DNA of 56,442 nucleotides from the NCBI GenBank assembly GCA_019931185.1, contig JAINDK010000095.1, positions 1-56,442 of the forward strand, in the 5' to 3' direction. The position numbers were made by a program, and so were the translations under genes. How positions within the stretch are numbered: position 1 is the stretch's first letter; the number at the start of each line of letters is the position of its first letter. Positions 1 through 56,442 of this stretch are shown one piece after another. The stretch comes from Bryobacter sp. CoA8 C33 (lineage in GTDB: Bacteria; Acidobacteriota; Terriglobia; Bryobacterales; Bryobacteraceae). The notes beneath the pieces are model-generated. The model did not search any database, was not told the DNA's origin, and saw nothing but the letters and a program-made list of their open reading frames with translations.

Positions 1-171
1 ACTCGCTGTTTCGAAAAGCGGCCTCACGAGTTGAAAATTCTTGGCCCACAAACGGCCCAGAATCGATCGGCAGCGGGCTGGCAATGGTTTGCTGACCCCC
101 GTGAAAGGGTTGAAATCGGCAAGAGGGGATTTTTTCAACAGACTCCTAGACCGATGATTCAATAGAGGGGC

Positions 172-1275
172 ATGCGAACAGCGAAAGCAGCGGTGCTCAC
201 CGCTTATCAGGCTCCTTTGGAAATCCGGGAATTTCCCCTCAACGAAGACCTGGGTCCAGGAGAAGCCTTGGCCCGGGTAGAAATGGCGGGCATCTGCGGC
301 ACGGATGTTCACTTGTGGAAGGGGGAGTTGCCCATTCCCGTGCCGGTCATCCTGGGACACGAAAGCGCCGGCACCATCCATAAGCTGGGCCCGGGCCTTG
401 AGCGGGACTGGACCGGCCAGGAGTTACGCGCCGGGGACCGCGTCGTGTGGGCGAGCAGTATCGTCTGCGGTGAATGCTATTACTGCCGCATCAAGCGCAC
501 TCCGACGCGCTGCCTGAAGCGCAAAGCTTATGGCATTTCCTATTGTTGTGAAGAGGCGCCGCATTTGCGCGGCGGCTATAGTGAATGGATCCTGCTGCGG
601 CCGGGATCCTCGATTTTCCGTCTGCCGGACGAAGTGAGTTTTGCCTCGATTGTCGGCGCGGGTTGTGCCCTTAATACCGCGTTGCATGGTATCGAGCGCA
701 TTGGCATCGACCGGGGCGACACGGTTGTGGTTCAGGGCGCCGGGCCGGTGGGGCTGGCGGCGCTCGCCGTGGCCATTGCCAGCGGGGCGGGAAAGACGAT
801 CCTGGTCGGAGGACCGGCGCACCGTTTGAAGATGGCGGTCGAATTCGGGGCCGACGCCGTTGTGAGTCTCGAGGATTATCCCGAGGCGGAGGCCCGCCGC
901 CAAGCGGTGTTGCGCGAGACCGGAGAACACGGGGCTGATGTTGTGCTGGAATGCGTGGGACATCCCTCTGCCGTGCCTGAAGGCATGGAGCTTTGCCGCG
1001 ACGGCGGCCGCTATCTGGTTCTGGGGCAATACGCCAACGCCGGCAATGTCGAGTTCAATCCGCATGTCATCACGCGGAAGCAGTTGACTGTCATGGGCAG
1101 TTGGGCTTTTGAGGCACGCCATGTCTGGGGGGCCGTTGAATTCCTGGCCGGGTCCGCGCGCTGGCGGCAGCTTTTTGAAAAGCAGGTGACGCACCGCTTT
1201 TCTCTGGACCAGGCCGACGAGGCGCTGGCCACGGTCAGGCGGCTCGAGGCCGGCAAAGCAGTGATTCTGCCCTGA
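172..1275 (+). CDS. Zinc-dependent medium-chain alcohol dehydrogenase
   Basis: This 367-residue protein is a medium-chain dehydrogenase/reductase that should oxidise an alcohol or polyol with NAD(P). The N-terminal catalytic fold shows GICGTD (catalytic Cys), GHE in VILGHESAGTI, and a four-Cys structural zinc lobe (CGECYYC, then C about 9 residues on). The Rossmann domain starts at VVVQGAGPVGLAAL. Length is normal for the family. The ATG at 172 is preceded by AGAGGGG about 4 bases upstream. It lies just before the SNF2 gene, with 23 bases between them, and shares no obvious pathway with it. Substrate cannot be read from the sequence; threonine-, sorbitol- and phosphonate-associated dehydrogenases share this layout. 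Confidence 0.9.
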   Translation: MRTAKAAVLTAYQAPLEIREFPLNEDLGPGEALARVEMAGICGTDVHLWKGELPIPVPVILGHESAGTIHKLGPGLERDWTGQELRAGDRVVWASSIVCGECYYCRIKRTPTRCLKRKAYGISYCCEEAPHLRGGYSEWILLRPGSSIFRLPDEVSFASIVGAGCALNTALHGIERIGIDRGDTVVVQGAGPVGLAALAVAIASGAGKTILVGGPAHRLKMAVEFGADAVVSLEDYPEAEARRQAVLRETGEHGADVVLECVGHPSAVPEGMELCRDGGRYLVLGQYANAGNVEFNPHVITRKQLTVMGSWAFEARHVWGAVEFLAGSARWRQLFEKQVTHRFSLDQADEALATVRRLEAGKAVILP

Positions 1276-1298
1276 CGGCTGAATGTTAACATTCGTTC

Positions 1299-4166
1299 TT
1301 GGGGTTTGAATGTTCGGCGCACGAGGGGCGCTTGTATTTATGGGCGTCTGGTGGAGCCGGTGAGCTAAATTCACTGCTCGACGCAATTGGTCTCGGCAAC
1401 GTCAAGCGGGAGCGGGCTTATGTCTGGACGCCCGAGGCGAGCGGGTTATTTGAGCAAAGGACAGAGCCGGTGGTGCCACTGGGGGTTGACACGTGGGCGC
1501 GCTTGTGGCCGGAATGGCTGGACGGGGCGCCGGCTGTAGGCGATAGCGCGGTGTTTTGGGCGCACAGCGCGCTTTTCGTTTGGCGGCTGATGGCGAATTG
1601 GGGGTATCTGCCCGTGCTTGAACGAGGCCGCGAGGGTTATGAAGCGCGTTGGGCTCCACGCTTCACGGGTGAATCGCGCCGTTACTTTGAAGAGCTGCTT
1701 GCGGCGATGCCGGAATCGGCGCGGGCGCTTTGCTGGGATGCAGACCGCAGACCGGAGACGCCGCGCCGCGCCGTTCTGGAAGGCGTGCTGGGGTGGATGC
1801 TCGACGCGCACGCGAGGCGGATTGCGGGCAAGGTGGGGCAGCGCTTTCCGGCCTCCTCGCTTTACAGCAAATGGCAGACCGCGCTCAGCCATCCCATCGC
1901 CGTGATCCAGGCGGACCGCAATACGCTGGAGCGTTTTCAGTCTGGCATCCTCGACTGGCAGAAGGGCGTGGATCTCGAGGGGGTGTGCGGCTACCGGCTG
2001 ATCTTCCGTGTGCTCGAACCGCCCGCGGGACAGACGGAAGGATGGATGGTGCAACCGCTCATCGAGGATCTTCTCGAGCCGGGGCGGCAGTATCCGTTAC
2101 AAGGCATCGAAAAGCTGGCATTGCGGGGCGGAGAATTGGCCGCCGACGGAGCTTGGCGCAATTTTGAGCTCGCCATGAACATTTACCCGCCGCTGCAGGC
2201 CTATGAAGATCATGGCGGGGAAGGCATCTACCTGCAGGCCAACCGCGTGATTGAGTTTCTGACGCGCTTCGCGCCGCTGCTCGAACAAGCCGGCTTTGGC
2301 GTCGAGCGTCCCGCTTGGTGGATGGACGGAGCCAGCTTGCATGTCGGTCTGGCGTGCACCTTGCGCTCGGCGAAGAAGGCTCCCGGCGAGCGAAAGGCGA
2401 TGGGCACGCGCGTACGGCTGGATTGGGCGGCTTTGCTGGGCGATATGCCCGTGACGATTGATGAGCTGAACGAGTTGACAAAGCTTCCCGGCGAGATGCA
2501 GCAATTGGGGGGGCGGTGGCTGCGCATCGACACGGTCAGCTTGCGGGATGCCGTCAAGTTTCTCAAGCAGGGTACGGGGCGTGAAATCGCTGCCCGTGAC
2601 GCTTTGCGCGAGGTATTGGGGCTTGGGGGCCGCAGTCTCGAGATTCGGGAAGTTCGCTCCGAGGGGTGGATTGGAGATCTGCTCCGGCGGCTGCGGGACC
2701 CTGGCCAGATCAAGGAACTGGCGCCGCCGCCGGGGCTGCGCGGGGAGATGCGGCCCTACCAGTGCCGCGGATATTCCTGGCTGCATTTTCTCAGCAGCTT
2801 TGGGCTGGGTGCTTGTCTGGCGGACGACATGGGCCTTGGGAAATCGCTGCAACTTTTGGCGCTGCTCGCCGCCCGCCATGGCACTGAGCGCCCCACGCTG
2901 CTGGTTTGTCCGACCTCGGTGATCGGCAACTGGGAAAGGGAAGTGCAGAAGTTTTTCCCCGCCCTTCGCGCCATGGTGCATCATGGCGCGCAAAGGGCCA
3001 AGGAAGGGGAATTCGCCGCCCTCGCCACCCAGCACGATCTGGTGTTGACCAGCTACAGCCTGCTGCACCGGGACATGCCCACCTTCGCCGCCGTGGAGTG
3101 GGATGGGATCGTGCTCGACGAGGCGCAGAACATCAAGAACTTTGAGACTAAGCAATCCCGTGCTGCGCGGCAGATTGCCGCCGGGTTCCGCGTGGCCCTC
3201 ACCGGCACGCCGGTGGAGAATCACGTCGGCGACCTGTATTCACTCATGGAGTTTCTCAATCCCGGATTACTTGGCAGCCATAAGGATTTCCAGCAGCGCT
3301 ACTACAAGCCGATCCAGAACCAGCAGAGCCAGCGGGCCACGGCCCAATTGCGCAGCCTGACGGCGCCCTTTGTTCTCCGCCGTCTGAAGACGGATCGCAG
3401 CATTCTCACCGACCTGCCGGAGAAGATGGAGTTGAAGACATACTGCAGGCTGACGCGGGAGCAGGCGCGGCTGTACGAGGACGTTAAGAACGGCTTTTTC
3501 GTCGACGTGGAGGGCAAGAGCGAGATGGAGCGCCGCGGCCTGATCCTTGCCACGATTTCGCGCCTCAAGCAGGTCTGCAATCATCCCGCGCAACTGCTCA
3601 AGGACGGCAGCGATCTGGACGGGCGCAGCGGCAAGCTGACACGGCTGACGGAGATCCTGGAAGAGGTGCTGGCGGCCGGGGAGAAAGCGCTCATCTTCTC
3701 GCAGTTCGCCGAGATGGGCAGGCTGCTCGAGCAGCATTGCGCGGCGCATTTTGGCCGCGAGGTTTTGTTTCTGCATGGCGGCGTGCCGCGCAAGGACCGT
3801 GACCGGATGGTGGCGCAATTCGAACGGCCCGATGGCGCCAGCCTGTTCGTGCTGTCTCTCAAGGCAGGCGGCACGGGGCTCAACCTGACCGCGGCGAACC
3901 ATGTTTTTCACTTTGACCGGTGGTGGAACCCCGCCGTGGAGAACCAGGCTACGGATCGCGCCTTCCGCATCGGACAAACCCGCGCCGTGCAGGTGCACAA
4001 GTTTATCTGCATGGGCACGCTCGAAGAGCACATCGACCAGATGGTGGAGCAGAAGCAGATGCTCGCCGACCGGGTAGTCGAGGCGGGTGAAGTATGGTTG
4101 ACGGAGATGTCCAATCAGCAACTGCGAGACTTGTTTTCGCTTTCGCGCGAGGCTTGGGAGGACTGA
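1299..4166 (+). CDS. SNF2/Rad54-family DNA-dependent ATPase (helicase-like)
   Basis: This is a 955-residue bacterial SNF2 protein that translocates on DNA using ATP. The first ~480 residues resemble the SNF2-associated domain of bacterial members. The ATPase core then shows Walker A DDMGLGKSLQ, the LVCPTSVIGNW motif Ia region, a DEAQ box (IVLDEAQNIKN) and ALTGTPVEN. The second RecA lobe has LSLKAGGTGLNL and FDRWWNPAVENQATDRAFRIGQ. The start is a TTG at 1299; an in-frame stop at 1287 rules out an earlier start, but a slightly later TTG (1332) is possible. Its stop overlaps the next start as TGATG, so it is translationally coupled to the SWIM gene. Confidence 0.93.
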   Translation: MGFECSAHEGRLYLWASGGAGELNSLLDAIGLGNVKRERAYVWTPEASGLFEQRTEPVVPLGVDTWARLWPEWLDGAPAVGDSAVFWAHSALFVWRLMANWGYLPVLERGREGYEARWAPRFTGESRRYFEELLAAMPESARALCWDADRRPETPRRAVLEGVLGWMLDAHARRIAGKVGQRFPASSLYSKWQTALSHPIAVIQADRNTLERFQSGILDWQKGVDLEGVCGYRLIFRVLEPPAGQTEGWMVQPLIEDLLEPGRQYPLQGIEKLALRGGELAADGAWRNFELAMNIYPPLQAYEDHGGEGIYLQANRVIEFLTRFAPLLEQAGFGVERPAWWMDGASLHVGLACTLRSAKKAPGERKAMGTRVRLDWAALLGDMPVTIDELNELTKLPGEMQQLGGRWLRIDTVSLRDAVKFLKQGTGREIAARDALREVLGLGGRSLEIREVRSEGWIGDLLRRLRDPGQIKELAPPPGLRGEMRPYQCRGYSWLHFLSSFGLGACLADDMGLGKSLQLLALLAARHGTERPTLLVCPTSVIGNWEREVQKFFPALRAMVHHGAQRAKEGEFAALATQHDLVLTSYSLLHRDMPTFAAVEWDGIVLDEAQNIKNFETKQSRAARQIAAGFRVALTGTPVENHVGDLYSLMEFLNPGLLGSHKDFQQRYYKPIQNQQSQRATAQLRSLTAPFVLRRLKTDRSILTDLPEKMELKTYCRLTREQARLYEDVKNGFFVDVEGKSEMERRGLILATISRLKQVCNHPAQLLKDGSDLDGRSGKLTRLTEILEEVLAAGEKALIFSQFAEMGRLLEQHCAAHFGREVLFLHGGVPRKDRDRMVAQFERPDGASLFVLSLKAGGTGLNLTAANHVFHFDRWWNPAVENQATDRAFRIGQTRAVQVHKFICMGTLEEHIDQMVEQKQMLADRVVEAGEVWLTEMSNQQLRDLFSLSREAWED

Positions 4167-4942
4167 TGGCACGCCGTCAACGGCTCCGGCTGCAACCCCG
4201 CACCCCGCTGGGCCTGCTCTGGGCAGACTGGATCAACGGCTACGCTGTCGGGCACGAGCGGTTGGCAAAGAGTCTTGATTATGCCGAAGGCGGCGCGGTC
4301 TCGGACCTTCGCATCGACGGGAGCACGGTTGAGGCAATTGTCCGAGGGAATAGCCCGCAGCCCTACCAGGTTATCTGGCAGTTCTCACCGATAGACAAGC
4401 AGAGATGGAAATTGTTCTGGAGCGCCATGTCGCCCGAGGCGATTCGCGAATACCGCAAAGGCGCCCCCGGACTTGCCACCGAGGCGGCTCTGGCCGCGGC
4501 CGATATTCATCTGCTGCCTGAGCGCTACAAACATCTCCGGCCCGCCTGCACATGTCCGGACTGGATCCGGCCCTGTAAGCATGCCCTGGCCGTACTTCGT
4601 ATACTCGGCCTCGCCGTCGAGGAAGACCCGATGCTGTTGCTGAGCCTGCGCGACGGCATTGAGCGGGAGGGCGAGACGCCGCCGGAGCCGCAAGCAGCCG
4701 GGCCGCCCGGCGAGGCGCTTGACGCGGGCCGCTTCTGGAAAGGGAGCATCGATTGGGAACCCTGGCGCGCGGCCATGCTGACCGCCGGCAGCCCGGCCCG
4801 GTTGCTCAAGAGGCTCGGCCCCGTGTCGGTGTATGGTATCAAGATGGATCCGGATGCGATCTTCAAGCCCGTTTATGAAGGTGTCGCCTCTGAAGCCAGG
4901 CAAGTTGTGGAATCGATACTTCGGAAGGACAAGAAACCATGA
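4166..4942 (+). CDS. SWIM zinc-finger domain protein
   Basis: This 258-residue protein carries a SWIM zinc finger, CxCx6CxH: Cys128, Cys130, Cys137 and His139 in ACTCPDWIRPCKHALAVL. SWIM fingers bind DNA or proteins. The ATG at 4166 overlaps the TGA of the SNF2 gene by one base; an open frame continues upstream to 4094 but lies wholly inside the helicase gene, so the later start is preferred. SWIM proteins next to SNF2 ATPases are a recurrent bacterial pair, which suggests the two act as one complex. The rest of the protein shows no recognised catalytic motif. Confidence 0.88.
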   Translation: MARRQRLRLQPRTPLGLLWADWINGYAVGHERLAKSLDYAEGGAVSDLRIDGSTVEAIVRGNSPQPYQVIWQFSPIDKQRWKLFWSAMSPEAIREYRKGAPGLATEAALAAADIHLLPERYKHLRPACTCPDWIRPCKHALAVLRILGLAVEEDPMLLLSLRDGIEREGETPPEPQAAGPPGEALDAGRFWKGSIDWEPWRAAMLTAGSPARLLKRLGPVSVYGIKMDPDAIFKPVYEGVASEARQVVESILRKDKKP

Positions 4943-5634
4943 GAGCATCTTGCCTCGTGCTGCTGGCCGGCGTGCTGGGCGCACAGGATAACCCTGAACT
5001 CGAGAGGGCCCGCAAGACGTTGGCCGACTGGCCGAACCTCACCCGGTACGCGCAGGAAAACGCCAAGCTGAGCCCGGTCGAAGGGCGCGTGGTGTTCTTG
5101 GGGGATTCGATTACCGATGCCTGGGGACGCCGCGCCGGAAAGTTTTGGCCCGATCGCCCCTATGTCAACCGCGGCATCAGCGGACAGACCACGCCGCAGA
5201 TGCTGATTCGCTTTCGTCCCGACGTGATCGCTCTCGCTCCCAAGGCAGTCGTGATCCTGGCTGGTACGAATGATCTGGCGGGGAATACGGGGCCGATGAC
5301 TCTTGAGCAGATCGAGGGCAATCTGCAGTCGATGGCCGAGTTGGCCACCGCCAACGGCATCCGTGTCGTATTCGCCAGCGTGCTTCCCGTCTGCGACTAT
5401 TACCGGCCGCAAACCGAACGCCGGCCGCCTGCGAAAATCCTCGCCCTCAATGCCTGGCTCGAGGAGTACTGCCGCAAGCACGGCCATGTCTACCTCGACC
5501 ATTATTCGTCCATGCTCGACGAGGCCAAGATGCTCAAGAAGGAGCTCACCAACGATGGCCTGCATCCGAACGCCGAAGGCTACGCCGTGATGGAGCCGCT
5601 GGTTGAGAAGGCGCTGGCCAAGGTGCTTCGCTGA
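4939..5634 (+). CDS. Exported SGNH/GDSL-family hydrolase
   Basis: This 231-residue SGNH hydrolase is an esterase, lipase or carbohydrate deacetylase. Block I is VVFLGDSIT with the nucleophile Ser57, block III is LAGTNDLAG, and block V near the C-terminus is NDGLHPN, supplying the Asp and His. A short N-terminal leader (MRASCLVLLAGVLGAQ) suggests export. The start overlaps the SWIM gene stop by four bases (ATGA), so it is co-transcribed with the helicase pair although its job looks unrelated. The real substrate is unknown; acetyl-sugar or phospholipid esters are both possible. Confidence 0.88.
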   Translation: MRASCLVLLAGVLGAQDNPELERARKTLADWPNLTRYAQENAKLSPVEGRVVFLGDSITDAWGRRAGKFWPDRPYVNRGISGQTTPQMLIRFRPDVIALAPKAVVILAGTNDLAGNTGPMTLEQIEGNLQSMAELATANGIRVVFASVLPVCDYYRPQTERRPPAKILALNAWLEEYCRKHGHVYLDHYSSMLDEAKMLKKELTNDGLHPNAEGYAVMEPLVEKALAKVLR

Positions 5635-5718
5635 CCGCGCTGGCGCACCTTGGGTGCAGGCTCCAGCATGCCCCATCCCCTCGTGCCATCGGACTCTGAT
5701 ACCCCCATATCTAGCGCC

Positions 5719-5773
5719 TTGACCCCGTTCTGGTTCTGACTCATATTTATAAGGTCACTCTGCGTCAGAACGG
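5719..5773 (+). promoter_or_regulatory. Promoter and nested inverted repeats upstream of merR-type gene
   Basis: A TTGACC hexamer at 5719-5724 is followed after 19 bases by TATTTA at 5744-5749, the over-long spacer typical of MerR-activated promoters. Two overlapping inverted repeats frame the region: CCGTTCTG (5726-5733) with CAGAACGG (5766-5773), and GTTCTGAC (5733-5740) with GTCAGAAC (5764-5771). They are a candidate autoregulatory operator for the gene at 5786. The repeats are seen directly; the function is inferred. Confidence 0.45.
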
Positions 5774-5785
5774 AAAGGGGTATTT

Positions 5786-6298
5786 ATGGTTAAAACAAAA
5801 AAGACGAAATTTGATTTACTGGTTCCGTCTCCCTCCTTTACTTCCGCCGACGTGGCTGAGTTGACCGGTGTCAGCCTGCGGCAGCTGCAGTGGTGGGACG
5901 AGAAAAAGGTGGTCTCGCCGCGGCAGGAAGGACACCGGCGTCTTTATTTGACCGAAGAAGTGCTGGAAATTTCGGTCATCGCCGAGTTGCGGCGCAAGGG
6001 TTTCTCGCTGCAAAAGATCCGCCGGGTTTTGCGCTTTCTGCAGCGCAACATCGGCAAGCGGTTGGCCGAGGTGCTGGATGTGCGCTCGGACCTGCATCTG
6101 GTTACCGACGGCAAGAGCATTTATCTCGAAGACAACACGCACGTCATCATCGATATCTTCAAGAACGCCGACCAGCCGCTGTTTTTGGTCTCGGTCTCTG
6201 ACCAGGTGCGCCGCATTCAGGGCAGCCTGCCGGCGGCGCGCAAGCCCGTCGGACGCGAATCGGCCCCGCCGGCGGCGGTATCCCGCAAAGCCCGCTAA
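5786..6298 (+). CDS. MerR-family transcriptional regulator
   Basis: This 170-residue protein has an N-terminal MerR winged helix: SADVAELTGVSLRQLQWWDE, then HRRLYLTEEVLEISVIAELR and the arm RRKGFSLQKIRRVLRFLQ. MerR proteins twist long-spacer promoters to activate or repress them. The C-terminal ~70 residues are not a known heavy-metal loop: there are no clustered Cys, so it is not MerR, ZntR or CueR proper. The ATG at 5786 follows AAAGGGG at about 5775-5781. The region just upstream holds an inverted-repeat operator candidate, so autoregulation is likely. The effector is unknown. Confidence 0.88.
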   Translation: MVKTKKTKFDLLVPSPSFTSADVAELTGVSLRQLQWWDEKKVVSPRQEGHRRLYLTEEVLEISVIAELRRKGFSLQKIRRVLRFLQRNIGKRLAEVLDVRSDLHLVTDGKSIYLEDNTHVIIDIFKNADQPLFLVSVSDQVRRIQGSLPAARKPVGRESAPPAAVSRKAR

Positions 6299-6346
6299 GT
6301 TTTTTGAAGCCTTTCGTCAGCCGTCTCCGTCCTGTTGACAGTGACG

Positions 6347-6369
6347 TATACTGAAGGCATCATTGGAGG
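6347..6369 (+). promoter_or_regulatory. Putative -10 box and ribosome binding site of ctpA
   Basis: A TATACT hexamer at 6347-6352 could be a -10 box, although no good -35 lies at the right distance. GGAGG at 6365-6369 sits 11 bases before the ATG at 6381. This supports that ATG over an in-frame TTG at 6363 that would overlap the ribosome binding site. Confidence 0.4.
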
Positions 6370-6380
6370 CCCCATCACTT

Positions 6381-7979
6381 ATGGCGCGTAGTCGGACATC
6401 CTGGCTGATCATCCCTTTTTTAGTGGCACTTTGTTCCGTGCTTGGCGGCGTTTTCGGCCCTGAGTTGGACGAAGTAAACGCCGCGACCACCGAGGATGAC
6501 ATCAAGGCAGGCTTGCGCGTCTTCTCGAAAGTCTACGAGACGGTGGAAAACAACTTCGCCGAGAAAATTACGGCCGACCGGGCAATCTACCAGGGTGCGA
6601 TTCCGGGTATGTTGCGGACTCTCGACCCGCACTCCAATTTTTACGACCCCAAGATGTATGCGCAGATGCGGGAAGACCAGCGTGGGCGCTACTTTGGTGT
6701 CGGCATGGTGATCAGCGCCCGCAACGGCCGAATCATTGTGCAAGCCCCCTTTCCCGGCTCACCGGCTTACAAGGCGGGCATCCGCCCGGGGGATGTCATT
6801 GCCGTCGTGAACGACAAGAAAACGGATAACCTCACGACGTCCGAGGTGGCTGACCTGCTTCGGGGACCGCGTGGCACGCAAGCTCAGATTGTTCTGCGCC
6901 GGGAAGGCGTGGATGCTCCGCTGACCGTGAACGTGACGCGCGACGAGATCCCGCGCAAGAGCGTCAAGGACGCCTTCTGGCTGAAGCCGGGCATCATGTA
7001 TATCGATATCGAGTCCTTCAACGAGAACACCAGCACCGAGGTGAACGATAACTTCAAGCGGCTCGGGGAACAGAATGTCAGGGGTTTGGTGCTCGACCTG
7101 CGCTCAAATCCGGGCGGATTGTTAAACGAAGGAGTTGCGGTAGCCGGCCGATTCTTGCAAAAGGGGCAACTGGTCGTGAGCCATCGTGGCCGGGCTAATC
7201 CGGAGCGCACCTACACGGAGCGCCGCGGCTCCGGTCCTTATGATTATCCGATTGTCGTTGTGGTCAACAAGTTTTCCGCCTCGGCGGCTGAGATCGTCGC
7301 TGGCGCTTTGCAGGATCATGACCGCGCCTGGGTGATTGGGGAAGATACCTTCGGCAAGGGTTTGGTCCAGACCGTATATCCGTTGAGCGAGAATAGCGGG
7401 CTGGCGTTGACGACGGCCAAGTATTACACCCCCAGCGGCCGCCTGATCCAGCGTGACTACTCCAATATCAGCTTCTTCGACTATTACTACCGCAAGGAAA
7501 CCGAGCAGAAGAATCCGAAGGACGTCAAGATGACGGATTCCGGGCGGGCAGTGTTTGGTGGCAATGGCATTGCGCCGGACGAAAAATTCACAGCGGCGCC
7601 TCTCAATAAGTTCCAAATCGAGCTGCTGCGCCGCGCTGCGTTCTTCGGCTTCACCCCCGTGTACTTCGGCGGCAAGGAAGCAAAGCTTCCCACGGGCTGG
7701 AGCCCGGACGCCAAGGTCATCGAGGAATTCAAGGCCTATCTGAAAAAATCGAACGCTACCTTCACGGAAGAAGAATTCAAGGACAATCTGGAGTGGGTGC
7801 GCAATACGTTGCAAGCCGAGTTCTACAAGACGGCTTTCGACATTGACGAAGCCGCCAAGTATGAAGTGGAAATCGATCCCGAAGTCAGACGCGCGGTGGA
7901 AGCCCTTCCCAAGGCACGCGAGTTGGTTGAAAAGGCGCGCAAGATGATCGTGCAGCGCATGGCGGAGCCGCAACGCTAA
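6381..7979 (+). CDS. ctpA: S41-family C-terminal processing peptidase (CtpA/Prc type)
   Basis: This 532-residue periplasmic serine protease trims the C-termini of exported or envelope proteins. It has an N-terminal membrane anchor or signal (WLIIPFLVALCSVLGGVFG), then a PDZ domain around residues 100-190 with the FGVGMVISARNGRI and AYKAGIRPGDVIAVVND segments. The S41 core contains GLVLDLRSNPGG, the nucleophile Ser in KFSASAAEIVAGAL and the general-base Lys in DTFGKGLVQT. About 150 residues of extra C-terminal sequence rich in charged residues follow. The chosen start has a GGAGG ribosome binding site. The gene is followed 16 bases later by guaA. Confidence 0.93.
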   Translation: MARSRTSWLIIPFLVALCSVLGGVFGPELDEVNAATTEDDIKAGLRVFSKVYETVENNFAEKITADRAIYQGAIPGMLRTLDPHSNFYDPKMYAQMREDQRGRYFGVGMVISARNGRIIVQAPFPGSPAYKAGIRPGDVIAVVNDKKTDNLTTSEVADLLRGPRGTQAQIVLRREGVDAPLTVNVTRDEIPRKSVKDAFWLKPGIMYIDIESFNENTSTEVNDNFKRLGEQNVRGLVLDLRSNPGGLLNEGVAVAGRFLQKGQLVVSHRGRANPERTYTERRGSGPYDYPIVVVVNKFSASAAEIVAGALQDHDRAWVIGEDTFGKGLVQTVYPLSENSGLALTTAKYYTPSGRLIQRDYSNISFFDYYYRKETEQKNPKDVKMTDSGRAVFGGNGIAPDEKFTAAPLNKFQIELLRRAAFFGFTPVYFGGKEAKLPTGWSPDAKVIEEFKAYLKKSNATFTEEEFKDNLEWVRNTLQAEFYKTAFDIDEAAKYEVEIDPEVRRAVEALPKARELVEKARKMIVQRMAEPQR

Positions 7980-7995
7980 GCCTTATCCTGTTAGT

Positions 7996-9759
7996 TTGAG
8001 CAAAACACCACAAATCACAGTGCTTGACGCGGGTGGCCAGTATTGTCACCTGATTGCCCGCCGTGTGCGCGAAATGGGCGTTTACGCGGAAGTCCGTCCG
8101 AGCGAAACTCCCGCCAGCGAACTCGAAGGACGGCGTGGCATCATCATTTCCGGCGGTCCGGCCAGTGTGTATGAAGTTGGCAGCCCGACAGTCGATCCTG
8201 CCCTGTTTTCCCTTGGAATTCCGGTTCTGGGCATCTGCTATGGAATGCAGCTGATGGCTCATCGGATCGAGGGCGGCAAGGTGATCAAGGGCTCCCGCGG
8301 CGAGTACGGCATGGCTACTCTCGAGACCACGGCCCAAGACCGTCTGTTCGAGGGTTTTCAGCCTGTTTCCGAAGTTTGGATGAGCCATCGCGACCGCGTG
8401 GGAGAAACGCCCGATGGGTTTGTGGCCACGGCCACCACCGCTTCCTGCCCCGTGGCCGCCATGGCCAACGACTGGCAAAAGCTTTACGGAATCCAGTTTC
8501 ATCCCGAGGTTGTGCACACCCAGGGCGGCAAGATCATTTTGGGTAATTTTCTATTCTCGATCGCTGGCTGCGCGCAGGACTGGGAGCCGACCCGCCAGAT
8601 CGAGGAGATCGAGGAAGAAATCCGCCACACCGCCCGCGGGCGCAATGTATTCTTCTTTGCCTCCGGTGGCGTTGATTCCACTGTCGCCTTCTCTCTTTGT
8701 CTGCGCGCTCTCGGCAAGGACCGTGTCCATGCCGCTTATGTCGATACCGGTTTGATGCGTGAAGGCGAGACCGAATTCGTGAGAGAAGTCTTTACCAGCA
8801 TGGCCGGCGATAGCTTCGAGGTCGTCGATGCGCGCCAGCAATTTCTCGCCCATCTCAAGGATGTCGTCGAGCCCGAGACCAAACGAAAGTTGATCGGCGA
8901 GGAATTCGTCGCTGTCCAGAGCCGTGTGCTTGAGACCGGTCACTTTCTCAACGGCAACTGGATTCTCGGACAGGGCACGATTTATCCCGACACCATCGAA
9001 AGCGGTGGCACGGCCAAGGCCGAAGTCATCAAGACGCACCACAACCGTGTGGCCGGCATCCAGCGCCTGGTCGAAAAAGGCCGTTTGGTCGAACCTCTCG
9101 CGCAGCTTTATAAGGACGAGGTGCGCAGCGTTGGCCGGGCCATCGGTCTGCCGGACGCACTGCTCGACCGTCATCCCTTTCCCGGGCCAGGACTTGCCAT
9201 TCGTTGCCTCGGTTCGGCCCGCGTCGAGCCCGCGCGCCGCGCCAGTAGCGGATGGATTTTGCCCGTTTTAAGCGTCGGCGTTCAGGGCGATAGCCGCACT
9301 TACCGGCAGACGCTGGCTCTTGAAAAATACAGCGAAGATGCCTTTCAGGCCGCCACCGAGCTCATCAATCATCTCTCCGATGTCAATCGTGTTGTTGCCT
9401 TCGTAGCCGGCAATCCGGCTCTCGAAAACTATGCGTCCTCCGTATGTGCTGTCGATAGCCTCCGCCTCGAACGCTTGCGCCGCGCCGATGCTATCGTCCG
9501 CCGCCTCTCCGTCGAAAGTGGGTTTGAAGATCGCATCTGGCAATTCCCGATCGTGCTGCTTCCCTGTGGCCTGCCCGGTCAGCCCGACAGCATTGTGCTC
9601 CGCCCCATCGATAGTGTCGACGGCATGACCGCCCGTGCGGTCCCCATGCCCGCCGGTCTGCTCGAGCAGATGAGCCAGCAGCTCCTCACCATCGAGGGCA
9701 TCGCCGCTGTCTTCCACGACCTCACCAACAAGCCACCCGCGACCATCGAGTGGGAGTGA
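7996..9759 (+). CDS. guaA: GMP synthetase (glutamine-hydrolysing), long form
   Basis: GuaA converts XMP, ATP and glutamine to GMP in de novo purine synthesis. The class I amidotransferase domain has the nucleophile Cys in LGICYGMQLMAHR and His/Glu in YGIQFHPEVVHT. The ATP-pyrophosphatase domain has the P-loop FFFASGGVDSTVAF. The dimerisation region begins with RHPFPGPGLAIR and ends with TNKPPATIEWE. At 587 residues it is about 60 longer than the usual bacterial enzyme. Between those two points, LPVLSVGVQGDSRTY comes before LRRADAIVRR, and a second lobe with DGMTARAVPMP follows, which matches the layout of the eukaryotic long form. The start is TTG at 7996; no strong ribosome binding site is visible. 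Confidence 0.96.
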   Translation: MSKTPQITVLDAGGQYCHLIARRVREMGVYAEVRPSETPASELEGRRGIIISGGPASVYEVGSPTVDPALFSLGIPVLGICYGMQLMAHRIEGGKVIKGSRGEYGMATLETTAQDRLFEGFQPVSEVWMSHRDRVGETPDGFVATATTASCPVAAMANDWQKLYGIQFHPEVVHTQGGKIILGNFLFSIAGCAQDWEPTRQIEEIEEEIRHTARGRNVFFFASGGVDSTVAFSLCLRALGKDRVHAAYVDTGLMREGETEFVREVFTSMAGDSFEVVDARQQFLAHLKDVVEPETKRKLIGEEFVAVQSRVLETGHFLNGNWILGQGTIYPDTIESGGTAKAEVIKTHHNRVAGIQRLVEKGRLVEPLAQLYKDEVRSVGRAIGLPDALLDRHPFPGPGLAIRCLGSARVEPARRASSGWILPVLSVGVQGDSRTYRQTLALEKYSEDAFQAATELINHLSDVNRVVAFVAGNPALENYASSVCAVDSLRLERLRRADAIVRRLSVESGFEDRIWQFPIVLLPCGLPGQPDSIVLRPIDSVDGMTARAVPMPAGLLEQMSQQLLTIEGIAAVFHDLTNKPPATIEWE

Positions 9760-9900
9760 TTTTAGCTTCGTTCGGGATGTTCGCGCGGCAGGCTCAGCGT
9801 GCGGTTGCTGGGGCCCCGGGCTGGGATCGTTTCTTTCTTCGTCAATCCTTCATGAGAATTTCACTGGAAACCAACAATCCCCCAATAGTGTGAAGAGTAT

Positions 9901-10380
9901 ATGCTTCCGCGATGGCATTGGAAGGCAGCTACCTTCAGCGCCCTCATCCGTTGTTCGTTGTTCTTCGCCGTGAATGCAACATCCGGCTGGGAAGCCGCCA
10001 GTGGCGCCGCGCTTGCCGAGTTTGCTTATCGATTTGCCGCCTCCGGCTACTACAGCGCGATCACGCAACGGCTCTCGCGCCTTGAGCCGGCCTGGAAGGC
10101 GAATCTGCTCGCCATCCTCGCGCTCCCCCTGCTGCAGCACGCCATTGAGTACGCCATGCACTGGGCCCGTTCGACGCCCCGTCTAAATGCCTCGATTGCT
10201 GTCAGCTACGGCTTCACGATTCTCTCGACGCTGTTCAACCTGTATTCGATGCGGCGTGGATCACTCATCGTAGGTGAGCATGGCCGCCCCGTTATGCAGG
10301 ACATTCTCGCTTTCCCCCAATTGCTGGCGGGCTTTCTGCTTTACGGGCCGCAACAGATTGTCCGCGCCTGTTCACGATGA
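9901..10380 (+). CDS. Conserved hypothetical protein with hydrophobic segments
   Basis: This 159-residue protein has several hydrophobic stretches (LLAILALPLLQHAIEYAM, ASIAVSYGFTILSTLFNLYS, LLAGFLLYGPQQIVRAC), so it is probably an inner-membrane protein with two or three spans. No catalytic motif is recognised. The ATG at 9901 has GAAGAG close upstream. Its stop overlaps the following glycosyltransferase start by four bases (ATGA), so the two are coupled, and a role in surface polysaccharide or lipid glycosylation is a reasonable guess from context only. Confidence 0.7.
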   Translation: MLPRWHWKAATFSALIRCSLFFAVNATSGWEAASGAALAEFAYRFAASGYYSAITQRLSRLEPAWKANLLAILALPLLQHAIEYAMHWARSTPRLNASIAVSYGFTILSTLFNLYSMRRGSLIVGEHGRPVMQDILAFPQLLAGFLLYGPQQIVRACSR

Positions 10381-11611
10381 AATCGCTACATATGACAAAT
10401 GCCTGGCACGCCACCTCCGGCGGCATCGCCACGCACTACCGGTCGCTGCTGGCCGAGGCGCGGCGCACCGGGCGGCAGATGGTCCTGATTGTCCCTGGCG
10501 AGCGGGACTCGCTTGTGGAGGATGGCTCCACCCGCATCTACTCGCTTCAGTCTTCCCCCTCCCCGTTCAACTGCGCATACCGCAGCATCATGCCGGACCG
10601 CTGGCCGGGCGTCAATTCGCGCGCCGTCGAGATCGTGCTCCGCGAGCAACCCGATCTCATCGAGATCTGTGACAAATACAGTCTGCACTACTTTGCCGGC
10701 GCTCTGCGCAAAGGCTATTTGCCGGAGCTTCGCCGCCGGCCAGTGCTGATCGGGCTTTCATGTGAACGCAGGGACGACAACTTGAGCGTTTACCTCACTC
10801 GCCTCCCGGTGGGCCGCGCCTTTGCCCGCTGGTACATGAAGTGGATCTACTTCGCATTCTTTGATCACCACATCGCGCACTCCCATCACGTAGCCAAGGA
10901 ATTGCGTCTTGCTTCCCGCGGGCACATCCGCGAGCGGGGCGTCTGGGTGCGCCCGCCCGGGGTAGATCTGTCCTGCTTTACCACCGCGGCCCGACCCACA
11001 TCGGAACGCTCTTCATCCGACCGTCTGGTGCTCTATGCCGGACGCCTGGCGCCGGAAAAGAATCTCGATCTCCTCGTGGATGCTTTTGCTGAACTCTGCC
11101 GGGATGGCGAAGCCTGGCGGCTAATTGTGGCCGGCGATGGCGTCGAGCGCAAGCGACTTTCAGCCCGCGCGGAAAATCTCTTTCCCGGGCGTTACCTCTT
11201 CCTTGGTCATATCGCCGACCGCGAACAATTGGCAAAACTCTTTGCCAGTTGCGACGTATTTGTGCACCCCAATCCCGCCGAACCCTTTGGCATCGCGCCG
11301 CTCGAGGCCATGGCGAGCGGGCTCGCCTTTGTCGGGCCGAGGAGCGGCGGCATACTGACTTATGCGAATTCCACCAACTCCTGGCTAGCTCCTCCAAGCC
11401 CGCACCCTTCGCCGTCGCGATCCGTCAAGCATTTTCATGCCCGGAAAGGGAAGAAAAACTGCTTGCCGCACAGCAGACCGTCAAACGCTTTCATGCTAAC
11501 GATATCGCAGCCCAATACCTGAGTCTTTACGAGGAGTTCATACGCAAAGGCATTGCCTGCAATCCCGATTTTCTTTCGACACCCGGCTCCTGGCTGGGTG
11601 CTGAGCTTTAG
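10377..11611 (+). pseudogene. GT4-type glycosyltransferase, C-terminal frameshift
   Basis: This is a family-4 (GT-B fold) glycosyltransferase. The N-terminal acceptor lobe reads HMTNAWHATSGGIATHYRSL; the donor lobe has LVLYAGRLAPEKNLDLLVDAF and the signature HPNPAEPFGIAPLEAMASGLAFVG. The reading frame from 10377 continues to a stop at 11522, but after YANSTNSWLA (near 11387) its residues become proline/serine noise. The normal family ending (KPAPFAVAIRQAF, then EREEKLLAAQQTVKRF and AAQYLSLYEEF) is in the frame one base back, ending at 11611. A one-base insertion (or two-base loss) near 11385-11400 is therefore likely. It may be a real lesion or an assembly error; with the shift corrected the enzyme would be about 411 residues and intact. 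Confidence 0.8.
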
Positions 11612-12228
11612 GCCGAAGGCGCGCTCGGCGGCTTCGGTCCGGCTGCCTTATCCTTCTCTTTCGGTTTGGCGGCTGGCACAGCCACCTTTACCGGGCTCAG
11701 AATGATGTGAGCATTTCGCCCTTCGAGTTTGGGCTGACCTTCTACTGCGCCTACTTCTTTGAGGTCCTCGGAAAACCGCAACAGCAGCTTCTTGCCCAGA
11801 TCGACGTGGGCAATTTCACGCCCGCGGAACTGCACCACCGCCTTCACGCGATTGCCTTCCTTAAGAAACCGCACCGCATTGTTTTTCTTGAACTCGTAGT
11901 CGTGATCATCCGTGTTCGGACGGAATTTCACTTCCTTCACCTGGATGATGTGCTGTTTCTTCTTGGCGTCGTGCGATTTCTTCTTCTGCTCGTATTGCCA
12001 CTGGCCATAGTCCATGGCTTTGGCGACAGGCGGCTCCGCGGTGGGCGAGACCAGAATCAAATCCAGACCAAGTTCCTGAGCGCGCCGGATCGCCGCGGGG
12101 GTCGGCATGACTTCCACAACGCCATCGGGAAACACCGCGCGCACTTCTTTTGCGCGGATTGCTTCATTCACGTTCTCTCTGATTTTGGGTAAGCGCCGGA
12201 AGGGAGGTCGATTCGTGTTCGGGAACAT
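11608..12228 (-). CDS. infC: Translation initiation factor IF-3
   Basis: IF-3 binds the 30S subunit, prevents premature 50S joining and checks the start codon. The N-terminal domain includes VNEAIRAKEVRAVFPDG and LGLDLILVSPTAEPPVAKAMDYG; a lysine-rich linker (QKKKSHDAKKKQ) leads to the C-terminal domain with VKEVKFRPNTDDHDYEFK and FLKEGNRVKAVVQFRGREIAH. At 206 residues it has an Ala/Pro/Lys tail of about 25 residues beyond the usual end. The ATG at 12228 lacks a visible Shine-Dalgarno; starts inside the first 18 residues are possible. The usual partners rpmI and rplT do not follow; instead it converges on, and shares stop bases with, the glycosyltransferase. Confidence 0.95.
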   Translation of the reverse strand: MFPNTNRPPFRRLPKIRENVNEAIRAKEVRAVFPDGVVEVMPTPAAIRRAQELGLDLILVSPTAEPPVAKAMDYGQWQYEQKKKSHDAKKKQHIIQVKEVKFRPNTDDHDYEFKKNNAVRFLKEGNRVKAVVQFRGREIAHVDLGKKLLLRFSEDLKEVGAVEGQPKLEGRNAHIILSPVKVAVPAAKPKEKDKAAGPKPPSAPSA

Positions 12229-12281
12229 GCGCTAGAAGGAGGGGACCGTTTCCGGCCGTTGGCAGAAGAAGTTCTGCTTGT

Positions 12282-12335
12282 GGATACAATTAGTCACTAT
12301 TGGCATGCTAACAGAGTTTTTCATTTTTTGTATCC
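12282..12335. repeat. Inverted repeat in infC / sensor-gene intergenic region
   Basis: GGATACAA at 12282-12289 is mirrored by TTGTATCC at 12328-12335, with 38 bases between arms. It sits in the 206-base divergent gap between infC and the PAS/GGDEF/EAL gene, which must contain both promoters. It may be a regulator site or a hairpin; nothing shows which. Confidence 0.3.
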
Positions 12336-12434
12336 TAGTACCAGACCGAGCGTACCAACGAAGTCGTAACGATTGATCTATTTTCTACAAATCCCCAAAG
12401 AGCCGACAATAAAGCGGCTTAGCCCAACGAGTTC

Positions 12435-15400
12435 ATGACAATCACAGCAAGGCCCGGTCTCTGGCTGATCATTCTGATGGTATTCGTGTTTTCTGCGGGA
12501 GCATCCAGCGTAATCTGGGTTTTCTTGCGAGGTCAGGAATCGCGCCGGACCCAAACCCAACTGACCCAGGCTGCCGCCAGTCTGCAGGACCGCGTTCAGG
12601 CTGAGCTCAAATCAGAGGTGTCAGCTCTGGAGAGGATGGCCGGCAAATGGCAGATTCGTCCGGAAATGTCCCGCCTCGAATGGGAGTATGACACACGGCA
12701 GTTGCTCGAACAGCACCCGAGCCTGCTTTCCATTGCCTGGATGGAGTCTGCGCCAGCCCGGAATACACTCAACATCACCTGGTCGCTACCCACGGTTTAT
12801 GAGCCCGCCGTGCTGAAACTTCACGGTCTGATCGAGGACAATCGATCCGACCTCATTACCACGGTTGTCGAGAAGCGTCGCCTTGCTATCTCTAAGCCGA
12901 TCATCGTCGCCGACCGTGGCAAGTCTTTCGCCGTCTATGTGCCCAGTGTTGTCGATGGCCGAATCAAAGGGGCTATCCTGGGTGTCTTTCACCTGCAGGT
13001 GCTGCTCGATTCTGTATTCGACCGTCTTCTCTCGACCGACTACAGCGTTCAGCTTTTCGATGGCGACCAGCAGATCTACACTCGCGGTCTGGCTAAGAAC
13101 TCCGCCTTTGACTGGGAGTATGCAGGGACGCTTGAGGTCTTCTCCGAGCGCTGGCGGCTCCAAATGTGGCCCAGCCCTGATCCCCAGCGTTCCAATGAAA
13201 AACTTGCCGACATGCTGCTGCTCGGCGGCATTCTAGTCTCCCTTGCGCTGAGCGTACTCATTTATTACGTGGCTAAGCACCCCAAGCGAAAATTTATCCG
13301 GCAGGTGAGCCTTGCTCCTGAGGTCCGATTGCGTCCAGAGGACCGTCTCGCCATCCTTGAATCGGTCTTTGCCCAGTTGCCGAATCCGCTGGTTGTTGTG
13401 GAAGCTGAGCCGGCGCCAGGCGCCGGACCACTTTTGCGTTATGCCAACCAGGCATTTTGCCAGCTTACCGGCTACGGCAGGACGGAGATTACGGGCAAAT
13501 CGCCCCGGGTGCTTTTTTCCGCCGAAGCCTTTGCCCAAGCTAAGCTTTCCGGCCCTTTCCGGCTTTCGATCCAGTGCAAGTCGGGCACGATTCTGGAACG
13601 CGAAGTGTTTCCGCATCCGATCCTCGATGATACACAGCAGGCGAGGTATTGGGTGATCTCCCTCGGGGGCGCCACGGGTCCAGCGGCGGAGGCGCCACTC
13701 GAGACGCTTCTGCGCGAGGCTCCGCTTGCCGCCCAGGTTCTCGACGCGCAAGGGCAGGTACTATTCTGGAATGCTCATGCCGAAGCGCTTACCGGCTATG
13801 CCGCCGCCGCGGTCATCGGAAAGCCGACGCCGCTGGGTGTGGAGCATCCGCAGCCGGGCTTTTGGGCTCGGACGGAACTGAATGTGCGGCGCCAGAATGG
13901 AGATCCCCTGCGGTTGCTTGTCTTCACGGCTCCCTTGAACTCTTCCGGCCGGGAACGCTACCTCAGCTTCGCCGTTGACATCACAAAGGACCGGCTGCAG
14001 AATGAGCAACGCGACGCGCGGCTGCGCGCTTTTCATGCCTTGACAGAGCAAGCATCCGACATTCTCGCCATCCTGGATCGCAGTTCCACCATTCAGTACA
14101 TCAACCCTGCCGTTGAGGCCATTCTCGGCATTCAACCCACCGCATTGACTGGATCGCCCGTGCAGGACCTGATCGCCGAAATTCCTCCGGCTGCCAGCGA
14201 CCCTTCGCAATTGCGGCTTCGTCATCACGATGGCGGCTTCCGAAGGCTGGAAAGCAAACTGCTCCCCCTTGAAGGAACGCGACTGTTGCTGCTGTCGGCC
14301 CGCCCTGACCATTCCTTTCCAAGCCTGCTTAGGAAGCTTGACGAACCGATTCTCACCTTCGACCGGGAACAGCGCCTGCTCAGCGCTAACGAGGCCGCCT
14401 TGCGGCTGTTTGGCGTCAGCCTTGAATCGGCGGGCCGGAGTCTGGCGGAATTACTGCCCAATTGGCTGCAGTCCCCGTCCCGCGAGCACATCACCGCCGC
14501 GATTGACCAGAGCGGATCCTGGAAGGGGGAAATTTCCTTTTTCTCTCCGTCTGGACGTGAACTCGTCGTCGAAGCTTCGCTGGCCCTGACAACCGATGGC
14601 GCTCGAATCGTAGCCCTGTATCGAGATATCTCCAGCCGCCGACTGGCCGTCGAGGCGCTTACGCTGGATGATGCAGAGCGCACTCTCAATTTGATCGGCT
14701 CGACCGAAGGGCTATGGGATTGGAACCTGCTGACCGACGAGGTATACTTTTCTCCCCGCTGGCGGGAGATGCTAGGCCTGCGAGGAGACGAGATCGAGCC
14801 AACGCCGAAGGCGTGGTTCACCCGCATTCATGCCGACGACTTACCGGGTGTGCGGCACTCGATTGATTCCTACCTGCGAGGGCACCAGCCGCATCTGGAA
14901 GTCGAATACCGAGCCCGGTTTAGTTCAGGAGACTACCGTTGGATGCTGGCCCGCGCGGTTGCGGTGCGCTCCGAACAGGGACAGCCCCGGCGCCTAGTAG
15001 GTCTACAGATCGATATCCACGACCAGAAGCAACGCGAAGAGATACTTTTGTTCGAGGCCTTCCACGACTCACTCACTGGTCTTGAGAATCGCACATTGTT
15101 CCTCGACCGTCTTGAGGGCTTACTGCTCGGCGGCAGTCCACCGGTCGCACTCGCTTTCCTCGATATGGAATCCTTCTCCTCCGTCAATCGCGATCTGGGC
15201 GCCCGCGGCGGAGACCGGGCTTTGGCCGAGATGGGCCGCCGTTTGCGCGAGACCGTGGCTCCTGGCAGTTACGTGGCCCGGCATGGCAGTGACGAATTTC
15301 TGGTCCTGCTGCCGGCTCCCGCGCGGGAACAGCTCAGTGCACTCAAACTGCTTTGGCAATCCCGGCTTTCCGCCCCCTTCGCCTGGCAAGGCAAGGAAGT

Positions 15401-16259
15401 CAGTATTCATGCCCGGGTTGGCTTCGCACTGTCGGCCGAATTGGAGCCGGGGGCATCCGCCGAAGCATTGCTGCAGGCCGCTACGCGTGATCTAACAGGT
15501 TCGACTGGCGCTACACCCTTGAAATTACCTGCCTTCCCCGCATCTCAATTTCGCGTCTTCTACCACCCCATCATCGAACTCTCCACGGGCGAGATCAGTG
15601 GTTTCGAGGCCCTGCTCCGCTGGCAGCATCCCGAACAAGGACTCCTGGTGCCCGGCCAGTTCCTCCCCGCCGCGGAAGCATCCGGCCAAATCCTCGATAT
15701 GGACCGTTGGATGCTGTCCGAGGCAGTTGCCTGGATTCAGGTGCTCAACGTGCGTCTGCCTCACCCCGAGCCGCTATCGTTGACAGTTAACTTATCGAGC
15801 CGCCACTTCCTGCATGCCGAGGATACGGCCGCTCTCGCCGCCCTGCTTCAATCTTCGCGCTTGGCTCCCTCCAGCCTCCGCGTGGAGCTCAATGATCTGC
15901 CCGATCCAGTACCCCCTGGTTTTCTAACGAATCTCCGCGGACTGGGCGTTCGCTGTAATCTCAGAGGATCTTCCAGCGAATCGCTGCCCGATGCCACCTC
16001 CTTTTCCACCGACCGCATCAAGCTGCCCCGGGCGCTCGTGCGCGGTCTCTCCTCGGGTCGCAATCTAGACAAGGTCCGCGCGATTATCGGAATGGCCCGT
16101 CGCCAGAATCTCCAAGTGGTCGCTGAAGGGGTCGAAACTCTCGAGCAACTCGCCGTTCTACGCGAATTGCAGTGCCACCTCGCCCAGGGATTTTACTTCA
16201 CGCAACCCTCCACGGCATCGGATTCCGAACGCCTGCTTGCCCGTTCTCCCCGCTGGTAG
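12435..16259 (+). CDS. Membrane multi-PAS protein with degenerate GGDEF and EAL domains
   Basis: This 1274-residue protein has a first membrane helix at about residues 9-31, a periplasmic CHASE-like sensor region to about 255, a second helix (LLLGGILVSLALSVLIYYV) and then four PAS-type domains to about residue 860. A GGDEF domain follows (DSLTGLENRTLFLDRL; signature RHGSDEF near residue 950) and then an EAL domain (SGFEALLRW near 1057, LTVNLSSRHF, VVAEGVETLEQL). The GGDEF signature is GSDEF, not GGDEF. In the EAL domain the metal-binding DDFG loop is replaced by CNLRGSSSESL near residue 1174. It is probably a c-di-GMP receptor or a conditional enzyme, not a full cyclase/phosphodiesterase. No strong ribosome binding site is visible. 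Confidence 0.9.
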   Translation: MTITARPGLWLIILMVFVFSAGASSVIWVFLRGQESRRTQTQLTQAAASLQDRVQAELKSEVSALERMAGKWQIRPEMSRLEWEYDTRQLLEQHPSLLSIAWMESAPARNTLNITWSLPTVYEPAVLKLHGLIEDNRSDLITTVVEKRRLAISKPIIVADRGKSFAVYVPSVVDGRIKGAILGVFHLQVLLDSVFDRLLSTDYSVQLFDGDQQIYTRGLAKNSAFDWEYAGTLEVFSERWRLQMWPSPDPQRSNEKLADMLLLGGILVSLALSVLIYYVAKHPKRKFIRQVSLAPEVRLRPEDRLAILESVFAQLPNPLVVVEAEPAPGAGPLLRYANQAFCQLTGYGRTEITGKSPRVLFSAEAFAQAKLSGPFRLSIQCKSGTILEREVFPHPILDDTQQARYWVISLGGATGPAAEAPLETLLREAPLAAQVLDAQGQVLFWNAHAEALTGYAAAAVIGKPTPLGVEHPQPGFWARTELNVRRQNGDPLRLLVFTAPLNSSGRERYLSFAVDITKDRLQNEQRDARLRAFHALTEQASDILAILDRSSTIQYINPAVEAILGIQPTALTGSPVQDLIAEIPPAASDPSQLRLRHHDGGFRRLESKLLPLEGTRLLLLSARPDHSFPSLLRKLDEPILTFDREQRLLSANEAALRLFGVSLESAGRSLAELLPNWLQSPSREHITAAIDQSGSWKGEISFFSPSGRELVVEASLALTTDGARIVALYRDISSRRLAVEALTLDDAERTLNLIGSTEGLWDWNLLTDEVYFSPRWREMLGLRGDEIEPTPKAWFTRIHADDLPGVRHSIDSYLRGHQPHLEVEYRARFSSGDYRWMLARAVAVRSEQGQPRRLVGLQIDIHDQKQREEILLFEAFHDSLTGLENRTLFLDRLEGLLLGGSPPVALAFLDMESFSSVNRDLGARGGDRALAEMGRRLRETVAPGSYVARHGSDEFLVLLPAPAREQLSALKLLWQSRLSAPFAWQGKEVSIHARVGFALSAELEPGASAEALLQAATRDLTGSTGATPLKLPAFPASQFRVFYHPIIELSTGEISGFEALLRWQHPEQGLLVPGQFLPAAEASGQILDMDRWMLSEAVAWIQVLNVRLPHPEPLSLTVNLSSRHFLHAEDTAALAALLQSSRLAPSSLRVELNDLPDPVPPGFLTNLRGLGVRCNLRGSSSESLPDATSFSTDRIKLPRALVRGLSSGRNLDKVRAIIGMARRQNLQVVAEGVETLEQLAVLRELQCHLAQGFYFTQPSTASDSERLLARSPRW

Positions 16260-16275
16260 GCCATACTAATCAAGA

Positions 16276-16449
16276 ATGGCTATCAGTCAGGAACTCCTAG
16301 AAATTCTTATCTGCCCCGCCTGCCGCGGTGAACTGGAACTCAAGCGCGACGGCAGCGGCCTCAAGTGTATCGCCTGCAAGCGTGTCTACCCCATTCGCGA
16401 GGACATACCCGTGATGCTGGTCGACGAAGCGAAGATCGAAGAAGAGTGA
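16276..16449 (+). CDS. Trm112/YcaR-like small zinc-ribbon protein
   Basis: This 57-residue protein begins MAISQELLEILICPACRGEL and has a second pair of cysteines in LKCIACKRVYPIREDIPVML, the four-Cys layout and DIPVML ending of the Trm112/UPF0434 (YcaR) family. The family act as small partners of methyltransferases; in many Gram-negatives the gene sits between msbA/lpxK and kdsB. Here it is directly followed by GT9 and MsbA genes, matching that envelope context. The stop at 16447-16449 abuts the ATG at 16450. Confidence 0.88.
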   Translation: MAISQELLEILICPACRGELELKRDGSGLKCIACKRVYPIREDIPVMLVDEAKIEEE

Positions 16450-17361
16450 ATGATTCGCATTCTTGAGCGCCTGCCCGCGGGCGCGCGCGTCAGCGCGGTT
16501 CGTCTCCGTTCTCTTGGAGACTGCGTCCTGTCCACTCCCGCTCTCCACCTGCTCAAGACCTATCGTCCCGACCTCCGCCTATCCGTCGTCGCCGAGCCTG
16601 CCTTCATCCCGCTGTTTGAAGAGAACCCTGACATCGACGACATCATCCATCCCAGTGCCTCCCTGCTGCGCCACTGGCGTCCGCAATTGGTCATCAATCT
16701 GCACGGCGGGACCCGCAGCCTCGTTCTTACGACGGCTTCGCTTGCCCGCTGGCGCGCCGGTTTTGCTCATTACCGCTACTCCTTCGCCTACAACATCCGC
16801 ATCCCCCGGGCGCAGGAAATTCTCGGCCAGGAGCGCGTCGTGCACACCGCCGAACATGCCGCCAGCGCTATGTTCTATCTTGGCGTCCCCCTCCAGCCCG
16901 TCCCCCGCGCTCGCCTGTTTAACTCCCGCCGCTGGCGCGATTCCCGCTACGCCGTCATTCATCCCTACGCTTCGGCGCCGGATAAAGCCTGGCCCGCGCA
17001 ACGCTTCCATGATGTAGCCGAGTATCTCCGCCGCGCTCTGGGCCTCGAACCCGTTTTTGTCGGCGGCCCCGGCGACGATCCCGCTCCCTTTGCTCCCTGG
17101 CAAGTCGAAATCTCGCGTGATCTCAGGCGCACGAAGTCACTGCTCGCCTCCGCCTCGCTCTTTTTCGGCAACGATAGCGGCCCGGCCCACATGGCTGCCG
17201 CTTTCGGCCTTCCGGTTGCCGTCCTCTACGGCCCCTCCGATCCGGTGGTATGGGCTCCGTGGCGCACGGATTCCGAGGTGCTCCATTGCCCCGCCGGTAT
17301 GGCCGGCATCTCCACCACCCAGGCCGTCGAGGCCCTTGCCCGCTTGAAGGTTGCCGCATGA
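16450..17361 (+). CDS. GT9-family heptosyltransferase-like protein
   Basis: This 303-residue GT-B enzyme belongs to glycosyltransferase family 9, which adds heptose to LPS core at the cytoplasmic face. Visible features are the N-terminal VRLRSLGDCVLSTPALHLLK, the YAVIHPYASAPDKAWPAQRF segment that resembles the ADP-heptose site, and FGNDSGPAHMAAAFGLPVAVLYGPSDP near the C-terminus. It is slightly short for the family (usually 320-360). It starts immediately after the Trm112-like gene and overlaps the MsbA gene start by four bases, giving one envelope operon. Confidence 0.9.
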   Translation: MIRILERLPAGARVSAVRLRSLGDCVLSTPALHLLKTYRPDLRLSVVAEPAFIPLFEENPDIDDIIHPSASLLRHWRPQLVINLHGGTRSLVLTTASLARWRAGFAHYRYSFAYNIRIPRAQEILGQERVVHTAEHAASAMFYLGVPLQPVPRARLFNSRRWRDSRYAVIHPYASAPDKAWPAQRFHDVAEYLRRALGLEPVFVGGPGDDPAPFAPWQVEISRDLRRTKSLLASASLFFGNDSGPAHMAAAFGLPVAVLYGPSDPVVWAPWRTDSEVLHCPAGMAGISTTQAVEALARLKVAA

Positions 17362-19184
17362 AACGCGTTCTCCGCCTCGGCCTTCACTACTGGCCCTCGC
17401 TTCTGCTCAGCGTGTTCTTCATGGCCTTGGTCGGGCTTTGCCAGGCGTGCATGGCCCTTCTCATCAAACCCCTGCTTGACCGTGTCCTGGCCCCGGCCGG
17501 CGCCGACCCCCATATCGCCCTCATCGAGATCCCCATCCTGGCCTGGCGCATTTCCCTCGATCAATTTCTGCCCCACCAAGCACAGAACATTTGGGCTCTC
17601 GTCGGCGGCGGCATCCTCGCCGTCTTCGCCCTCAAGGGCATCTGCGATTATCTCGGCAATTATCTGGTCAACTACGTCGGCCTGCACGCCATCACCGATC
17701 TCCGCCAGCGCGTCTTCGATCATGTCCTCCGCCAGGACACCAGCTTCTTTGAGGCTCACTCCACCGGCCGCCTGATGTCCTCCGTGATGAACGACATCGA
17801 AAAGATCCAGGTCGCCGTCTCCCACATGCTCGCCGACTGGCTGCGGCAAACCTTCTCGGCCATCGGCCTCATGGCCGTCCTCCTCCAGCAGGATTGGAAG
17901 CTCGCGCTCTTCTCTCTCACTGTCCTGCCCTTCGTCATGATCCCCACCGCCCGCCTCGGCCGCCGCATCCGCCGCTCCACCCGCACCGCGCAGGACGACG
18001 CAGCCCAGGTCAACCATATCCTCCAGGAGGCCATCACCGGGCAGGTCCTTGTGCGCTCCTTCAACGCCGAAGCCGTCGAATCCGCCCGCTTTCAGGCCGC
18101 CGCCGATCTCCTGCGCAAATCCAACCTCCGCTATGTCGCCCAGCAGGCCCTGCCCTCTCCCGTCATTGAATTCCTGGGCGCCTGCACCATCGTGGGCCTC
18201 ATCGGTTATGCCCGCACTCAGATCCAGGCCGGTCAAATGACCGCCGGTGAGTTCACCAGCTTCGTAATCGCCCTGCTCATGCTCTATGAGCCGGTGAAGC
18301 GCCTCACCGGCATCCACAACATCTTCCAGCAGGCCACCGGCTCGGCCCAGCGTGTCTTCGAATATCTCGATCTCTCCCCCCGCGTCGCCGATGCTCCAAC
18401 GGCCCGGCCCTTGTCTGGGTTCTCCCGCGAGATCCGCTTCGAGGACGTCAGTTTCCGCTATCCCAATTCCCCCGCTGGCCAGCCCGACGTTCTGCAACAT
18501 CTCGATTTCACGGTGCATGCCGGCGAGGTCATTGCCCTCGTGGGCCCCAGCGGCGCGGGCAAGTCCACCATCGCCAGCCTTCTGCCGCGGCTCTATGACC
18601 CAACCGGCGGCCGCATCGTCATCGATGGCCATGACCTCCGCCGACTCACCCTCCACAGCCTGCGCGCACAGATCTCCACCGTCGCTCAGGATACCTTTCT
18701 GTTCGACGACACCGTGGCGAATAACATCCGCTACGGCCGTCCCTCCGCCACCGGTGCGGAAGTCGAAGCCGCCGCCCGCATGGCCCTCGCCGACGAATTC
18801 ATCGACCGCCTCCCGGGCGCCTACCAGGCGCGCATCGGCGAGCGCGGCCAAAAGCTTTCCGGCGGACAACGCCAGCGCCTCGCCATCGCCCGCGCCATCC
18901 TGCGCAATGCCCCCATCTTGATCCTCGATGAGGCCACCAGCCACCTCGACGCTGAATCCGAAGTCCTCGTTCAACAGGCTCTCTCGAACCTCATGACCCA
19001 GCGCACCGTCATCGTCATCGCCCACCGCCTGTCCACGATCCGCCACGCCACCCGCATCCTCGTGCTCGATCGCGGCCGCGCCGTCGAATCCGGCGCCCAC
19101 GACGAATTACTCGCCCAGGGTGGCCTTTATGCGCGGCTTCATGAGCTGCAGTTTCAGGAATCCGCTACACTCGATAACTCATGA
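17358..19184 (+). CDS. msbA: MsbA-type ABC exporter (lipid A flippase family)
   Basis: This 608-residue half-transporter has an N-terminal six-helix membrane domain, starting LHYWPSLLLSVFFMALVGL, and a C-terminal ATPase. The ATPase has Walker A GPSGAGKST, Q-loop VAQDTFLFDDT, signature LSGGQRQR, Walker B ILILDEATS and H-loop IVIAHRLST. Homodimers flip lipid-linked substrates such as lipid A. The ATG at 17358 overlaps the GT9 stop; a longer open frame back to 17250 lies within GT9 and is not needed. LPS genes on both sides support lipid A or core export over drug export. Confidence 0.9.
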   Translation: MKRVLRLGLHYWPSLLLSVFFMALVGLCQACMALLIKPLLDRVLAPAGADPHIALIEIPILAWRISLDQFLPHQAQNIWALVGGGILAVFALKGICDYLGNYLVNYVGLHAITDLRQRVFDHVLRQDTSFFEAHSTGRLMSSVMNDIEKIQVAVSHMLADWLRQTFSAIGLMAVLLQQDWKLALFSLTVLPFVMIPTARLGRRIRRSTRTAQDDAAQVNHILQEAITGQVLVRSFNAEAVESARFQAAADLLRKSNLRYVAQQALPSPVIEFLGACTIVGLIGYARTQIQAGQMTAGEFTSFVIALLMLYEPVKRLTGIHNIFQQATGSAQRVFEYLDLSPRVADAPTARPLSGFSREIRFEDVSFRYPNSPAGQPDVLQHLDFTVHAGEVIALVGPSGAGKSTIASLLPRLYDPTGGRIVIDGHDLRRLTLHSLRAQISTVAQDTFLFDDTVANNIRYGRPSATGAEVEAAARMALADEFIDRLPGAYQARIGERGQKLSGGQRQRLAIARAILRNAPILILDEATSHLDAESEVLVQQALSNLMTQRTVIVIAHRLSTIRHATRILVLDRGRAVESGAHDELLAQGGLYARLHELQFQESATLDNS

Positions 19185-20062
19185 GTATTCGCAGCATGAC
19201 CGGCTATGCCCGCCTCCGGTGTTCCTTGCCCGAGGGGGAATTGACCCTCGCCGTCAAATCCGTCAACCACCGCGCCCTCGATCTCCACTTCCACATGAGC
19301 AGCTTCTTCGATCCGCTCGAAGCTCCCATGCGCAACCTCATCCGCCAGCACTTGCACCGTGGCCACATCGACATCCGCTGCTCGCTCTCCCGCGAAGCGG
19401 CCCAGCAGGGGCTTCAGGTCAATCCCGCTCTTCTTGACGCCTACCAGCAACTCTTCACCCAACACCCCGGTCTCGGCCATCCGAATCTCAATGAGGCGCT
19501 CCGCCTGCCCGGCATGCTCGTCGAAACCCGTGAAGACGAGATCTCCGACACCCTCCAGGACGCGATCCTTTCCACCCTCGCCGCCGTACTGGCTGATCTC
19601 AACCTCCAGCGTGAACGCGAAGGTTCCTCCCTGGCCGCGCAAATGCTCGACTACAACAGCAATATTCATGAACTCGCCCGTCAGGTGCGTGGCTTCCGCG
19701 AGGGCATGCTGCCCTTGCTGCGCCAGCGCATCGAGACGCGCATTGCCGAACTTCTCAACGGCCAGCCCATCGACGCCGCCCGCCTCGCTCAGGAAGCCGC
19801 CTTCCTCGCCGACCGTGGGGATGTCGAAGAAGAAGTCACGCGTCTGCTCACCCACTCTGCCCAACTCGAATCCCTGCTCAAACAGGGTGGCGAAACCGGC
19901 AAGAAGCTTGATTTCCTGCTCCAGGAGATGAATCGCGAAGCTAACACCATCCTGTCGAAGTCAAATAATGCCGGTGATTACGGCCTCCGCGTGACCGATA
20001 TCGGCTTGGCCATCAAGACCGGAATCGAGCGCATTCGCGAACAATCCTTGAACCTGGAGTAG
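19181..20062 (+). CDS. yicC: YicC-family endoribonuclease
   Basis: This 293-residue protein is a full-length YicC homologue: N-terminal MSIRSMTGYARL, the VKSVNHRALDLHFHM segment, and the C-terminal GKKLDFLLQEMNREANTILS and IKTGIERIREQSLNLE endings. YicC proteins are recently recognised metal-dependent endoribonucleases. The start overlaps the MsbA stop by four bases. In many bacteria yicC precedes gmk; here it precedes a nucleoside deaminase, still a nucleotide-linked neighbour. Confidence 0.93.
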   Translation: MSIRSMTGYARLRCSLPEGELTLAVKSVNHRALDLHFHMSSFFDPLEAPMRNLIRQHLHRGHIDIRCSLSREAAQQGLQVNPALLDAYQQLFTQHPGLGHPNLNEALRLPGMLVETREDEISDTLQDAILSTLAAVLADLNLQREREGSSLAAQMLDYNSNIHELARQVRGFREGMLPLLRQRIETRIAELLNGQPIDAARLAQEAAFLADRGDVEEEVTRLLTHSAQLESLLKQGGETGKKLDFLLQEMNREANTILSKSNNAGDYGLRVTDIGLAIKTGIERIREQSLNLE

Positions 20063-20065
20063 CCC

Positions 20066-20536
20066 TTGACTGATAACGCCTCCCGTGAGACTTTCATGAA
20101 GCGCGCCATCGAGCTGGCTGCAAACGTCCCCCAGTTTCCCTTCGGCGCCGTCCTGGTCGACGAGCGGGACGGCCGCATCGTCGCCGAGGGCTGGAACCAG
20201 TCCCGCCTCAACCCGGCCTTTCACGGCGAGATCGATGTCATCAACAATTGCGCACGCCTGCACGCCGGCATCGATTGGTCACAGCTCACGCTCTACACCA
20301 CCGCCGAGCCCTGTCCGATGTGCCAGTCCGCCGTTTCCTGGGCCGGGATTCCGCGCGTCGTCTACGGCACTTCGATCCCTTTCCTTCAATCCCTTGGCTG
20401 GTGGCAGATCGATATCCGCGCCGCCGAGATCATCCGCCGCACCCCCTTCCGCCAATGCGAACTCATCGGCGGCGTTCTCGAGGCGGAATGCAACGCTCTC
20501 TTCACGGCTGCCCGCAAGCTCGCTGAGGCGCGTTAG
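20066..20536 (+). CDS. Cytidine/deoxycytidylate-family nucleoside deaminase
   Basis: This 156-residue zinc deaminase has the HxE motif in NPAFHGEIDVINNC and PCxxC in TTAEPCPMCQSAVSWAGI, which bind zinc and supply the catalytic Glu. Size and FPFGAVLVDERDGRIVAEGWNQ resemble guanine or general nucleoside deaminases more than TadA. The start is TTG at 20066 with GGAG six bases upstream (20056-20059). It is the last gene of the operon that begins near 16276. Substrate (guanine, cytosine, adenosine) cannot be fixed from sequence alone. Confidence 0.88.
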   Translation: MTDNASRETFMKRAIELAANVPQFPFGAVLVDERDGRIVAEGWNQSRLNPAFHGEIDVINNCARLHAGIDWSQLTLYTTAEPCPMCQSAVSWAGIPRVVYGTSIPFLQSLGWWQIDIRAAEIIRRTPFRQCELIGGVLEAECNALFTAARKLAEAR

Positions 20537-20575
20537 CGGCCACACCCTATCGCTTCGCGATAGAATCATCTCGCC

Positions 20576-21709
20576 ATGCTTCGCCGCCATGCTCTCGGTC
20601 TGCTTACCGCTCACGCCGCGGCATCCCCTCTGCTGCGCGCCGCCGGGGACGGCCTCCTCGGTCCGGTCAATGTCCATGAATTCGAGGACATCGCCCGGCG
20701 CAAGCTACACAAACTGGCCTACGACTTCATCGCCGGTGGCGTCGAAGACGAACGCACCCTTCAGGCCAACCGCGAAGCCTATGGCCACTGGGACCTCGTT
20801 CCCCGTGTCATGGTCGATGTCACCAACATCGATACCTCTGTTGAACTCTTCGGTAGCCGCCTGCCCAGCCCGATCCTGATCGCCCCCACTGGTGGCAAGG
20901 AACTTGTACTTCCCGGCGCCGACGAAATCGTTGCCAAAGCCGCCCTCAAGACAAACACGCTCTTTTGCTCAGCGACCGGCGCAAAAAAACTGCTCGATGA
21001 CGGCGAGCCGCTGCACTGGTGGATCAATGGAATCGGCCAGCCATCGCGCGAACAAGCCGCCAGCTTCGCCCGCCGCACCGAAGACTCCGGCGGCAAGGCC
21101 ATCGTACTGACCGTCGATAATCCTTACCAATCCAATCGCGACCGCAATAATCGCAACCGCTTCGATTACGGCATGATGTCCCGCGGCGTACCCCAGCCCG
21201 GAGAAGAGCGCAAACCCGTCAATCCCGCGACCCCCGCCATGTGGAAGCCCCACACTCCCAACCTCACCTGGGATTACATCGACTGGGTCCGCGGCTCCAG
21301 CAAGCTTCCCGTGATCCTCAAAGGCATTCTCGCGCCCGAAGATGCCGCCCTCGCCGTGGCCCGCGGCGCCTCTGGCATCGTCGTCTCCAACCACGGCGGC
21401 CGCCAGCTCGATGGCGTCATTGGTACGCTCGATGCCCTCCCCGATGTGGTCGATGCCGCCGCTGGAAAGATTCCTGTCCTGATGGACGGCGGGATCCGCC
21501 GCGGCAGCGACATCCTCAAGGCGCTGGCCCTCGGCGCCAAAGCCGTGCTCGTTGGCCGGCCCCCTCTTTGGGGCCTCGCCGCATTTGGCCAGCCCGGCGT
21601 CGAACGCGTGCTCTGGATGCTCTCCGCCGAACTCAAGCTCTCGCTGGGCCTGGCCGGGCAGACCAGCCTTGCCACCCTCAACCGGCGCCTCGTGCGCAAA
21701 CGCGCATGA
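20576..21709 (+). CDS. Exported FMN-dependent 2-hydroxyacid dehydrogenase homologue, atypical active site
   Basis: This 377-residue TIM barrel belongs to the lactate oxidase / glycolate oxidase family. FMN-site and catalytic residues are kept: Lys249 (LPVILKG), His273 and Arg276 in SNHGGRQLDG, and MDGGIRRGSDILKALALGA for the phosphate. Against glycolate oxidase, the substrate tyrosines appear replaced: the YDYY segment reads YDFI (Phe51) and the FFQLY strand reads WWING (Gly152). An N-terminal leader with twin arginines (MLRRHALGLLTAHAAA) suggests Tat export. The stop overlaps the cytochrome start, so electrons may pass to that hexaheme protein. It is most likely a dehydrogenase for an unusual hydroxyacid. 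Confidence 0.87.
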   Translation: MLRRHALGLLTAHAAASPLLRAAGDGLLGPVNVHEFEDIARRKLHKLAYDFIAGGVEDERTLQANREAYGHWDLVPRVMVDVTNIDTSVELFGSRLPSPILIAPTGGKELVLPGADEIVAKAALKTNTLFCSATGAKKLLDDGEPLHWWINGIGQPSREQAASFARRTEDSGGKAIVLTVDNPYQSNRDRNNRNRFDYGMMSRGVPQPGEERKPVNPATPAMWKPHTPNLTWDYIDWVRGSSKLPVILKGILAPEDAALAVARGASGIVVSNHGGRQLDGVIGTLDALPDVVDAAAGKIPVLMDGGIRRGSDILKALALGAKAVLVGRPPLWGLAAFGQPGVERVLWMLSAELKLSLGLAGQTSLATLNRRLVRKRA

Positions 21710-22179
21710 GCCTGCTCCTCCTGCTTCTGCTCACCCAGCAGACCCCTGTCCACACTCTCTGTCAGCAGTGCCACACCGAAGCCGCCGCCGGCGTCGAATC
21801 CCATCCCCACTTCGCCAAGTCCGTCTCCTGCGACGCCTGCCATGGTGCCAGTGAAAAGCACCGTGCCGCTTCCGGTCATGTTGCCCCCGATCGCGTCGCC
21901 GTGCGCGAACAGGTGCCGCCCCTTTGCGGCGCCTGTCACCCCACACAGCGCAAAGCCTATGATAGCTCCCCGCACGCCGCCGCCCTCCGGGCTGGATCGA
22001 AGCCTGTCCACTGTGCCTCCTGCCACGGCAACCACGCACCGCGCCCCACCCGCGCCATCGAGTCTTCCTGTCAGAAATGCCACAACGCCTTGCCCGCCGC
22101 TTGCGCGGCCAACTCGCCGCGCGTGGCGAAAGTCCGCTGTGCCGGCTGCCACAATCCACATAGTTTGAGTCGCAACTAA
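21706..22179 (+). CDS. Small hexaheme c-type cytochrome
   Basis: This 157-residue exported protein has a short hydrophobic leader (MSLLLLLLL) and six CxxCH heme sites: Cys19, 42, 74, 103, 122 and 145. Heme density is about one per 25 residues, as in small periplasmic electron shuttles, and extra histidines (His33, His35, His58, His90, His110) could be distal ligands. The ATG at 21706 overlaps the previous stop (ATGA); the open frame further upstream to 21241 is inside the flavoenzyme gene. It abuts the FAD oxidoreductase gene, so the three form a redox cassette. Confidence 0.9.
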   Translation: MSLLLLLLLTQQTPVHTLCQQCHTEAAAGVESHPHFAKSVSCDACHGASEKHRAASGHVAPDRVAVREQVPPLCGACHPTQRKAYDSSPHAAALRAGSKPVHCASCHGNHAPRPTRAIESSCQKCHNALPAACAANSPRVAKVRCAGCHNPHSLSRN

Positions 22180-23829
22180 ATGATCACTACCCTTCTCCTC
22201 CTTACACTCGCTCAGCAACACAACTTCGATCTCGTCGTATACGGCGGTACAGCCGGCGGTGTGACCACCGCCGTCTCCGCGGCCCGCCATGGCCTCAAGG
22301 TCGCCCTGCTCGAGCCACGCGATCATATCGGCGGCATGGTCTCCGGCGGTCTGTCCGGCACCGACACCGGCCGCCGCGAAGTCATCGGCGGAATGGCCCT
22401 TGAGTTCTACTTCCGCGCCGGCATCAAATACAACCTCAACCGCCACCTCCAGGAACTCGCCTGGATGCCCGAGCCCAAGGTCGCTGAAGCCATCTTCCGC
22501 GAGATGCTGCGCGAGGCCGGCGTCATCCTCCTCGAGCGCCATCGCCTGCGCCAACCGGACGGCGTTGTCCGCCAAGGTGGCCGCATCGCCAGCCTCTCCA
22601 CGGAGAACGGCGCCACCTTCTCGGCCCGCTACTTTGCCGACACCTCTTATGAGGGCGACCTCATGGCGCAGGCCAAAGTTTCCTATACCTATGGCCGCGA
22701 GGGCATTGCTCAGTACAACGAGTCGCTCGCCGGCATCCGGGCCGTTACCGAACAGCACCAGTTCGCAGTCGACATCCCCGCGCGCGATTCCTCCGGCAAG
22801 CTTTACCCGGAAGTCTCCGGCGCTCCCCGCGGCACACCCGGCGAGGGCGACAAACGCATCCAGGCTTACAACTTCCGCGTCATCGCCACCAATGTTGCGG
22901 AAAACCGCATCCCCTGGCCACGCCCCGCCAACTACGACCCCGCGCGCTACGAAATCCTGGCCCGCTATCTCAACGCCATGACCCCGTATCTCGGCCGCCC
23001 CCTCACCTTCAATGAAGTCAATCTCCTCCGTGTCATCCCCAACGGCAAGGTCGACATCAATAACCGCAATGGCTTCTCCTCCGACTACATCGGCAAGAAC
23101 TACGACTATCCCGAAGGCTCCTACGCCGTGCGCGAGCGCATCTGGAAAGAACACGAAGACTACCAGAAAGGGCTTTATTTCTTCCTCGCCAACGACCCTC
23201 GTGTCCCACCCTCCCTACAGGAAGAAGCACGTTCCTATGGTCTCGCCCGTGACGAGTACACCGACACCGGCCATTGGCCTCATCAGCTCTATGTCCGCGA
23301 AGCCCGCCGCATGGTCGGCGATTTCGTCGCCTCGCAGAAGGATCTTCAGACCGATCGCTCTAAACCCGACGTCATCGGCATGGGCAGCTACAACTCCGAC
23401 TCACACAACGTCCAGCGCTTCGTCAACAGCCGCGGCTTTGTCGAAAACGAAGGCGACGTTCAGGTCCCCGTACAGCCTTACCAGATTCCCTATCGCGTGC
23501 TCACACCCAAGGCTTCCGAGGTGGACAATCTCCTGGTCCCCGTCTGCTTCTCTTCGAGTCACATTGCCTACTCCTCCATGCGCATGGAGCCTCAGTACAT
23601 GATTCTTGGCCATGCGGCGGGCGTCGCCGCGGCGCTGGCCGCCCGCGCCTCGAGCCCCGTGCAAAAGGTCGATGTGCCGGCTCTCCAGCGCATCCTGCGC
23701 GAAGAAGGCGCCGTGTTTGAGTATTCGCCCGATGACTATCAGCGCGCGCTCACGGCGATTCGCCGCCGCTTCGCCGCCCCGCCCCGCACCGGTCCCAGCC
23801 CGTGGGGGCGTCCCGCGAAAAAGGATTAG
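22180..23829 (+). CDS. Exported FAD-dependent oxidoreductase (FAD_oxidored family)
   Basis: This 549-residue protein has a short hydrophobic leader (MITTLLLLTLAQQ) and then a dinucleotide-binding fold, FDLVVYGGTAGGVTTAVSAA, with an acidic residue at the end of strand 2 (VALLEPRDHIGGM). It resembles the large FAD_oxidored (PF12831) group common in Acidobacteria, Planctomycetes and Bacteroidetes, whose reactions are mostly unknown. The gene begins directly after the hexaheme cytochrome and ends convergently over the qhpE stop by four bases. It is a possible, weak candidate for the flavin step missing from the adjacent amine dehydrogenase operon. Confidence 0.85.
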   Translation: MITTLLLLTLAQQHNFDLVVYGGTAGGVTTAVSAARHGLKVALLEPRDHIGGMVSGGLSGTDTGRREVIGGMALEFYFRAGIKYNLNRHLQELAWMPEPKVAEAIFREMLREAGVILLERHRLRQPDGVVRQGGRIASLSTENGATFSARYFADTSYEGDLMAQAKVSYTYGREGIAQYNESLAGIRAVTEQHQFAVDIPARDSSGKLYPEVSGAPRGTPGEGDKRIQAYNFRVIATNVAENRIPWPRPANYDPARYEILARYLNAMTPYLGRPLTFNEVNLLRVIPNGKVDINNRNGFSSDYIGKNYDYPEGSYAVRERIWKEHEDYQKGLYFFLANDPRVPPSLQEEARSYGLARDEYTDTGHWPHQLYVREARRMVGDFVASQKDLQTDRSKPDVIGMGSYNSDSHNVQRFVNSRGFVENEGDVQVPVQPYQIPYRVLTPKASEVDNLLVPVCFSSSHIAYSSMRMEPQYMILGHAAGVAAALAARASSPVQKVDVPALQRILREEGAVFEYSPDDYQRALTAIRRRFAAPPRTGPSPWGRPAKKD

Positions 23830-24398
23830 CGCGCCGGCGGCCAACCCCGCGCCGCGATCAGGCCGCTTACATTCGCCACCGCGAAGCTCACCCCACTCAA
23901 GTTCCGCTCCCGCGGCACTCCGGGGATCTCCCGCGGATAAGGGCTCGCATACACTTCCCATTCTCCGTTCCAGCGCCACTGATCCCGCTCGAGGCTCGCG
24001 TCGGACTCAACTCCCACCACGCCTTCGATCTGCCCTGGATAGCGCCCCGCCGCGCTCACCCATACCCCACCCCGCTTCACCCACTCGGCAAACCGCCCGG
24101 CATGTTCCGGGTTCCCGGTTCCCAGGCTCAGATTGATCACATCGACTCCTTGCTCGAGGGCCCATTCGACCCCCCGCAACACAATGTCGATATTCGTCCG
24201 CAGCCCCCCCCGGAAGATCTTCACAACATAGAGCTGAGCTCCCGGCGCATGGCTGCGTATCGCCCCCGCCACCGCCGTGCCATGCCCCGTGCGATCCACC
24301 CAGTCTTCTGTCGATCCTGTCGCGTCAAAGCCCGCCGCAATCGCCCCCACATGAGGATGCTCCGCGTGCACGCCGCTATCGAGGATCGCGATCTTCAT
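23826..24398 (-). CDS. qhpE: QhpE-like subtilisin-family protease (leader peptidase of QHNDH gamma)
   Basis: This compact 190-residue S8 protease has the catalytic triad Asp7 (MKIAILDSGV), His39 (TGHGTAVAGAI) and Ser171 (LSGVSFAVANVSG). It has no signal peptide and no propeptide, as expected for the cytoplasmic QhpE that removes the leader of the crosslinked gamma subunit. The usual oxyanion Asn in the S-A-x-G-N motif appears as Arg119 (WVSAAGRYPG). It is the last gene of the qhp operon; its start overlaps the exporter stop by four bases. Function is assigned from family plus the complete operon context. Confidence 0.85.
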   Translation of the reverse strand: MKIAILDSGVHAEHPHVGAIAAGFDATGSTEDWVDRTGHGTAVAGAIRSHAPGAQLYVVKIFRGGLRTNIDIVLRGVEWALEQGVDVINLSLGTGNPEHAGRFAEWVKRGGVWVSAAGRYPGQIEGVVGVESDASLERDQWRWNGEWEVYASPYPREIPGVPRERNLSGVSFAVANVSGLIAARGWPPAR

Positions 24399-26023
24399 AC
24401 CAGCTCGAGCACCGTATCGGCCAGTTCCCGCAGCCGCGGCCGGTGCGTGATCAGAATCAGCGTCGCCTCCGGCAGCGCCCGGCGAATCCCGCTCGTCACC
24501 AGCGTTTCGCTAGCCTCATCGAGCGCCGCCGTCGGCTCGTCCAGCACCAGCACCCGCGGCCGGCGCAACAGCGCCCGCGCGATCGCCAGCCGCTGCCGCT
24601 GCCCCGCGCTCAGCGCCAGGCCCCGCTCGCCCACTTTCTCCCGCAGATCTCCGAACACCCCCTTCAAGCCCACCGCCTCGAGCGCCTGCCACATCTGCTC
24701 CTCCGTCGCCGCCTCATCCCCGTAGCGCAGGTTCTCGGCCACGCTTGCCGGAAACAGCCACGGCGTCTGCTCCACCACGCAAACATGCCGCCGCAGGTCC
24801 GCCAGCCGCCACTCACGCAAGTCCACTCCATCCAGCCGCACGCTTCCCTCCGCCGGATCATAGAAGCGCAACAGCAAATCTCCTAACGTACTCTTGCCGC
24901 GCCCGCTCGGCCCCATCACCAGCCCCGTCCGTCCCGCCTCCACGCGCCAGCTCACTTCCCGCAACACCGGCCGGCCTTCGCTATAACCAAACCGCACCCG
25001 CTCGATCTCCACTTCCCCCCTCACCACCGCGGGGCCGCGCGCCACCGCCGGCTCCCTCACCTCGGGCGCGATCGCAAACAGTGCCTCGACACGCTCGAGC
25101 GACACCTGCGCCGTCACCAGATTCGTGTACAGGCCCATCAATGCCTGCACCGGCGGCAACAACCGCATGTGGTACGCCAGAAAGGCCATTAGCGTACCGA
25201 TCGTCATCGTGCCCGCGATCACCGCCGAGCCTCCCACCCAGAACACCACCGCTGTCGATAACGCGATCACCATGCCCGGCATACCGCTGCCCAGATAGGA
25301 CATCCATTGCATCCGCAACAACGCCCCCAGATAACCCTCATTCTGGCGGTCAAATTCCTCGCCCTCCCGCGCCCCGCGCCCATATGCCATCACCACCCGG
25401 TGTCCCAACAGCGTGTTCAACAGAAAACTGCCAATCTCCGCCGACCGCTCCCGCAACTCCCGTACCCGCTCCACCAGCATCCGCCGGAACCACCAGGCCA
25501 TCGCCACCGCTACCGGCAACGATGCCACCGCCACGGCAAACAACCCAAAGTCCATGCGCACCAGAATCACCACACTCCCCACCAGAAATCCCACATTGCC
25601 CAATATGCTCAAAAGCCCATCGGCCACCACCCGCTGGATCTCGCTGATGTCGTTGTTCAGCCGCGACAGCACATCGCCCGTCTTCCACTCCGCGTGAAAC
25701 CGCGGTGAAAGCGCGTGCAGATGCCGCAACAAGTCGCGCCGCATCGCGAACAGCACCCGGGCTGAGATTTTCGTGTAGCAATAACCCGCCGCCACATTCA
25801 GCGCAAACGCCACCACGCTCACTGCCACCATCAAGCCCGCCACCAGCGCCAGTGCCTGCCGGTTCTTTTGCATCAGCGCATCATCCACTAGCAGCTTCGT
25901 CAGGTACGGCTGCACCAGGCTCAGCGCCGTCGAGGCAATACTGATCGCCGTCACAAAGAGAAGCCCCGCCAGATGCGGGGCAAGATACGGCAAACAAAAA
26001 CGGTATCGTCCGAGCGGCGGCAT
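24395..26023 (-). CDS. qhpF: QhpF-like ABC exporter (gamma-subunit export)
   Basis: This 542-residue ABC half-transporter has an N-terminal membrane domain, starting around FCLPYLAPHLAGLLFVTAI, with a tight-turn region to about residue 310. The ATPase follows: Walker A MGPSGRGKSTLG, Q-loop VVEQTPWLFP, signature LSAGQRQR, Walker B VLVLDEPTAALD and H-loop ILITHRP. In QHNDH systems QhpF exports the processed gamma peptide to the periplasm. It overlaps qhpB upstream by one base (TGATG) and qhpE downstream by four, giving strict translational coupling. Confidence 0.85.
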   Translation of the reverse strand: MPPLGRYRFCLPYLAPHLAGLLFVTAISIASTALSLVQPYLTKLLVDDALMQKNRQALALVAGLMVAVSVVAFALNVAAGYCYTKISARVLFAMRRDLLRHLHALSPRFHAEWKTGDVLSRLNNDISEIQRVVADGLLSILGNVGFLVGSVVILVRMDFGLFAVAVASLPVAVAMAWWFRRMLVERVRELRERSAEIGSFLLNTLLGHRVVMAYGRGAREGEEFDRQNEGYLGALLRMQWMSYLGSGMPGMVIALSTAVVFWVGGSAVIAGTMTIGTLMAFLAYHMRLLPPVQALMGLYTNLVTAQVSLERVEALFAIAPEVREPAVARGPAVVRGEVEIERVRFGYSEGRPVLREVSWRVEAGRTGLVMGPSGRGKSTLGDLLLRFYDPAEGSVRLDGVDLREWRLADLRRHVCVVEQTPWLFPASVAENLRYGDEAATEEQMWQALEAVGLKGVFGDLREKVGERGLALSAGQRQRLAIARALLRRPRVLVLDEPTAALDEASETLVTSGIRRALPEATLILITHRPRLRELADTVLELV

Positions 26024-27120
26024 CAGCCCGGCAACACCAGCATGTTCGAGGTCATATCGGTATTGACGTCGAGATCGCGCACTTGGCGCAATGTCGCCGT
26101 GTCAAACATCTCCACCGTGTTTCCCGCACCGTAGATGTAGATCGTCTTGCCGTCGGAGCTCAAGGAAAACTCAAAACGGCTCCGCCCTTCAAACTCCTGC
26201 ATTTTCGTAATCCGGCGTGAAGCAATATCGAAGATCCAGAATTCGCAACGCCGGTTCGCCCCCATGCCGTTGAAGGCAACCGTGTAGCCGGTCTTGCGGT
26301 CCGGCGTCAGCCTGAGCCCCAGCGTCGCCGATGTGGACGGCCCCACGGGCGTGAACTCGAAGGTCCGCTTCGTCAGATCAAATTCAGCGAATCCAAACGT
26401 CGTCTTATGCACCACTGTGTCGGTCGAATTAAAGAAGCCCAGTACTTTGCCCTTCGGCTCATGCGGGTCATCACCCGGCCCCAGCGTCACCCGTTCGAGC
26501 CCTGGAAACAGCGGCTTCGACAGTTCAATCTTGTCCACTTCCTTGAAGTCTTCCGTCGAGTATATGGCGACGTTTTCACGAAACAGATAGATGTACTTGC
26601 CGTCCGGCGACACGCGCATGCCGCCGCCCCGGCCCCCTCCGCGAATCCGCTGCAACTCCTTCGGCAACTCTACAAACTTCTCGAACTTCCCGCCCGCCAG
26701 ATCCACGACCGCCCACTGTGGCTTGCCCACCTCAAAGCGGTCGATCTTGCGATCCACGGCATACACGTGCGAGTACAGGCGCTTGTTGTCAGGAGATATG
26801 GCCAGCCCCGACGTACGGTAATTCTTGCCGCCCGTATCGAGCGAAAAGCTCCGCTCCAGCTTCCGCGTCGCCACATCCACGATCTCGAAGCTGCAGCCCT
26901 TCGTCGCATGCACGAGAATCTTGCTGCGGTCTTCGTTGAACATCAGGCTCCGCGGGACATCGATCTTCAAATCGATTTCCCCGGTCACCTTTTGCGTGGC
27001 TTCGTCAATGACGACGATCTTCTTTTGCCAGGCGCCGACAAAAAGCGTGCCCAGCCGTGCTGTCTGGGCCGGGGCTGCGGCCGCGGCCCCGAGAGCGGTC
27101 AGAAAATTGCGCCGCTGCAT
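26023..27120 (-). CDS. qhpB: Quinohemoprotein amine dehydrogenase beta subunit (beta propeller)
   Basis: This 365-residue YVTN-type beta-propeller protein shows repeating segments such as LFVGAWQKKIVVIDEATQKV, TSGLAISPDNKRLYSHVYAV, MRVSPDGKYIYLFRENVAIY and FSLSSDGKTIYIYGAGNTVE. The beta subunit of QHNDH is a seven-bladed propeller that covers the CTQ subunit. The N-terminal MQRRNFLTALGAAAAAPAQT is a Tat- or Sec-like signal. The ATG at 27120 overlaps the qhpC stop by one base; the longer frame to 27183 runs inside qhpC and lacks the signal at its N-terminus. Confidence 0.88.
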   Translation of the reverse strand: MQRRNFLTALGAAAAAPAQTARLGTLFVGAWQKKIVVIDEATQKVTGEIDLKIDVPRSLMFNEDRSKILVHATKGCSFEIVDVATRKLERSFSLDTGGKNYRTSGLAISPDNKRLYSHVYAVDRKIDRFEVGKPQWAVVDLAGGKFEKFVELPKELQRIRGGGRGGGMRVSPDGKYIYLFRENVAIYSTEDFKEVDKIELSKPLFPGLERVTLGPGDDPHEPKGKVLGFFNSTDTVVHKTTFGFAEFDLTKRTFEFTPVGPSTSATLGLRLTPDRKTGYTVAFNGMGANRRCEFWIFDIASRRITKMQEFEGRSRFEFSLSSDGKTIYIYGAGNTVEMFDTATLRQVRDLDVNTDMTSNMLVLPG

Positions 27121-27458
27121 TATGGAAACACCAGATCGATATTGCGCCAGTCCTTGGTCGCCGCCGCGCACTTGCTCGTCCATTCCGGGTAGTTATTCAA
27201 GTGATCCGGCACCTGCGCCGGCCAGTAACAACTGATATAGCAGTCATACAGGTCCCGCTCGACCGGCTGGCACAAACCCGCCGTGCCGCCCGATGAGTCC
27301 ACTTCCCATCCCGGCGAAAACACGATCGAACAGCCCATCGGATAATGCGGCCGCTCCGCCCCTCCCGATTGTTGCAGCCCTTCGATGTCGCCTTCTGTCC
27401 CGCTCAGCAGATCATCGATCCGCCGTGCCTTCTGGTTGATGGCCTTGATATGCCTCAT
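27120..27458 (-). CDS. qhpC: Quinohemoprotein amine dehydrogenase gamma subunit precursor (CTQ-bearing)
   Basis: This 112-residue peptide is the crosslinked gamma subunit. With an offset of 36, its residues match the Paracoccus mature subunit one for one: Cys43-Glu52 (C7-E16), Cys63-Asp69 (C27-D33), Cys77-Asp85 (C41-D49) and Cys73/Trp79 (C37/W43), the pair forming cysteine tryptophylquinone. About 28-36 N-terminal residues (MRHIKAINQKARRIDDLL and on) form the leader recognised by QhpD and cut by QhpE; it is not a Sec signal. The gene overlaps qhpD by four bases and qhpB by one. Residue identities are seen; chemistry is known from the family. Confidence 0.93.
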   Translation of the reverse strand: MRHIKAINQKARRIDDLLSGTEGDIEGLQQSGGAERPHYPMGCSIVFSPGWEVDSSGGTAGLCQPVERDLYDCYISCYWPAQVPDHLNNYPEWTSKCAAATKDWRNIDLVFP

Positions 27459-28882
27459 GCCGCTTTCCTCTGATCAAAATGTTTGAGAAAGCCAGGGTTT
27501 TGCGTGGCGATCTCGCCGTAAATTCGCAGGCAAAGATCGGTCCATCCGCGGATCCAGTCACAATAATGCAGGTTGGCGTGCCCGGTGTCGCCATAGCGCA
27601 CAAAGGCTTCGTGGTAACAACCACCCGCGCACAGCGGCCGCGCCCAACAACTATGGCAGTCATACTTGGCATGGATGTGGCCGTGCTTCAAAAATTCCTG
27701 TTGCTTTTCCCGGTCCAGCCCCTCGCTCACGTGCCCCAGCTTGTGCGTGTCGCTGTCGACAAAGCGATGGCAGGGAGAGATATCGCCCGACGGGCCAACC
27801 CCCAGCAGCCCCAGCCCCGCCCCGCAGGGATGCGATTTCGAGATCCCCTGGTGCAACTCGCTCAAGGTGTCGCTCACGTTTGAAAACCCGTGCAGTTCCC
27901 CTCTGAGCGCATAGTCGCGGTACTCATACGCCAGTTGTTCAAACTGCGCCAGTACGTCATCAAGCCCCTTTTCCCCAATCGCATAAAGCCGGTTCGGCGA
28001 TGTCGTCACGGGCGCAAACCCTACCTCGTGAAATCCGATCTCTTCCTTCAGATGGCGGAAGATCCCGATCACGTCCCGCACTCCGCTCGTCAGCGTCACC
28101 CGCGCCGCGATCGGCCGCGTCCGATGCTGCCGCAGCAATTCCTTCACCTTCGGCACGATGATGTCGTAGCTGCCCTTGCCGTTGGCGAACACCCGCAGTT
28201 GATCGTTCAACTCCTTCGGCCCGTCCATCGACACCGTCACCCCGATCGCATTCTCACTCAAATACTCAATGATCTCCGGCCGCAGCAGCGTCGCGTTCGT
28301 CGTCAGCGAATAGTCGATGGCCACCCCGCGTTGCGCCGCCTCCTGCCGCGAATAATCCACAATCCGCTTCAGCAGCGGAAAATTCATCAGCGTCTCGCCC
28401 CCGAAGAACGTGATGTGCACCTGTTTGCGGCTACCCGCTTCGGCAAACAAAAAGTCGACACTTTGTTTCGCCGTTTCAAACTCCATGAACTTCGGCTTGC
28501 CTTCCGGCGTCGCCACTTTATCCTCGCCGAACTCGTAGCAGTACTGGCAGCTCAAGTTGCACTGATTCGTCAGATTGATCACCAGCGTCTGCAGCGGAAA
28601 CGCGGCCGGGGCTTCATCAACCGCCGCCTGGCGTCCCCCCGCCGGCTCGAGCGCCCGCGTCGCCACCAGTTCCTCTATGCAATTGCGGGCTTGTTCCCGC
28701 CCCGCCCCGCCCGCCACCAGTTCCTCCAGCAGATCGACAGCTTCTCGCGGTCGTTGCTTCAGCACCTCAATCGTCCGGCGCGAAAGATCGTCGAGGGCAA
28801 AGATCCCCCCGCTCGGCACGAGATAAACAAAGGGGTTGCCCCCGGCCTCGAACTGATGCAACTCCGACAACTGCAACTGCAT
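27455..28882 (-). CDS. qhpD: Radical SAM/SPASM thioether-forming maturase of QHNDH
   Basis: This 475-residue radical SAM enzyme forms the Cys-to-Asp/Glu thioether bonds within the gamma subunit. The SAM cluster motif CxxxCxxC is Cys108, Cys112 and Cys115 (NQCNLSCQYCYEFGED), followed by the GGETLMNF motif. The C-terminal SPASM region with auxiliary cluster cysteines is visible in GPSGDISPCHRF, CHSCWARPLCAGGCYHEAF and HYCDWIRG. The N-terminal ~90 residues resemble a peptide-recognition domain. It starts two bases after the qhpA stop and overlaps qhpC by four bases, placing maturase and substrate in direct translational coupling. Confidence 0.93.
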   Translation of the reverse strand: MQLQLSELHQFEAGGNPFVYLVPSGGIFALDDLSRRTIEVLKQRPREAVDLLEELVAGGAGREQARNCIEELVATRALEPAGGRQAAVDEAPAAFPLQTLVINLTNQCNLSCQYCYEFGEDKVATPEGKPKFMEFETAKQSVDFLFAEAGSRKQVHITFFGGETLMNFPLLKRIVDYSRQEAAQRGVAIDYSLTTNATLLRPEIIEYLSENAIGVTVSMDGPKELNDQLRVFANGKGSYDIIVPKVKELLRQHRTRPIAARVTLTSGVRDVIGIFRHLKEEIGFHEVGFAPVTTSPNRLYAIGEKGLDDVLAQFEQLAYEYRDYALRGELHGFSNVSDTLSELHQGISKSHPCGAGLGLLGVGPSGDISPCHRFVDSDTHKLGHVSEGLDREKQQEFLKHGHIHAKYDCHSCWARPLCAGGCYHEAFVRYGDTGHANLHYCDWIRGWTDLCLRIYGEIATQNPGFLKHFDQRKAA

Positions 28883-28884
28883 GT

Positions 28885-30537
28885 TTACTGCGCTACCTCA
28901 GGCTGGTCCCACCGCATGTATTGCGGTACGGTCACCAGCAAATAACATTTCGCCGTCAGTGGCTTGCCATCCTTTTGTGGCGCCGCGTCAGCTCCCTTGT
29001 AGGTCGCCACCGCCCAAACCTCGCCATAATTGTTCCGGCTGAACTTCCTTTTGGGATTCGGCCCCTCCACGTTCGGCGTAAAAAATCCATTGCGGTCCAT
29101 CTGCCCCACGTATTGCAGATCGTCATCGCCATAAACAGCAAAGAATTCTTCCATCGACCATTCCGCCTTCAGCGGACCCAGGCGAATGTCATCCGCCGTG
29201 TTCGGCTTCCCGTCAAGCCCCCGATTGAACCCGATCGCCTCAAACTGCATATAGCCTTTCTGGAAGGCCCCACTGCCGCCGCCCAACCTTGCAATAGCCG
29301 TGTCCGTCGCCGTCCTGATGTAGTCCACCGTGTCGTAAATCACCATCGCTCCCGCCGACACGCTTCGTTTCACCGCCACATCCCGCGGGCCAACAGCCGC
29401 TTTGGCCGCAACGCTCACCTGCACCTCGATCAGCCCCGGGCCCTGCTGCGTTACTTTATCCACCGTCACGCCCGCCCCGAAGTCCAAATCCCCCGCCGCC
29501 AGCCGCGCCGGAAACTGATCCCCATGAATGCGCACCGTCGCCGTCTGCCCCGTGCGTAAAACGCCCGGAGTCGCCGACAGAATCACCGGCCGCTCCTCGG
29601 CCCGCACCAGTTTCACGTCATAGCCAAACTCATCATAGGCGCCCCAAAACCAACGGCCTTCGATCTGGTTCTGATCCCTCGACACCAGCATGACTTCGCG
29701 CAACGCCGTGTCCTTGGCCCCGCTGCGGCCCCGCCACGAATAGCCCGTGTAGATTACACTGCGTCCCTCGCGCGTTACCGTCTGCCCGTTCTCTACACTC
29801 GTCATCTTCGAGCGCGTCACCCACTCATTCGGATTGGCGCCCGGCTCAATACTCACCTCGCCCACGAATTGCCCCTTGCCCGCCTGCGCGGCGCTCAACA
29901 GCCAGCGCCCCGCCAGCTTGGCCTGCCGCCGCGACGCAGTCCATTCGGCCCACTCTTTCGTCTCGAGCGGAAAGTCTTTCTTCATCTGCTCGATGGCCCG
30001 CTCCACCGGCGTCCGAGCATCCGCTGTGTTGGCGGCTGCCGCCGGACCTCCTCCCTCGCGCCTCATCCCCGTGAAGCTATTCCATTGCACCACCGGAAAG
30101 TAGCCGATATGCATGTTCACCAGCAGATCCCATTCCTCGGCCGTCCGCCGCCAATTCATCGACTGCCCGTATGGGTGGCAACTCACACAAGCATCCCGTA
30201 CCGCCTCCGGATACTTCTCCTGATCGAGATGCCGCTTTTCGAAGTAGTAAATCCCCGGCTTGGCTTCCTCCGGCGCCAGCCCGTGCTGGTCGCTCAGATA
30301 CTGCACCACGCGGCGCGCCTCCTCCGGCGTCAGTTGCACTCCGTGCAGCCGCACCATCCGCTTCAGGGCTTGCTGCCATCCCTCCGGCGCGCTGCGCACA
30401 AAGGAGATTCGGCTGAGGTTCCCTTTGTCATCCTTGCGATGGCATCCAGAACATTTCGCAACTACGAGAGGATCGGCAACCGGGATCTGGGCGAAGAGTC
30501 CAGATGCGAAAGCAACAATTCCCAAGAGCTTTCGCAT
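28885..30537 (-). CDS. qhpA: Quinohemoprotein amine dehydrogenase alpha subunit (diheme)
   Basis: This 550-residue precursor has a Sec signal (MRKLLGIVAFASGLFAQ) and two c-type heme sites near the N-terminus, CSGCH at Cys29-His33 and CVSCH at Cys117-His121. Long beta-rich domains follow, including an Ig-like stretch (RPVILSATPGVLRTGQTATV). The alpha subunit accepts electrons from the CTQ cofactor and passes them to a soluble carrier during oxidative deamination of primary amines in the periplasm. It is the first gene of the operon A-D-C-B-F-E, with only 33 bases to the divergent dehydratase gene, so the promoter is very compact. Confidence 0.92.
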   Translation of the reverse strand: MRKLLGIVAFASGLFAQIPVADPLVVAKCSGCHRKDDKGNLSRISFVRSAPEGWQQALKRMVRLHGVQLTPEEARRVVQYLSDQHGLAPEEAKPGIYYFEKRHLDQEKYPEAVRDACVSCHPYGQSMNWRRTAEEWDLLVNMHIGYFPVVQWNSFTGMRREGGGPAAAANTADARTPVERAIEQMKKDFPLETKEWAEWTASRRQAKLAGRWLLSAAQAGKGQFVGEVSIEPGANPNEWVTRSKMTSVENGQTVTREGRSVIYTGYSWRGRSGAKDTALREVMLVSRDQNQIEGRWFWGAYDEFGYDVKLVRAEERPVILSATPGVLRTGQTATVRIHGDQFPARLAAGDLDFGAGVTVDKVTQQGPGLIEVQVSVAAKAAVGPRDVAVKRSVSAGAMVIYDTVDYIRTATDTAIARLGGGSGAFQKGYMQFEAIGFNRGLDGKPNTADDIRLGPLKAEWSMEEFFAVYGDDDLQYVGQMDRNGFFTPNVEGPNPKRKFSRNNYGEVWAVATYKGADAAPQKDGKPLTAKCYLLVTVPQYMRWDQPEVAQ

Positions 30538-30570
30538 AGATTAACAGGTATACCATAAAGGCCAAAACTC

Positions 30571-31800
30571 ATGAAACTCTCACGCCGTAACTTCCTTTCG
30601 GGCGCCGCCGCCCTCTCCCTTCCCCTCGTCGAGAAGGCCCAAGCCGAGCTCAAACGAATGAAGATTACCCGCATTCGCTATTACGAATCCTCCATCACCC
30701 GCCCGATGGTCAACCAGAGTTTTCACATCGTCACCGTTGAAACCGATGCCGGCCTGACCGGAATTGGCGAAGGCGGCTCCCCTGACCTCGTCCGCCAGGT
30801 TGCCACTCAACTGATTGGCCAGGACCCCACCCGTATCGAGCACCTCTGGCAACTGATGTTCCGCGGCCTCTTCTATCCCGCCGGCCGCGAGAAAACCCAC
30901 TCCATCGGAGCCCTCGACCTCGCTCTCTGGGATCTCAAGGGCAAAGCCCTCGGCGTCCCCGTCCACCAACTGCTCGGCGGCCTTTCCCGCGATTACATCG
31001 AGTGCTATTGCACCGGCTTTCCCAATCCCCAGAAGCTCAGTCTCAAGGAGAACGCCCGCGCCTGCGTCGAATATGGCTTCCGCGCCTTCCGCACCTCCGT
31101 GTCCGATCCCGGCGGCGACCAGCCCTTCCAGAACCGCGCCATGGTCCTCAAGACCCTCGAGCAATGCCAGCAAATCCGCGAAGGCGTCGGCAAGGCCGGC
31201 GACTGGGCCATTGACTATCACACCCGGCTTGACTTCCCCGATGCCGTCAAGCTCAGCGCCCTGCTCGAACCGCTCGAGCCCTATTTCTGCGAAGACCTCG
31301 TCCGCAGCGAAAACAATGGCGTCTATCGCCAGCTCCGGCCCATGGTCAAGGTCCCCATCGCCGTCGGCGAACAGCACAGCCACCGTTGGGACATCAACGA
31401 ATTGATCGAAAACCGCCTCATCGACTACAACCGTGTCTCCATTCCCAACTGCGGCGGCATCACCGAGTACATGAAACTCGCCGCCCTCTGTGAAACCCAC
31501 TACGTCGGCCAGACCCCTCACTTCACCGGCCCCGTCGGCGAAGCCGCGCTCGTGCACTGCACCGGCGTCTTCCCTGGCCCCGTCATGATGGAGATGACCG
31601 GCACCGCCATCGAGTTGCCCCACCAGTTCTATCTCCCGCAGTGCTTCGACTTCAAAGCCGGCAAGCTCTACCCCAACAACCGCCCTGGCCTCGGTGTCAC
31701 CTTCGATGCCTCCAAGCTCAAGATGTTCTGGGAAGTCACCCGGCACGACCAGCCCATTCAGCTCTTCCGCCGCCCCGACGGCAGTCTGACAAACTGGTAA
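30571..31800 (+). CDS. Tat-exported enolase-superfamily sugar-acid dehydratase
   Basis: This 409-residue protein begins with a twin-arginine leader (MKLSRRNFLSGAAALSLPL). The enolase-superfamily N-terminal cap (KITRIRYYESSITRP) precedes a TIM barrel with metal ligands in WAIDYHTRLDF, FCEDLVRSEN and IAVGEQHSHRWD, and a histidine in VGQTPHFTGPVGEAA. The DYH...ED...GEQ pattern resembles galactonate/mannonate-type dehydratases. The usual K-x-K of the muconate group reads FRTS here. Periplasmic members of this family are frequent in Solibacter-like genomes. It diverges from qhpA and is followed by the S66 peptidase. Confidence 0.85.
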   Translation: MKLSRRNFLSGAAALSLPLVEKAQAELKRMKITRIRYYESSITRPMVNQSFHIVTVETDAGLTGIGEGGSPDLVRQVATQLIGQDPTRIEHLWQLMFRGLFYPAGREKTHSIGALDLALWDLKGKALGVPVHQLLGGLSRDYIECYCTGFPNPQKLSLKENARACVEYGFRAFRTSVSDPGGDQPFQNRAMVLKTLEQCQQIREGVGKAGDWAIDYHTRLDFPDAVKLSALLEPLEPYFCEDLVRSENNGVYRQLRPMVKVPIAVGEQHSHRWDINELIENRLIDYNRVSIPNCGGITEYMKLAALCETHYVGQTPHFTGPVGEAALVHCTGVFPGPVMMEMTGTAIELPHQFYLPQCFDFKAGKLYPNNRPGLGVTFDASKLKMFWEVTRHDQPIQLFRRPDGSLTNW

Positions 31801-31808
31801 CTCCCCCT

Positions 31809-32831
31809 ATGGATCGCCGCGATTTTCTCTCCGCTGTTCCCGCCCCGGCCCTGGCCGCGCAAGCTGGCCCGGGCCCCGCGCTGCTCAAGCCCCGCATGCC
31901 CAAGCCGGGTGATACCGTCGGCCTGATCAGCCCCAGCACCTTCGTCGCCGACCCCGATCAATTGCAAACCATGCAACTCACCGCCCGCATGTTCGGCTGG
32001 AGAACGAAGACCGGCGCCCAGGTGGGTAAGCGCGAAGCCGCTCTCGGCGATAGCATTCCCGCCCGGGTCGCTGACATTCACACCATGTTCGCCGACCCGG
32101 ACGTCAAGGCCGTCATCTGCGTTCGCGGCGGCTACGGCACCCCCCAGTTGCTCGACGCACTCGACTATGACCTCATCCGCCGCAATCCGAAGCTCCTGCT
32201 CGGCTACAGCGACATCACCGGCCTCCACCTCGCCATCCACCAGAAGACCGGCCTCGTCACCTTCCATGGCCCCACCGGCCTTTCACCCTTCACCGAGTTC
32301 TCGCAAAACTGGTTTCGCCGTTCCCTCGAGCCCCGCCCCATGGGGCCCCTCTCGAACCCCACCGAGCGCAATCCCTTCCGCCCCCAGCATCCCCTGCGCA
32401 CCATTCGCCCCGGCCAGGCCCGCGGCCGCCTCATCGGCGGCAATCTCACCCTCATCAGTTGCCTCATGGGCACGCCTTACGAGCCCGATGTCCGCGGCAA
32501 AATTCTCTTTCTCGAAGACGTCGGCGAAGAGCCCTACCGCATGGACCGCATGCTCCAGCAGTTGGCCCTCGCCGGCAAGTTCGACCAGTGCGCCGGCGTC
32601 GTCTTCGGCGAATGCGTCGACTGCGGCCCCCGCGACTTTCAGCCCTCCATTACCTTCAACTACACCTTGGGCGAGGTCCTCGATCGCGTCTTCTCGAAAG
32701 TCAAGGTCCCCGTCTTCCATGGCCTGCTCATCGGCCACACCGCCGATCAGATCACGCTCCCCCTCGGTGTCATGGCCTCTCTCGACGCCGGCAAAAAAGA
32801 ACTCATCATCGAAGAAGCCGCAACCCTCTGA
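31809..32831 (+). CDS. Exported S66-family LD-carboxypeptidase
   Basis: This 340-residue S66 peptidase has the nucleophile Ser in LLGYSDITGLHLA, Glu in FLEDVGEEPYRMDR and His in LLIGHTADQITLPLG, the known Ser-Glu-His triad that removes the terminal D-Ala from murein tetrapeptides. Unlike cytoplasmic LdcA of E. coli it carries a twin-arginine-like leader (MDRRDFLSAVPAPALAA). The start at 31809 lies 8 bases after the preceding stop. The open frame continues upstream to 31641 only within the dehydratase gene. Confidence 0.9.
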   Translation: MDRRDFLSAVPAPALAAQAGPGPALLKPRMPKPGDTVGLISPSTFVADPDQLQTMQLTARMFGWRTKTGAQVGKREAALGDSIPARVADIHTMFADPDVKAVICVRGGYGTPQLLDALDYDLIRRNPKLLLGYSDITGLHLAIHQKTGLVTFHGPTGLSPFTEFSQNWFRRSLEPRPMGPLSNPTERNPFRPQHPLRTIRPGQARGRLIGGNLTLISCLMGTPYEPDVRGKILFLEDVGEEPYRMDRMLQQLALAGKFDQCAGVVFGECVDCGPRDFQPSITFNYTLGEVLDRVFSKVKVPVFHGLLIGHTADQITLPLGVMASLDAGKKELIIEEAATL

Positions 32832-32833
32832 CG

Positions 32834-33040
32834 GTGAATCAGGACCAGCACATTCCCTACGAAACCCTCGCCCGCTTTCTCGACCGCCGCATCGACGAGG
32901 ACGAAAAAGCCAGCGTCGAACGCCATCTCCAAGACTGCCCCTTTTGCCGTCAGGACGTCGCCGACGCTCAGGCTTGGCGCGCCGAACAGGAAGCCAAAAA
33001 CAAACCCGCCGGCTGGCGCCGCTTCATCCCCTGGCTTTAG
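32834..33040 (+). CDS. Small zinc-finger (anti-sigma-like) protein
   Basis: This 68-residue protein starts with GTG at 32834, two bases after the S66 stop. It contains HxxxCxxC in SVERHLQDCPFCRQDV, the hallmark of the zf-HC2 anti-sigma zinc finger, preceded by an acidic stretch (RRIDEDEKA). It ends FIPWL with no membrane helix, so it could only be a soluble version. No sigma factor gene is adjacent. Its role is unknown. Confidence 0.7.
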   Translation: MNQDQHIPYETLARFLDRRIDEDEKASVERHLQDCPFCRQDVADAQAWRAEQEAKNKPAGWRRFIPWL

Positions 33041-33051
33041 TCCGCACCGCT

Positions 33052-33146
33052 TGGCGGAAGCCAGTGGGAGTCGAACCCACCAGAGACGCGGAGCGCCTCT
33101 CACTGGTTTTGAAGACCAGGCCCAACACCGGCTGAAATTGGCTTCC
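33052..33146 (-). tRNA. selC: Selenocysteine tRNA (anticodon UCA)
   Basis: Read on the minus strand, the sequence folds as tRNA-Sec. It has an eight-pair acceptor stem (GGAAGCCA with TGGCTTCC), a discriminator G and an encoded CCA. The D arm is 5-6 pairs with GU pairs. The anticodon arm is CTGGT-CTTCAAA-ACCAG, giving anticodon UCA. A long variable arm (about 8 pairs with one mismatch) and a five-pair T arm (GTGGG with CCCAC) around TTCGACT complete it. The length of 95 equals E. coli selC. It implies selenoprotein synthesis; selA and selB are not in this window. Confidence 0.95.
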
Positions 33147-33160
33147 GTCACAATAATGAC

Positions 33161-34195
33161 ATGCGCCGCCGCACCCTGCTCGCCTCCCTTGCCGGCTTCA
33201 CCCGCCTCTACGGCTCCACCCCCGTTCTCACTTCCGGCAGCTTCTCCTACGAAGCCACCCACGACTGGGCTCAGCCCCCCGCCCGCATCCAGTTCGGCAA
33301 TACCCACGGCATTATCGTCACGGCCGACCGCCGCGTCGTCGTCGCCCATACCGTCCACAAAAGCTCCGAGTCCCCTGACGCCATCTGCATCTTCGATGAC
33401 CAGGGCAAGTTCATCAAGAGTTGGGGCGCCGATCTCCGCGGCGGCGCCCACGGCCTCGTCCTCCACCGCGAAGGCAATACCGAGTTTCTCTACCACTGCG
33501 ACAACGTCAAGGGCTTCGTGCGCAAGACCACGCTCGATGGCGAAGTTGTTTGGATCCTCCACGCTCCCCACATCAGCGGTCTCTACTCCCGCGCAAGCGA
33601 GTTCAAGCCCTCCACTCTCGCCATCGCTCCGAACGGACACATCTACATCGCCGATGGCTACGGCAAGTTCTACATCCATCAATTCGATGAGAAACTCCGC
33701 TGGGTCCGCTCCTTCGGCGGCTCACGCGAGTTGATGGATCGCAACCGCGACACCGAGACTCCCGCCGGCACCACCATCTGGCCCCACGCCATCGCCATCG
33801 ATCCACGCGGCGAACAACCTCTTCTGATGGTCGGCGAGCGCGGCGCCAACAGCCGCATTCAGTATTTTTCTCTCGACGGCAAGCCGCTCCACTCCCTTCA
33901 CGAGGGCGTCCGCTGGCCCAGCACCTTCGACTTCCACAACGGCCTCCTCCTCATGCCCGACCTCAAAGCCGTCGTCACTCTCTTCGATCGCGCCAATCGG
34001 CCCGTCGCCCATCTCGGCGACGGCCGCCAACCCGATGGCAAGACTTACGAAAACCTCCGCAACCTCAATCGCGACGCCTTCACCCCCGGCAAATTCATCG
34101 CCCCCCACGCTGCCTGCTTCGACCCCGATGGCAACATCTTCGTCGCCGAATGGGTCGAGGTCGGCCGCATCACCCGCCTCCGCCGCGTCGGTTGA
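33161..34195 (+). CDS. Exported NHL/6-bladed beta-propeller protein
   Basis: This 344-residue protein has a leader with consecutive arginines (MRRRTLLASLAGF) and then propeller repeats such as FGNTHGIIVTADRRVVVAHT, KPSTLAIAPNGHIYIADGYG, WPHAIAIDPRGEQPLLMVGE and HAACFDPDGNIFVAEW. The repeats resemble NHL and peptidyl-amidating-lyase-like propellers. The active residues cannot be assigned. The gene starts 14 bases from the selC 5' end, on the opposite strand, so it has almost no space for its own promoter outside the tRNA gene. Confidence 0.8.
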   Translation: MRRRTLLASLAGFTRLYGSTPVLTSGSFSYEATHDWAQPPARIQFGNTHGIIVTADRRVVVAHTVHKSSESPDAICIFDDQGKFIKSWGADLRGGAHGLVLHREGNTEFLYHCDNVKGFVRKTTLDGEVVWILHAPHISGLYSRASEFKPSTLAIAPNGHIYIADGYGKFYIHQFDEKLRWVRSFGGSRELMDRNRDTETPAGTTIWPHAIAIDPRGEQPLLMVGERGANSRIQYFSLDGKPLHSLHEGVRWPSTFDFHNGLLLMPDLKAVVTLFDRANRPVAHLGDGRQPDGKTYENLRNLNRDAFTPGKFIAPHAACFDPDGNIFVAEWVEVGRITRLRRVG

Positions 34196-34203
34196 ACTTC
34201 CGC

Positions 34204-35022
34204 CTAACCGGAGATCAGCGAAAGCATGTTGCTCGACATCGGCCGAAAGCCGAGTTGCACCGAAATCTTTAAGGCCGCCTCGCGGATCCGCGCCGCCTCG
34301 GTTTCGAGTACCCCATTCGTTAAAACCTGTGCCGGTGCGCTCATGCTCAAGGCCGCCACGCTCAAACCAGTCGCATCAAAAATCGGCGCCGCCACGCAAC
34401 GCAGGCCGATCACTCCCTCCTCGTTGTCTACCGCATAGCCCCGCTGTCGCACGGCCTTCAATTCTTCCTTCAGTTCGCTTACCGAACAGATCGTGTGCTG
34501 GGTGAACCGTTGCAGCTTCTGCGCGCCGACACGGCTTACCAGCTCCGCCGGTTGCCACGCCAGAATCGCCTTGCCCAGCCCGGTGGCATGCAGCGGCCGC
34601 CGCTCTCCCGCGTCCGCGTACAGGTAAAGCCGGCTCGGACTCCCCACCGTATGCAAATACAGCACCCACTCCCCGTGCAACACCCCCAGATGCACTAACC
34701 CCGGGCTCTTCCGCGCCGTCTCCTGCATCACCAGAAACGAGGCCCGGTACACCGGCGAGTGCCGCAGATAACCCGTACCCATCCAAAGCGCCTTCCCCGC
34801 CAGCCGGTAGCGCCGGCTCGCTCCATCCTGCTCCACGAATCCCGCCTCCCCCAGCGTCGCCACCAGCCGGTGCACCGACGCCAGTGGCTGCTCAAGCCGC
34901 GCCGCCAACTCCGACAGCGGGAATTCAAAAGGCTCCTGCGCCAATACCTCGAGCGCTTGAAAACACTTCAGCGCCGAAGACATGCTCTCCCGCCGCGCCT
35001 CTTCCTTCTTGGGACGAATCAC
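34204..35022 (-). CDS. IclR-family transcriptional regulator
   Basis: This 272-residue protein has an IclR winged helix (SALKCFQALEVLAQEPFEFP, ASVHRLVATLGEAGFVEQ) and a C-terminal effector domain (PLHATGLGKAILAW, GLRCVAAPIFDATGLSVAAL). The GTG at 35022 gives the longest form; an ATG at 34983 preceded by GGGAG is an alternative that removes 13 charged residues. A perfect palindrome lies 18 bases upstream of the GTG and an identical copy sits at the divergent receptor gene, indicating autoregulation and control of that transporter. IclR family members commonly sense aromatic acids, sugar acids or glyoxylate. Confidence 0.92.
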   Translation of the reverse strand: MIRPKKEEARRESMSSALKCFQALEVLAQEPFEFPLSELAARLEQPLASVHRLVATLGEAGFVEQDGASRRYRLAGKALWMGTGYLRHSPVYRASFLVMQETARKSPGLVHLGVLHGEWVLYLHTVGSPSRLYLYADAGERRPLHATGLGKAILAWQPAELVSRVGAQKLQRFTQHTICSVSELKEELKAVRQRGYAVDNEEGVIGLRCVAAPIFDATGLSVAALSMSAPAQVLTNGVLETEAARIREAALKISVQLGFRPMSSNMLSLISG

Positions 35023-35039
35023 GTCGTCACTTTATCATC

Positions 35040-35054
35040 TTCCGCATTGCGGAA
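35040..35054. promoter_or_regulatory. IclR-type operator O1
   Basis: TTCCGCATTGCGGAA is a perfect 7-1-7 palindrome, similar to sites bound by IclR-family proteins. It lies 18 bases upstream of the IclR start and 10 bases upstream of the -35 box of the divergent receptor promoter. Confidence 0.75.
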
Positions 35055-35064
35055 ACCGATTCTA

Positions 35065-35093
35065 TTGACAACCTCTGCCGTGGTCGATAAACT
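35065..35093 (+). promoter_or_regulatory. Sigma-70-type promoter of the TonB-type receptor gene
   Basis: A perfect TTGACA at 35065-35070 is followed after 17 bases by TAAACT at 35088-35093 (four of six matches). Transcription would start near 35100, placing O1 upstream and O2 in the 5' leader. Confidence 0.6.
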
Positions 35094-35117
35094 CCATTCG
35101 GCTTTACCTGAATCACA

Positions 35118-35132
35118 TTCCGCATTGCGGAA
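35118..35132. promoter_or_regulatory. IclR-type operator O2, overlapping the ribosome binding site
   Basis: An exact second copy of the O1 palindrome, 78 bases downstream. Its last two bases overlap the Shine-Dalgarno AAGGAG (35131-35136) of the receptor gene. Repression through looping between the two sites is plausible. Confidence 0.75.
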
Positions 35133-35145
35133 GGAGAACATCGCC

Positions 35146-38100
35146 ATGCGCTCTGTCGCCATTTCTTTCCTGCTCTTCGCTTCCGGTCTTGCTCTGGCCC
35201 AAGGAACTGCTTCCCTCAGCGGCTCCATTCTCGACCCCGGCGGCGCCGCCGTCCCCGGGGCGAAGCTCACGCTGCGGGATATGCGCAACAATACCTCTCG
35301 CCAGGCCTCGGCCAATAGCCAAGGCCAGTACTCTATCACCCCGCTGCCGGCGGGACTCTATCAATTGGAAGTGGAAGCCAACGGCTTCCAGCGCTTCCTC
35401 CAACGCGATATCCGCCTCCAGGTCGATGAACGTCTCCGCGTCGATGCCACACTCCTAATCGGCGCCGTCACCGAGACCGTACAGGTCACCGGACAAGGCA
35501 CGGCCGTCAATACCCAGGATGCCGTGCTGCGAAATGTCGTCGACGCCAAACGCATGGTCGACCTGCCGCTCAACGGCCGCAACGCACTTCAGCTCGCCGT
35601 GCTCACTCCCGGCGTTCTTCCCATCCGCGGCGACGTCGGCACCTCCTTTCAACCCGCCGACCAGGTCAGCGTCTCGGTCAGCGGCAGCCGTTCCAATGGC
35701 CTCAACTATGTCATGGACGGCGGCGACAACATGGATACCTACCGTTCCGTGGCCAACTCCTTTCCCAATCCCGACCTCCTGCAGGAATTCAGCGTCCAGA
35801 CCAACAGCTATTCCGCCGAGTTCGGCGGACGCGCTGGCGGGGTTCTCAACGTCGTCACCCGGGCCGGTACGAACGACTACCACGGCTCCTTCTTCAACTT
35901 CCTTCGCAACTACCGCCTCAATGCCCGCAACTTCTTTGCCCCCACCCACGATGGTCTGAAGCGGAACCAGTATGGCATGGCCTTCGGCGGCCCCCTACGC
36001 ATCCCCAAGCTCTACAACGGCCGCAACAAAACCTTCTTCTTCGGCGGCTTTCAAAAAACTCCCATCCGCTCCGCGCCCGCCAATCTCATCACCCAGGTCC
36101 TCCGCACTGGCCAACGCGCCGGCGATTACAGCAACGTCCTCGACGGCCGCGGCAATCTCATCCTCATCCGCGACCCCGCCGCCGGAAACACCCCCTTTGC
36201 GGCCAACCGGATTCCCACCAGCCGCCTCGATCCCGTCTTTCAACGCTTCCTCTCCCAGGGCATCCCCACCACCGACGATCCCGCCGGACTCCTCCGCTAC
36301 CAGCGCCCCAACTTCTCCAACAACGATGAATGGAGCCTCCGCGTCGACCAGGTCCTCAACGACCGCAACCGGCTCTACGGCCGCATCTTCCGCGAAGACA
36401 ACACCGTTCCCAATCTCGGCGTCCCCGGAAACATCATCAGCTTTACCAATTCCCTGATCCAGAAAGCCACCAACGCCACCCTCAACTACACCCGCATCTT
36501 CACCCCCTCCCTCGTCGGTGAATTCGGGACTACTTTCAACCGCTCCTGGGGCATCCGCGGTGAGGCCGCCCCCTTCACCTGGGCCGATCTCGGCGCCCGC
36601 CTCACCCCCGCCGCCGGCAGCCGTGACTTTATCCTTAATAGCGTCCCGGGCTACTTCGCCGTCAATCTCTTCGGCGACACGACCCTCGTCCGCAACAACT
36701 TCCAGTACAAAGGCTCCCTCACCTGGATCCGCGGGCGGCACACCATCAAGTTCGGCCTCGATACCATCCGCCGCCAGTTCAATCTTCCCCATGTCAACAC
36801 CAACGGCAACGGCGCCTACGCCTTCGGCCAGACCACCGGCGACGCCGCCGCCGATGCCCTCCTCGGACTCCCCAGCAGCTTCTCCCAGTCCGACGGCTTC
36901 CGCGTCGAAGTTCGCCAGACCGACTGGATCGGCTTCCTGCAGGACGACTATAGAATCAGCCGCCGCGTCACCCTCAACCTCGGCCTCCGTTATGAACCCT
37001 TCCGCCCGTGGGAAGACCAGTGGCTCCCCAACCTGCCTCAGGCCGCCTACTTCGTGCCCGGCCAGAAATCACGCGTCTTTACCGACGCCCCCACCGGCAT
37101 GCTCTTCTTCGGCGACCCCGGCATCGTCCGGCCCCTCGCCCCCCGCCGCAATCTCCGTCTTGCCCCGCGGCTCGGCCTCGCCATCGATCCCTTCGGCGAC
37201 GGCAAAAGCAGTATCCGCCTCGGCTACGGCATCTTCTACGACAACCTCCTGCCCACCGAGCAGGTCCAGCAACCCGCTAACCTGCCCATGTTCGCCACCG
37301 CCATCACCTTCCCCTTTCCCCGCTCCACCGCCGATCCCTACGCCGGCCGCGTCTCCCCGTTTCCCGGCCCCTCCCCCAAGCCGGCTAACTTCCCCATCCC
37401 CCGCCCGCTCGGTTGGCCTGCCATGGACCCGGCGTTCAACAACCCTTACATCCAGCAATGGAACGTCACCCTCGAACGGCAGATCTTCGGCGCCGCCAAC
37501 ATCCTGCGCGCCACCTACCAGGGCTCAAAGGGCACCCGCCTGCCCCTCGTCTACACGGAAAATGCCGCCCGCTATATTCCCGGCGCCTCCACCCGCGCCA
37601 ATTTCAACGACCGCCGCCCCTACTGGCCTGACTTCGGCGGCATCCGGCTCATGAAGTCCATCGCCAACAGCACCTACCACGCTGCCATCTTCACCCTCGA
37701 GCGCCGCTTCACCCGCGATTGGAGCCTGACCGGTTCCTACACTTGGTCGAAGAGCATCGATAACGCCATCAATTCCGCCAGTTCCAACTCGGGTGTCATC
37801 AACAACCCCTCCAATTGGAACAGCGATCGTGGCCGCGCCGACTCCGATCGCCCCCATGCCCTCGTCGTCTCTTATCTCTGGGATATGCCCCGGCTCAAGA
37901 GCTGGCACCCCGTCCTGCGCCACACCCTCGGAGGCTGGCAGAACAATGGCATCGTCAGCGCCTACTCCGGCGTTACTTTTTCCATCGCCGCCGGCATCGA
38001 TCAATCCCTCACCGCCAATGGCGCGGACCGCGCCGACCTCGCCGGCAACTGGCAGTTGCCCTCCGGCAGGCCGAAGGCGGAGCAGATCCTGCGCTGGTTC

Positions 38101-38379
38101 AACCCCGCCGCCTTCGTGCTTCAGCCCGAGGGCAGCTTCGGCAATAGCGGCCGCAATAACATGCGCGGCCCCCGCAGCGCAAATTTCGACTGGGGCCTGT
38201 TCAAGCTCATCCCCATCCGCGAGCGCCATACACTTCAGTTCCGCGCCGAATTCTTCAACCTCTTCAACCGCGCCAACCTCGGCCTGCCTAACAACAATCT
38301 CCAATCGGCCCAGTTCGGACGCATCACCAGCGCCGGCTCGCCGCGGGTGATCCAGTTCGCTCTCAAATACGCCTTCTGA
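35146..38379 (+). CDS. Oar-like TonB-type outer-membrane receptor
   Basis: This 1077-residue outer-membrane protein has a signal peptide (MRSVAISFLLFASGLALAQ) and a carboxypeptidase-regulatory-like domain (GSILDPGGAAVPGAKLTLRD; QYSITPLPAGLYQLEVEANG). A plug region with MVDLPLNGRNALQLAVLTPG and FGGRAGGVLNVVTRAGTNDY precedes a long beta barrel ending in Phe (IQFALKYAF). This is the Oar/SusC-like architecture abundant in Solibacter-type genomes for uptake of large substrates. The ATG at 35146 has AAGGAG 9 bases upstream; the open frame further up to 34759 crosses the IclR gene and is not used. Control by IclR is shown by two operators. Confidence 0.92.
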   Translation: MRSVAISFLLFASGLALAQGTASLSGSILDPGGAAVPGAKLTLRDMRNNTSRQASANSQGQYSITPLPAGLYQLEVEANGFQRFLQRDIRLQVDERLRVDATLLIGAVTETVQVTGQGTAVNTQDAVLRNVVDAKRMVDLPLNGRNALQLAVLTPGVLPIRGDVGTSFQPADQVSVSVSGSRSNGLNYVMDGGDNMDTYRSVANSFPNPDLLQEFSVQTNSYSAEFGGRAGGVLNVVTRAGTNDYHGSFFNFLRNYRLNARNFFAPTHDGLKRNQYGMAFGGPLRIPKLYNGRNKTFFFGGFQKTPIRSAPANLITQVLRTGQRAGDYSNVLDGRGNLILIRDPAAGNTPFAANRIPTSRLDPVFQRFLSQGIPTTDDPAGLLRYQRPNFSNNDEWSLRVDQVLNDRNRLYGRIFREDNTVPNLGVPGNIISFTNSLIQKATNATLNYTRIFTPSLVGEFGTTFNRSWGIRGEAAPFTWADLGARLTPAAGSRDFILNSVPGYFAVNLFGDTTLVRNNFQYKGSLTWIRGRHTIKFGLDTIRRQFNLPHVNTNGNGAYAFGQTTGDAAADALLGLPSSFSQSDGFRVEVRQTDWIGFLQDDYRISRRVTLNLGLRYEPFRPWEDQWLPNLPQAAYFVPGQKSRVFTDAPTGMLFFGDPGIVRPLAPRRNLRLAPRLGLAIDPFGDGKSSIRLGYGIFYDNLLPTEQVQQPANLPMFATAITFPFPRSTADPYAGRVSPFPGPSPKPANFPIPRPLGWPAMDPAFNNPYIQQWNVTLERQIFGAANILRATYQGSKGTRLPLVYTENAARYIPGASTRANFNDRRPYWPDFGGIRLMKSIANSTYHAAIFTLERRFTRDWSLTGSYTWSKSIDNAINSASSNSGVINNPSNWNSDRGRADSDRPHALVVSYLWDMPRLKSWHPVLRHTLGGWQNNGIVSAYSGVTFSIAAGIDQSLTANGADRADLAGNWQLPSGRPKAEQILRWFNPAAFVLQPEGSFGNSGRNNMRGPRSANFDWGLFKLIPIRERHTLQFRAEFFNLFNRANLGLPNNNLQSAQFGRITSAGSPRVIQFALKYAF

Positions 38380-38436
38380 CCCGCGCCCCGCTTCGCTTAC
38401 CATGACGCTAAGAGCCCTTCCCAGGAGTTTCCCCTC

Positions 38437-40161
38437 ATGACCGCTGTTGTCTGCCTTCTTCTCGCCGCCAGTGTCCACGAGGTCCGGCCCGGGCAAAACG
38501 CCCAAGCCATCGTCGATGCCGCCCGGCCTGGCGACCACATCATCTTCCGCCCGGGCCTTCATGTCCAGCCTCTGCGGAAACACCGCTCCATGGTCTACGT
38601 CGACAAGCCGCTCGATATCGAACTCGAAGCCGGCGCCACCTTGAAGCTGGCCGACCGCCAATCCCAACTTGAACGCGAACCCGAAATCACCACCGACCAC
38701 GGCGCCCCCAAATCCATCGACGATTTTGAGGCAGGCGGCAGCTACGACCTCGCCCTCGGCGCCGTCATCTACACCATCCGCATCGACGGCGAGGGTACCT
38801 TCACCTGGGGCAGCGGCGGCACCTTCGACTACCAGCACTCCAAGGTGCCCATCACCGGCGACTGGCAGGACCTCAGCCATGGCGTCAAAATCCGCTTTCC
38901 CAGCAAACGCGGCTACAGCATCGGCAGCTTGTGGTTTCTCTCCTATGACGGCCCTGAAGCCTACGGCATCCGCATCGGCCATGGCACGCAAAAAGACTAT
39001 ATCGAAGGCGTCCGCCTCTTCGGCCGCGGCACGATTGACCTCAACAGCCACAATAATGCCCTACCCAGTGGTCTCGTCAAGAACATCAACGCCTGCGTGC
39101 TCGTTCATGGGCGCGTTCGCAACGTCAGTATTGAAGGCATTACGATGACCAACACCATGCGTTCCGTCATGCTCTACGGCGAACACACCGGCAAGTTCCT
39201 CCAGGGGGGCGCCGTCGGCCCGGGTGAAAGCTTCGATGCCGAAAACATCTCCATTATTCACACCCGCACCATCAACCCCAACGGCAGCGGCTATCTGCTC
39301 GGGCATCCCTCCCACCGCGGCTGGCTGCGCAAGGTCCGCTGCAACTTTAACTACATGGAGACGGCAACCACTTCGATCGAGCCGAACTTCCAACTCGACC
39401 AGTATGAGGTCATCGACAACGTCATCAAAAGCGCGGGAAGGGCCATCCACTGCTGGCGCCGCTCAACCAACGGCCTCATCTCCGGCAACGTCCGTATCGA
39501 TGATCCCACCGGCAAGGAGGTCGTCATGGTCAACGCCCCGGGCGCCTGGCAGTCCCCGGAAAATATCATCCTGCGCGACAATCGCAATCATTTAAGTGAG
39601 CCGCTCGGCTTCTGGGCCAATGTCGGCGGCGGCCAGGACAATCGCGCCACCGGAGCTTTTGCCTCCGTCACCGGCGGCCAGGCCAGCCTCGCTTCCTCCG
39701 CTTATTCCCGGGCTCAAGGCCACCAGGCAAGAACCAAGCGTGTCGCCGAAGACGCCCTCGCCGCCGGCGCCTTCCAATCCCCCGGCGATGCCCAAACCAG
39801 CGTGCTCGTCGCTCGCGGCGTCACCCATAACGATTCCTCCACCGAACTCCGCCCCGGCGCCGGTCTGATCTCAATCGATCCCCACTCCTCGGTCGCCTTC
39901 CGCATCCTCGCCGTCGCCCGTTCCGATTCCGGCGCCGTCGACGCCGTCTTCGATCTCGCCGGCATCGCCTCCCGCTCGAGCGGAGAGGTCAGCGTCAAGC
40001 TCCAACGCACCACGCCCGCGAGCCAGTCCGCCCCCGCCCTCACCCTGTCCGGCTCGAGCGACCGTCTCCGGCTCGAAGCCCGCGGTGTCCCTGGTGAGGT
40101 GCTCCGCTGGGTCGCCCGCGTCGAACTCGTCGAGGTCGTCTCCGGCCCCTCGCCCCGCTAG
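38437..40161 (+). CDS. Exported beta-helix protein with phage tail-spike-like C-terminus
   Basis: This 574-residue protein has a short signal (MTAVVCLLLAASV) and a pectate-lyase-like right-handed beta helix: VRPGQNAQAIVDAARPGDHI, NVSIEGITMTNTMRSVML, NPNGSGYLLGHPSHRGWLRK. From about residue 391 it changes to short YadA-head-like repeats (GGGQDNRATGAFASVTGGQA, SLASSAYSRAQGHQA). From about 449 a module starting SPGDAQTSVLVARGVTH and ending EVLRWVARVELVEV follows, which resembles the C-terminal domain of phage tail proteins. It follows the IclR-controlled receptor by 57 bases and could be a polysaccharide lyase or binding protein in that locus. Confidence 0.8.
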   Translation: MTAVVCLLLAASVHEVRPGQNAQAIVDAARPGDHIIFRPGLHVQPLRKHRSMVYVDKPLDIELEAGATLKLADRQSQLEREPEITTDHGAPKSIDDFEAGGSYDLALGAVIYTIRIDGEGTFTWGSGGTFDYQHSKVPITGDWQDLSHGVKIRFPSKRGYSIGSLWFLSYDGPEAYGIRIGHGTQKDYIEGVRLFGRGTIDLNSHNNALPSGLVKNINACVLVHGRVRNVSIEGITMTNTMRSVMLYGEHTGKFLQGGAVGPGESFDAENISIIHTRTINPNGSGYLLGHPSHRGWLRKVRCNFNYMETATTSIEPNFQLDQYEVIDNVIKSAGRAIHCWRRSTNGLISGNVRIDDPTGKEVVMVNAPGAWQSPENIILRDNRNHLSEPLGFWANVGGGQDNRATGAFASVTGGQASLASSAYSRAQGHQARTKRVAEDALAAGAFQSPGDAQTSVLVARGVTHNDSSTELRPGAGLISIDPHSSVAFRILAVARSDSGAVDAVFDLAGIASRSSGEVSVKLQRTTPASQSAPALTLSGSSDRLRLEARGVPGEVLRWVARVELVEVVSGPSPR

Positions 40162-40190
40162 CTCCAATTACTTCCAGTCCCTGCCGTCTT

Positions 40191-43100
40191 CTACCAGAGA
40201 ATCTTCAATCCCAACTGCATGCGCCGCGGGGCTACCCGCGTGCTCGTGATCGCGCCAAACGTCGGGCTCTGTGTATTTGTGTTTGCGTTGCCGAATTGCG
40301 TGTGGTTGAAGGTGTTGAAGGTTTCCCAGCGCAGTTGCGCCGTGAATCGCTCCGTTGCCCGGAAATTCTTGAACACGCTCGCATCCCAGTTCGCGATTCC
40401 CGGCTGTTGGTATGTGTTCCGTCCCGCATTGCCTACCACGCGAATTCGATTTCCTTGTGCATCCCGCGGAAAGTCGAACGCCGTCGCATTCCAGAACCGG
40501 TCCGGCAGGGAACGTCCGCTGTACGGGTCACCAATTACATTGGGAATGCTGCGCGAGAAGCTTCCCACCAGAATCCAATCCGTGCCAAGTCCCAGCGTTT
40601 GAAATTGCCCTTGCGCCAGTGTGAGAATCCCATTCGTCTGCCAGCCGCCCACCACAAAGTCCAGAGCCTTGCTCATGTTCGAGCCGAACTTCTTGCCCCG
40701 GCCGAAAGGCAGGTCATAAACGAAACTCGTTACAAATCGATGTGGTACGTCAAAGGTGCTTCGCCCTTTGTCCCATTTGCGGAATTCCGTCGAGATGGTT
40801 GAGAATTCGTCCGTCGCCCCCAAGTCCAGACTCTTCTGCCAGGTGTAGGAGGCCAGCAGAAATAGACCACTCGACAGCCGCCTTTCCACCTTCGCCGTAA
40901 GCGCGTTGTAGCTCGACCAACCTCCGTTGTACGTCAGCAGCATGCCCGGCCCAAAACCCGCAAAGGGAATCCGCTGCGCGATCGGAATTGTGCCCGTCGG
41001 GTCGATGGTCCCGGCGTTCAGGTTCCGCCGTTGTGGCAGCTTGCTGCCGGTGCTGCCCGCGTATTCCGCCTCGATCAGCCAGTTGGCTCCGAAGCTCTTT
41101 TGAATTCCAAAGCTCCACTGCCCAAGATACGGCGTCCGGTTCAGCCGGTCGAAACTGAATGGACTGATTGCCGGCGACGTGCTGAAGGACGGCAGCATAT
41201 CCCGCAAGAACAAATTCGGCGTCCGTGCGTCGCCAATCAATGTCTGCGCCTGGAAAAACGGTGGGCCGTTCACCTTGAACTGTTCCTCGTTGAAGTTGTC
41301 GGTTGAATAAAAAATTCCCGCTCCGCCTCGCACCACGAAGTTTTTCAGAAAGCCCGGATTCCAGCTGAACCCAACACGCGGCGCCCAATTGTTGTAATCC
41401 GGATCCACAATTTCCGGCCGTACCCCCTGGCCGGCCAAAACCACCCGTCTCAGTTCCGTGCTGAAAAACAGGCTCCGATTGTTGATCTCGCGCGGTGCCG
41501 CCGCGAACTCATAGCGGATTCCAAAGTTGAGCGTCAGGTTCGGCAATATCCGCCAATCATCCTGGATGTAAGCCCCGTAGAAAGTCGTCCGCATGTCTTG
41601 CGCACCGTCACCCACCGCCCCTCCCGCTTGCCCCGGTACGCCCAGCAGAAAATCCGCAAGACCCGTGCCGGCCGTCGTCTGCAGACCGCTGTAGCGGCCG
41701 TCGAATGTGAACGACGGATTGCCGTTGAAGTTCGTGATCTGGAAGTACTGCTGATGGCTGATCTGCACCCCGCTGCGGATATTGTGCTTGCCTCGGATCA
41801 CACTGAAGTTGTCGGTGAACTGGTAGTTCTGGTCTGTCGCCCCGATCGCTTGTGAAATCGAACCAATCGCCCCAAAGCCCGATACGCCGAAGGACGGCAC
41901 GCCGAATACGATCGGTTGCGTGTTGATGTTCTTCAGGTTGAATACCTCGCGCGCATAGTCCCGGGTAAATGAAGTTTCCGACAACCGGTAGGTCACGCTG
42001 CGGTTATAGCCGAAGCGGGCTTCGTTCAGAATCGTCGGGCTAAAAGTGTGGTTCCAGGTGGCCGTGACCAGCCGGTTCGATAATGGAAAACCTTCTCCCC
42101 CTAACGGCCGCAGTACTTTGACGTCACGCGTTTCATCGGAATGCGAATACGTTCCAAAAATCTGGTCGCGCGCCGTCAACTGGTGGTCGATGCGCGCGTT
42201 GTATTGATCCCAGTCGTTGATCTGACCCGGCGTGGCCACCGTATTGAATGTCGGGAAAAGCGCCTGCCCTCCCGGTATCGCGACATTCGGCGTGGGTATG
42301 AATTGAAACGCCAAACGCGAGGTCGGATCAATGCGGCTCGCCGGGATGATGTTGTTCGGAAACGGCGCCCCACCGAAAGGATCCAGTACGTCCGCGCAAC
42401 GCCGCGCCGCGGGATTCGCCTGGCATAGTGCCGAGCCCCGTGGCAGGATGCCCGTACCCGCGCTATCGTCCGCCAAATTCCCCTCCAATTGCGCGCGGGA
42501 AGGATAGAGCGCCGTCGCCGCGGAACTGATTCGTTGACGCTGTCCTTCGTAATTGAAGAACCAGAATGTGCGATTCCGCCCGTTATACAGCTTGGGGATC
42601 ATCACCGGTCCACCGATCGCCGTGCCAAAGTTGTGAAAGTTCAGCGGCGGCTTCACTCGCCCCGTCCGGTTCAAGAAGAAATCCGTCGCGTTCATCACCC
42701 GGTTCTGCCAGAAATTGAATACGCTTCCATGCAGTTCGTTCGTCCCGTTGCGCAATGTCGTGTTGATGATCGAAGCGCTGCGGCCGAACTCCGCGCCAAA
42801 CGTCGATCTTTGAATCTTGAATTCTTGAATCGCCTCGATCGAAGGCCGGATCCCGACGCTCCCAAACCGCGCATTGCGCGTTTCGATCCCATTCAACAAA
42901 AAGCTGTTGTTTGATTCCCGCCCCCCCGCGATCGAAAGCGTCATGTCACTGCGGCCGGTCCAGGATGTCGCCGGCGAGGTGCCGATGCCGATCGGCACTG
43001 CCCCCGCCGTAATGGCCGCCAGTTGCATGAAGTTCCGTCCACTCAACGGCAGGTTCACAATCGCCGTTTGGTCCAGCACCTGCCCGATCGCCGCGCTCTC

Positions 43101-43487
43101 CCGGTTCAGCAATGTTTCACTCGCCGCCGATACCGTGATCGATTCCGTAACCTGCCCCAATTTCATTTCCACGTCCACGCGAGCCCGCTGGCCCACTTGG
43201 ATCCGCATGTCCTTCACGGTTTGCGTTTGAAATCCAGCCTGCGCAATCTCTGCCTGATATTGCCCCGGCTTCAGGTTCTGAAACAGCACGAGCCCCAGCC
43301 CATCCGTCGCCGCTTCCTGCCGGATGCTCGTCGCTACCTCAATCAGAGCGACTTTCGCTCCCACTATGTTGGCGCCATTGGGGTCCGTGACTCTGACCAC
43401 CAAATCTCCTGAAATCGATTGCCCCCACGCTGAGGACGCATCCCCCATCACCAGTGCGACGAGAAGACCCAATATTGCTCTTTGCAT
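40191..43487 (-). CDS. Second Oar-like TonB-type outer-membrane receptor
   Basis: This 1098-residue protein has a signal peptide (MQRAILGLLVALVMGDASSAWG), a carboxypeptidase-regulatory-like domain (VRVTDPNGANIVGAKVALIE; GQYQAEIAQAGFQ) and a plug with IVNLPLSGRNFMQLAAITAG and FGRSASIINTTLRNGTNELH. The long barrel ends MQLGLKILW, so it has a C-terminal aromatic residue. It shares architecture with the receptor at 35146 but only loose sequence similarity, and lacks the palindromic operators. It converges on the beta-helix gene with 29 bases between. GC is slightly lower and wording differs from neighbours, hinting at separate origin. Confidence 0.9.
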   Translation of the reverse strand: MQRAILGLLVALVMGDASSAWGQSISGDLVVRVTDPNGANIVGAKVALIEVATSIRQEAATDGLGLVLFQNLKPGQYQAEIAQAGFQTQTVKDMRIQVGQRARVDVEMKLGQVTESITVSAASETLLNRESAAIGQVLDQTAIVNLPLSGRNFMQLAAITAGAVPIGIGTSPATSWTGRSDMTLSIAGGRESNNSFLLNGIETRNARFGSVGIRPSIEAIQEFKIQRSTFGAEFGRSASIINTTLRNGTNELHGSVFNFWQNRVMNATDFFLNRTGRVKPPLNFHNFGTAIGGPVMIPKLYNGRNRTFWFFNYEGQRQRISSAATALYPSRAQLEGNLADDSAGTGILPRGSALCQANPAARRCADVLDPFGGAPFPNNIIPASRIDPTSRLAFQFIPTPNVAIPGGQALFPTFNTVATPGQINDWDQYNARIDHQLTARDQIFGTYSHSDETRDVKVLRPLGGEGFPLSNRLVTATWNHTFSPTILNEARFGYNRSVTYRLSETSFTRDYAREVFNLKNINTQPIVFGVPSFGVSGFGAIGSISQAIGATDQNYQFTDNFSVIRGKHNIRSGVQISHQQYFQITNFNGNPSFTFDGRYSGLQTTAGTGLADFLLGVPGQAGGAVGDGAQDMRTTFYGAYIQDDWRILPNLTLNFGIRYEFAAAPREINNRSLFFSTELRRVVLAGQGVRPEIVDPDYNNWAPRVGFSWNPGFLKNFVVRGGAGIFYSTDNFNEEQFKVNGPPFFQAQTLIGDARTPNLFLRDMLPSFSTSPAISPFSFDRLNRTPYLGQWSFGIQKSFGANWLIEAEYAGSTGSKLPQRRNLNAGTIDPTGTIPIAQRIPFAGFGPGMLLTYNGGWSSYNALTAKVERRLSSGLFLLASYTWQKSLDLGATDEFSTISTEFRKWDKGRSTFDVPHRFVTSFVYDLPFGRGKKFGSNMSKALDFVVGGWQTNGILTLAQGQFQTLGLGTDWILVGSFSRSIPNVIGDPYSGRSLPDRFWNATAFDFPRDAQGNRIRVVGNAGRNTYQQPGIANWDASVFKNFRATERFTAQLRWETFNTFNHTQFGNANTNTQSPTFGAITSTRVAPRRMQLGLKILW

Positions 43488-43711
43488 GAGGAAACATTCT
43501 CATAGCCGTCATACGCTTGTCAATTCCTGTCCGGCCAAATCAGAATCATGCACAATTTGCGCTCAAATTATCTCTCCCGCACCTGCATGCGTTGCTTCCC
43601 CTACCTCTTACAATCAGGCCTCAAAAGGCACTCTCCGTGCGATCGTGCCTGCCCGGCCCACCCGGCCTACTTCATCCTATATTTCCGAGTATTTCTCAAA
43701 GCAATCACGCC

Positions 43712-44281
43712 TTACTCTCCCCAACTCCCCTTCACCCCCAATTCCTCCGCCCTCCCCTTCATCGCCTCAATGCAGAACTGTATGTGCTCCTCGAGATCCA
43801 CTCCCATCTCCGCCGCCCCGCGCGTAATGTCCTCACGGTTCACCGCGCGGGCAAATCCTTTGTCCTTCATCTTCTTCAGCACCCCCTTTGGCTCCACCTC
43901 GAAGATGCTCCGGCTCGGCTTCACATAAGCCACCGCCGTCAAAAATCCCGCCAGCTCATCACAGGCAAACAACGCCTTCTCGAGCGCGGAAACTCGCGGC
44001 ACCCCCGTAAAATCCGCATGCGACAGAATCGCCCGCCGGATCTCCTCGCTCACGCCCCGCTCGATCAGAATCGCCTCCCCCTTCACCGGGTGGTCCGGCA
44101 GTTGCGGGTGGATCTCCCAGTCGAAATCATGCAGCATCCCCACCACCGCCCACTTCTCCGCATCCTCACCCAGCCTCCGCGCATAAGCCTCCAGGCACGT
44201 GCTCACCGCCAGCATGTGCCGCCGCAGCCCATCGTTGCTCACAAACTCACAAACCGTCTTCCACGCTTCTTCTCTTGTCAT
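43712..44281 (-). CDS. HD-domain phosphohydrolase-like protein
   Basis: This 189-residue HD-superfamily protein shows the metal-binding pattern H...HD...D: RRHMLAVSTCLEAYARRLG, WAVVGMLHDFDWEIHP, HPVKGEAILIERGV and LFACDELAGFLTAVAYV. HD proteins hydrolyse phosphate esters of nucleotides. The substrate is not evident. Its start overlaps the PHP gene stop by four bases, so two metal-dependent phosphoesterases are translated together. A 224-base gap separates it from the receptor gene; nothing is recognised there. Confidence 0.85.
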   Translation of the reverse strand: MTREEAWKTVCEFVSNDGLRRHMLAVSTCLEAYARRLGEDAEKWAVVGMLHDFDWEIHPQLPDHPVKGEAILIERGVSEEIRRAILSHADFTGVPRVSALEKALFACDELAGFLTAVAYVKPSRSIFEVEPKGVLKKMKDKGFARAVNREDITRGAAEMGVDLEEHIQFCIEAMKGRAEELGVKGSWGE

Positions 44282-45114
44282 AATGCTGCCAGTTTATCCA
44301 CCCACTCCCCAGGCACCACCACATTCCCCCCCACACCCCGTCCCAACTCCACCCGCGGCTTGATCGTCCCATGAAAATCGCTGCCCCCGCTCGGGGCCAG
44401 CCCGTAGCGCTCCGCCAGCCGCATATAGCGCCCCCGCGCCGCCTCATCCTGATCCGAGTGCATCACCTCGAGCCCCAATAATCCCGCCTCTACCTGCTCC
44501 CGCACAAATCCCTCCTCCACTTCCTCGTCCCTCATACCCAACCGGATCGGATGCGCCAACACCGGCACGCCCCCATGCTCCCGCACCTTCTCAATCGCCA
44601 GCGGCGTCTTCGGATCCTCCATCATCACATAGCCCGGCGCCTCCTCCCCGATGTAGCGGTCAAAGGCCTCCGGGATCGTACCCACATAACCCTTCTCCAC
44701 CAATACCCGCGCGATATGCACCCGCCCCGTTACCGTCCGCCCCAGCCGCTCGGCTTCTCCCAGTTCAATCGCCAGCCCCAACTCACGCAGCCGCGCCGTC
44801 AGCTTCCGGTTCCGCTCCCGCCGGATCTCCAGCATCCCCCGCAGCCACTCGACAAAGCTCTCCGGCGCCTCCCCGCCAAACCAATACGCCAGCAAATGCA
44901 CGCTCCGCCCCCGCGCCTTCGTGCTGATTTCCACTCCCCGGATCAATCGCAGCCCCAACTCCCCGGCCCGCCCCCACGCCATCCCCACCCCGCTCAACGT
45001 GTCATGGTCGGTGATCGCCAGCGTCTTCACCCCCACTCCCCAAGCCTTCTCCACCAATTCCACCGGGCTGTCGGTTCCATCGCTCTCGTTTGTGTGCGTG
45101 TGCAGGTCGACCAC
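44278..45114 (-). CDS. PHP-domain phosphoesterase (RNase AM / TrpH-like)
   Basis: This 278-residue PHP protein begins with the metal-binding motif MVDLHTHTNESDGTDSP and LAITDHDTLSGV, with later ligands in RGVEIS, VLAHPIRLG and GGSDFHGTIKP. Such proteins act as 5'-3' exoribonucleases or 3',5'-bisnucleotide phosphatases. Length and the start at the DLHTHT motif match YciV (RNase AM). It is coupled to the HD gene by an ATGA overlap. Confidence 0.9.
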   Translation of the reverse strand: MVDLHTHTNESDGTDSPVELVEKAWGVGVKTLAITDHDTLSGVGMAWGRAGELGLRLIRGVEISTKARGRSVHLLAYWFGGEAPESFVEWLRGMLEIRRERNRKLTARLRELGLAIELGEAERLGRTVTGRVHIARVLVEKGYVGTIPEAFDRYIGEEAPGYVMMEDPKTPLAIEKVREHGGVPVLAHPIRLGMRDEEVEEGFVREQVEAGLLGLEVMHSDQDEAARGRYMRLAERYGLAPSGGSDFHGTIKPRVELGRGVGGNVVVPGEWVDKLAAL

Positions 45115-45134
45115 CCTTCAGCATAGCCTCCCGC

Positions 45135-45767
45135 TCAGTTCATCGTGCCGATCGTCACGGCATCAAACTCAAAGGTCTCCCCGCCAAAACGCACCACCAG
45201 CCGCCCCGGCCCCAATCCCTTGCGATCCGTCAAAAAGAAAATCGCCCCATCGGTCGACTCCCCCGCCTGCAGCTTCGAGCGCACAAACGCAATCGCGCTC
45301 GCCGCTGCCGCCGCCTTCAGCCGCGCCTGTCCAAATTCCCCGATCGCGCTTTGCCGCCTCTGCTCATAGCCGTTAGTCGACTGCATTCGTTGCAGTCCAT
45401 ACAATCCCACTTCATACGTCCCCACCAGCTTGATCACATCATCCCGATTCGCCTTGTCCAGCATCCGCCTCACCACCTGCCGCGCCGGGATCGCCTTCTC
45501 CACCGTTCCGTCCTGCCGCTGCCAGGCAAAATCCTCCGGATCCACCGTGTACAAATACCGCGATCCGTTCGACACGGCCACCTGCAACACCGTGTAGCCC
45601 TTCAGGTTCGACGGCAGTTGCGCAAACATCACCGTCACCCCGCTCCGCGTCAGCGTCTGATACTTCAACCCATTCGATTCAAATTCGATTACCTGCGCCA
45701 AAACCGGCCTCGGCGCGCACCACAGGGCGCACACCATCCCGAGCGTCCACGCGGCAATCCTCTTCAC
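45135..45767 (-). CDS. Exported hypothetical protein
   Basis: This 210-residue protein has a clear signal peptide (MKRIAAWTLGMVCALWCAPRPVLA, cleavage after LAQ). The mature part has a beta-rich start (VIEFESNGLKYQTLTRSGVT) and a helical, Ala/Arg-rich middle; no known catalytic motif or heme or metal site is seen. It lies between the PHP gene and a TPR-type exported protein, all on the minus strand. Function is unknown. Confidence 0.7.
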   Translation of the reverse strand: MKRIAAWTLGMVCALWCAPRPVLAQVIEFESNGLKYQTLTRSGVTVMFAQLPSNLKGYTVLQVAVSNGSRYLYTVDPEDFAWQRQDGTVEKAIPARQVVRRMLDKANRDDVIKLVGTYEVGLYGLQRMQSTNGYEQRRQSAIGEFGQARLKAAAAASAIAFVRSKLQAGESTDGAIFFLTDRKGLGPGRLVVRFGGETFEFDAVTIGTMN

Positions 45768-45783
45768 AACCTAATGATAGACC

Positions 45784-46587
45784 CTAGCTCTTCGGCAGCT
45801 TCGCAATTTCCTTCCGGATGATCTCATTGTCCGGATGATCCGCCGCGAATGCCTCCAGCATCACCCGGCACTCCTTCATCCGCTTGTCCTTCTGATAGAT
45901 ACTCGCCAACATCATCTGCGCGAACGGCTTCAAGTGCTTGCCCCCCCGCGCGCACTTCTCCATCAACTCCACGCCCTTCTTCTTGTCTCCCGTCGCCTGC
46001 TCGATTTTCATCAGCCAGCGGATCACAAATGGCACACTTCCGATCAGATACTCGCTGAAGCCCCGCGTAAACCAAACATCCTCGATCGCCGGGTCGATCG
46101 CCTGCAGTCGCAGCGCATACTCCTGGCTCGCTCGCGCCGCATAGTAGCTGTCCTTGTATCGCTTCTCCACCAGCGCCGCGAAATCCCGCTCCGCCCCGGT
46201 CGCAATCAACAGCGCCAGCAGCGCGTTCGTGTCCTTATCGTTTTTCTTTAACGCCTCCGCCCCCGCGTTCTTCGCCCGGTTCAACGCATCCTCAAAATTC
46301 CGCTTCGCCTCCGCTCCGATCCGCTTGGCCTGCTCCCCCTTCATCTTCTCTTCCTTGAACATGTCCTTGCTGAATACCTGCAGCCGGTTCATCTCGCTGA
46401 ATAGATACGAAGCCGACAGCGCCGCATACCCAAGCGGATCCCCCGGATGCTTCTGCACAAACGCCCGCGCTACATTCTGGCTCTCTTCAAACTCAAAGCT
46501 ATAAAGCCGGTTGAACGACCGCTCGACGCTCGCTTCCTGCCCAGCCAGAGCCGTCGCCGTCAATATCCATGAGAAAAACGATTTCAT
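45784..46587 (-). CDS. Exported TPR-like helical repeat protein
   Basis: This 267-residue protein has a signal (MKSFFSWILTATALAG) and repeated helical segments of TPR type, for example NVARAFVQKHPGDPLGYAALSASYL, FTRGFSEYLIGSVPFVIRW (a more hydrophobic stretch) and MMLASIYQKDKRMKECRVML. Such proteins scaffold complexes in the periplasm. The ATG at 46587 is chosen because the signal starts there; an open frame runs on to 46851 but into glnE, with a compositionally odd Arg/Cys-rich translation. The best ribosome binding site, GGGGAGG, is about 19 bases away, so the start is not certain. Confidence 0.7.
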   Translation of the reverse strand: MKSFFSWILTATALAGQEASVERSFNRLYSFEFEESQNVARAFVQKHPGDPLGYAALSASYLFSEMNRLQVFSKDMFKEEKMKGEQAKRIGAEAKRNFEDALNRAKNAGAEALKKNDKDTNALLALLIATGAERDFAALVEKRYKDSYYAARASQEYALRLQAIDPAIEDVWFTRGFSEYLIGSVPFVIRWLMKIEQATGDKKKGVELMEKCARGGKHLKPFAQMMLASIYQKDKRMKECRVMLEAFAADHPDNEIIRKEIAKLPKS

Positions 46588-46618
46588 CTTCTTGCATTTT
46601 CGCAAACCTCCCCTTCCT

Positions 46619-49162
46619 TCATGCAAACAGCCGCTCAAAGGTCTCCCGCGTCCGCTCCCGCATCCGCTCCAGTTCCGTCTCGAGGTTCCCGTCCCTCCTC
46701 CGCCCTGGCATCCATTTCCGCAACAACACCTCCAGCGCCTCCCGCCCCGCCGTCGCCCCGGGCAGATGATGCGGGCGCTGACCCGAATGCAACCGCAGCC
46801 CATGATCGATCGAGCGGTAGAACAGCGTCGCCTCGCGCAGAAACGCCGCATCCTCGGCCTCCAGATGCCCCATCTGCTCGATCACCTCAATCCGCTCCAG
46901 CGTGTTCAATACCCTAAAGAAGATTCCCGCGCTCCGCAGCCGCAAATACAACAACAAGAAATCGATATCGTAAAACCCGCCCCGCCCCGCTTTCAGCGGA
47001 TTGTCCCGCCCCTGCTCCCGCTCGAGCCGCGCCCGCATCTCCCCCAGTTGCTTCTTCGAGCGCTGGCTCTGCCCGTAACGCCGCCAGTCCACCCGCTGCA
47101 ACTCCGCCAAAAACTCCGTGGCCCTCTCCCCCGGACCCGCCACCCCCCGCGCCTTCATATACGCAATCCCTTCCCATGCCTCCGCCTGGTGCGAAAAATA
47201 CTCGATAAACGACTTCTTCGTCTGCACCAGATCCCCCTCCCGCCCATACGGCCTCAGCCGCGCATCCACGCTGAAGATCACTCCCTCCCCCGTGTACGCC
47301 GTCAGTAACTCGATCATCCGCGAGGCCACTCGCGTCCACGCCTCCATCTCCCCGGCCGCCTCGTTCGGCAAAACAAACACCAAATCCGCATCGCTCGCCA
47401 CATCGAACTCCCGCAACCCCAGCCTCCCCAGCGCCACCACCAGCATCGGATGCCCGCTGCCCCGCAGCCATTCCCCCTGCTCCGCCATCGCCAGCTCATG
47501 GCAGTGCCCAATCACCCCGTCGGCCAGATCGCTCATCGCTCCCATCGTTTCAAACACTCCCCGCCCCCGCAGCGCGCTCTCGCACAAAATGCGGAATTGC
47601 CGCCGCCGGTAGGCCTTGCGCAAACTCACTTCCTCGCTCCAGCGCACCGGCCCCGGCTCCGCCTGCCCCAACGCCCGCAACTCCTCTAGCCACTCCGGCT
47701 CCCGGATCAATTCATCAGCCAGCCACGGGCTCAGCGCCGCCAACTCCTGCCAGTCCCGCTCTAATTGCCGCTCCCCCAGCACCCCCACACCCCACCGCCC
47801 CGCCAATTGCTCCTCGAGCCGCTGCAACTGCGTCCGGTTCGCATGACTGCTGATTTCCTCCACCGGCTCCGGCTCAATGCTATGTCCATGGATGATCCGG
47901 TTGTAAATCGATTCCACCGCCCCCAAATGCCCCTTCAGCTTCTCGAGCAGCCGCGCCGCCGTATTCTCCACACCCAATTGCAGCCGCGGCATCCGCCGCG
48001 CTAGCGACTCGATCTCACTCCACTCCTCCGGCATCACATGAGTCTGCCGGTCTTCCATCACCTGCAGCCGGTGCTCCAGGTGCCGCAAGAACACATATGC
48101 CTCCATCAGCGCATCAAACTCGCTCCCCTTGATCAGCCCCTTGTCGTGCAGCCGCGACAGCGCGATCATCGTCCCCGGCTTCCTCACCCACTTCTCCCTC
48201 CCCCCATGCAGACGCTGCAAACACTGCACCAGAAACTCGATATCCCGTATCCCCCCCCGCGTCAGCTTGATCTCCGTCGCTCCCCCCTGCAGACGCCGGT
48301 TCGCCAGCTTTTCATTCCACCGTACCCGCGTCGCGCTTACCGCCTCAATCGCCGAAAAATCCGTCGTCGTCCGGTATGTCAGCGGTTCTACCATCTCAAT
48401 CAGGGCCTCTCCCGGCTCCGCCTCCCCCGCCACCACCCGCGCCTTGATCATCATCTGCAATTCCCAATCCCGCGCCCGCAGCCGGTAATATGCCTCCGCA
48501 CTCTCCCGCGAGATCGCAATTTCCCCCAGGCTCCCCTCCGGCCGCAGCCGCAGATCCACCCGGTAGCAAATCCCCTCCCCTGTATACGCCCCCAAAAATT
48601 GCGCCTGCCGCTGCGCAATCTTGGCAAAAAACTCCCGATGGCTCACCCCGCTCGGCCCCTCCGTCTCCCCGCCCGCCTCATACACATACATCAAATCGAT
48701 GTCCGAGCTGTAATTCAACTCCTCCCCACCCAACTTCCCCAACGCCAGGATGCTTAGCCCGCACCGCCGCCCATCCTCCCGCCGCGCCTCCCCATATTGG
48801 CCCACCACCTCCCCACGGATCCGCTCATAGCTCCACCCTAATATCGCCTCCGCCAGCGCCGAAATCTCCCCCGTAATCTCCCCCAAACTCCCGTACCCCA
48901 GCACATCCCGCAGCAATACCCTCACCAAGCTCCGCCGCCGAAACTCCGCCACCGCCTCCTCCCGAAATTCAATCCCTTCCAGTGCCTCGCGGTAATGCTC
49001 CCGGGTGCAGGCCCCCTCCAGCCGCAGCCCTCTTAACCAGTTCTCATGTTTGCGCGCCTCCTCGGCCCACACCCGGCTATGCTGCGCCAGAATCTCTTCC
49101 CACCCTCTAGACGGTTTCAGCAACAAGCTCGATCCTGTCCCCCGCAAACAGATGCCCCCCAC
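46619..49162 (-). CDS. glnE: Glutamine synthetase adenylyltransferase/deadenylase
   Basis: GlnE has two nucleotidyltransferase domains that remove and add AMP on glutamine synthetase. The N-terminal domain has LGKLGGEELNYSSDIDLMYV (about residues 141-159). The C-terminal domain has VVALGRLGLREFDVASDADLVFV. The linker helix region includes GGIRDIEFLVQCLQRLHG. At 847 residues it is about 100 shorter than the E. coli enzyme, and the second motif deviates (GLREFD, SDADL). The start at 49162 lies inside the MOSC gene; a TTG at 49126 nearer that gene's stop is an alternative. It is oriented away from the glutamine synthetase gene. Confidence 0.9.
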   Translation of the reverse strand: MGGICLRGTGSSLLLKPSRGWEEILAQHSRVWAEEARKHENWLRGLRLEGACTREHYREALEGIEFREEAVAEFRRRSLVRVLLRDVLGYGSLGEITGEISALAEAILGWSYERIRGEVVGQYGEARREDGRRCGLSILALGKLGGEELNYSSDIDLMYVYEAGGETEGPSGVSHREFFAKIAQRQAQFLGAYTGEGICYRVDLRLRPEGSLGEIAISRESAEAYYRLRARDWELQMMIKARVVAGEAEPGEALIEMVEPLTYRTTTDFSAIEAVSATRVRWNEKLANRRLQGGATEIKLTRGGIRDIEFLVQCLQRLHGGREKWVRKPGTMIALSRLHDKGLIKGSEFDALMEAYVFLRHLEHRLQVMEDRQTHVMPEEWSEIESLARRMPRLQLGVENTAARLLEKLKGHLGAVESIYNRIIHGHSIEPEPVEEISSHANRTQLQRLEEQLAGRWGVGVLGERQLERDWQELAALSPWLADELIREPEWLEELRALGQAEPGPVRWSEEVSLRKAYRRRQFRILCESALRGRGVFETMGAMSDLADGVIGHCHELAMAEQGEWLRGSGHPMLVVALGRLGLREFDVASDADLVFVLPNEAAGEMEAWTRVASRMIELLTAYTGEGVIFSVDARLRPYGREGDLVQTKKSFIEYFSHQAEAWEGIAYMKARGVAGPGERATEFLAELQRVDWRRYGQSQRSKKQLGEMRARLEREQGRDNPLKAGRGGFYDIDFLLLYLRLRSAGIFFRVLNTLERIEVIEQMGHLEAEDAAFLREATLFYRSIDHGLRLHSGQRPHHLPGATAGREALEVLLRKWMPGRRRDGNLETELERMRERTRETFERLFA

Positions 49163-49580
49163 GCAATACCCGCGCGTACCACCCCCCGCGCCCCTCCTGC
49201 TTCAATATCTTCTGAATCTTCCCCATCCCGCCACGATTGTATACATCAAGCGTCCGGCAAGGCTCGCGCAGCTTCGTCAGCTCAATCTCACACTCCTGCC
49301 CCAGCCGAAACCGCTGCCCCGCCCGCAATTTCTCATAATCCAGCCCCCGCGTCGTGAGGTTTTCCCCCAGCGCGCCCGCATAAACTTCATAGCCCTGCTG
49401 CCGTAATTCCCCGATCACTTCCTCCCCAATCAACAACAACGCCTGCTCCGGCCCTCCGTGATACTTCGGATGCGCCCAGTCATCCCCCTCCAGCCCCAGC
49501 GCCGTCAGCCGCGCCGGATTCAACTCCCGCTTCGGAATTCCTCCCCGCGACACATTCAAATGGCAAATTTTCCCTGTCAT
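49107..49580 (-). CDS. MOSC-domain protein
   Basis: This 157-residue MOSC-domain protein has GLEGDDWAHPKYHGGPEQAL, GENLTTRGLDYEKLRAGQRF and KLREPCRTLDVY, where the conserved Cys of the domain lies. MOSC proteins carry sulfur or bind molybdenum cofactor; stand-alone members such as YiiM reduce N-hydroxylated bases. The ATG at 49580 after an AGAGAGAAGAG stretch is preferred over an upstream frame to 49607. It overlaps the first bases of glnE. Confidence 0.85.
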   Translation of the reverse strand: MTGKICHLNVSRGGIPKRELNPARLTALGLEGDDWAHPKYHGGPEQALLLIGEEVIGELRQQGYEVYAGALGENLTTRGLDYEKLRAGQRFRLGQECEIELTKLREPCRTLDVYNRGGMGKIQKILKQEGRGGWYARVLRGGHLFAGDRIELVAETV

Positions 49581-49766
49581 CTCTTCTCTCTCTATTATCG
49601 GTTTCAATCGGCTCGATAAAATAAACCGTCACTGCCCGGCTTGGATTCACCCTTTTCGACGGACTATAATCGAGCATCGGCCCTGTGCCGGGGTTTGTCT
49701 ATTGTTGGGTTTTCACCACTTCTTCGCTCAACAGCCAGCATCCTATCTAATAATCTGAGGCAAAGA

Positions 49767-51197
49767 ATGTCGAACGATTTGCGAAACTTTTTGACGCTCT
49801 CCTATGGGGAGCTGGAAGACCTTAACTTGGCTGCCAAGGAGCAGCGCAAGAACCGTGTCGCCCCTGATGTCATCCAGGAGCAGCGCCTCAAGTACCTCAC
49901 CGACGAAAAGGGCATCAAGGCTGTCACCGTTCTGTTCAGTGACCTTGAAGGCCGTCTCCACATGCTCGACTACGATAAGAAGTTCCTGATCAACAGTTGG
50001 GATAACCTTACCTTCGACGGCTCTTCGATTCGTGGCTTTACCGCCCAGCGTGAATCCGATCTCCGCCTCTCGATGGATTGGGGCTCCTTTTACTGGGCCC
50101 CGGCCGATATCTTCGGCTCCGGCAAGGTTCTCGTCTTCGGTGAAGTCATCGACAAGGACGGCTCTCCCTATGGGGCCGATATCCGTGGCGTCCTCAAACA
50201 GTTCGCCAAGAATCAGTTCACCAAGAACGGCTACACCCTAAACGCCGCCAACGAAATCGAAGGCTTCCTGTTTGAGGGCGTCGATGCCGAGCGCCGTTTC
50301 CATGAGACCGGTAAGTTCGAATACGTCAACAAGGGCGGCTACTACCATTCCCTCCCCGGTGACCCCCTCCGCAGCTTCATCGATACCAGTGCCGAAGTCC
50401 AGCGCGCCATGGGCTTCCAGAACGAAAAGGATCACCCCGAAGTCGCTCCCTCTCAGTTTGAAATCAATTACAGCTACGGTGAGGTCGTCGCCGCCGCCGA
50501 CCAGATCCAGCTCTACAAGCTGATCTGCCGCCAGGTCGCCACCAAGATGGGCATGACCGCCAGCTTCCTTCCCAAACCCGTCGTCGGCGTCAACGGCAAT
50601 GGCATGCACACCAACGTCTCCATCACCAAGGGCGGCAAAAACATCTTCCACGATCCCAAGGGCGAAGAGAACATGTCCAAAACCGCCTGGCAGTTCATTG
50701 ACCGCATCCTCAGCCACGGCAACGATATCTGCCTCATGCTCAACGCCAGCGTCAACGCCTACCGCCGCCTCGACCCCCACTTCGAGGCCCCCAATCAGAT
50801 CAAGGCTTCCGCCACCGACCGCGGCTCCATGATCCGCATCCCCATCGGCAACGAAAAAAGCGCGCGCGTCGAAGTCCGCTCCGTCGGCCCCGATGCCAAC
50901 CCCTACATGGTCCTCTACTCGGTCTTCAAGACCGGCATCGACGGCGAAATCGCCAAGATCAAAAACCTCCGTCAGGCCGAACGCTATCTTCCCGATAACG
51001 TCTACACCGCGCTCGACAACTTCCGCGCCGCCACCTGGACCACCGAACTGCTCGGCGCCGACGTCAAGGGCCGCTTCGGCGATCTCAAACAAGCCTCCGC
51101 CGACCGTTGCCCTCGCCTGCTCGGCACCGTCGTTAAGGCCCCTGAAGTTCAGTTCCACCACGAGGTCTACAACCAATACCTCTGGAACCAGTTCTAG
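49767..51197 (+). CDS. glnA: Glutamine synthetase type I family, no visible adenylylation site
   Basis: This 476-residue enzyme condenses ammonia with glutamate. Motifs include FDGSSIRGF, NEIEGFLFEG, HHEVAP-like DHPEVAPSQFEINYSYG, the ATP-binding KPVVGVNGNGMHTNVS, and SVNAYRRLDPHFEAP with GSMIRIPIGNEKSARVEVR. The conserved NLYDLP-type adenylylation Tyr is not found in the C-terminal part (KNLRQAERYLPDNVYTALDN instead). The ATG at 49767 follows GAGG by 6 bases; the frame upstream to 49641 has no signal of translation. It ends at a strong terminator and faces PII and Amt genes. Confidence 0.92.
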   Translation: MSNDLRNFLTLSYGELEDLNLAAKEQRKNRVAPDVIQEQRLKYLTDEKGIKAVTVLFSDLEGRLHMLDYDKKFLINSWDNLTFDGSSIRGFTAQRESDLRLSMDWGSFYWAPADIFGSGKVLVFGEVIDKDGSPYGADIRGVLKQFAKNQFTKNGYTLNAANEIEGFLFEGVDAERRFHETGKFEYVNKGGYYHSLPGDPLRSFIDTSAEVQRAMGFQNEKDHPEVAPSQFEINYSYGEVVAAADQIQLYKLICRQVATKMGMTASFLPKPVVGVNGNGMHTNVSITKGGKNIFHDPKGEENMSKTAWQFIDRILSHGNDICLMLNASVNAYRRLDPHFEAPNQIKASATDRGSMIRIPIGNEKSARVEVRSVGPDANPYMVLYSVFKTGIDGEIAKIKNLRQAERYLPDNVYTALDNFRAATWTTELLGADVKGRFGDLKQASADRCPRLLGTVVKAPEVQFHHEVYNQYLWNQF

Positions 51198-51216
51198 AGC
51201 CCGCCCACTCGGGCAC

Positions 51217-51251
51217 AAAAAAGCCTCCGCCCATCGGGCGGAGGCTTTTTT
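51217..51251. terminator. Bidirectional rho-independent terminator between glnA and glnB
   Basis: A perfect ten-pair stem (51223-51232 with 51236-51245, three-base loop ATC) is flanked by six A on the left and six T on the right, so it works for both converging transcripts. Confidence 0.95.
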
Positions 51252-51265
51252 GCTTTCCCGCGGAT

Positions 51266-51622
<357 letters not shown>

Positions 51623-52999
51623 TTAGCCTTCGAGTGAGTAGCCTTCTTCACCATGCTGGCTCAGGTCGAGACCGTCCACTTCTTCCTGCGGGCTCACCCG
51701 CACTCCGCCGCAGACAATATCACAAACCTTCAGGATGAACAGTGTGCCCACGATGCCCAGACCCCAGGCAATCGCCACTCCAATGCCCTGATTCAGCAAT
51801 TGGCCCGGATTGCCGTCAATCCATCCCGCCTTGCCTTCCCCGATCGCGCTGTTCACCGTCCGCGTCGCGAAAATACCCGTCAGCAGCGCTCCCAGCGTTC
51901 CCCCCGCTCCATGCACCCCAAAAGCGTCAAGTGCGTCATCGTAGCCGAACTTCGACTTCACCTTCACTACCATGTAATAGCAAACCACCCCACCGGCGAA
52001 TCCCATCAGCAACGATGCTCCCGGAGTCACAAATCCCGCCGCGGGAGTAATCACCACCAGCCCCGCCACCGCACCCGAGATCGCCCCCAGCACAGTCGCC
52101 TTGCCATGCAGCCATTCCATCACCGTCCAGCCCAACGCCGCCGAGGCCGCTCCCAGATGCGTCGTCACAAACGCCGCCGATGCCAGCGTCCCCGCGCTCA
52201 ACGCACTCCCCGCGTTAAACCCAAACCAACCTACCCACAACAAACACGCTCCCACTACGCTCAATACCAGCGAGTGCGGCCGGATCACCTCCTGCCCATA
52301 GCCAATCCGCTTGCCCATGTACAGCGCGCAAACCAGCGCCGAAACTCCCGATGTGATGTGTACCACCGTACCGCCCGCGAAGTCGTAGCACGGTACCGTT
52401 CCCCCCAAAAACGCGTTCAGCATCCCGCCCTTGCCCCACACCATGTGCGCCATTGGGTAGTACACCAGAAATGACCACAACACCATGAATAATACCATCG
52501 CGTTGAACTTCATCCGCTCCGCGAATGCCCCCGTGATCAGCGCCGGCGTGATGATCGAAAACATCATCTGGAACATCATCCACGTCTGGTGCGGAATCGT
52601 CGCCGCATAATCCGTCTGCGCGTCCCCTCCCACTCCATTCAGCATCAGATATCGCAAATCCCCGATCACCGCGTTCCCTTCACCAAACGAAAGGCTATAC
52701 CCCACCACCGCCCATAACACCGACGCCAGTCCCATCAGCAAAAAACTCTGCATCAGCACCGACAATACGTTCTTCTTCCTGACCAGCCCCCCATAAAACA
52801 ACGCCAGCCCTGGACCCGTCATCAGCAGCACCAGCAACGTACTGGTTAGCATCCACGCATTGTCCCCAGCCGACTGCGCCGCTTTCACACTCGCTTCCAG
52901 CGCCTTGATTCGCGCCTCTGCATCGGGAATAGCCTGTTGGCCACTCAGCACTCCCGCACAAAAAAAACTACACGTAAACATTAAGTATTTTCTGTTCAT
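51623..52999 (-). CDS. amt: Ammonium transporter Amt
   Basis: This 458-residue membrane channel carries ammonium across the inner membrane. It has a signal-like N-terminus (MNRKYLMFTCSFFCAGVLS), a helical extracytoplasmic segment and then eleven membrane helices starting WMLTSTLLVLLMTGPGLALFY. The family motifs DFAGGTVVHITSGVSALVCA and FNAGSALSAG are clear, with twin pore histidines expected in VVHITSG and DAFGVHGAGGTLGALL. The ATG at 52999 is preferred over an in-frame extension to 53134. It heads the amt-glnB operon. I see no sigma-54 site in the 227-base gap upstream. Confidence 0.95.
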   Translation of the reverse strand: MNRKYLMFTCSFFCAGVLSGQQAIPDAEARIKALEASVKAAQSAGDNAWMLTSTLLVLLMTGPGLALFYGGLVRKKNVLSVLMQSFLLMGLASVLWAVVGYSLSFGEGNAVIGDLRYLMLNGVGGDAQTDYAATIPHQTWMMFQMMFSIITPALITGAFAERMKFNAMVLFMVLWSFLVYYPMAHMVWGKGGMLNAFLGGTVPCYDFAGGTVVHITSGVSALVCALYMGKRIGYGQEVIRPHSLVLSVVGACLLWVGWFGFNAGSALSAGTLASAAFVTTHLGAASAALGWTVMEWLHGKATVLGAISGAVAGLVVITPAAGFVTPGASLLMGFAGGVVCYYMVVKVKSKFGYDDALDAFGVHGAGGTLGALLTGIFATRTVNSAIGEGKAGWIDGNPGQLLNQGIGVAIAWGLGIVGTLFILKVCDIVCGGVRVSPQEEVDGLDLSQHGEEGYSLEG

Positions 53000-53226
53000 A
53001 TTGGTCCAGGTTACCGTCGATATTGCCCGGAGAACAAAAGTCTCCAGCTCGCTTTCATAATGCAATTGAAATGGCGCTATAAGGAAACAGATATTTTCTA
53101 TTCGCTCAATTGTAATTTTCGATTGGATCTTCAATGCGACTGACGGCTATCGTTACAGCAGTAATCGTCGACGCGGTGAGATCCACTTCGGCTAACAAAA
53201 CCAAAAGCGAAAGATGAGGAGCTTTT

Positions 53227-54342
53227 ATGTCTCATACAAGGATACTTCTCTGCTTCGGGCTCGTCAGCGCCATGTTCGCTCAGGACTCGTCCACAGTGGC
53301 ACCCCCATCACTCTTCCCCCAATCCCCCCTCTCCTTCAAGTCCATTCGCTTTTCCGGCTTGATCGATACTTATGCGGACTACAACCCCGATCACCCTGCT
53401 TCCGGCTTCAATGCCTTGCGTAACTTCGATGTCCGCAGCAATAGTTTTCAGCTCAACATGGCCCGCATCATGATTGAATCCGACCCCGCTCCAGTCGGCT
53501 TCAAACTCGATCTCGGCTTCGGTCGTGCCATGGACTATCTCAACTTCCAGGACAAAGCCAACGGCTTTAACGCCATGCGCGACATCCCCCAGGCTTACGT
53601 CAGTTTCAAACCAAAAAACGGCAAAGGCCTCCAACTCGACTTCGGCAAGTTCTACACCAGTGCTGGTGCGGAGCCCACGGAAACTCACCTCAATTGGAAC
53701 TACACCCGCTCTCTGCTCTTTACCAATGGTCCCTACTACCACTTCGGCCTTCGCTCCGCCATGCCACTCAATAAGTACCTGACTGTCGGCTTTCAATTGG
53801 TCAACGGCTGGAACAATGTCCGAGACAACAATGGCGGCAAAACCATGGGATTCACCACCGCGCTCACCGTCGGCAAGATGACTCTTACTGAGAACTACTA
53901 CACCGGCCCTGAGCAAAACAATACGAACAAGGGCTGGCGTAACTTCTCCGATACGGTTCTCCTCTACACCTTCAATACAAAATCTTCCGCCTATCTCAAC
54001 TTCGATTACGGCACACAGCGCTTTGCCGCCTCCCGTGGCTCCAACGACTGGCTCGGTTTCGCCGCTGCCTACCGCTATCAGATTTCCAAGAAATTCGCTT
54101 TCTCCCCGCGTGTCGAGTATTACTACGACAAGGATGGCTTCATCACCGGAACCGCACAAAAGATCAAAGCGGTTACACTTACCGGCGAGTACAAACTTTC
54201 CGATCTTTTCTTCAGCCGTCTCGAGTACTGCAGTGATTTCTCCAATCAGCCCTTCTTCGAGCGCGGCGCCCTCCCGAATTCCTACACTCGTCAACCCAGC
54301 TTCCTGATTGGTTTGGTCGCCCTCCTCGGCGTCAAACGCTAA
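53227..54342 (+). CDS. Outer-membrane beta-barrel (porin-like) protein
   Basis: This 371-residue protein has a signal peptide (MSHTRILLCFGLVSAMFAQ) and alternating aromatic/polar strands typical of an outer-membrane barrel (ATGFKLDLGFGRAM-like segments, LQLDFGKFYTSAGAEP, RVEYYYDKDGFITG, FFSRLEYCSDFSNQPFF). It resembles the barrel family often annotated DUF1597/BBP2 in acidobacteria. GAGGAG lies 6 bases before the ATG. It is transcribed divergently from amt and may serve nitrogen-compound diffusion, an inference from position only. A hairpin terminator follows. Confidence 0.82.
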   Translation: MSHTRILLCFGLVSAMFAQDSSTVAPPSLFPQSPLSFKSIRFSGLIDTYADYNPDHPASGFNALRNFDVRSNSFQLNMARIMIESDPAPVGFKLDLGFGRAMDYLNFQDKANGFNAMRDIPQAYVSFKPKNGKGLQLDFGKFYTSAGAEPTETHLNWNYTRSLLFTNGPYYHFGLRSAMPLNKYLTVGFQLVNGWNNVRDNNGGKTMGFTTALTVGKMTLTENYYTGPEQNNTNKGWRNFSDTVLLYTFNTKSSAYLNFDYGTQRFAASRGSNDWLGFAAAYRYQISKKFAFSPRVEYYYDKDGFITGTAQKIKAVTLTGEYKLSDLFFSRLEYCSDFSNQPFFERGALPNSYTRQPSFLIGLVALLGVKR

Positions 54343-54361
54343 CCCGATCCACACACAAACC

Positions 54362-54398
54362 GGGCGGCGCGGCTCTCTACAGGGTCCCGCCGCCCTTT
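54362..54398 (+). terminator. Probable terminator after the porin-like gene
   Basis: GGGCGGCG (54362-54369) pairs with CGCCGCCC (54388-54395) around an 18-base loop, followed by TTTCCTTTT. The loop is long for an intrinsic terminator. Confidence 0.5.
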
Positions 54399-54439
54399 CC
54401 TTTTCACCCCGCCCCCGCTCCCATACAATAAAGAGCGCT

Positions 54440-55705
54440 TTGACTCGCCGCACCGCTTTCCTCTCCGCTGCCGCTTACTCCCAGCTTCACGGCGCCAACA
54501 GCCGGATCTCCGTCGGCCTCATCGGCTGCGGCAATCTCGGCCTGCGCCACCTCCGCATCTACCAAAAGCCCATGCTCGAGCAAGGCCTCATTCGCATTGC
54601 CGCTGTCAGTGACATCTACTCCGGAGCCAAGCGCCGCGCCCAGGACGAACTCCGCCTCGAGCCCAAAGACCTCCACCACGAATACGAAGCCTTACTCGCC
54701 CGCCCCGATCTGGACGCCGTCCTCGTCGTCACCCCCGAACATTGGCACCACCGCATGACCATCGCCGCCCTCCGCGCCGGCAAGGACGTCTACCTCGAAA
54801 AACCCATGTCCTTCACCCTCGCCGAAGCCCGCGACATCGACGCGACCGTCCGCCGCACCGGCCGCGTCCTCCAAATCGGCGCCCAATGGTGCTCCGATCC
54901 CCGCTACACCATCGCCCGCGACCTCATCGGCAGTGGCGCCATCGGCCCCGTCCTCTGGGCCCAGTCCACTTACTCCATGAACTCCGTCTTCGGTCTCTGG
55001 CAATATGACATCGAGCCCGAAGCCAACCCCCGCAACATCGACTGGCCCCGCTTCCTCGGCCCCGCTCCCTCCCGCCCCTTCAGCGCCGAGCGCTACTTCC
55101 GCTGGCGCAAATACTGGGATTATTCCAATGGCGTCGTCGCCGACTTCCACTACCACCGCCTCGCCCCCCTCCTGCTCGCCCTCGGCGGCCGCTTCCCCTC
55201 TCTCGTCAGCGCCAACGGCGGCATCTACCAGTTCAAAGACCGCGAAACCCCCGACACCTTCACCATGACCGCCGAGTATGGCGACTTCTTCCTCACCATC
55301 GCCTCCTCAGCCGCCTCCCAGGGCCCCGAGCGCCACCATGCCCCCGCCATCTACGGCCACGAAGGCACCCTCTCCTTCCACGACGGCTACCTCACCCTCA
55401 CCCCCGATCGCCAGTTCCGCAAAAAACAACAGGAGCGCCGCATCGATGCCCCCCTCAAGGACCTCAACGCCATCCGCATCGAGCACGCCCGTAACTTCTA
55501 CGACTGCATGCGCACCCGCAAGGCCCCCGTGCTCGACTCCCGCCTCGGCTACCAGACCATGGCCGCCATCAAACTCGCCGCCGACTCCTACCGCCAGCGC
55601 CGCATGATCGCCTTCGACCCCGCCACCGAAAAGATCCTCACCCAATCCCCTCCCCGTCCCGGCTACGAAGGCGACGGTCAGAATTTCAAGGAACCAACCA
55701 ACTAA
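54440..55705 (+). CDS. Gfo/Idh/MocA-family oxidoreductase
   Basis: This 421-residue NAD(P)-dependent oxidoreductase has ISVGLIGCGNLGLRHLRI as Rossmann motif, EKPMSFTLAEA as the conserved catalytic Lys motif and GVVADFHYHRLAPLL later. The leader with TRRTAFLSAAA suggests Tat export, as often in acidobacterial members. The start is probably TTG at 54440; an open frame to 54308 overlaps the porin gene and the terminator. It is followed by DJ-1/PfpI and sugar-isomerase genes, fitting a sugar-derivative catabolic operon. Confidence 0.87.
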   Translation: MTRRTAFLSAAAYSQLHGANSRISVGLIGCGNLGLRHLRIYQKPMLEQGLIRIAAVSDIYSGAKRRAQDELRLEPKDLHHEYEALLARPDLDAVLVVTPEHWHHRMTIAALRAGKDVYLEKPMSFTLAEARDIDATVRRTGRVLQIGAQWCSDPRYTIARDLIGSGAIGPVLWAQSTYSMNSVFGLWQYDIEPEANPRNIDWPRFLGPAPSRPFSAERYFRWRKYWDYSNGVVADFHYHRLAPLLLALGGRFPSLVSANGGIYQFKDRETPDTFTMTAEYGDFFLTIASSAASQGPERHHAPAIYGHEGTLSFHDGYLTLTPDRQFRKKQQERRIDAPLKDLNAIRIEHARNFYDCMRTRKAPVLDSRLGYQTMAAIKLAADSYRQRRMIAFDPATEKILTQSPPRPGYEGDGQNFKEPTN

Positions 55706-55708
55706 CCC

Positions 55709-56275
55709 ATGCCCCATAAAGTCCTCATCATCATTGGCGACGCCGCCGAAGCCCTCGATACTCTCTATCCCTTCTTCCGCCTCAAGGAAGCCGGCTACGA
55801 AGTCGTCGTCGCCGGCCCCCAGGCTCGCCTCTACCACCTCGTCATGCACGAAATCCCTCCCGGCTGGGACATCACTCGCGAAGGCCCCAGCTACCACCTC
55901 GCCGCCGACATCGCCTTCTCCGATGTCCAGCCCGAGCAGTACCTCGGCCTCTTCATCACCGGCGGCCGCGCCCCCGAATACCTCCGCTACGACCAGCACC
56001 TCCTGGCCATCACCCGCCACTTCTTCACTCACAACAAACCCGTCGCCAGCGTCTGTCACGGCGTCGAAATCATCGCCGCCGCCGACGTCATCCGCGGCCG
56101 CCGCGTCGCCACCGTCGCCAAGTGCGCCCTCGACGTCACCTTCTCCGGCGGCACTTTCGTCAACGAAGGCTGCGTCCGCGATGGCAACCTCGTCAGCGGC
56201 CGTACCTGGCACGACAACCACCTCTTCATGCGCGAGTTCATGCTCATGCTCGCCGCCGCGGAGTCCCCCTCATGA
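55709..56275 (+). CDS. DJ-1/PfpI-family protein
   Basis: This 188-residue protein has the DJ-1/PfpI fold: KVLIIIGDAAEALDTLYPF, FITGGRAPEYLR and the nucleophile elbow Cys in PVASVCHGVEIIAAADV. Members are glyoxalases, chaperones or amidotransferase-like enzymes. It starts three bases after the Gfo/Idh stop and overlaps the next gene by four bases, so it belongs to the same operon. Confidence 0.9.
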   Translation: MPHKVLIIIGDAAEALDTLYPFFRLKEAGYEVVVAGPQARLYHLVMHEIPPGWDITREGPSYHLAADIAFSDVQPEQYLGLFITGGRAPEYLRYDQHLLAITRHFFTHNKPVASVCHGVEIIAAADVIRGRRVATVAKCALDVTFSGGTFVNEGCVRDGNLVSGRTWHDNHLFMREFMLMLAAAESPS

Positions 56276-56442
56276 CCCGCCGCTCCCTGCTCGCTCTCGC
56301 TGCCGCCCCCCGCCGCTCCTCCCCCGTCCGCCTCTCCCTCGGCACCTACGGCCTCCAATCCCTATCCACCGATCAAGCCCTCTCCCTCATCCGCTCCACC
56401 GGCTACGATGGCGCCGAACTCTGCCTCATGCCCGGCTGGCCC
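56272..56442 (+). CDS. Sugar phosphate isomerase/epimerase, N-terminal fragment
   Basis: Only the first 57 codons are in the window. The leader MTRRSLLALAAAPRRSS looks Tat-like; the first barrel strands SLGTYGLQS and GYDGAELCLMPGW match xylose-isomerase-like TIM barrels. The start overlaps the DJ-1 stop (ATGA). Confidence 0.7.
   Translation, partial: MTRRSLLALAAAPRRSSPVRLSLGTYGLQSLSTDQALSLIRSTGYDGAELCLMPGWP

Follow-up and report, generated by a model that had tools for sequence, protein, structure and literature searches.

The gene at positions 38437-40161 of the window, the whole 56,442-nucleotide stretch of Bryobacter sp. CoA8 C33 DNA analysed here, encodes a 574-residue protein that we regard, with moderate confidence, as a tailspike-like, carbohydrate-active protein that is exported, probably forms a trimer and takes part in nutrient capture. 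It comprises a right-handed β-helix core, glycine repeats and a jelly-roll cap. The repeats and the cap are homologous to parts of viral proteins, the core is homologous to one phage protein, and in relatives the gene belongs to a conserved locus. What the original prediction, which had singled out this gene from the DNA alone, observed in the sequence is confirmed, and its interpretation is supported in part. The features of the gene and of its two upstream neighbours are listed below.

34204-35022, reverse strand: divergent IclR-family regulator (Pfam IclR_C and HTH_IclR)
35140-38379, forward strand: cognate Oar-type TonB-dependent receptor, 57 bases upstream of the 574-residue gene (Pfam CarboxypepD_reg and OMP_b-brl_4)
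38423-38427, forward strand: AGGAG, likely ribosome-binding site (read in the sequence)
38437-40161, forward strand: tailspike-like β-helix protein, 574 residues, ATG start (open reading frame, 24 related loci, models)
38437-38475, forward strand: signal-peptide-like N-terminus, residues 1-13 (hydrophobic stretch by eye, in relatives too)
38473-39594, forward strand: right-handed parallel β-helix core, residues 13-386 (AlphaFold2 model, fold matches, alignment of relatives)
38719-38952, forward strand: inserted stretch inside the β-helix, residues ~95-172 (phage matches of its counterpart in the phage protein of contig L079)
39598-39783, forward strand: YadA/UspA1-type glycine repeats, residues 388-449 (UspA1 head match, viral repeats)
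39784-40146, forward strand: GDAQTS...RWVARVE jelly-roll cap, residues 450-570 (cap model, fold and viral-cap matches)

No ATG, GTG or TTG start lies between the in-frame upstream stop and 38437, and the gene is present as a single copy in the 5.05-Mb draft genome (138 contigs, 97.7%-complete). The whole protein returns no Pfam, PHROG or NCBIfam match up to the limit of E 10, and a 22-row profile of it matches nothing among the PDB sequences; no carbohydrate-active family is matched at the sequence level in Pfam, NCBIfam or the PDB sequences. No paper on this family was found in the literature covered, which mostly excludes subscription papers. A signal peptide is plausible, judging by eye from the N-terminus and from those of the relatives, which are hydrophobic too; its n-region is devoid of positive charge. 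The core begins at residue ~13, behind the hydrophobic N-terminus, and a virion-attachment domain is absent there. The protein would be exported, to the periplasm or beyond the cell, and would exhibit the layout of a tailspike minus the virion-attachment domain.

The β-helix that had been read from the sequence is borne out by the AlphaFold2 model and the fold matches. The full-length monomer model (pLDDT 73.9, pTM 0.66) is a β-helix with residues 387-455 disordered. The best fold match of the core is an alginate epimerase/lyase (8ja4; VIA Z 26.2, rmsd 3.5, 254 aligned residues), ahead of AlgE4 and AlgE6 (Z 25.1), the K1 capsule lyase (24.4), GH28 (24.1), the β-helix adhesin PfbA (24.0) and the HK620 tailspike (about 23), and Foldseek analysis of the full-length model reports the GH110 enzyme 7JWF as its second match. 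Many of these core matches are near ties; they indicate a shared fold and no particular activity, the β-helix being widespread among proteins. At the sequence level, the core shares at least 60% identity with 19 of the 21 aligned relatives, and 107 of 385 window positions are invariant over eight rows, the phage row among them. Conserved polar residues (27 residues between positions 170 and 350) recur with a period of about 23.5, that is, one helix turn, which suggests one conserved face; this periodicity is modest evidence, since random subsets of polar positions were as periodic in 61 of 5000 draws. Among the conserved residues are H224, R226, R228, E249, E269, H290, R294, E315, H338 and R341. 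As for the inserted stretch, its counterpart in the phage protein of contig L079 matches a virion protein of the Maribacter phage Panino (E 4e-8), the tail fibre of the Roseobacter phage CRP-6 (E 4e-3) and structural proteins of Cellulophaga phages (E 1e-2). Since the core profile matched that part alone in two further bacterial genomes (G569 and G738), the inserted stretch may be a mobile unit.

The glycine repeats, likened in the original prediction to YadA heads, are placed at residues ~388-449. With a profile made of the window protein and seven relatives, the top PDB match is the UspA1 head (E 3.3e-4). Compared with the repeats of the viral proteins L035 and L036, residues 388-448 align at 31.9 and 14.4 bits, which none of 1000 shuffles reached in either case; with L037 and L038 the similarity is weak, at 5.6 and 7.1 bits, values matched or exceeded by 3 and 1 of 1000 shuffles. 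The phage-tail-like GDAQTS...RWVARVE module can likewise be upheld at residues 450-570. The window cap aligns with the four viral caps at 25-44 bits, scores that none of 1000 shuffles reached for any of them, and an hhalign comparison between 11 Bryobacterales caps and the viral four reports a probability of 99.6 (E 2.7e-24). Planctomycete caps match the Bryobacterales caps (probability 98.7, E 3.8e-16) and give a probability of 11.3 (E 0.0027) with the viral ones, the planctomycete profile consisting of two rows. The cap model built from cellular and viral rows (pLDDT 87.0, pTM 0.79) is a jelly-roll. The original prediction would have been refuted by the lack of any structural match of the C-terminus to tail-spike or trimerisation domains. 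That outcome did not arise, since the cap matches T4 gp9 (Z 10.3), tail fibres and tailspikes: the Kp9 tail fibre follows at 9.4, a chain from the baseplate region of a Klebsiella phage at 8.7, and the AM24 and ApiP_P1 tailspikes at 8.3, rows with Z below 8 falling in a range common among unrelated models. At E <= 0.001, Foldseek analysis of the cap reports one match in the PDB, the Kp9 fibre, and 93 among viral models from tailed phages and giant viruses of eukaryotes, some of them named YadA-like head proteins of Caudovirales. Given the giant-virus proteins, calling the cap phage-like may be too restrictive. No CBM family is named in the cap's fold-match list, which excludes nothing. UspA1 and T4 gp9 are trimers. 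Because these solved relatives of the repeats and of the cap are trimeric, the 574-residue protein may be a trimer as well, the short β-roll and the jelly-roll cap probably holding its three chains together.

The contig scan reports 24 related loci, from records titled Acidobacteriota, Planctomycetota or Verrucomicrobiota and one titled only "bacterium"; 21 of the 24 can be aligned to the window protein, with identities of 52-85%. A profile search of 200 genomes of the window's order gives 15 matches, 14 over most of the core and one partial. Thirteen of the 14 core genomes, the window's own counted, carry the repeats and cap; G450 has a core without either and looks misbinned. The class of the planctomycete relative gives 10 matching genomes out of 248, two of them weak and partial, and the phylum of the verrucomicrobial relative gives two out of 213, namely the starting genome and a weak match. 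In a set of 396 genomes of the window's phylum, with three genomes of its family among those listed, single-sequence searches return the gene itself and weak matches (L002, L003 and L005; E 7e-5 to 9.5e-4). The profile of repeats and cap matches eight genomes of this set, the other seven outside the main cap region and mostly in repeats. A plasmid search gives nothing below E 0.7. The cap is found in 10 of 140 Bryobacterales genomes searched, once in each and always on the core gene. Other Acidobacteriota proteins (L040-L044) contain many YadA-type repeats with no GDAQTS cap seen, and in some of them the C-terminal part, by eye, resembles what we take to be an intramolecular chaperone.

The part common to the relatives covers residues ~13-386, beyond which four kinds of C-terminus occur: none, repeats and cap (Bryobacterales), cap without repeats (Planctomycetaceae; L020 and L022), and a β-propeller (Verrucomicrobiota). 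The propeller follows the core in L023, L024 and L027-L030, and that of L023 matches Pfam Mala_s_1-like and PQQ_2. Rows dropped from the comparison are L031 (core split over two frames), L072 (partial core), weak partial matches (L061, L073, L074 and L076-L078), copies of other rows (L047-L053, L057 and L062-L067), and L025, L056 and L070, which equal L026 in length and tail and come from bins of different phyla with doubtful binning. L025, L026, L056 and L070 seem to represent one core protein in bins of both Acidobacteriota and Planctomycetota, which points to misbinned contigs. On the 32-core tree, a single branch (97/95) separates the 15 rows bearing repeats and cap from all others. The propeller rows are set apart in this way too, and so are the cap-only ones (each 100/100), but not those without a cap. 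Fifteen of the 32 cores lack the cap (nine end bare and six bear the propeller), and therefore the cap cannot be essential to the core. It may be older in the family, since two Planctomycetaceae relatives possess a related cap without repeats. Grouping the capped Bryobacterales and Planctomycetaceae rows as one clade was rejected (p-AU 0.0185), in a tree that contains the long phage branch. The group with repeats and cap is no longer firm in the 28-row tree that includes the phage core (one change in 7% of bootstrap trees).

The kinship with phage proteins that had been proposed is found in both halves of the protein: cap and repeats in viral contig proteins L035-L038, where the GDAQTS cap follows C-terminal glycine repeats, and the core in the viral contig L079. 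A first viral scan, with a single C-terminal sequence as query, found nothing; a second one reported two contigs that have the repeats only, L032 and L033. Weak matches to the cap come from two records of uncultured phages, 462 and 642 kb long (E 4e-3 and 7e-3). Phage matches are obtained for four of the ten genes scanned near the viral module genes of L035, L036 and L037: a tape measure and a tail protein in L035, a tape measure in L037 and a weak terminase match in L036. PHROG analysis of the six viral cap or repeat proteins names none, except for one weak match (E 0.0044). Contig L079 (42.5 kb) has a portal gene (E 8.3e-69), and its protein L079:7935-9902 shares 47% identity with the window protein over residues 5-390. 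The gene directly follows one with YadA-like repeats, as seen by eye, and an endolysin gene lies downstream with one gene between. Two further viral scans for the core, pattern-based and able to miss relatives, report L079 again and no other contig. The gene next to the phage core (L079 9796-11862) encodes a 688-residue protein whose C-terminal part is of the NedA-like galactose-binding kind (E 1.8e-6); it may be another tail protein that acts on carbohydrates.

These relationships admit a narrower and more tentative reading: a depolymerase-like β-helix of Bryobacterales, to which a phage stalk and cap would have been added, would form a free secreted homotrimeric enzyme linked to a TonB receptor in a sugar-acid locus. 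If this is true, trimerisation serves other ends than virion building, and the capless, capped, propeller-fused and phage-borne forms record the exchange step by step. The opposite traffic, from bacteria to phages, would make the L079 core a gene for a secreted bacterial enzyme that a phage acquired; we consider it rather unlikely. It agrees with the presence of the core in about thirty bacterial loci from three phyla against a single viral contig, and PMC10653864 gives both directions as hypotheses for tailspikes. Against it, the phage row stands outside the 27 cellular rows of the 28-row tree and not within them, on a very long branch (2.25) that makes its place unsure, and the repeats and cap occur on unlike viral proteins, whereas the cap, in 10 of 140 Bryobacterales genomes, is confined to this gene. 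In the reading that we favour, the repeats and cap would have come from phage. Both halves of the protein having relatives in phage tails, the family bears on the exchange of parts between bacteria and viruses.

In the window, the locus comprises the IclR regulator, the TonB receptor and the core gene, with no gene between the latter two. The receptor is 93% and the regulator 84% identical to those of a related locus, L010; the convergent TonB receptor at 40191-43487 shares about 30% identity with the cognate one. The enolase-superfamily gene at 30571-31800 is of another type (23.6% identity to that of L010). Pfam names the two TonB receptors of the window, the dehydratase and an NHL protein. 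In L010, L011, L015, L097 and L098, the order is divergent IclR, TonB receptor, short-chain dehydrogenase (SDR), enolase-superfamily dehydratase and core; L095 and L096 have the same gene set with the core ahead of the SDR, and L096 contains genes whose beginnings look, by eye, like those of sulfatases. The check proposed with the original prediction, a search for the same fusion near TonB-type receptors, finds it in 10 of 13 module-bearing loci (the window, L009-L012, L014-L016 and L094-L098, counted from gene tables, L010 and L011 being near-identical). L008 and L013, whose contigs end close upstream, are left out of this count. The dehydratase occurs in nine of the 13 loci, the SDR in eight (L012 unresolved) and IclR in eight; receptor, regulator and catabolic enzymes are all present in seven, and the window is without SDR and dehydratase. 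L009 retains beside the core only a frame of 96 residues that resembles the dehydratase, and in L094 the receptor is 4.6 kb away, with no SDR or dehydratase within 19.5 kb. The best copies elsewhere in the window genome share 48% (SDR) and 39-43% (dehydratase) identity; with no close copy, the orthologues seem to have been lost, which makes the later steps of the pathway uncertain in this genome. Among the relatives outside Bryobacterales with scanned neighbours, L018 and L019 have a sulfatase gene next to them and L017 has one ~4 kb away. For the dehydratases of the locus, the models matched are those of galactonate, gluconate and mannonate dehydratase, none reaching its cut-off, and the sugar acid therefore cannot be named.

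Taken with the locus and the fold, the conserved polar face favours action on a polysaccharide: the β-helix and its inserted stretch probably bind and cleave or modify one, for which acidic or sulfated sugars are the best guess. The link of the gene to an IclR regulator and a dedicated TonB receptor suggests that breakdown products would enter through that receptor, and in many related genomes the SDR and the enolase-superfamily sugar-acid dehydratase of the locus would carry the breakdown further. A non-catalytic surface or periplasmic binder, an adhesin or glycan-capture protein passing polysaccharide to the TonB receptor, is rather unlikely in our view. In its favour, the adhesin PfbA is one of the strongest matches to the fold of the core, repeats of the YadA type are components of adhesins, and regulator, receptor and core gene are all that the window keeps of the locus. 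These points are set against the strong conservation of polar residues along the helix, with its modest statistics, and neither a membrane anchor nor an autotransporter barrel is seen in the protein, whose model ends in a jelly-roll. The idea of a prophage in decay or of a misassembled contig, which phage-like modules in a draft of 138 contigs might suggest, is largely refuted and very improbable, because 13 of 200 genomes of the order (the window's included) carry core and module, many with conserved gene order, and no phage structural gene is found in the ten window genes scanned.

That no phage genes surround the gene was part of the original prediction and is true of these ten genes, which match no phage structural or packaging family; their PHROG matches are an ABC transporter, a radical SAM protein, a PHP/DNA-polymerase stretch and a family of unknown function. 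Elsewhere in the window, positions 24395-30537 of the reverse strand bear quinohemoprotein amine dehydrogenase genes (alpha subunit, radical SAM, propeller protein and ABC transporter). Among them, a Cys-rich frame of 112 residues (27120-27458) looks by eye like what is presumably the small crosslinked subunit. A selenocysteine tRNA is reported at 33056-33146 of the reverse strand, between two likely genes, by ARAGORN and Rfam (RF01852, 73.4 bits).

The exported, tailspike-like protein that we favour would add a candidate carbohydrate-active family from little-studied phyla, and the family includes natural members that have the parts presumed to trimerise, others that lack them, and one from a phage, with which tailspike origin and the role of the trimer can be tested. 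PMC10653864 presents the evolution of tailspike depolymerases as a long-lasting dispute and sets out phage-to-bacterium and bacterium-to-phage origins. It describes the β-helix depolymerases KP34gp57 and LKA1gp49, in which a domain is inserted close to the beginning of the helix, tentatively ascribes trimerisation to the C-terminal domain, names GH110 7JWF, and suggests that the trimer lets the enzyme double as a virion part. The window protein resembles KP34gp57 and LKA1gp49 in the inserted domain near the β-helix start and in a C-terminal domain of the kind suggested there to trimerise; no sequence similarity to either was found. Unlike them, it is encoded in a chromosome, begins with a signal-like stretch where they have a virion-binding domain, and possesses a glycine-repeat stalk ahead of the cap. 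At the fold level, AlgE4, AlgE6 (mannuronan C5-epimerases) and 8ja4 are the top matches of the core, with 16-17% identity. The tailspikes of AM24 (5w5p), Fri1 (6c72) and vB_ApiP_P1 (6e1r) and the Kp9 tail fibre (7xy1) match the full-length and cap models; they are virion parts, with 6-17% identity to the window protein in those rows. The viral proteins L035-L038 share the YadA-type repeats followed by the C-terminal GDAQTS cap (32-34% cap identity), but no β-helix core is seen in them (frames read by eye) and their repeats are more numerous, while the phage protein L079:7935-9902 shares the core and has a different C-terminus without family match. The trimeric autotransporter heads of UspA1 and YadA contain similar glycine-rich repeats of about 15 residues; the window protein has few of them and ends in a jelly-roll instead of a barrel anchor. 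Lastly, the β-helix body with a C-terminal jelly-roll is the fold-level architecture of phage tailspikes and receptor-binding proteins, whereas the gene described here does not stand among phage tail genes and, in relatives, belongs to a metabolic locus.
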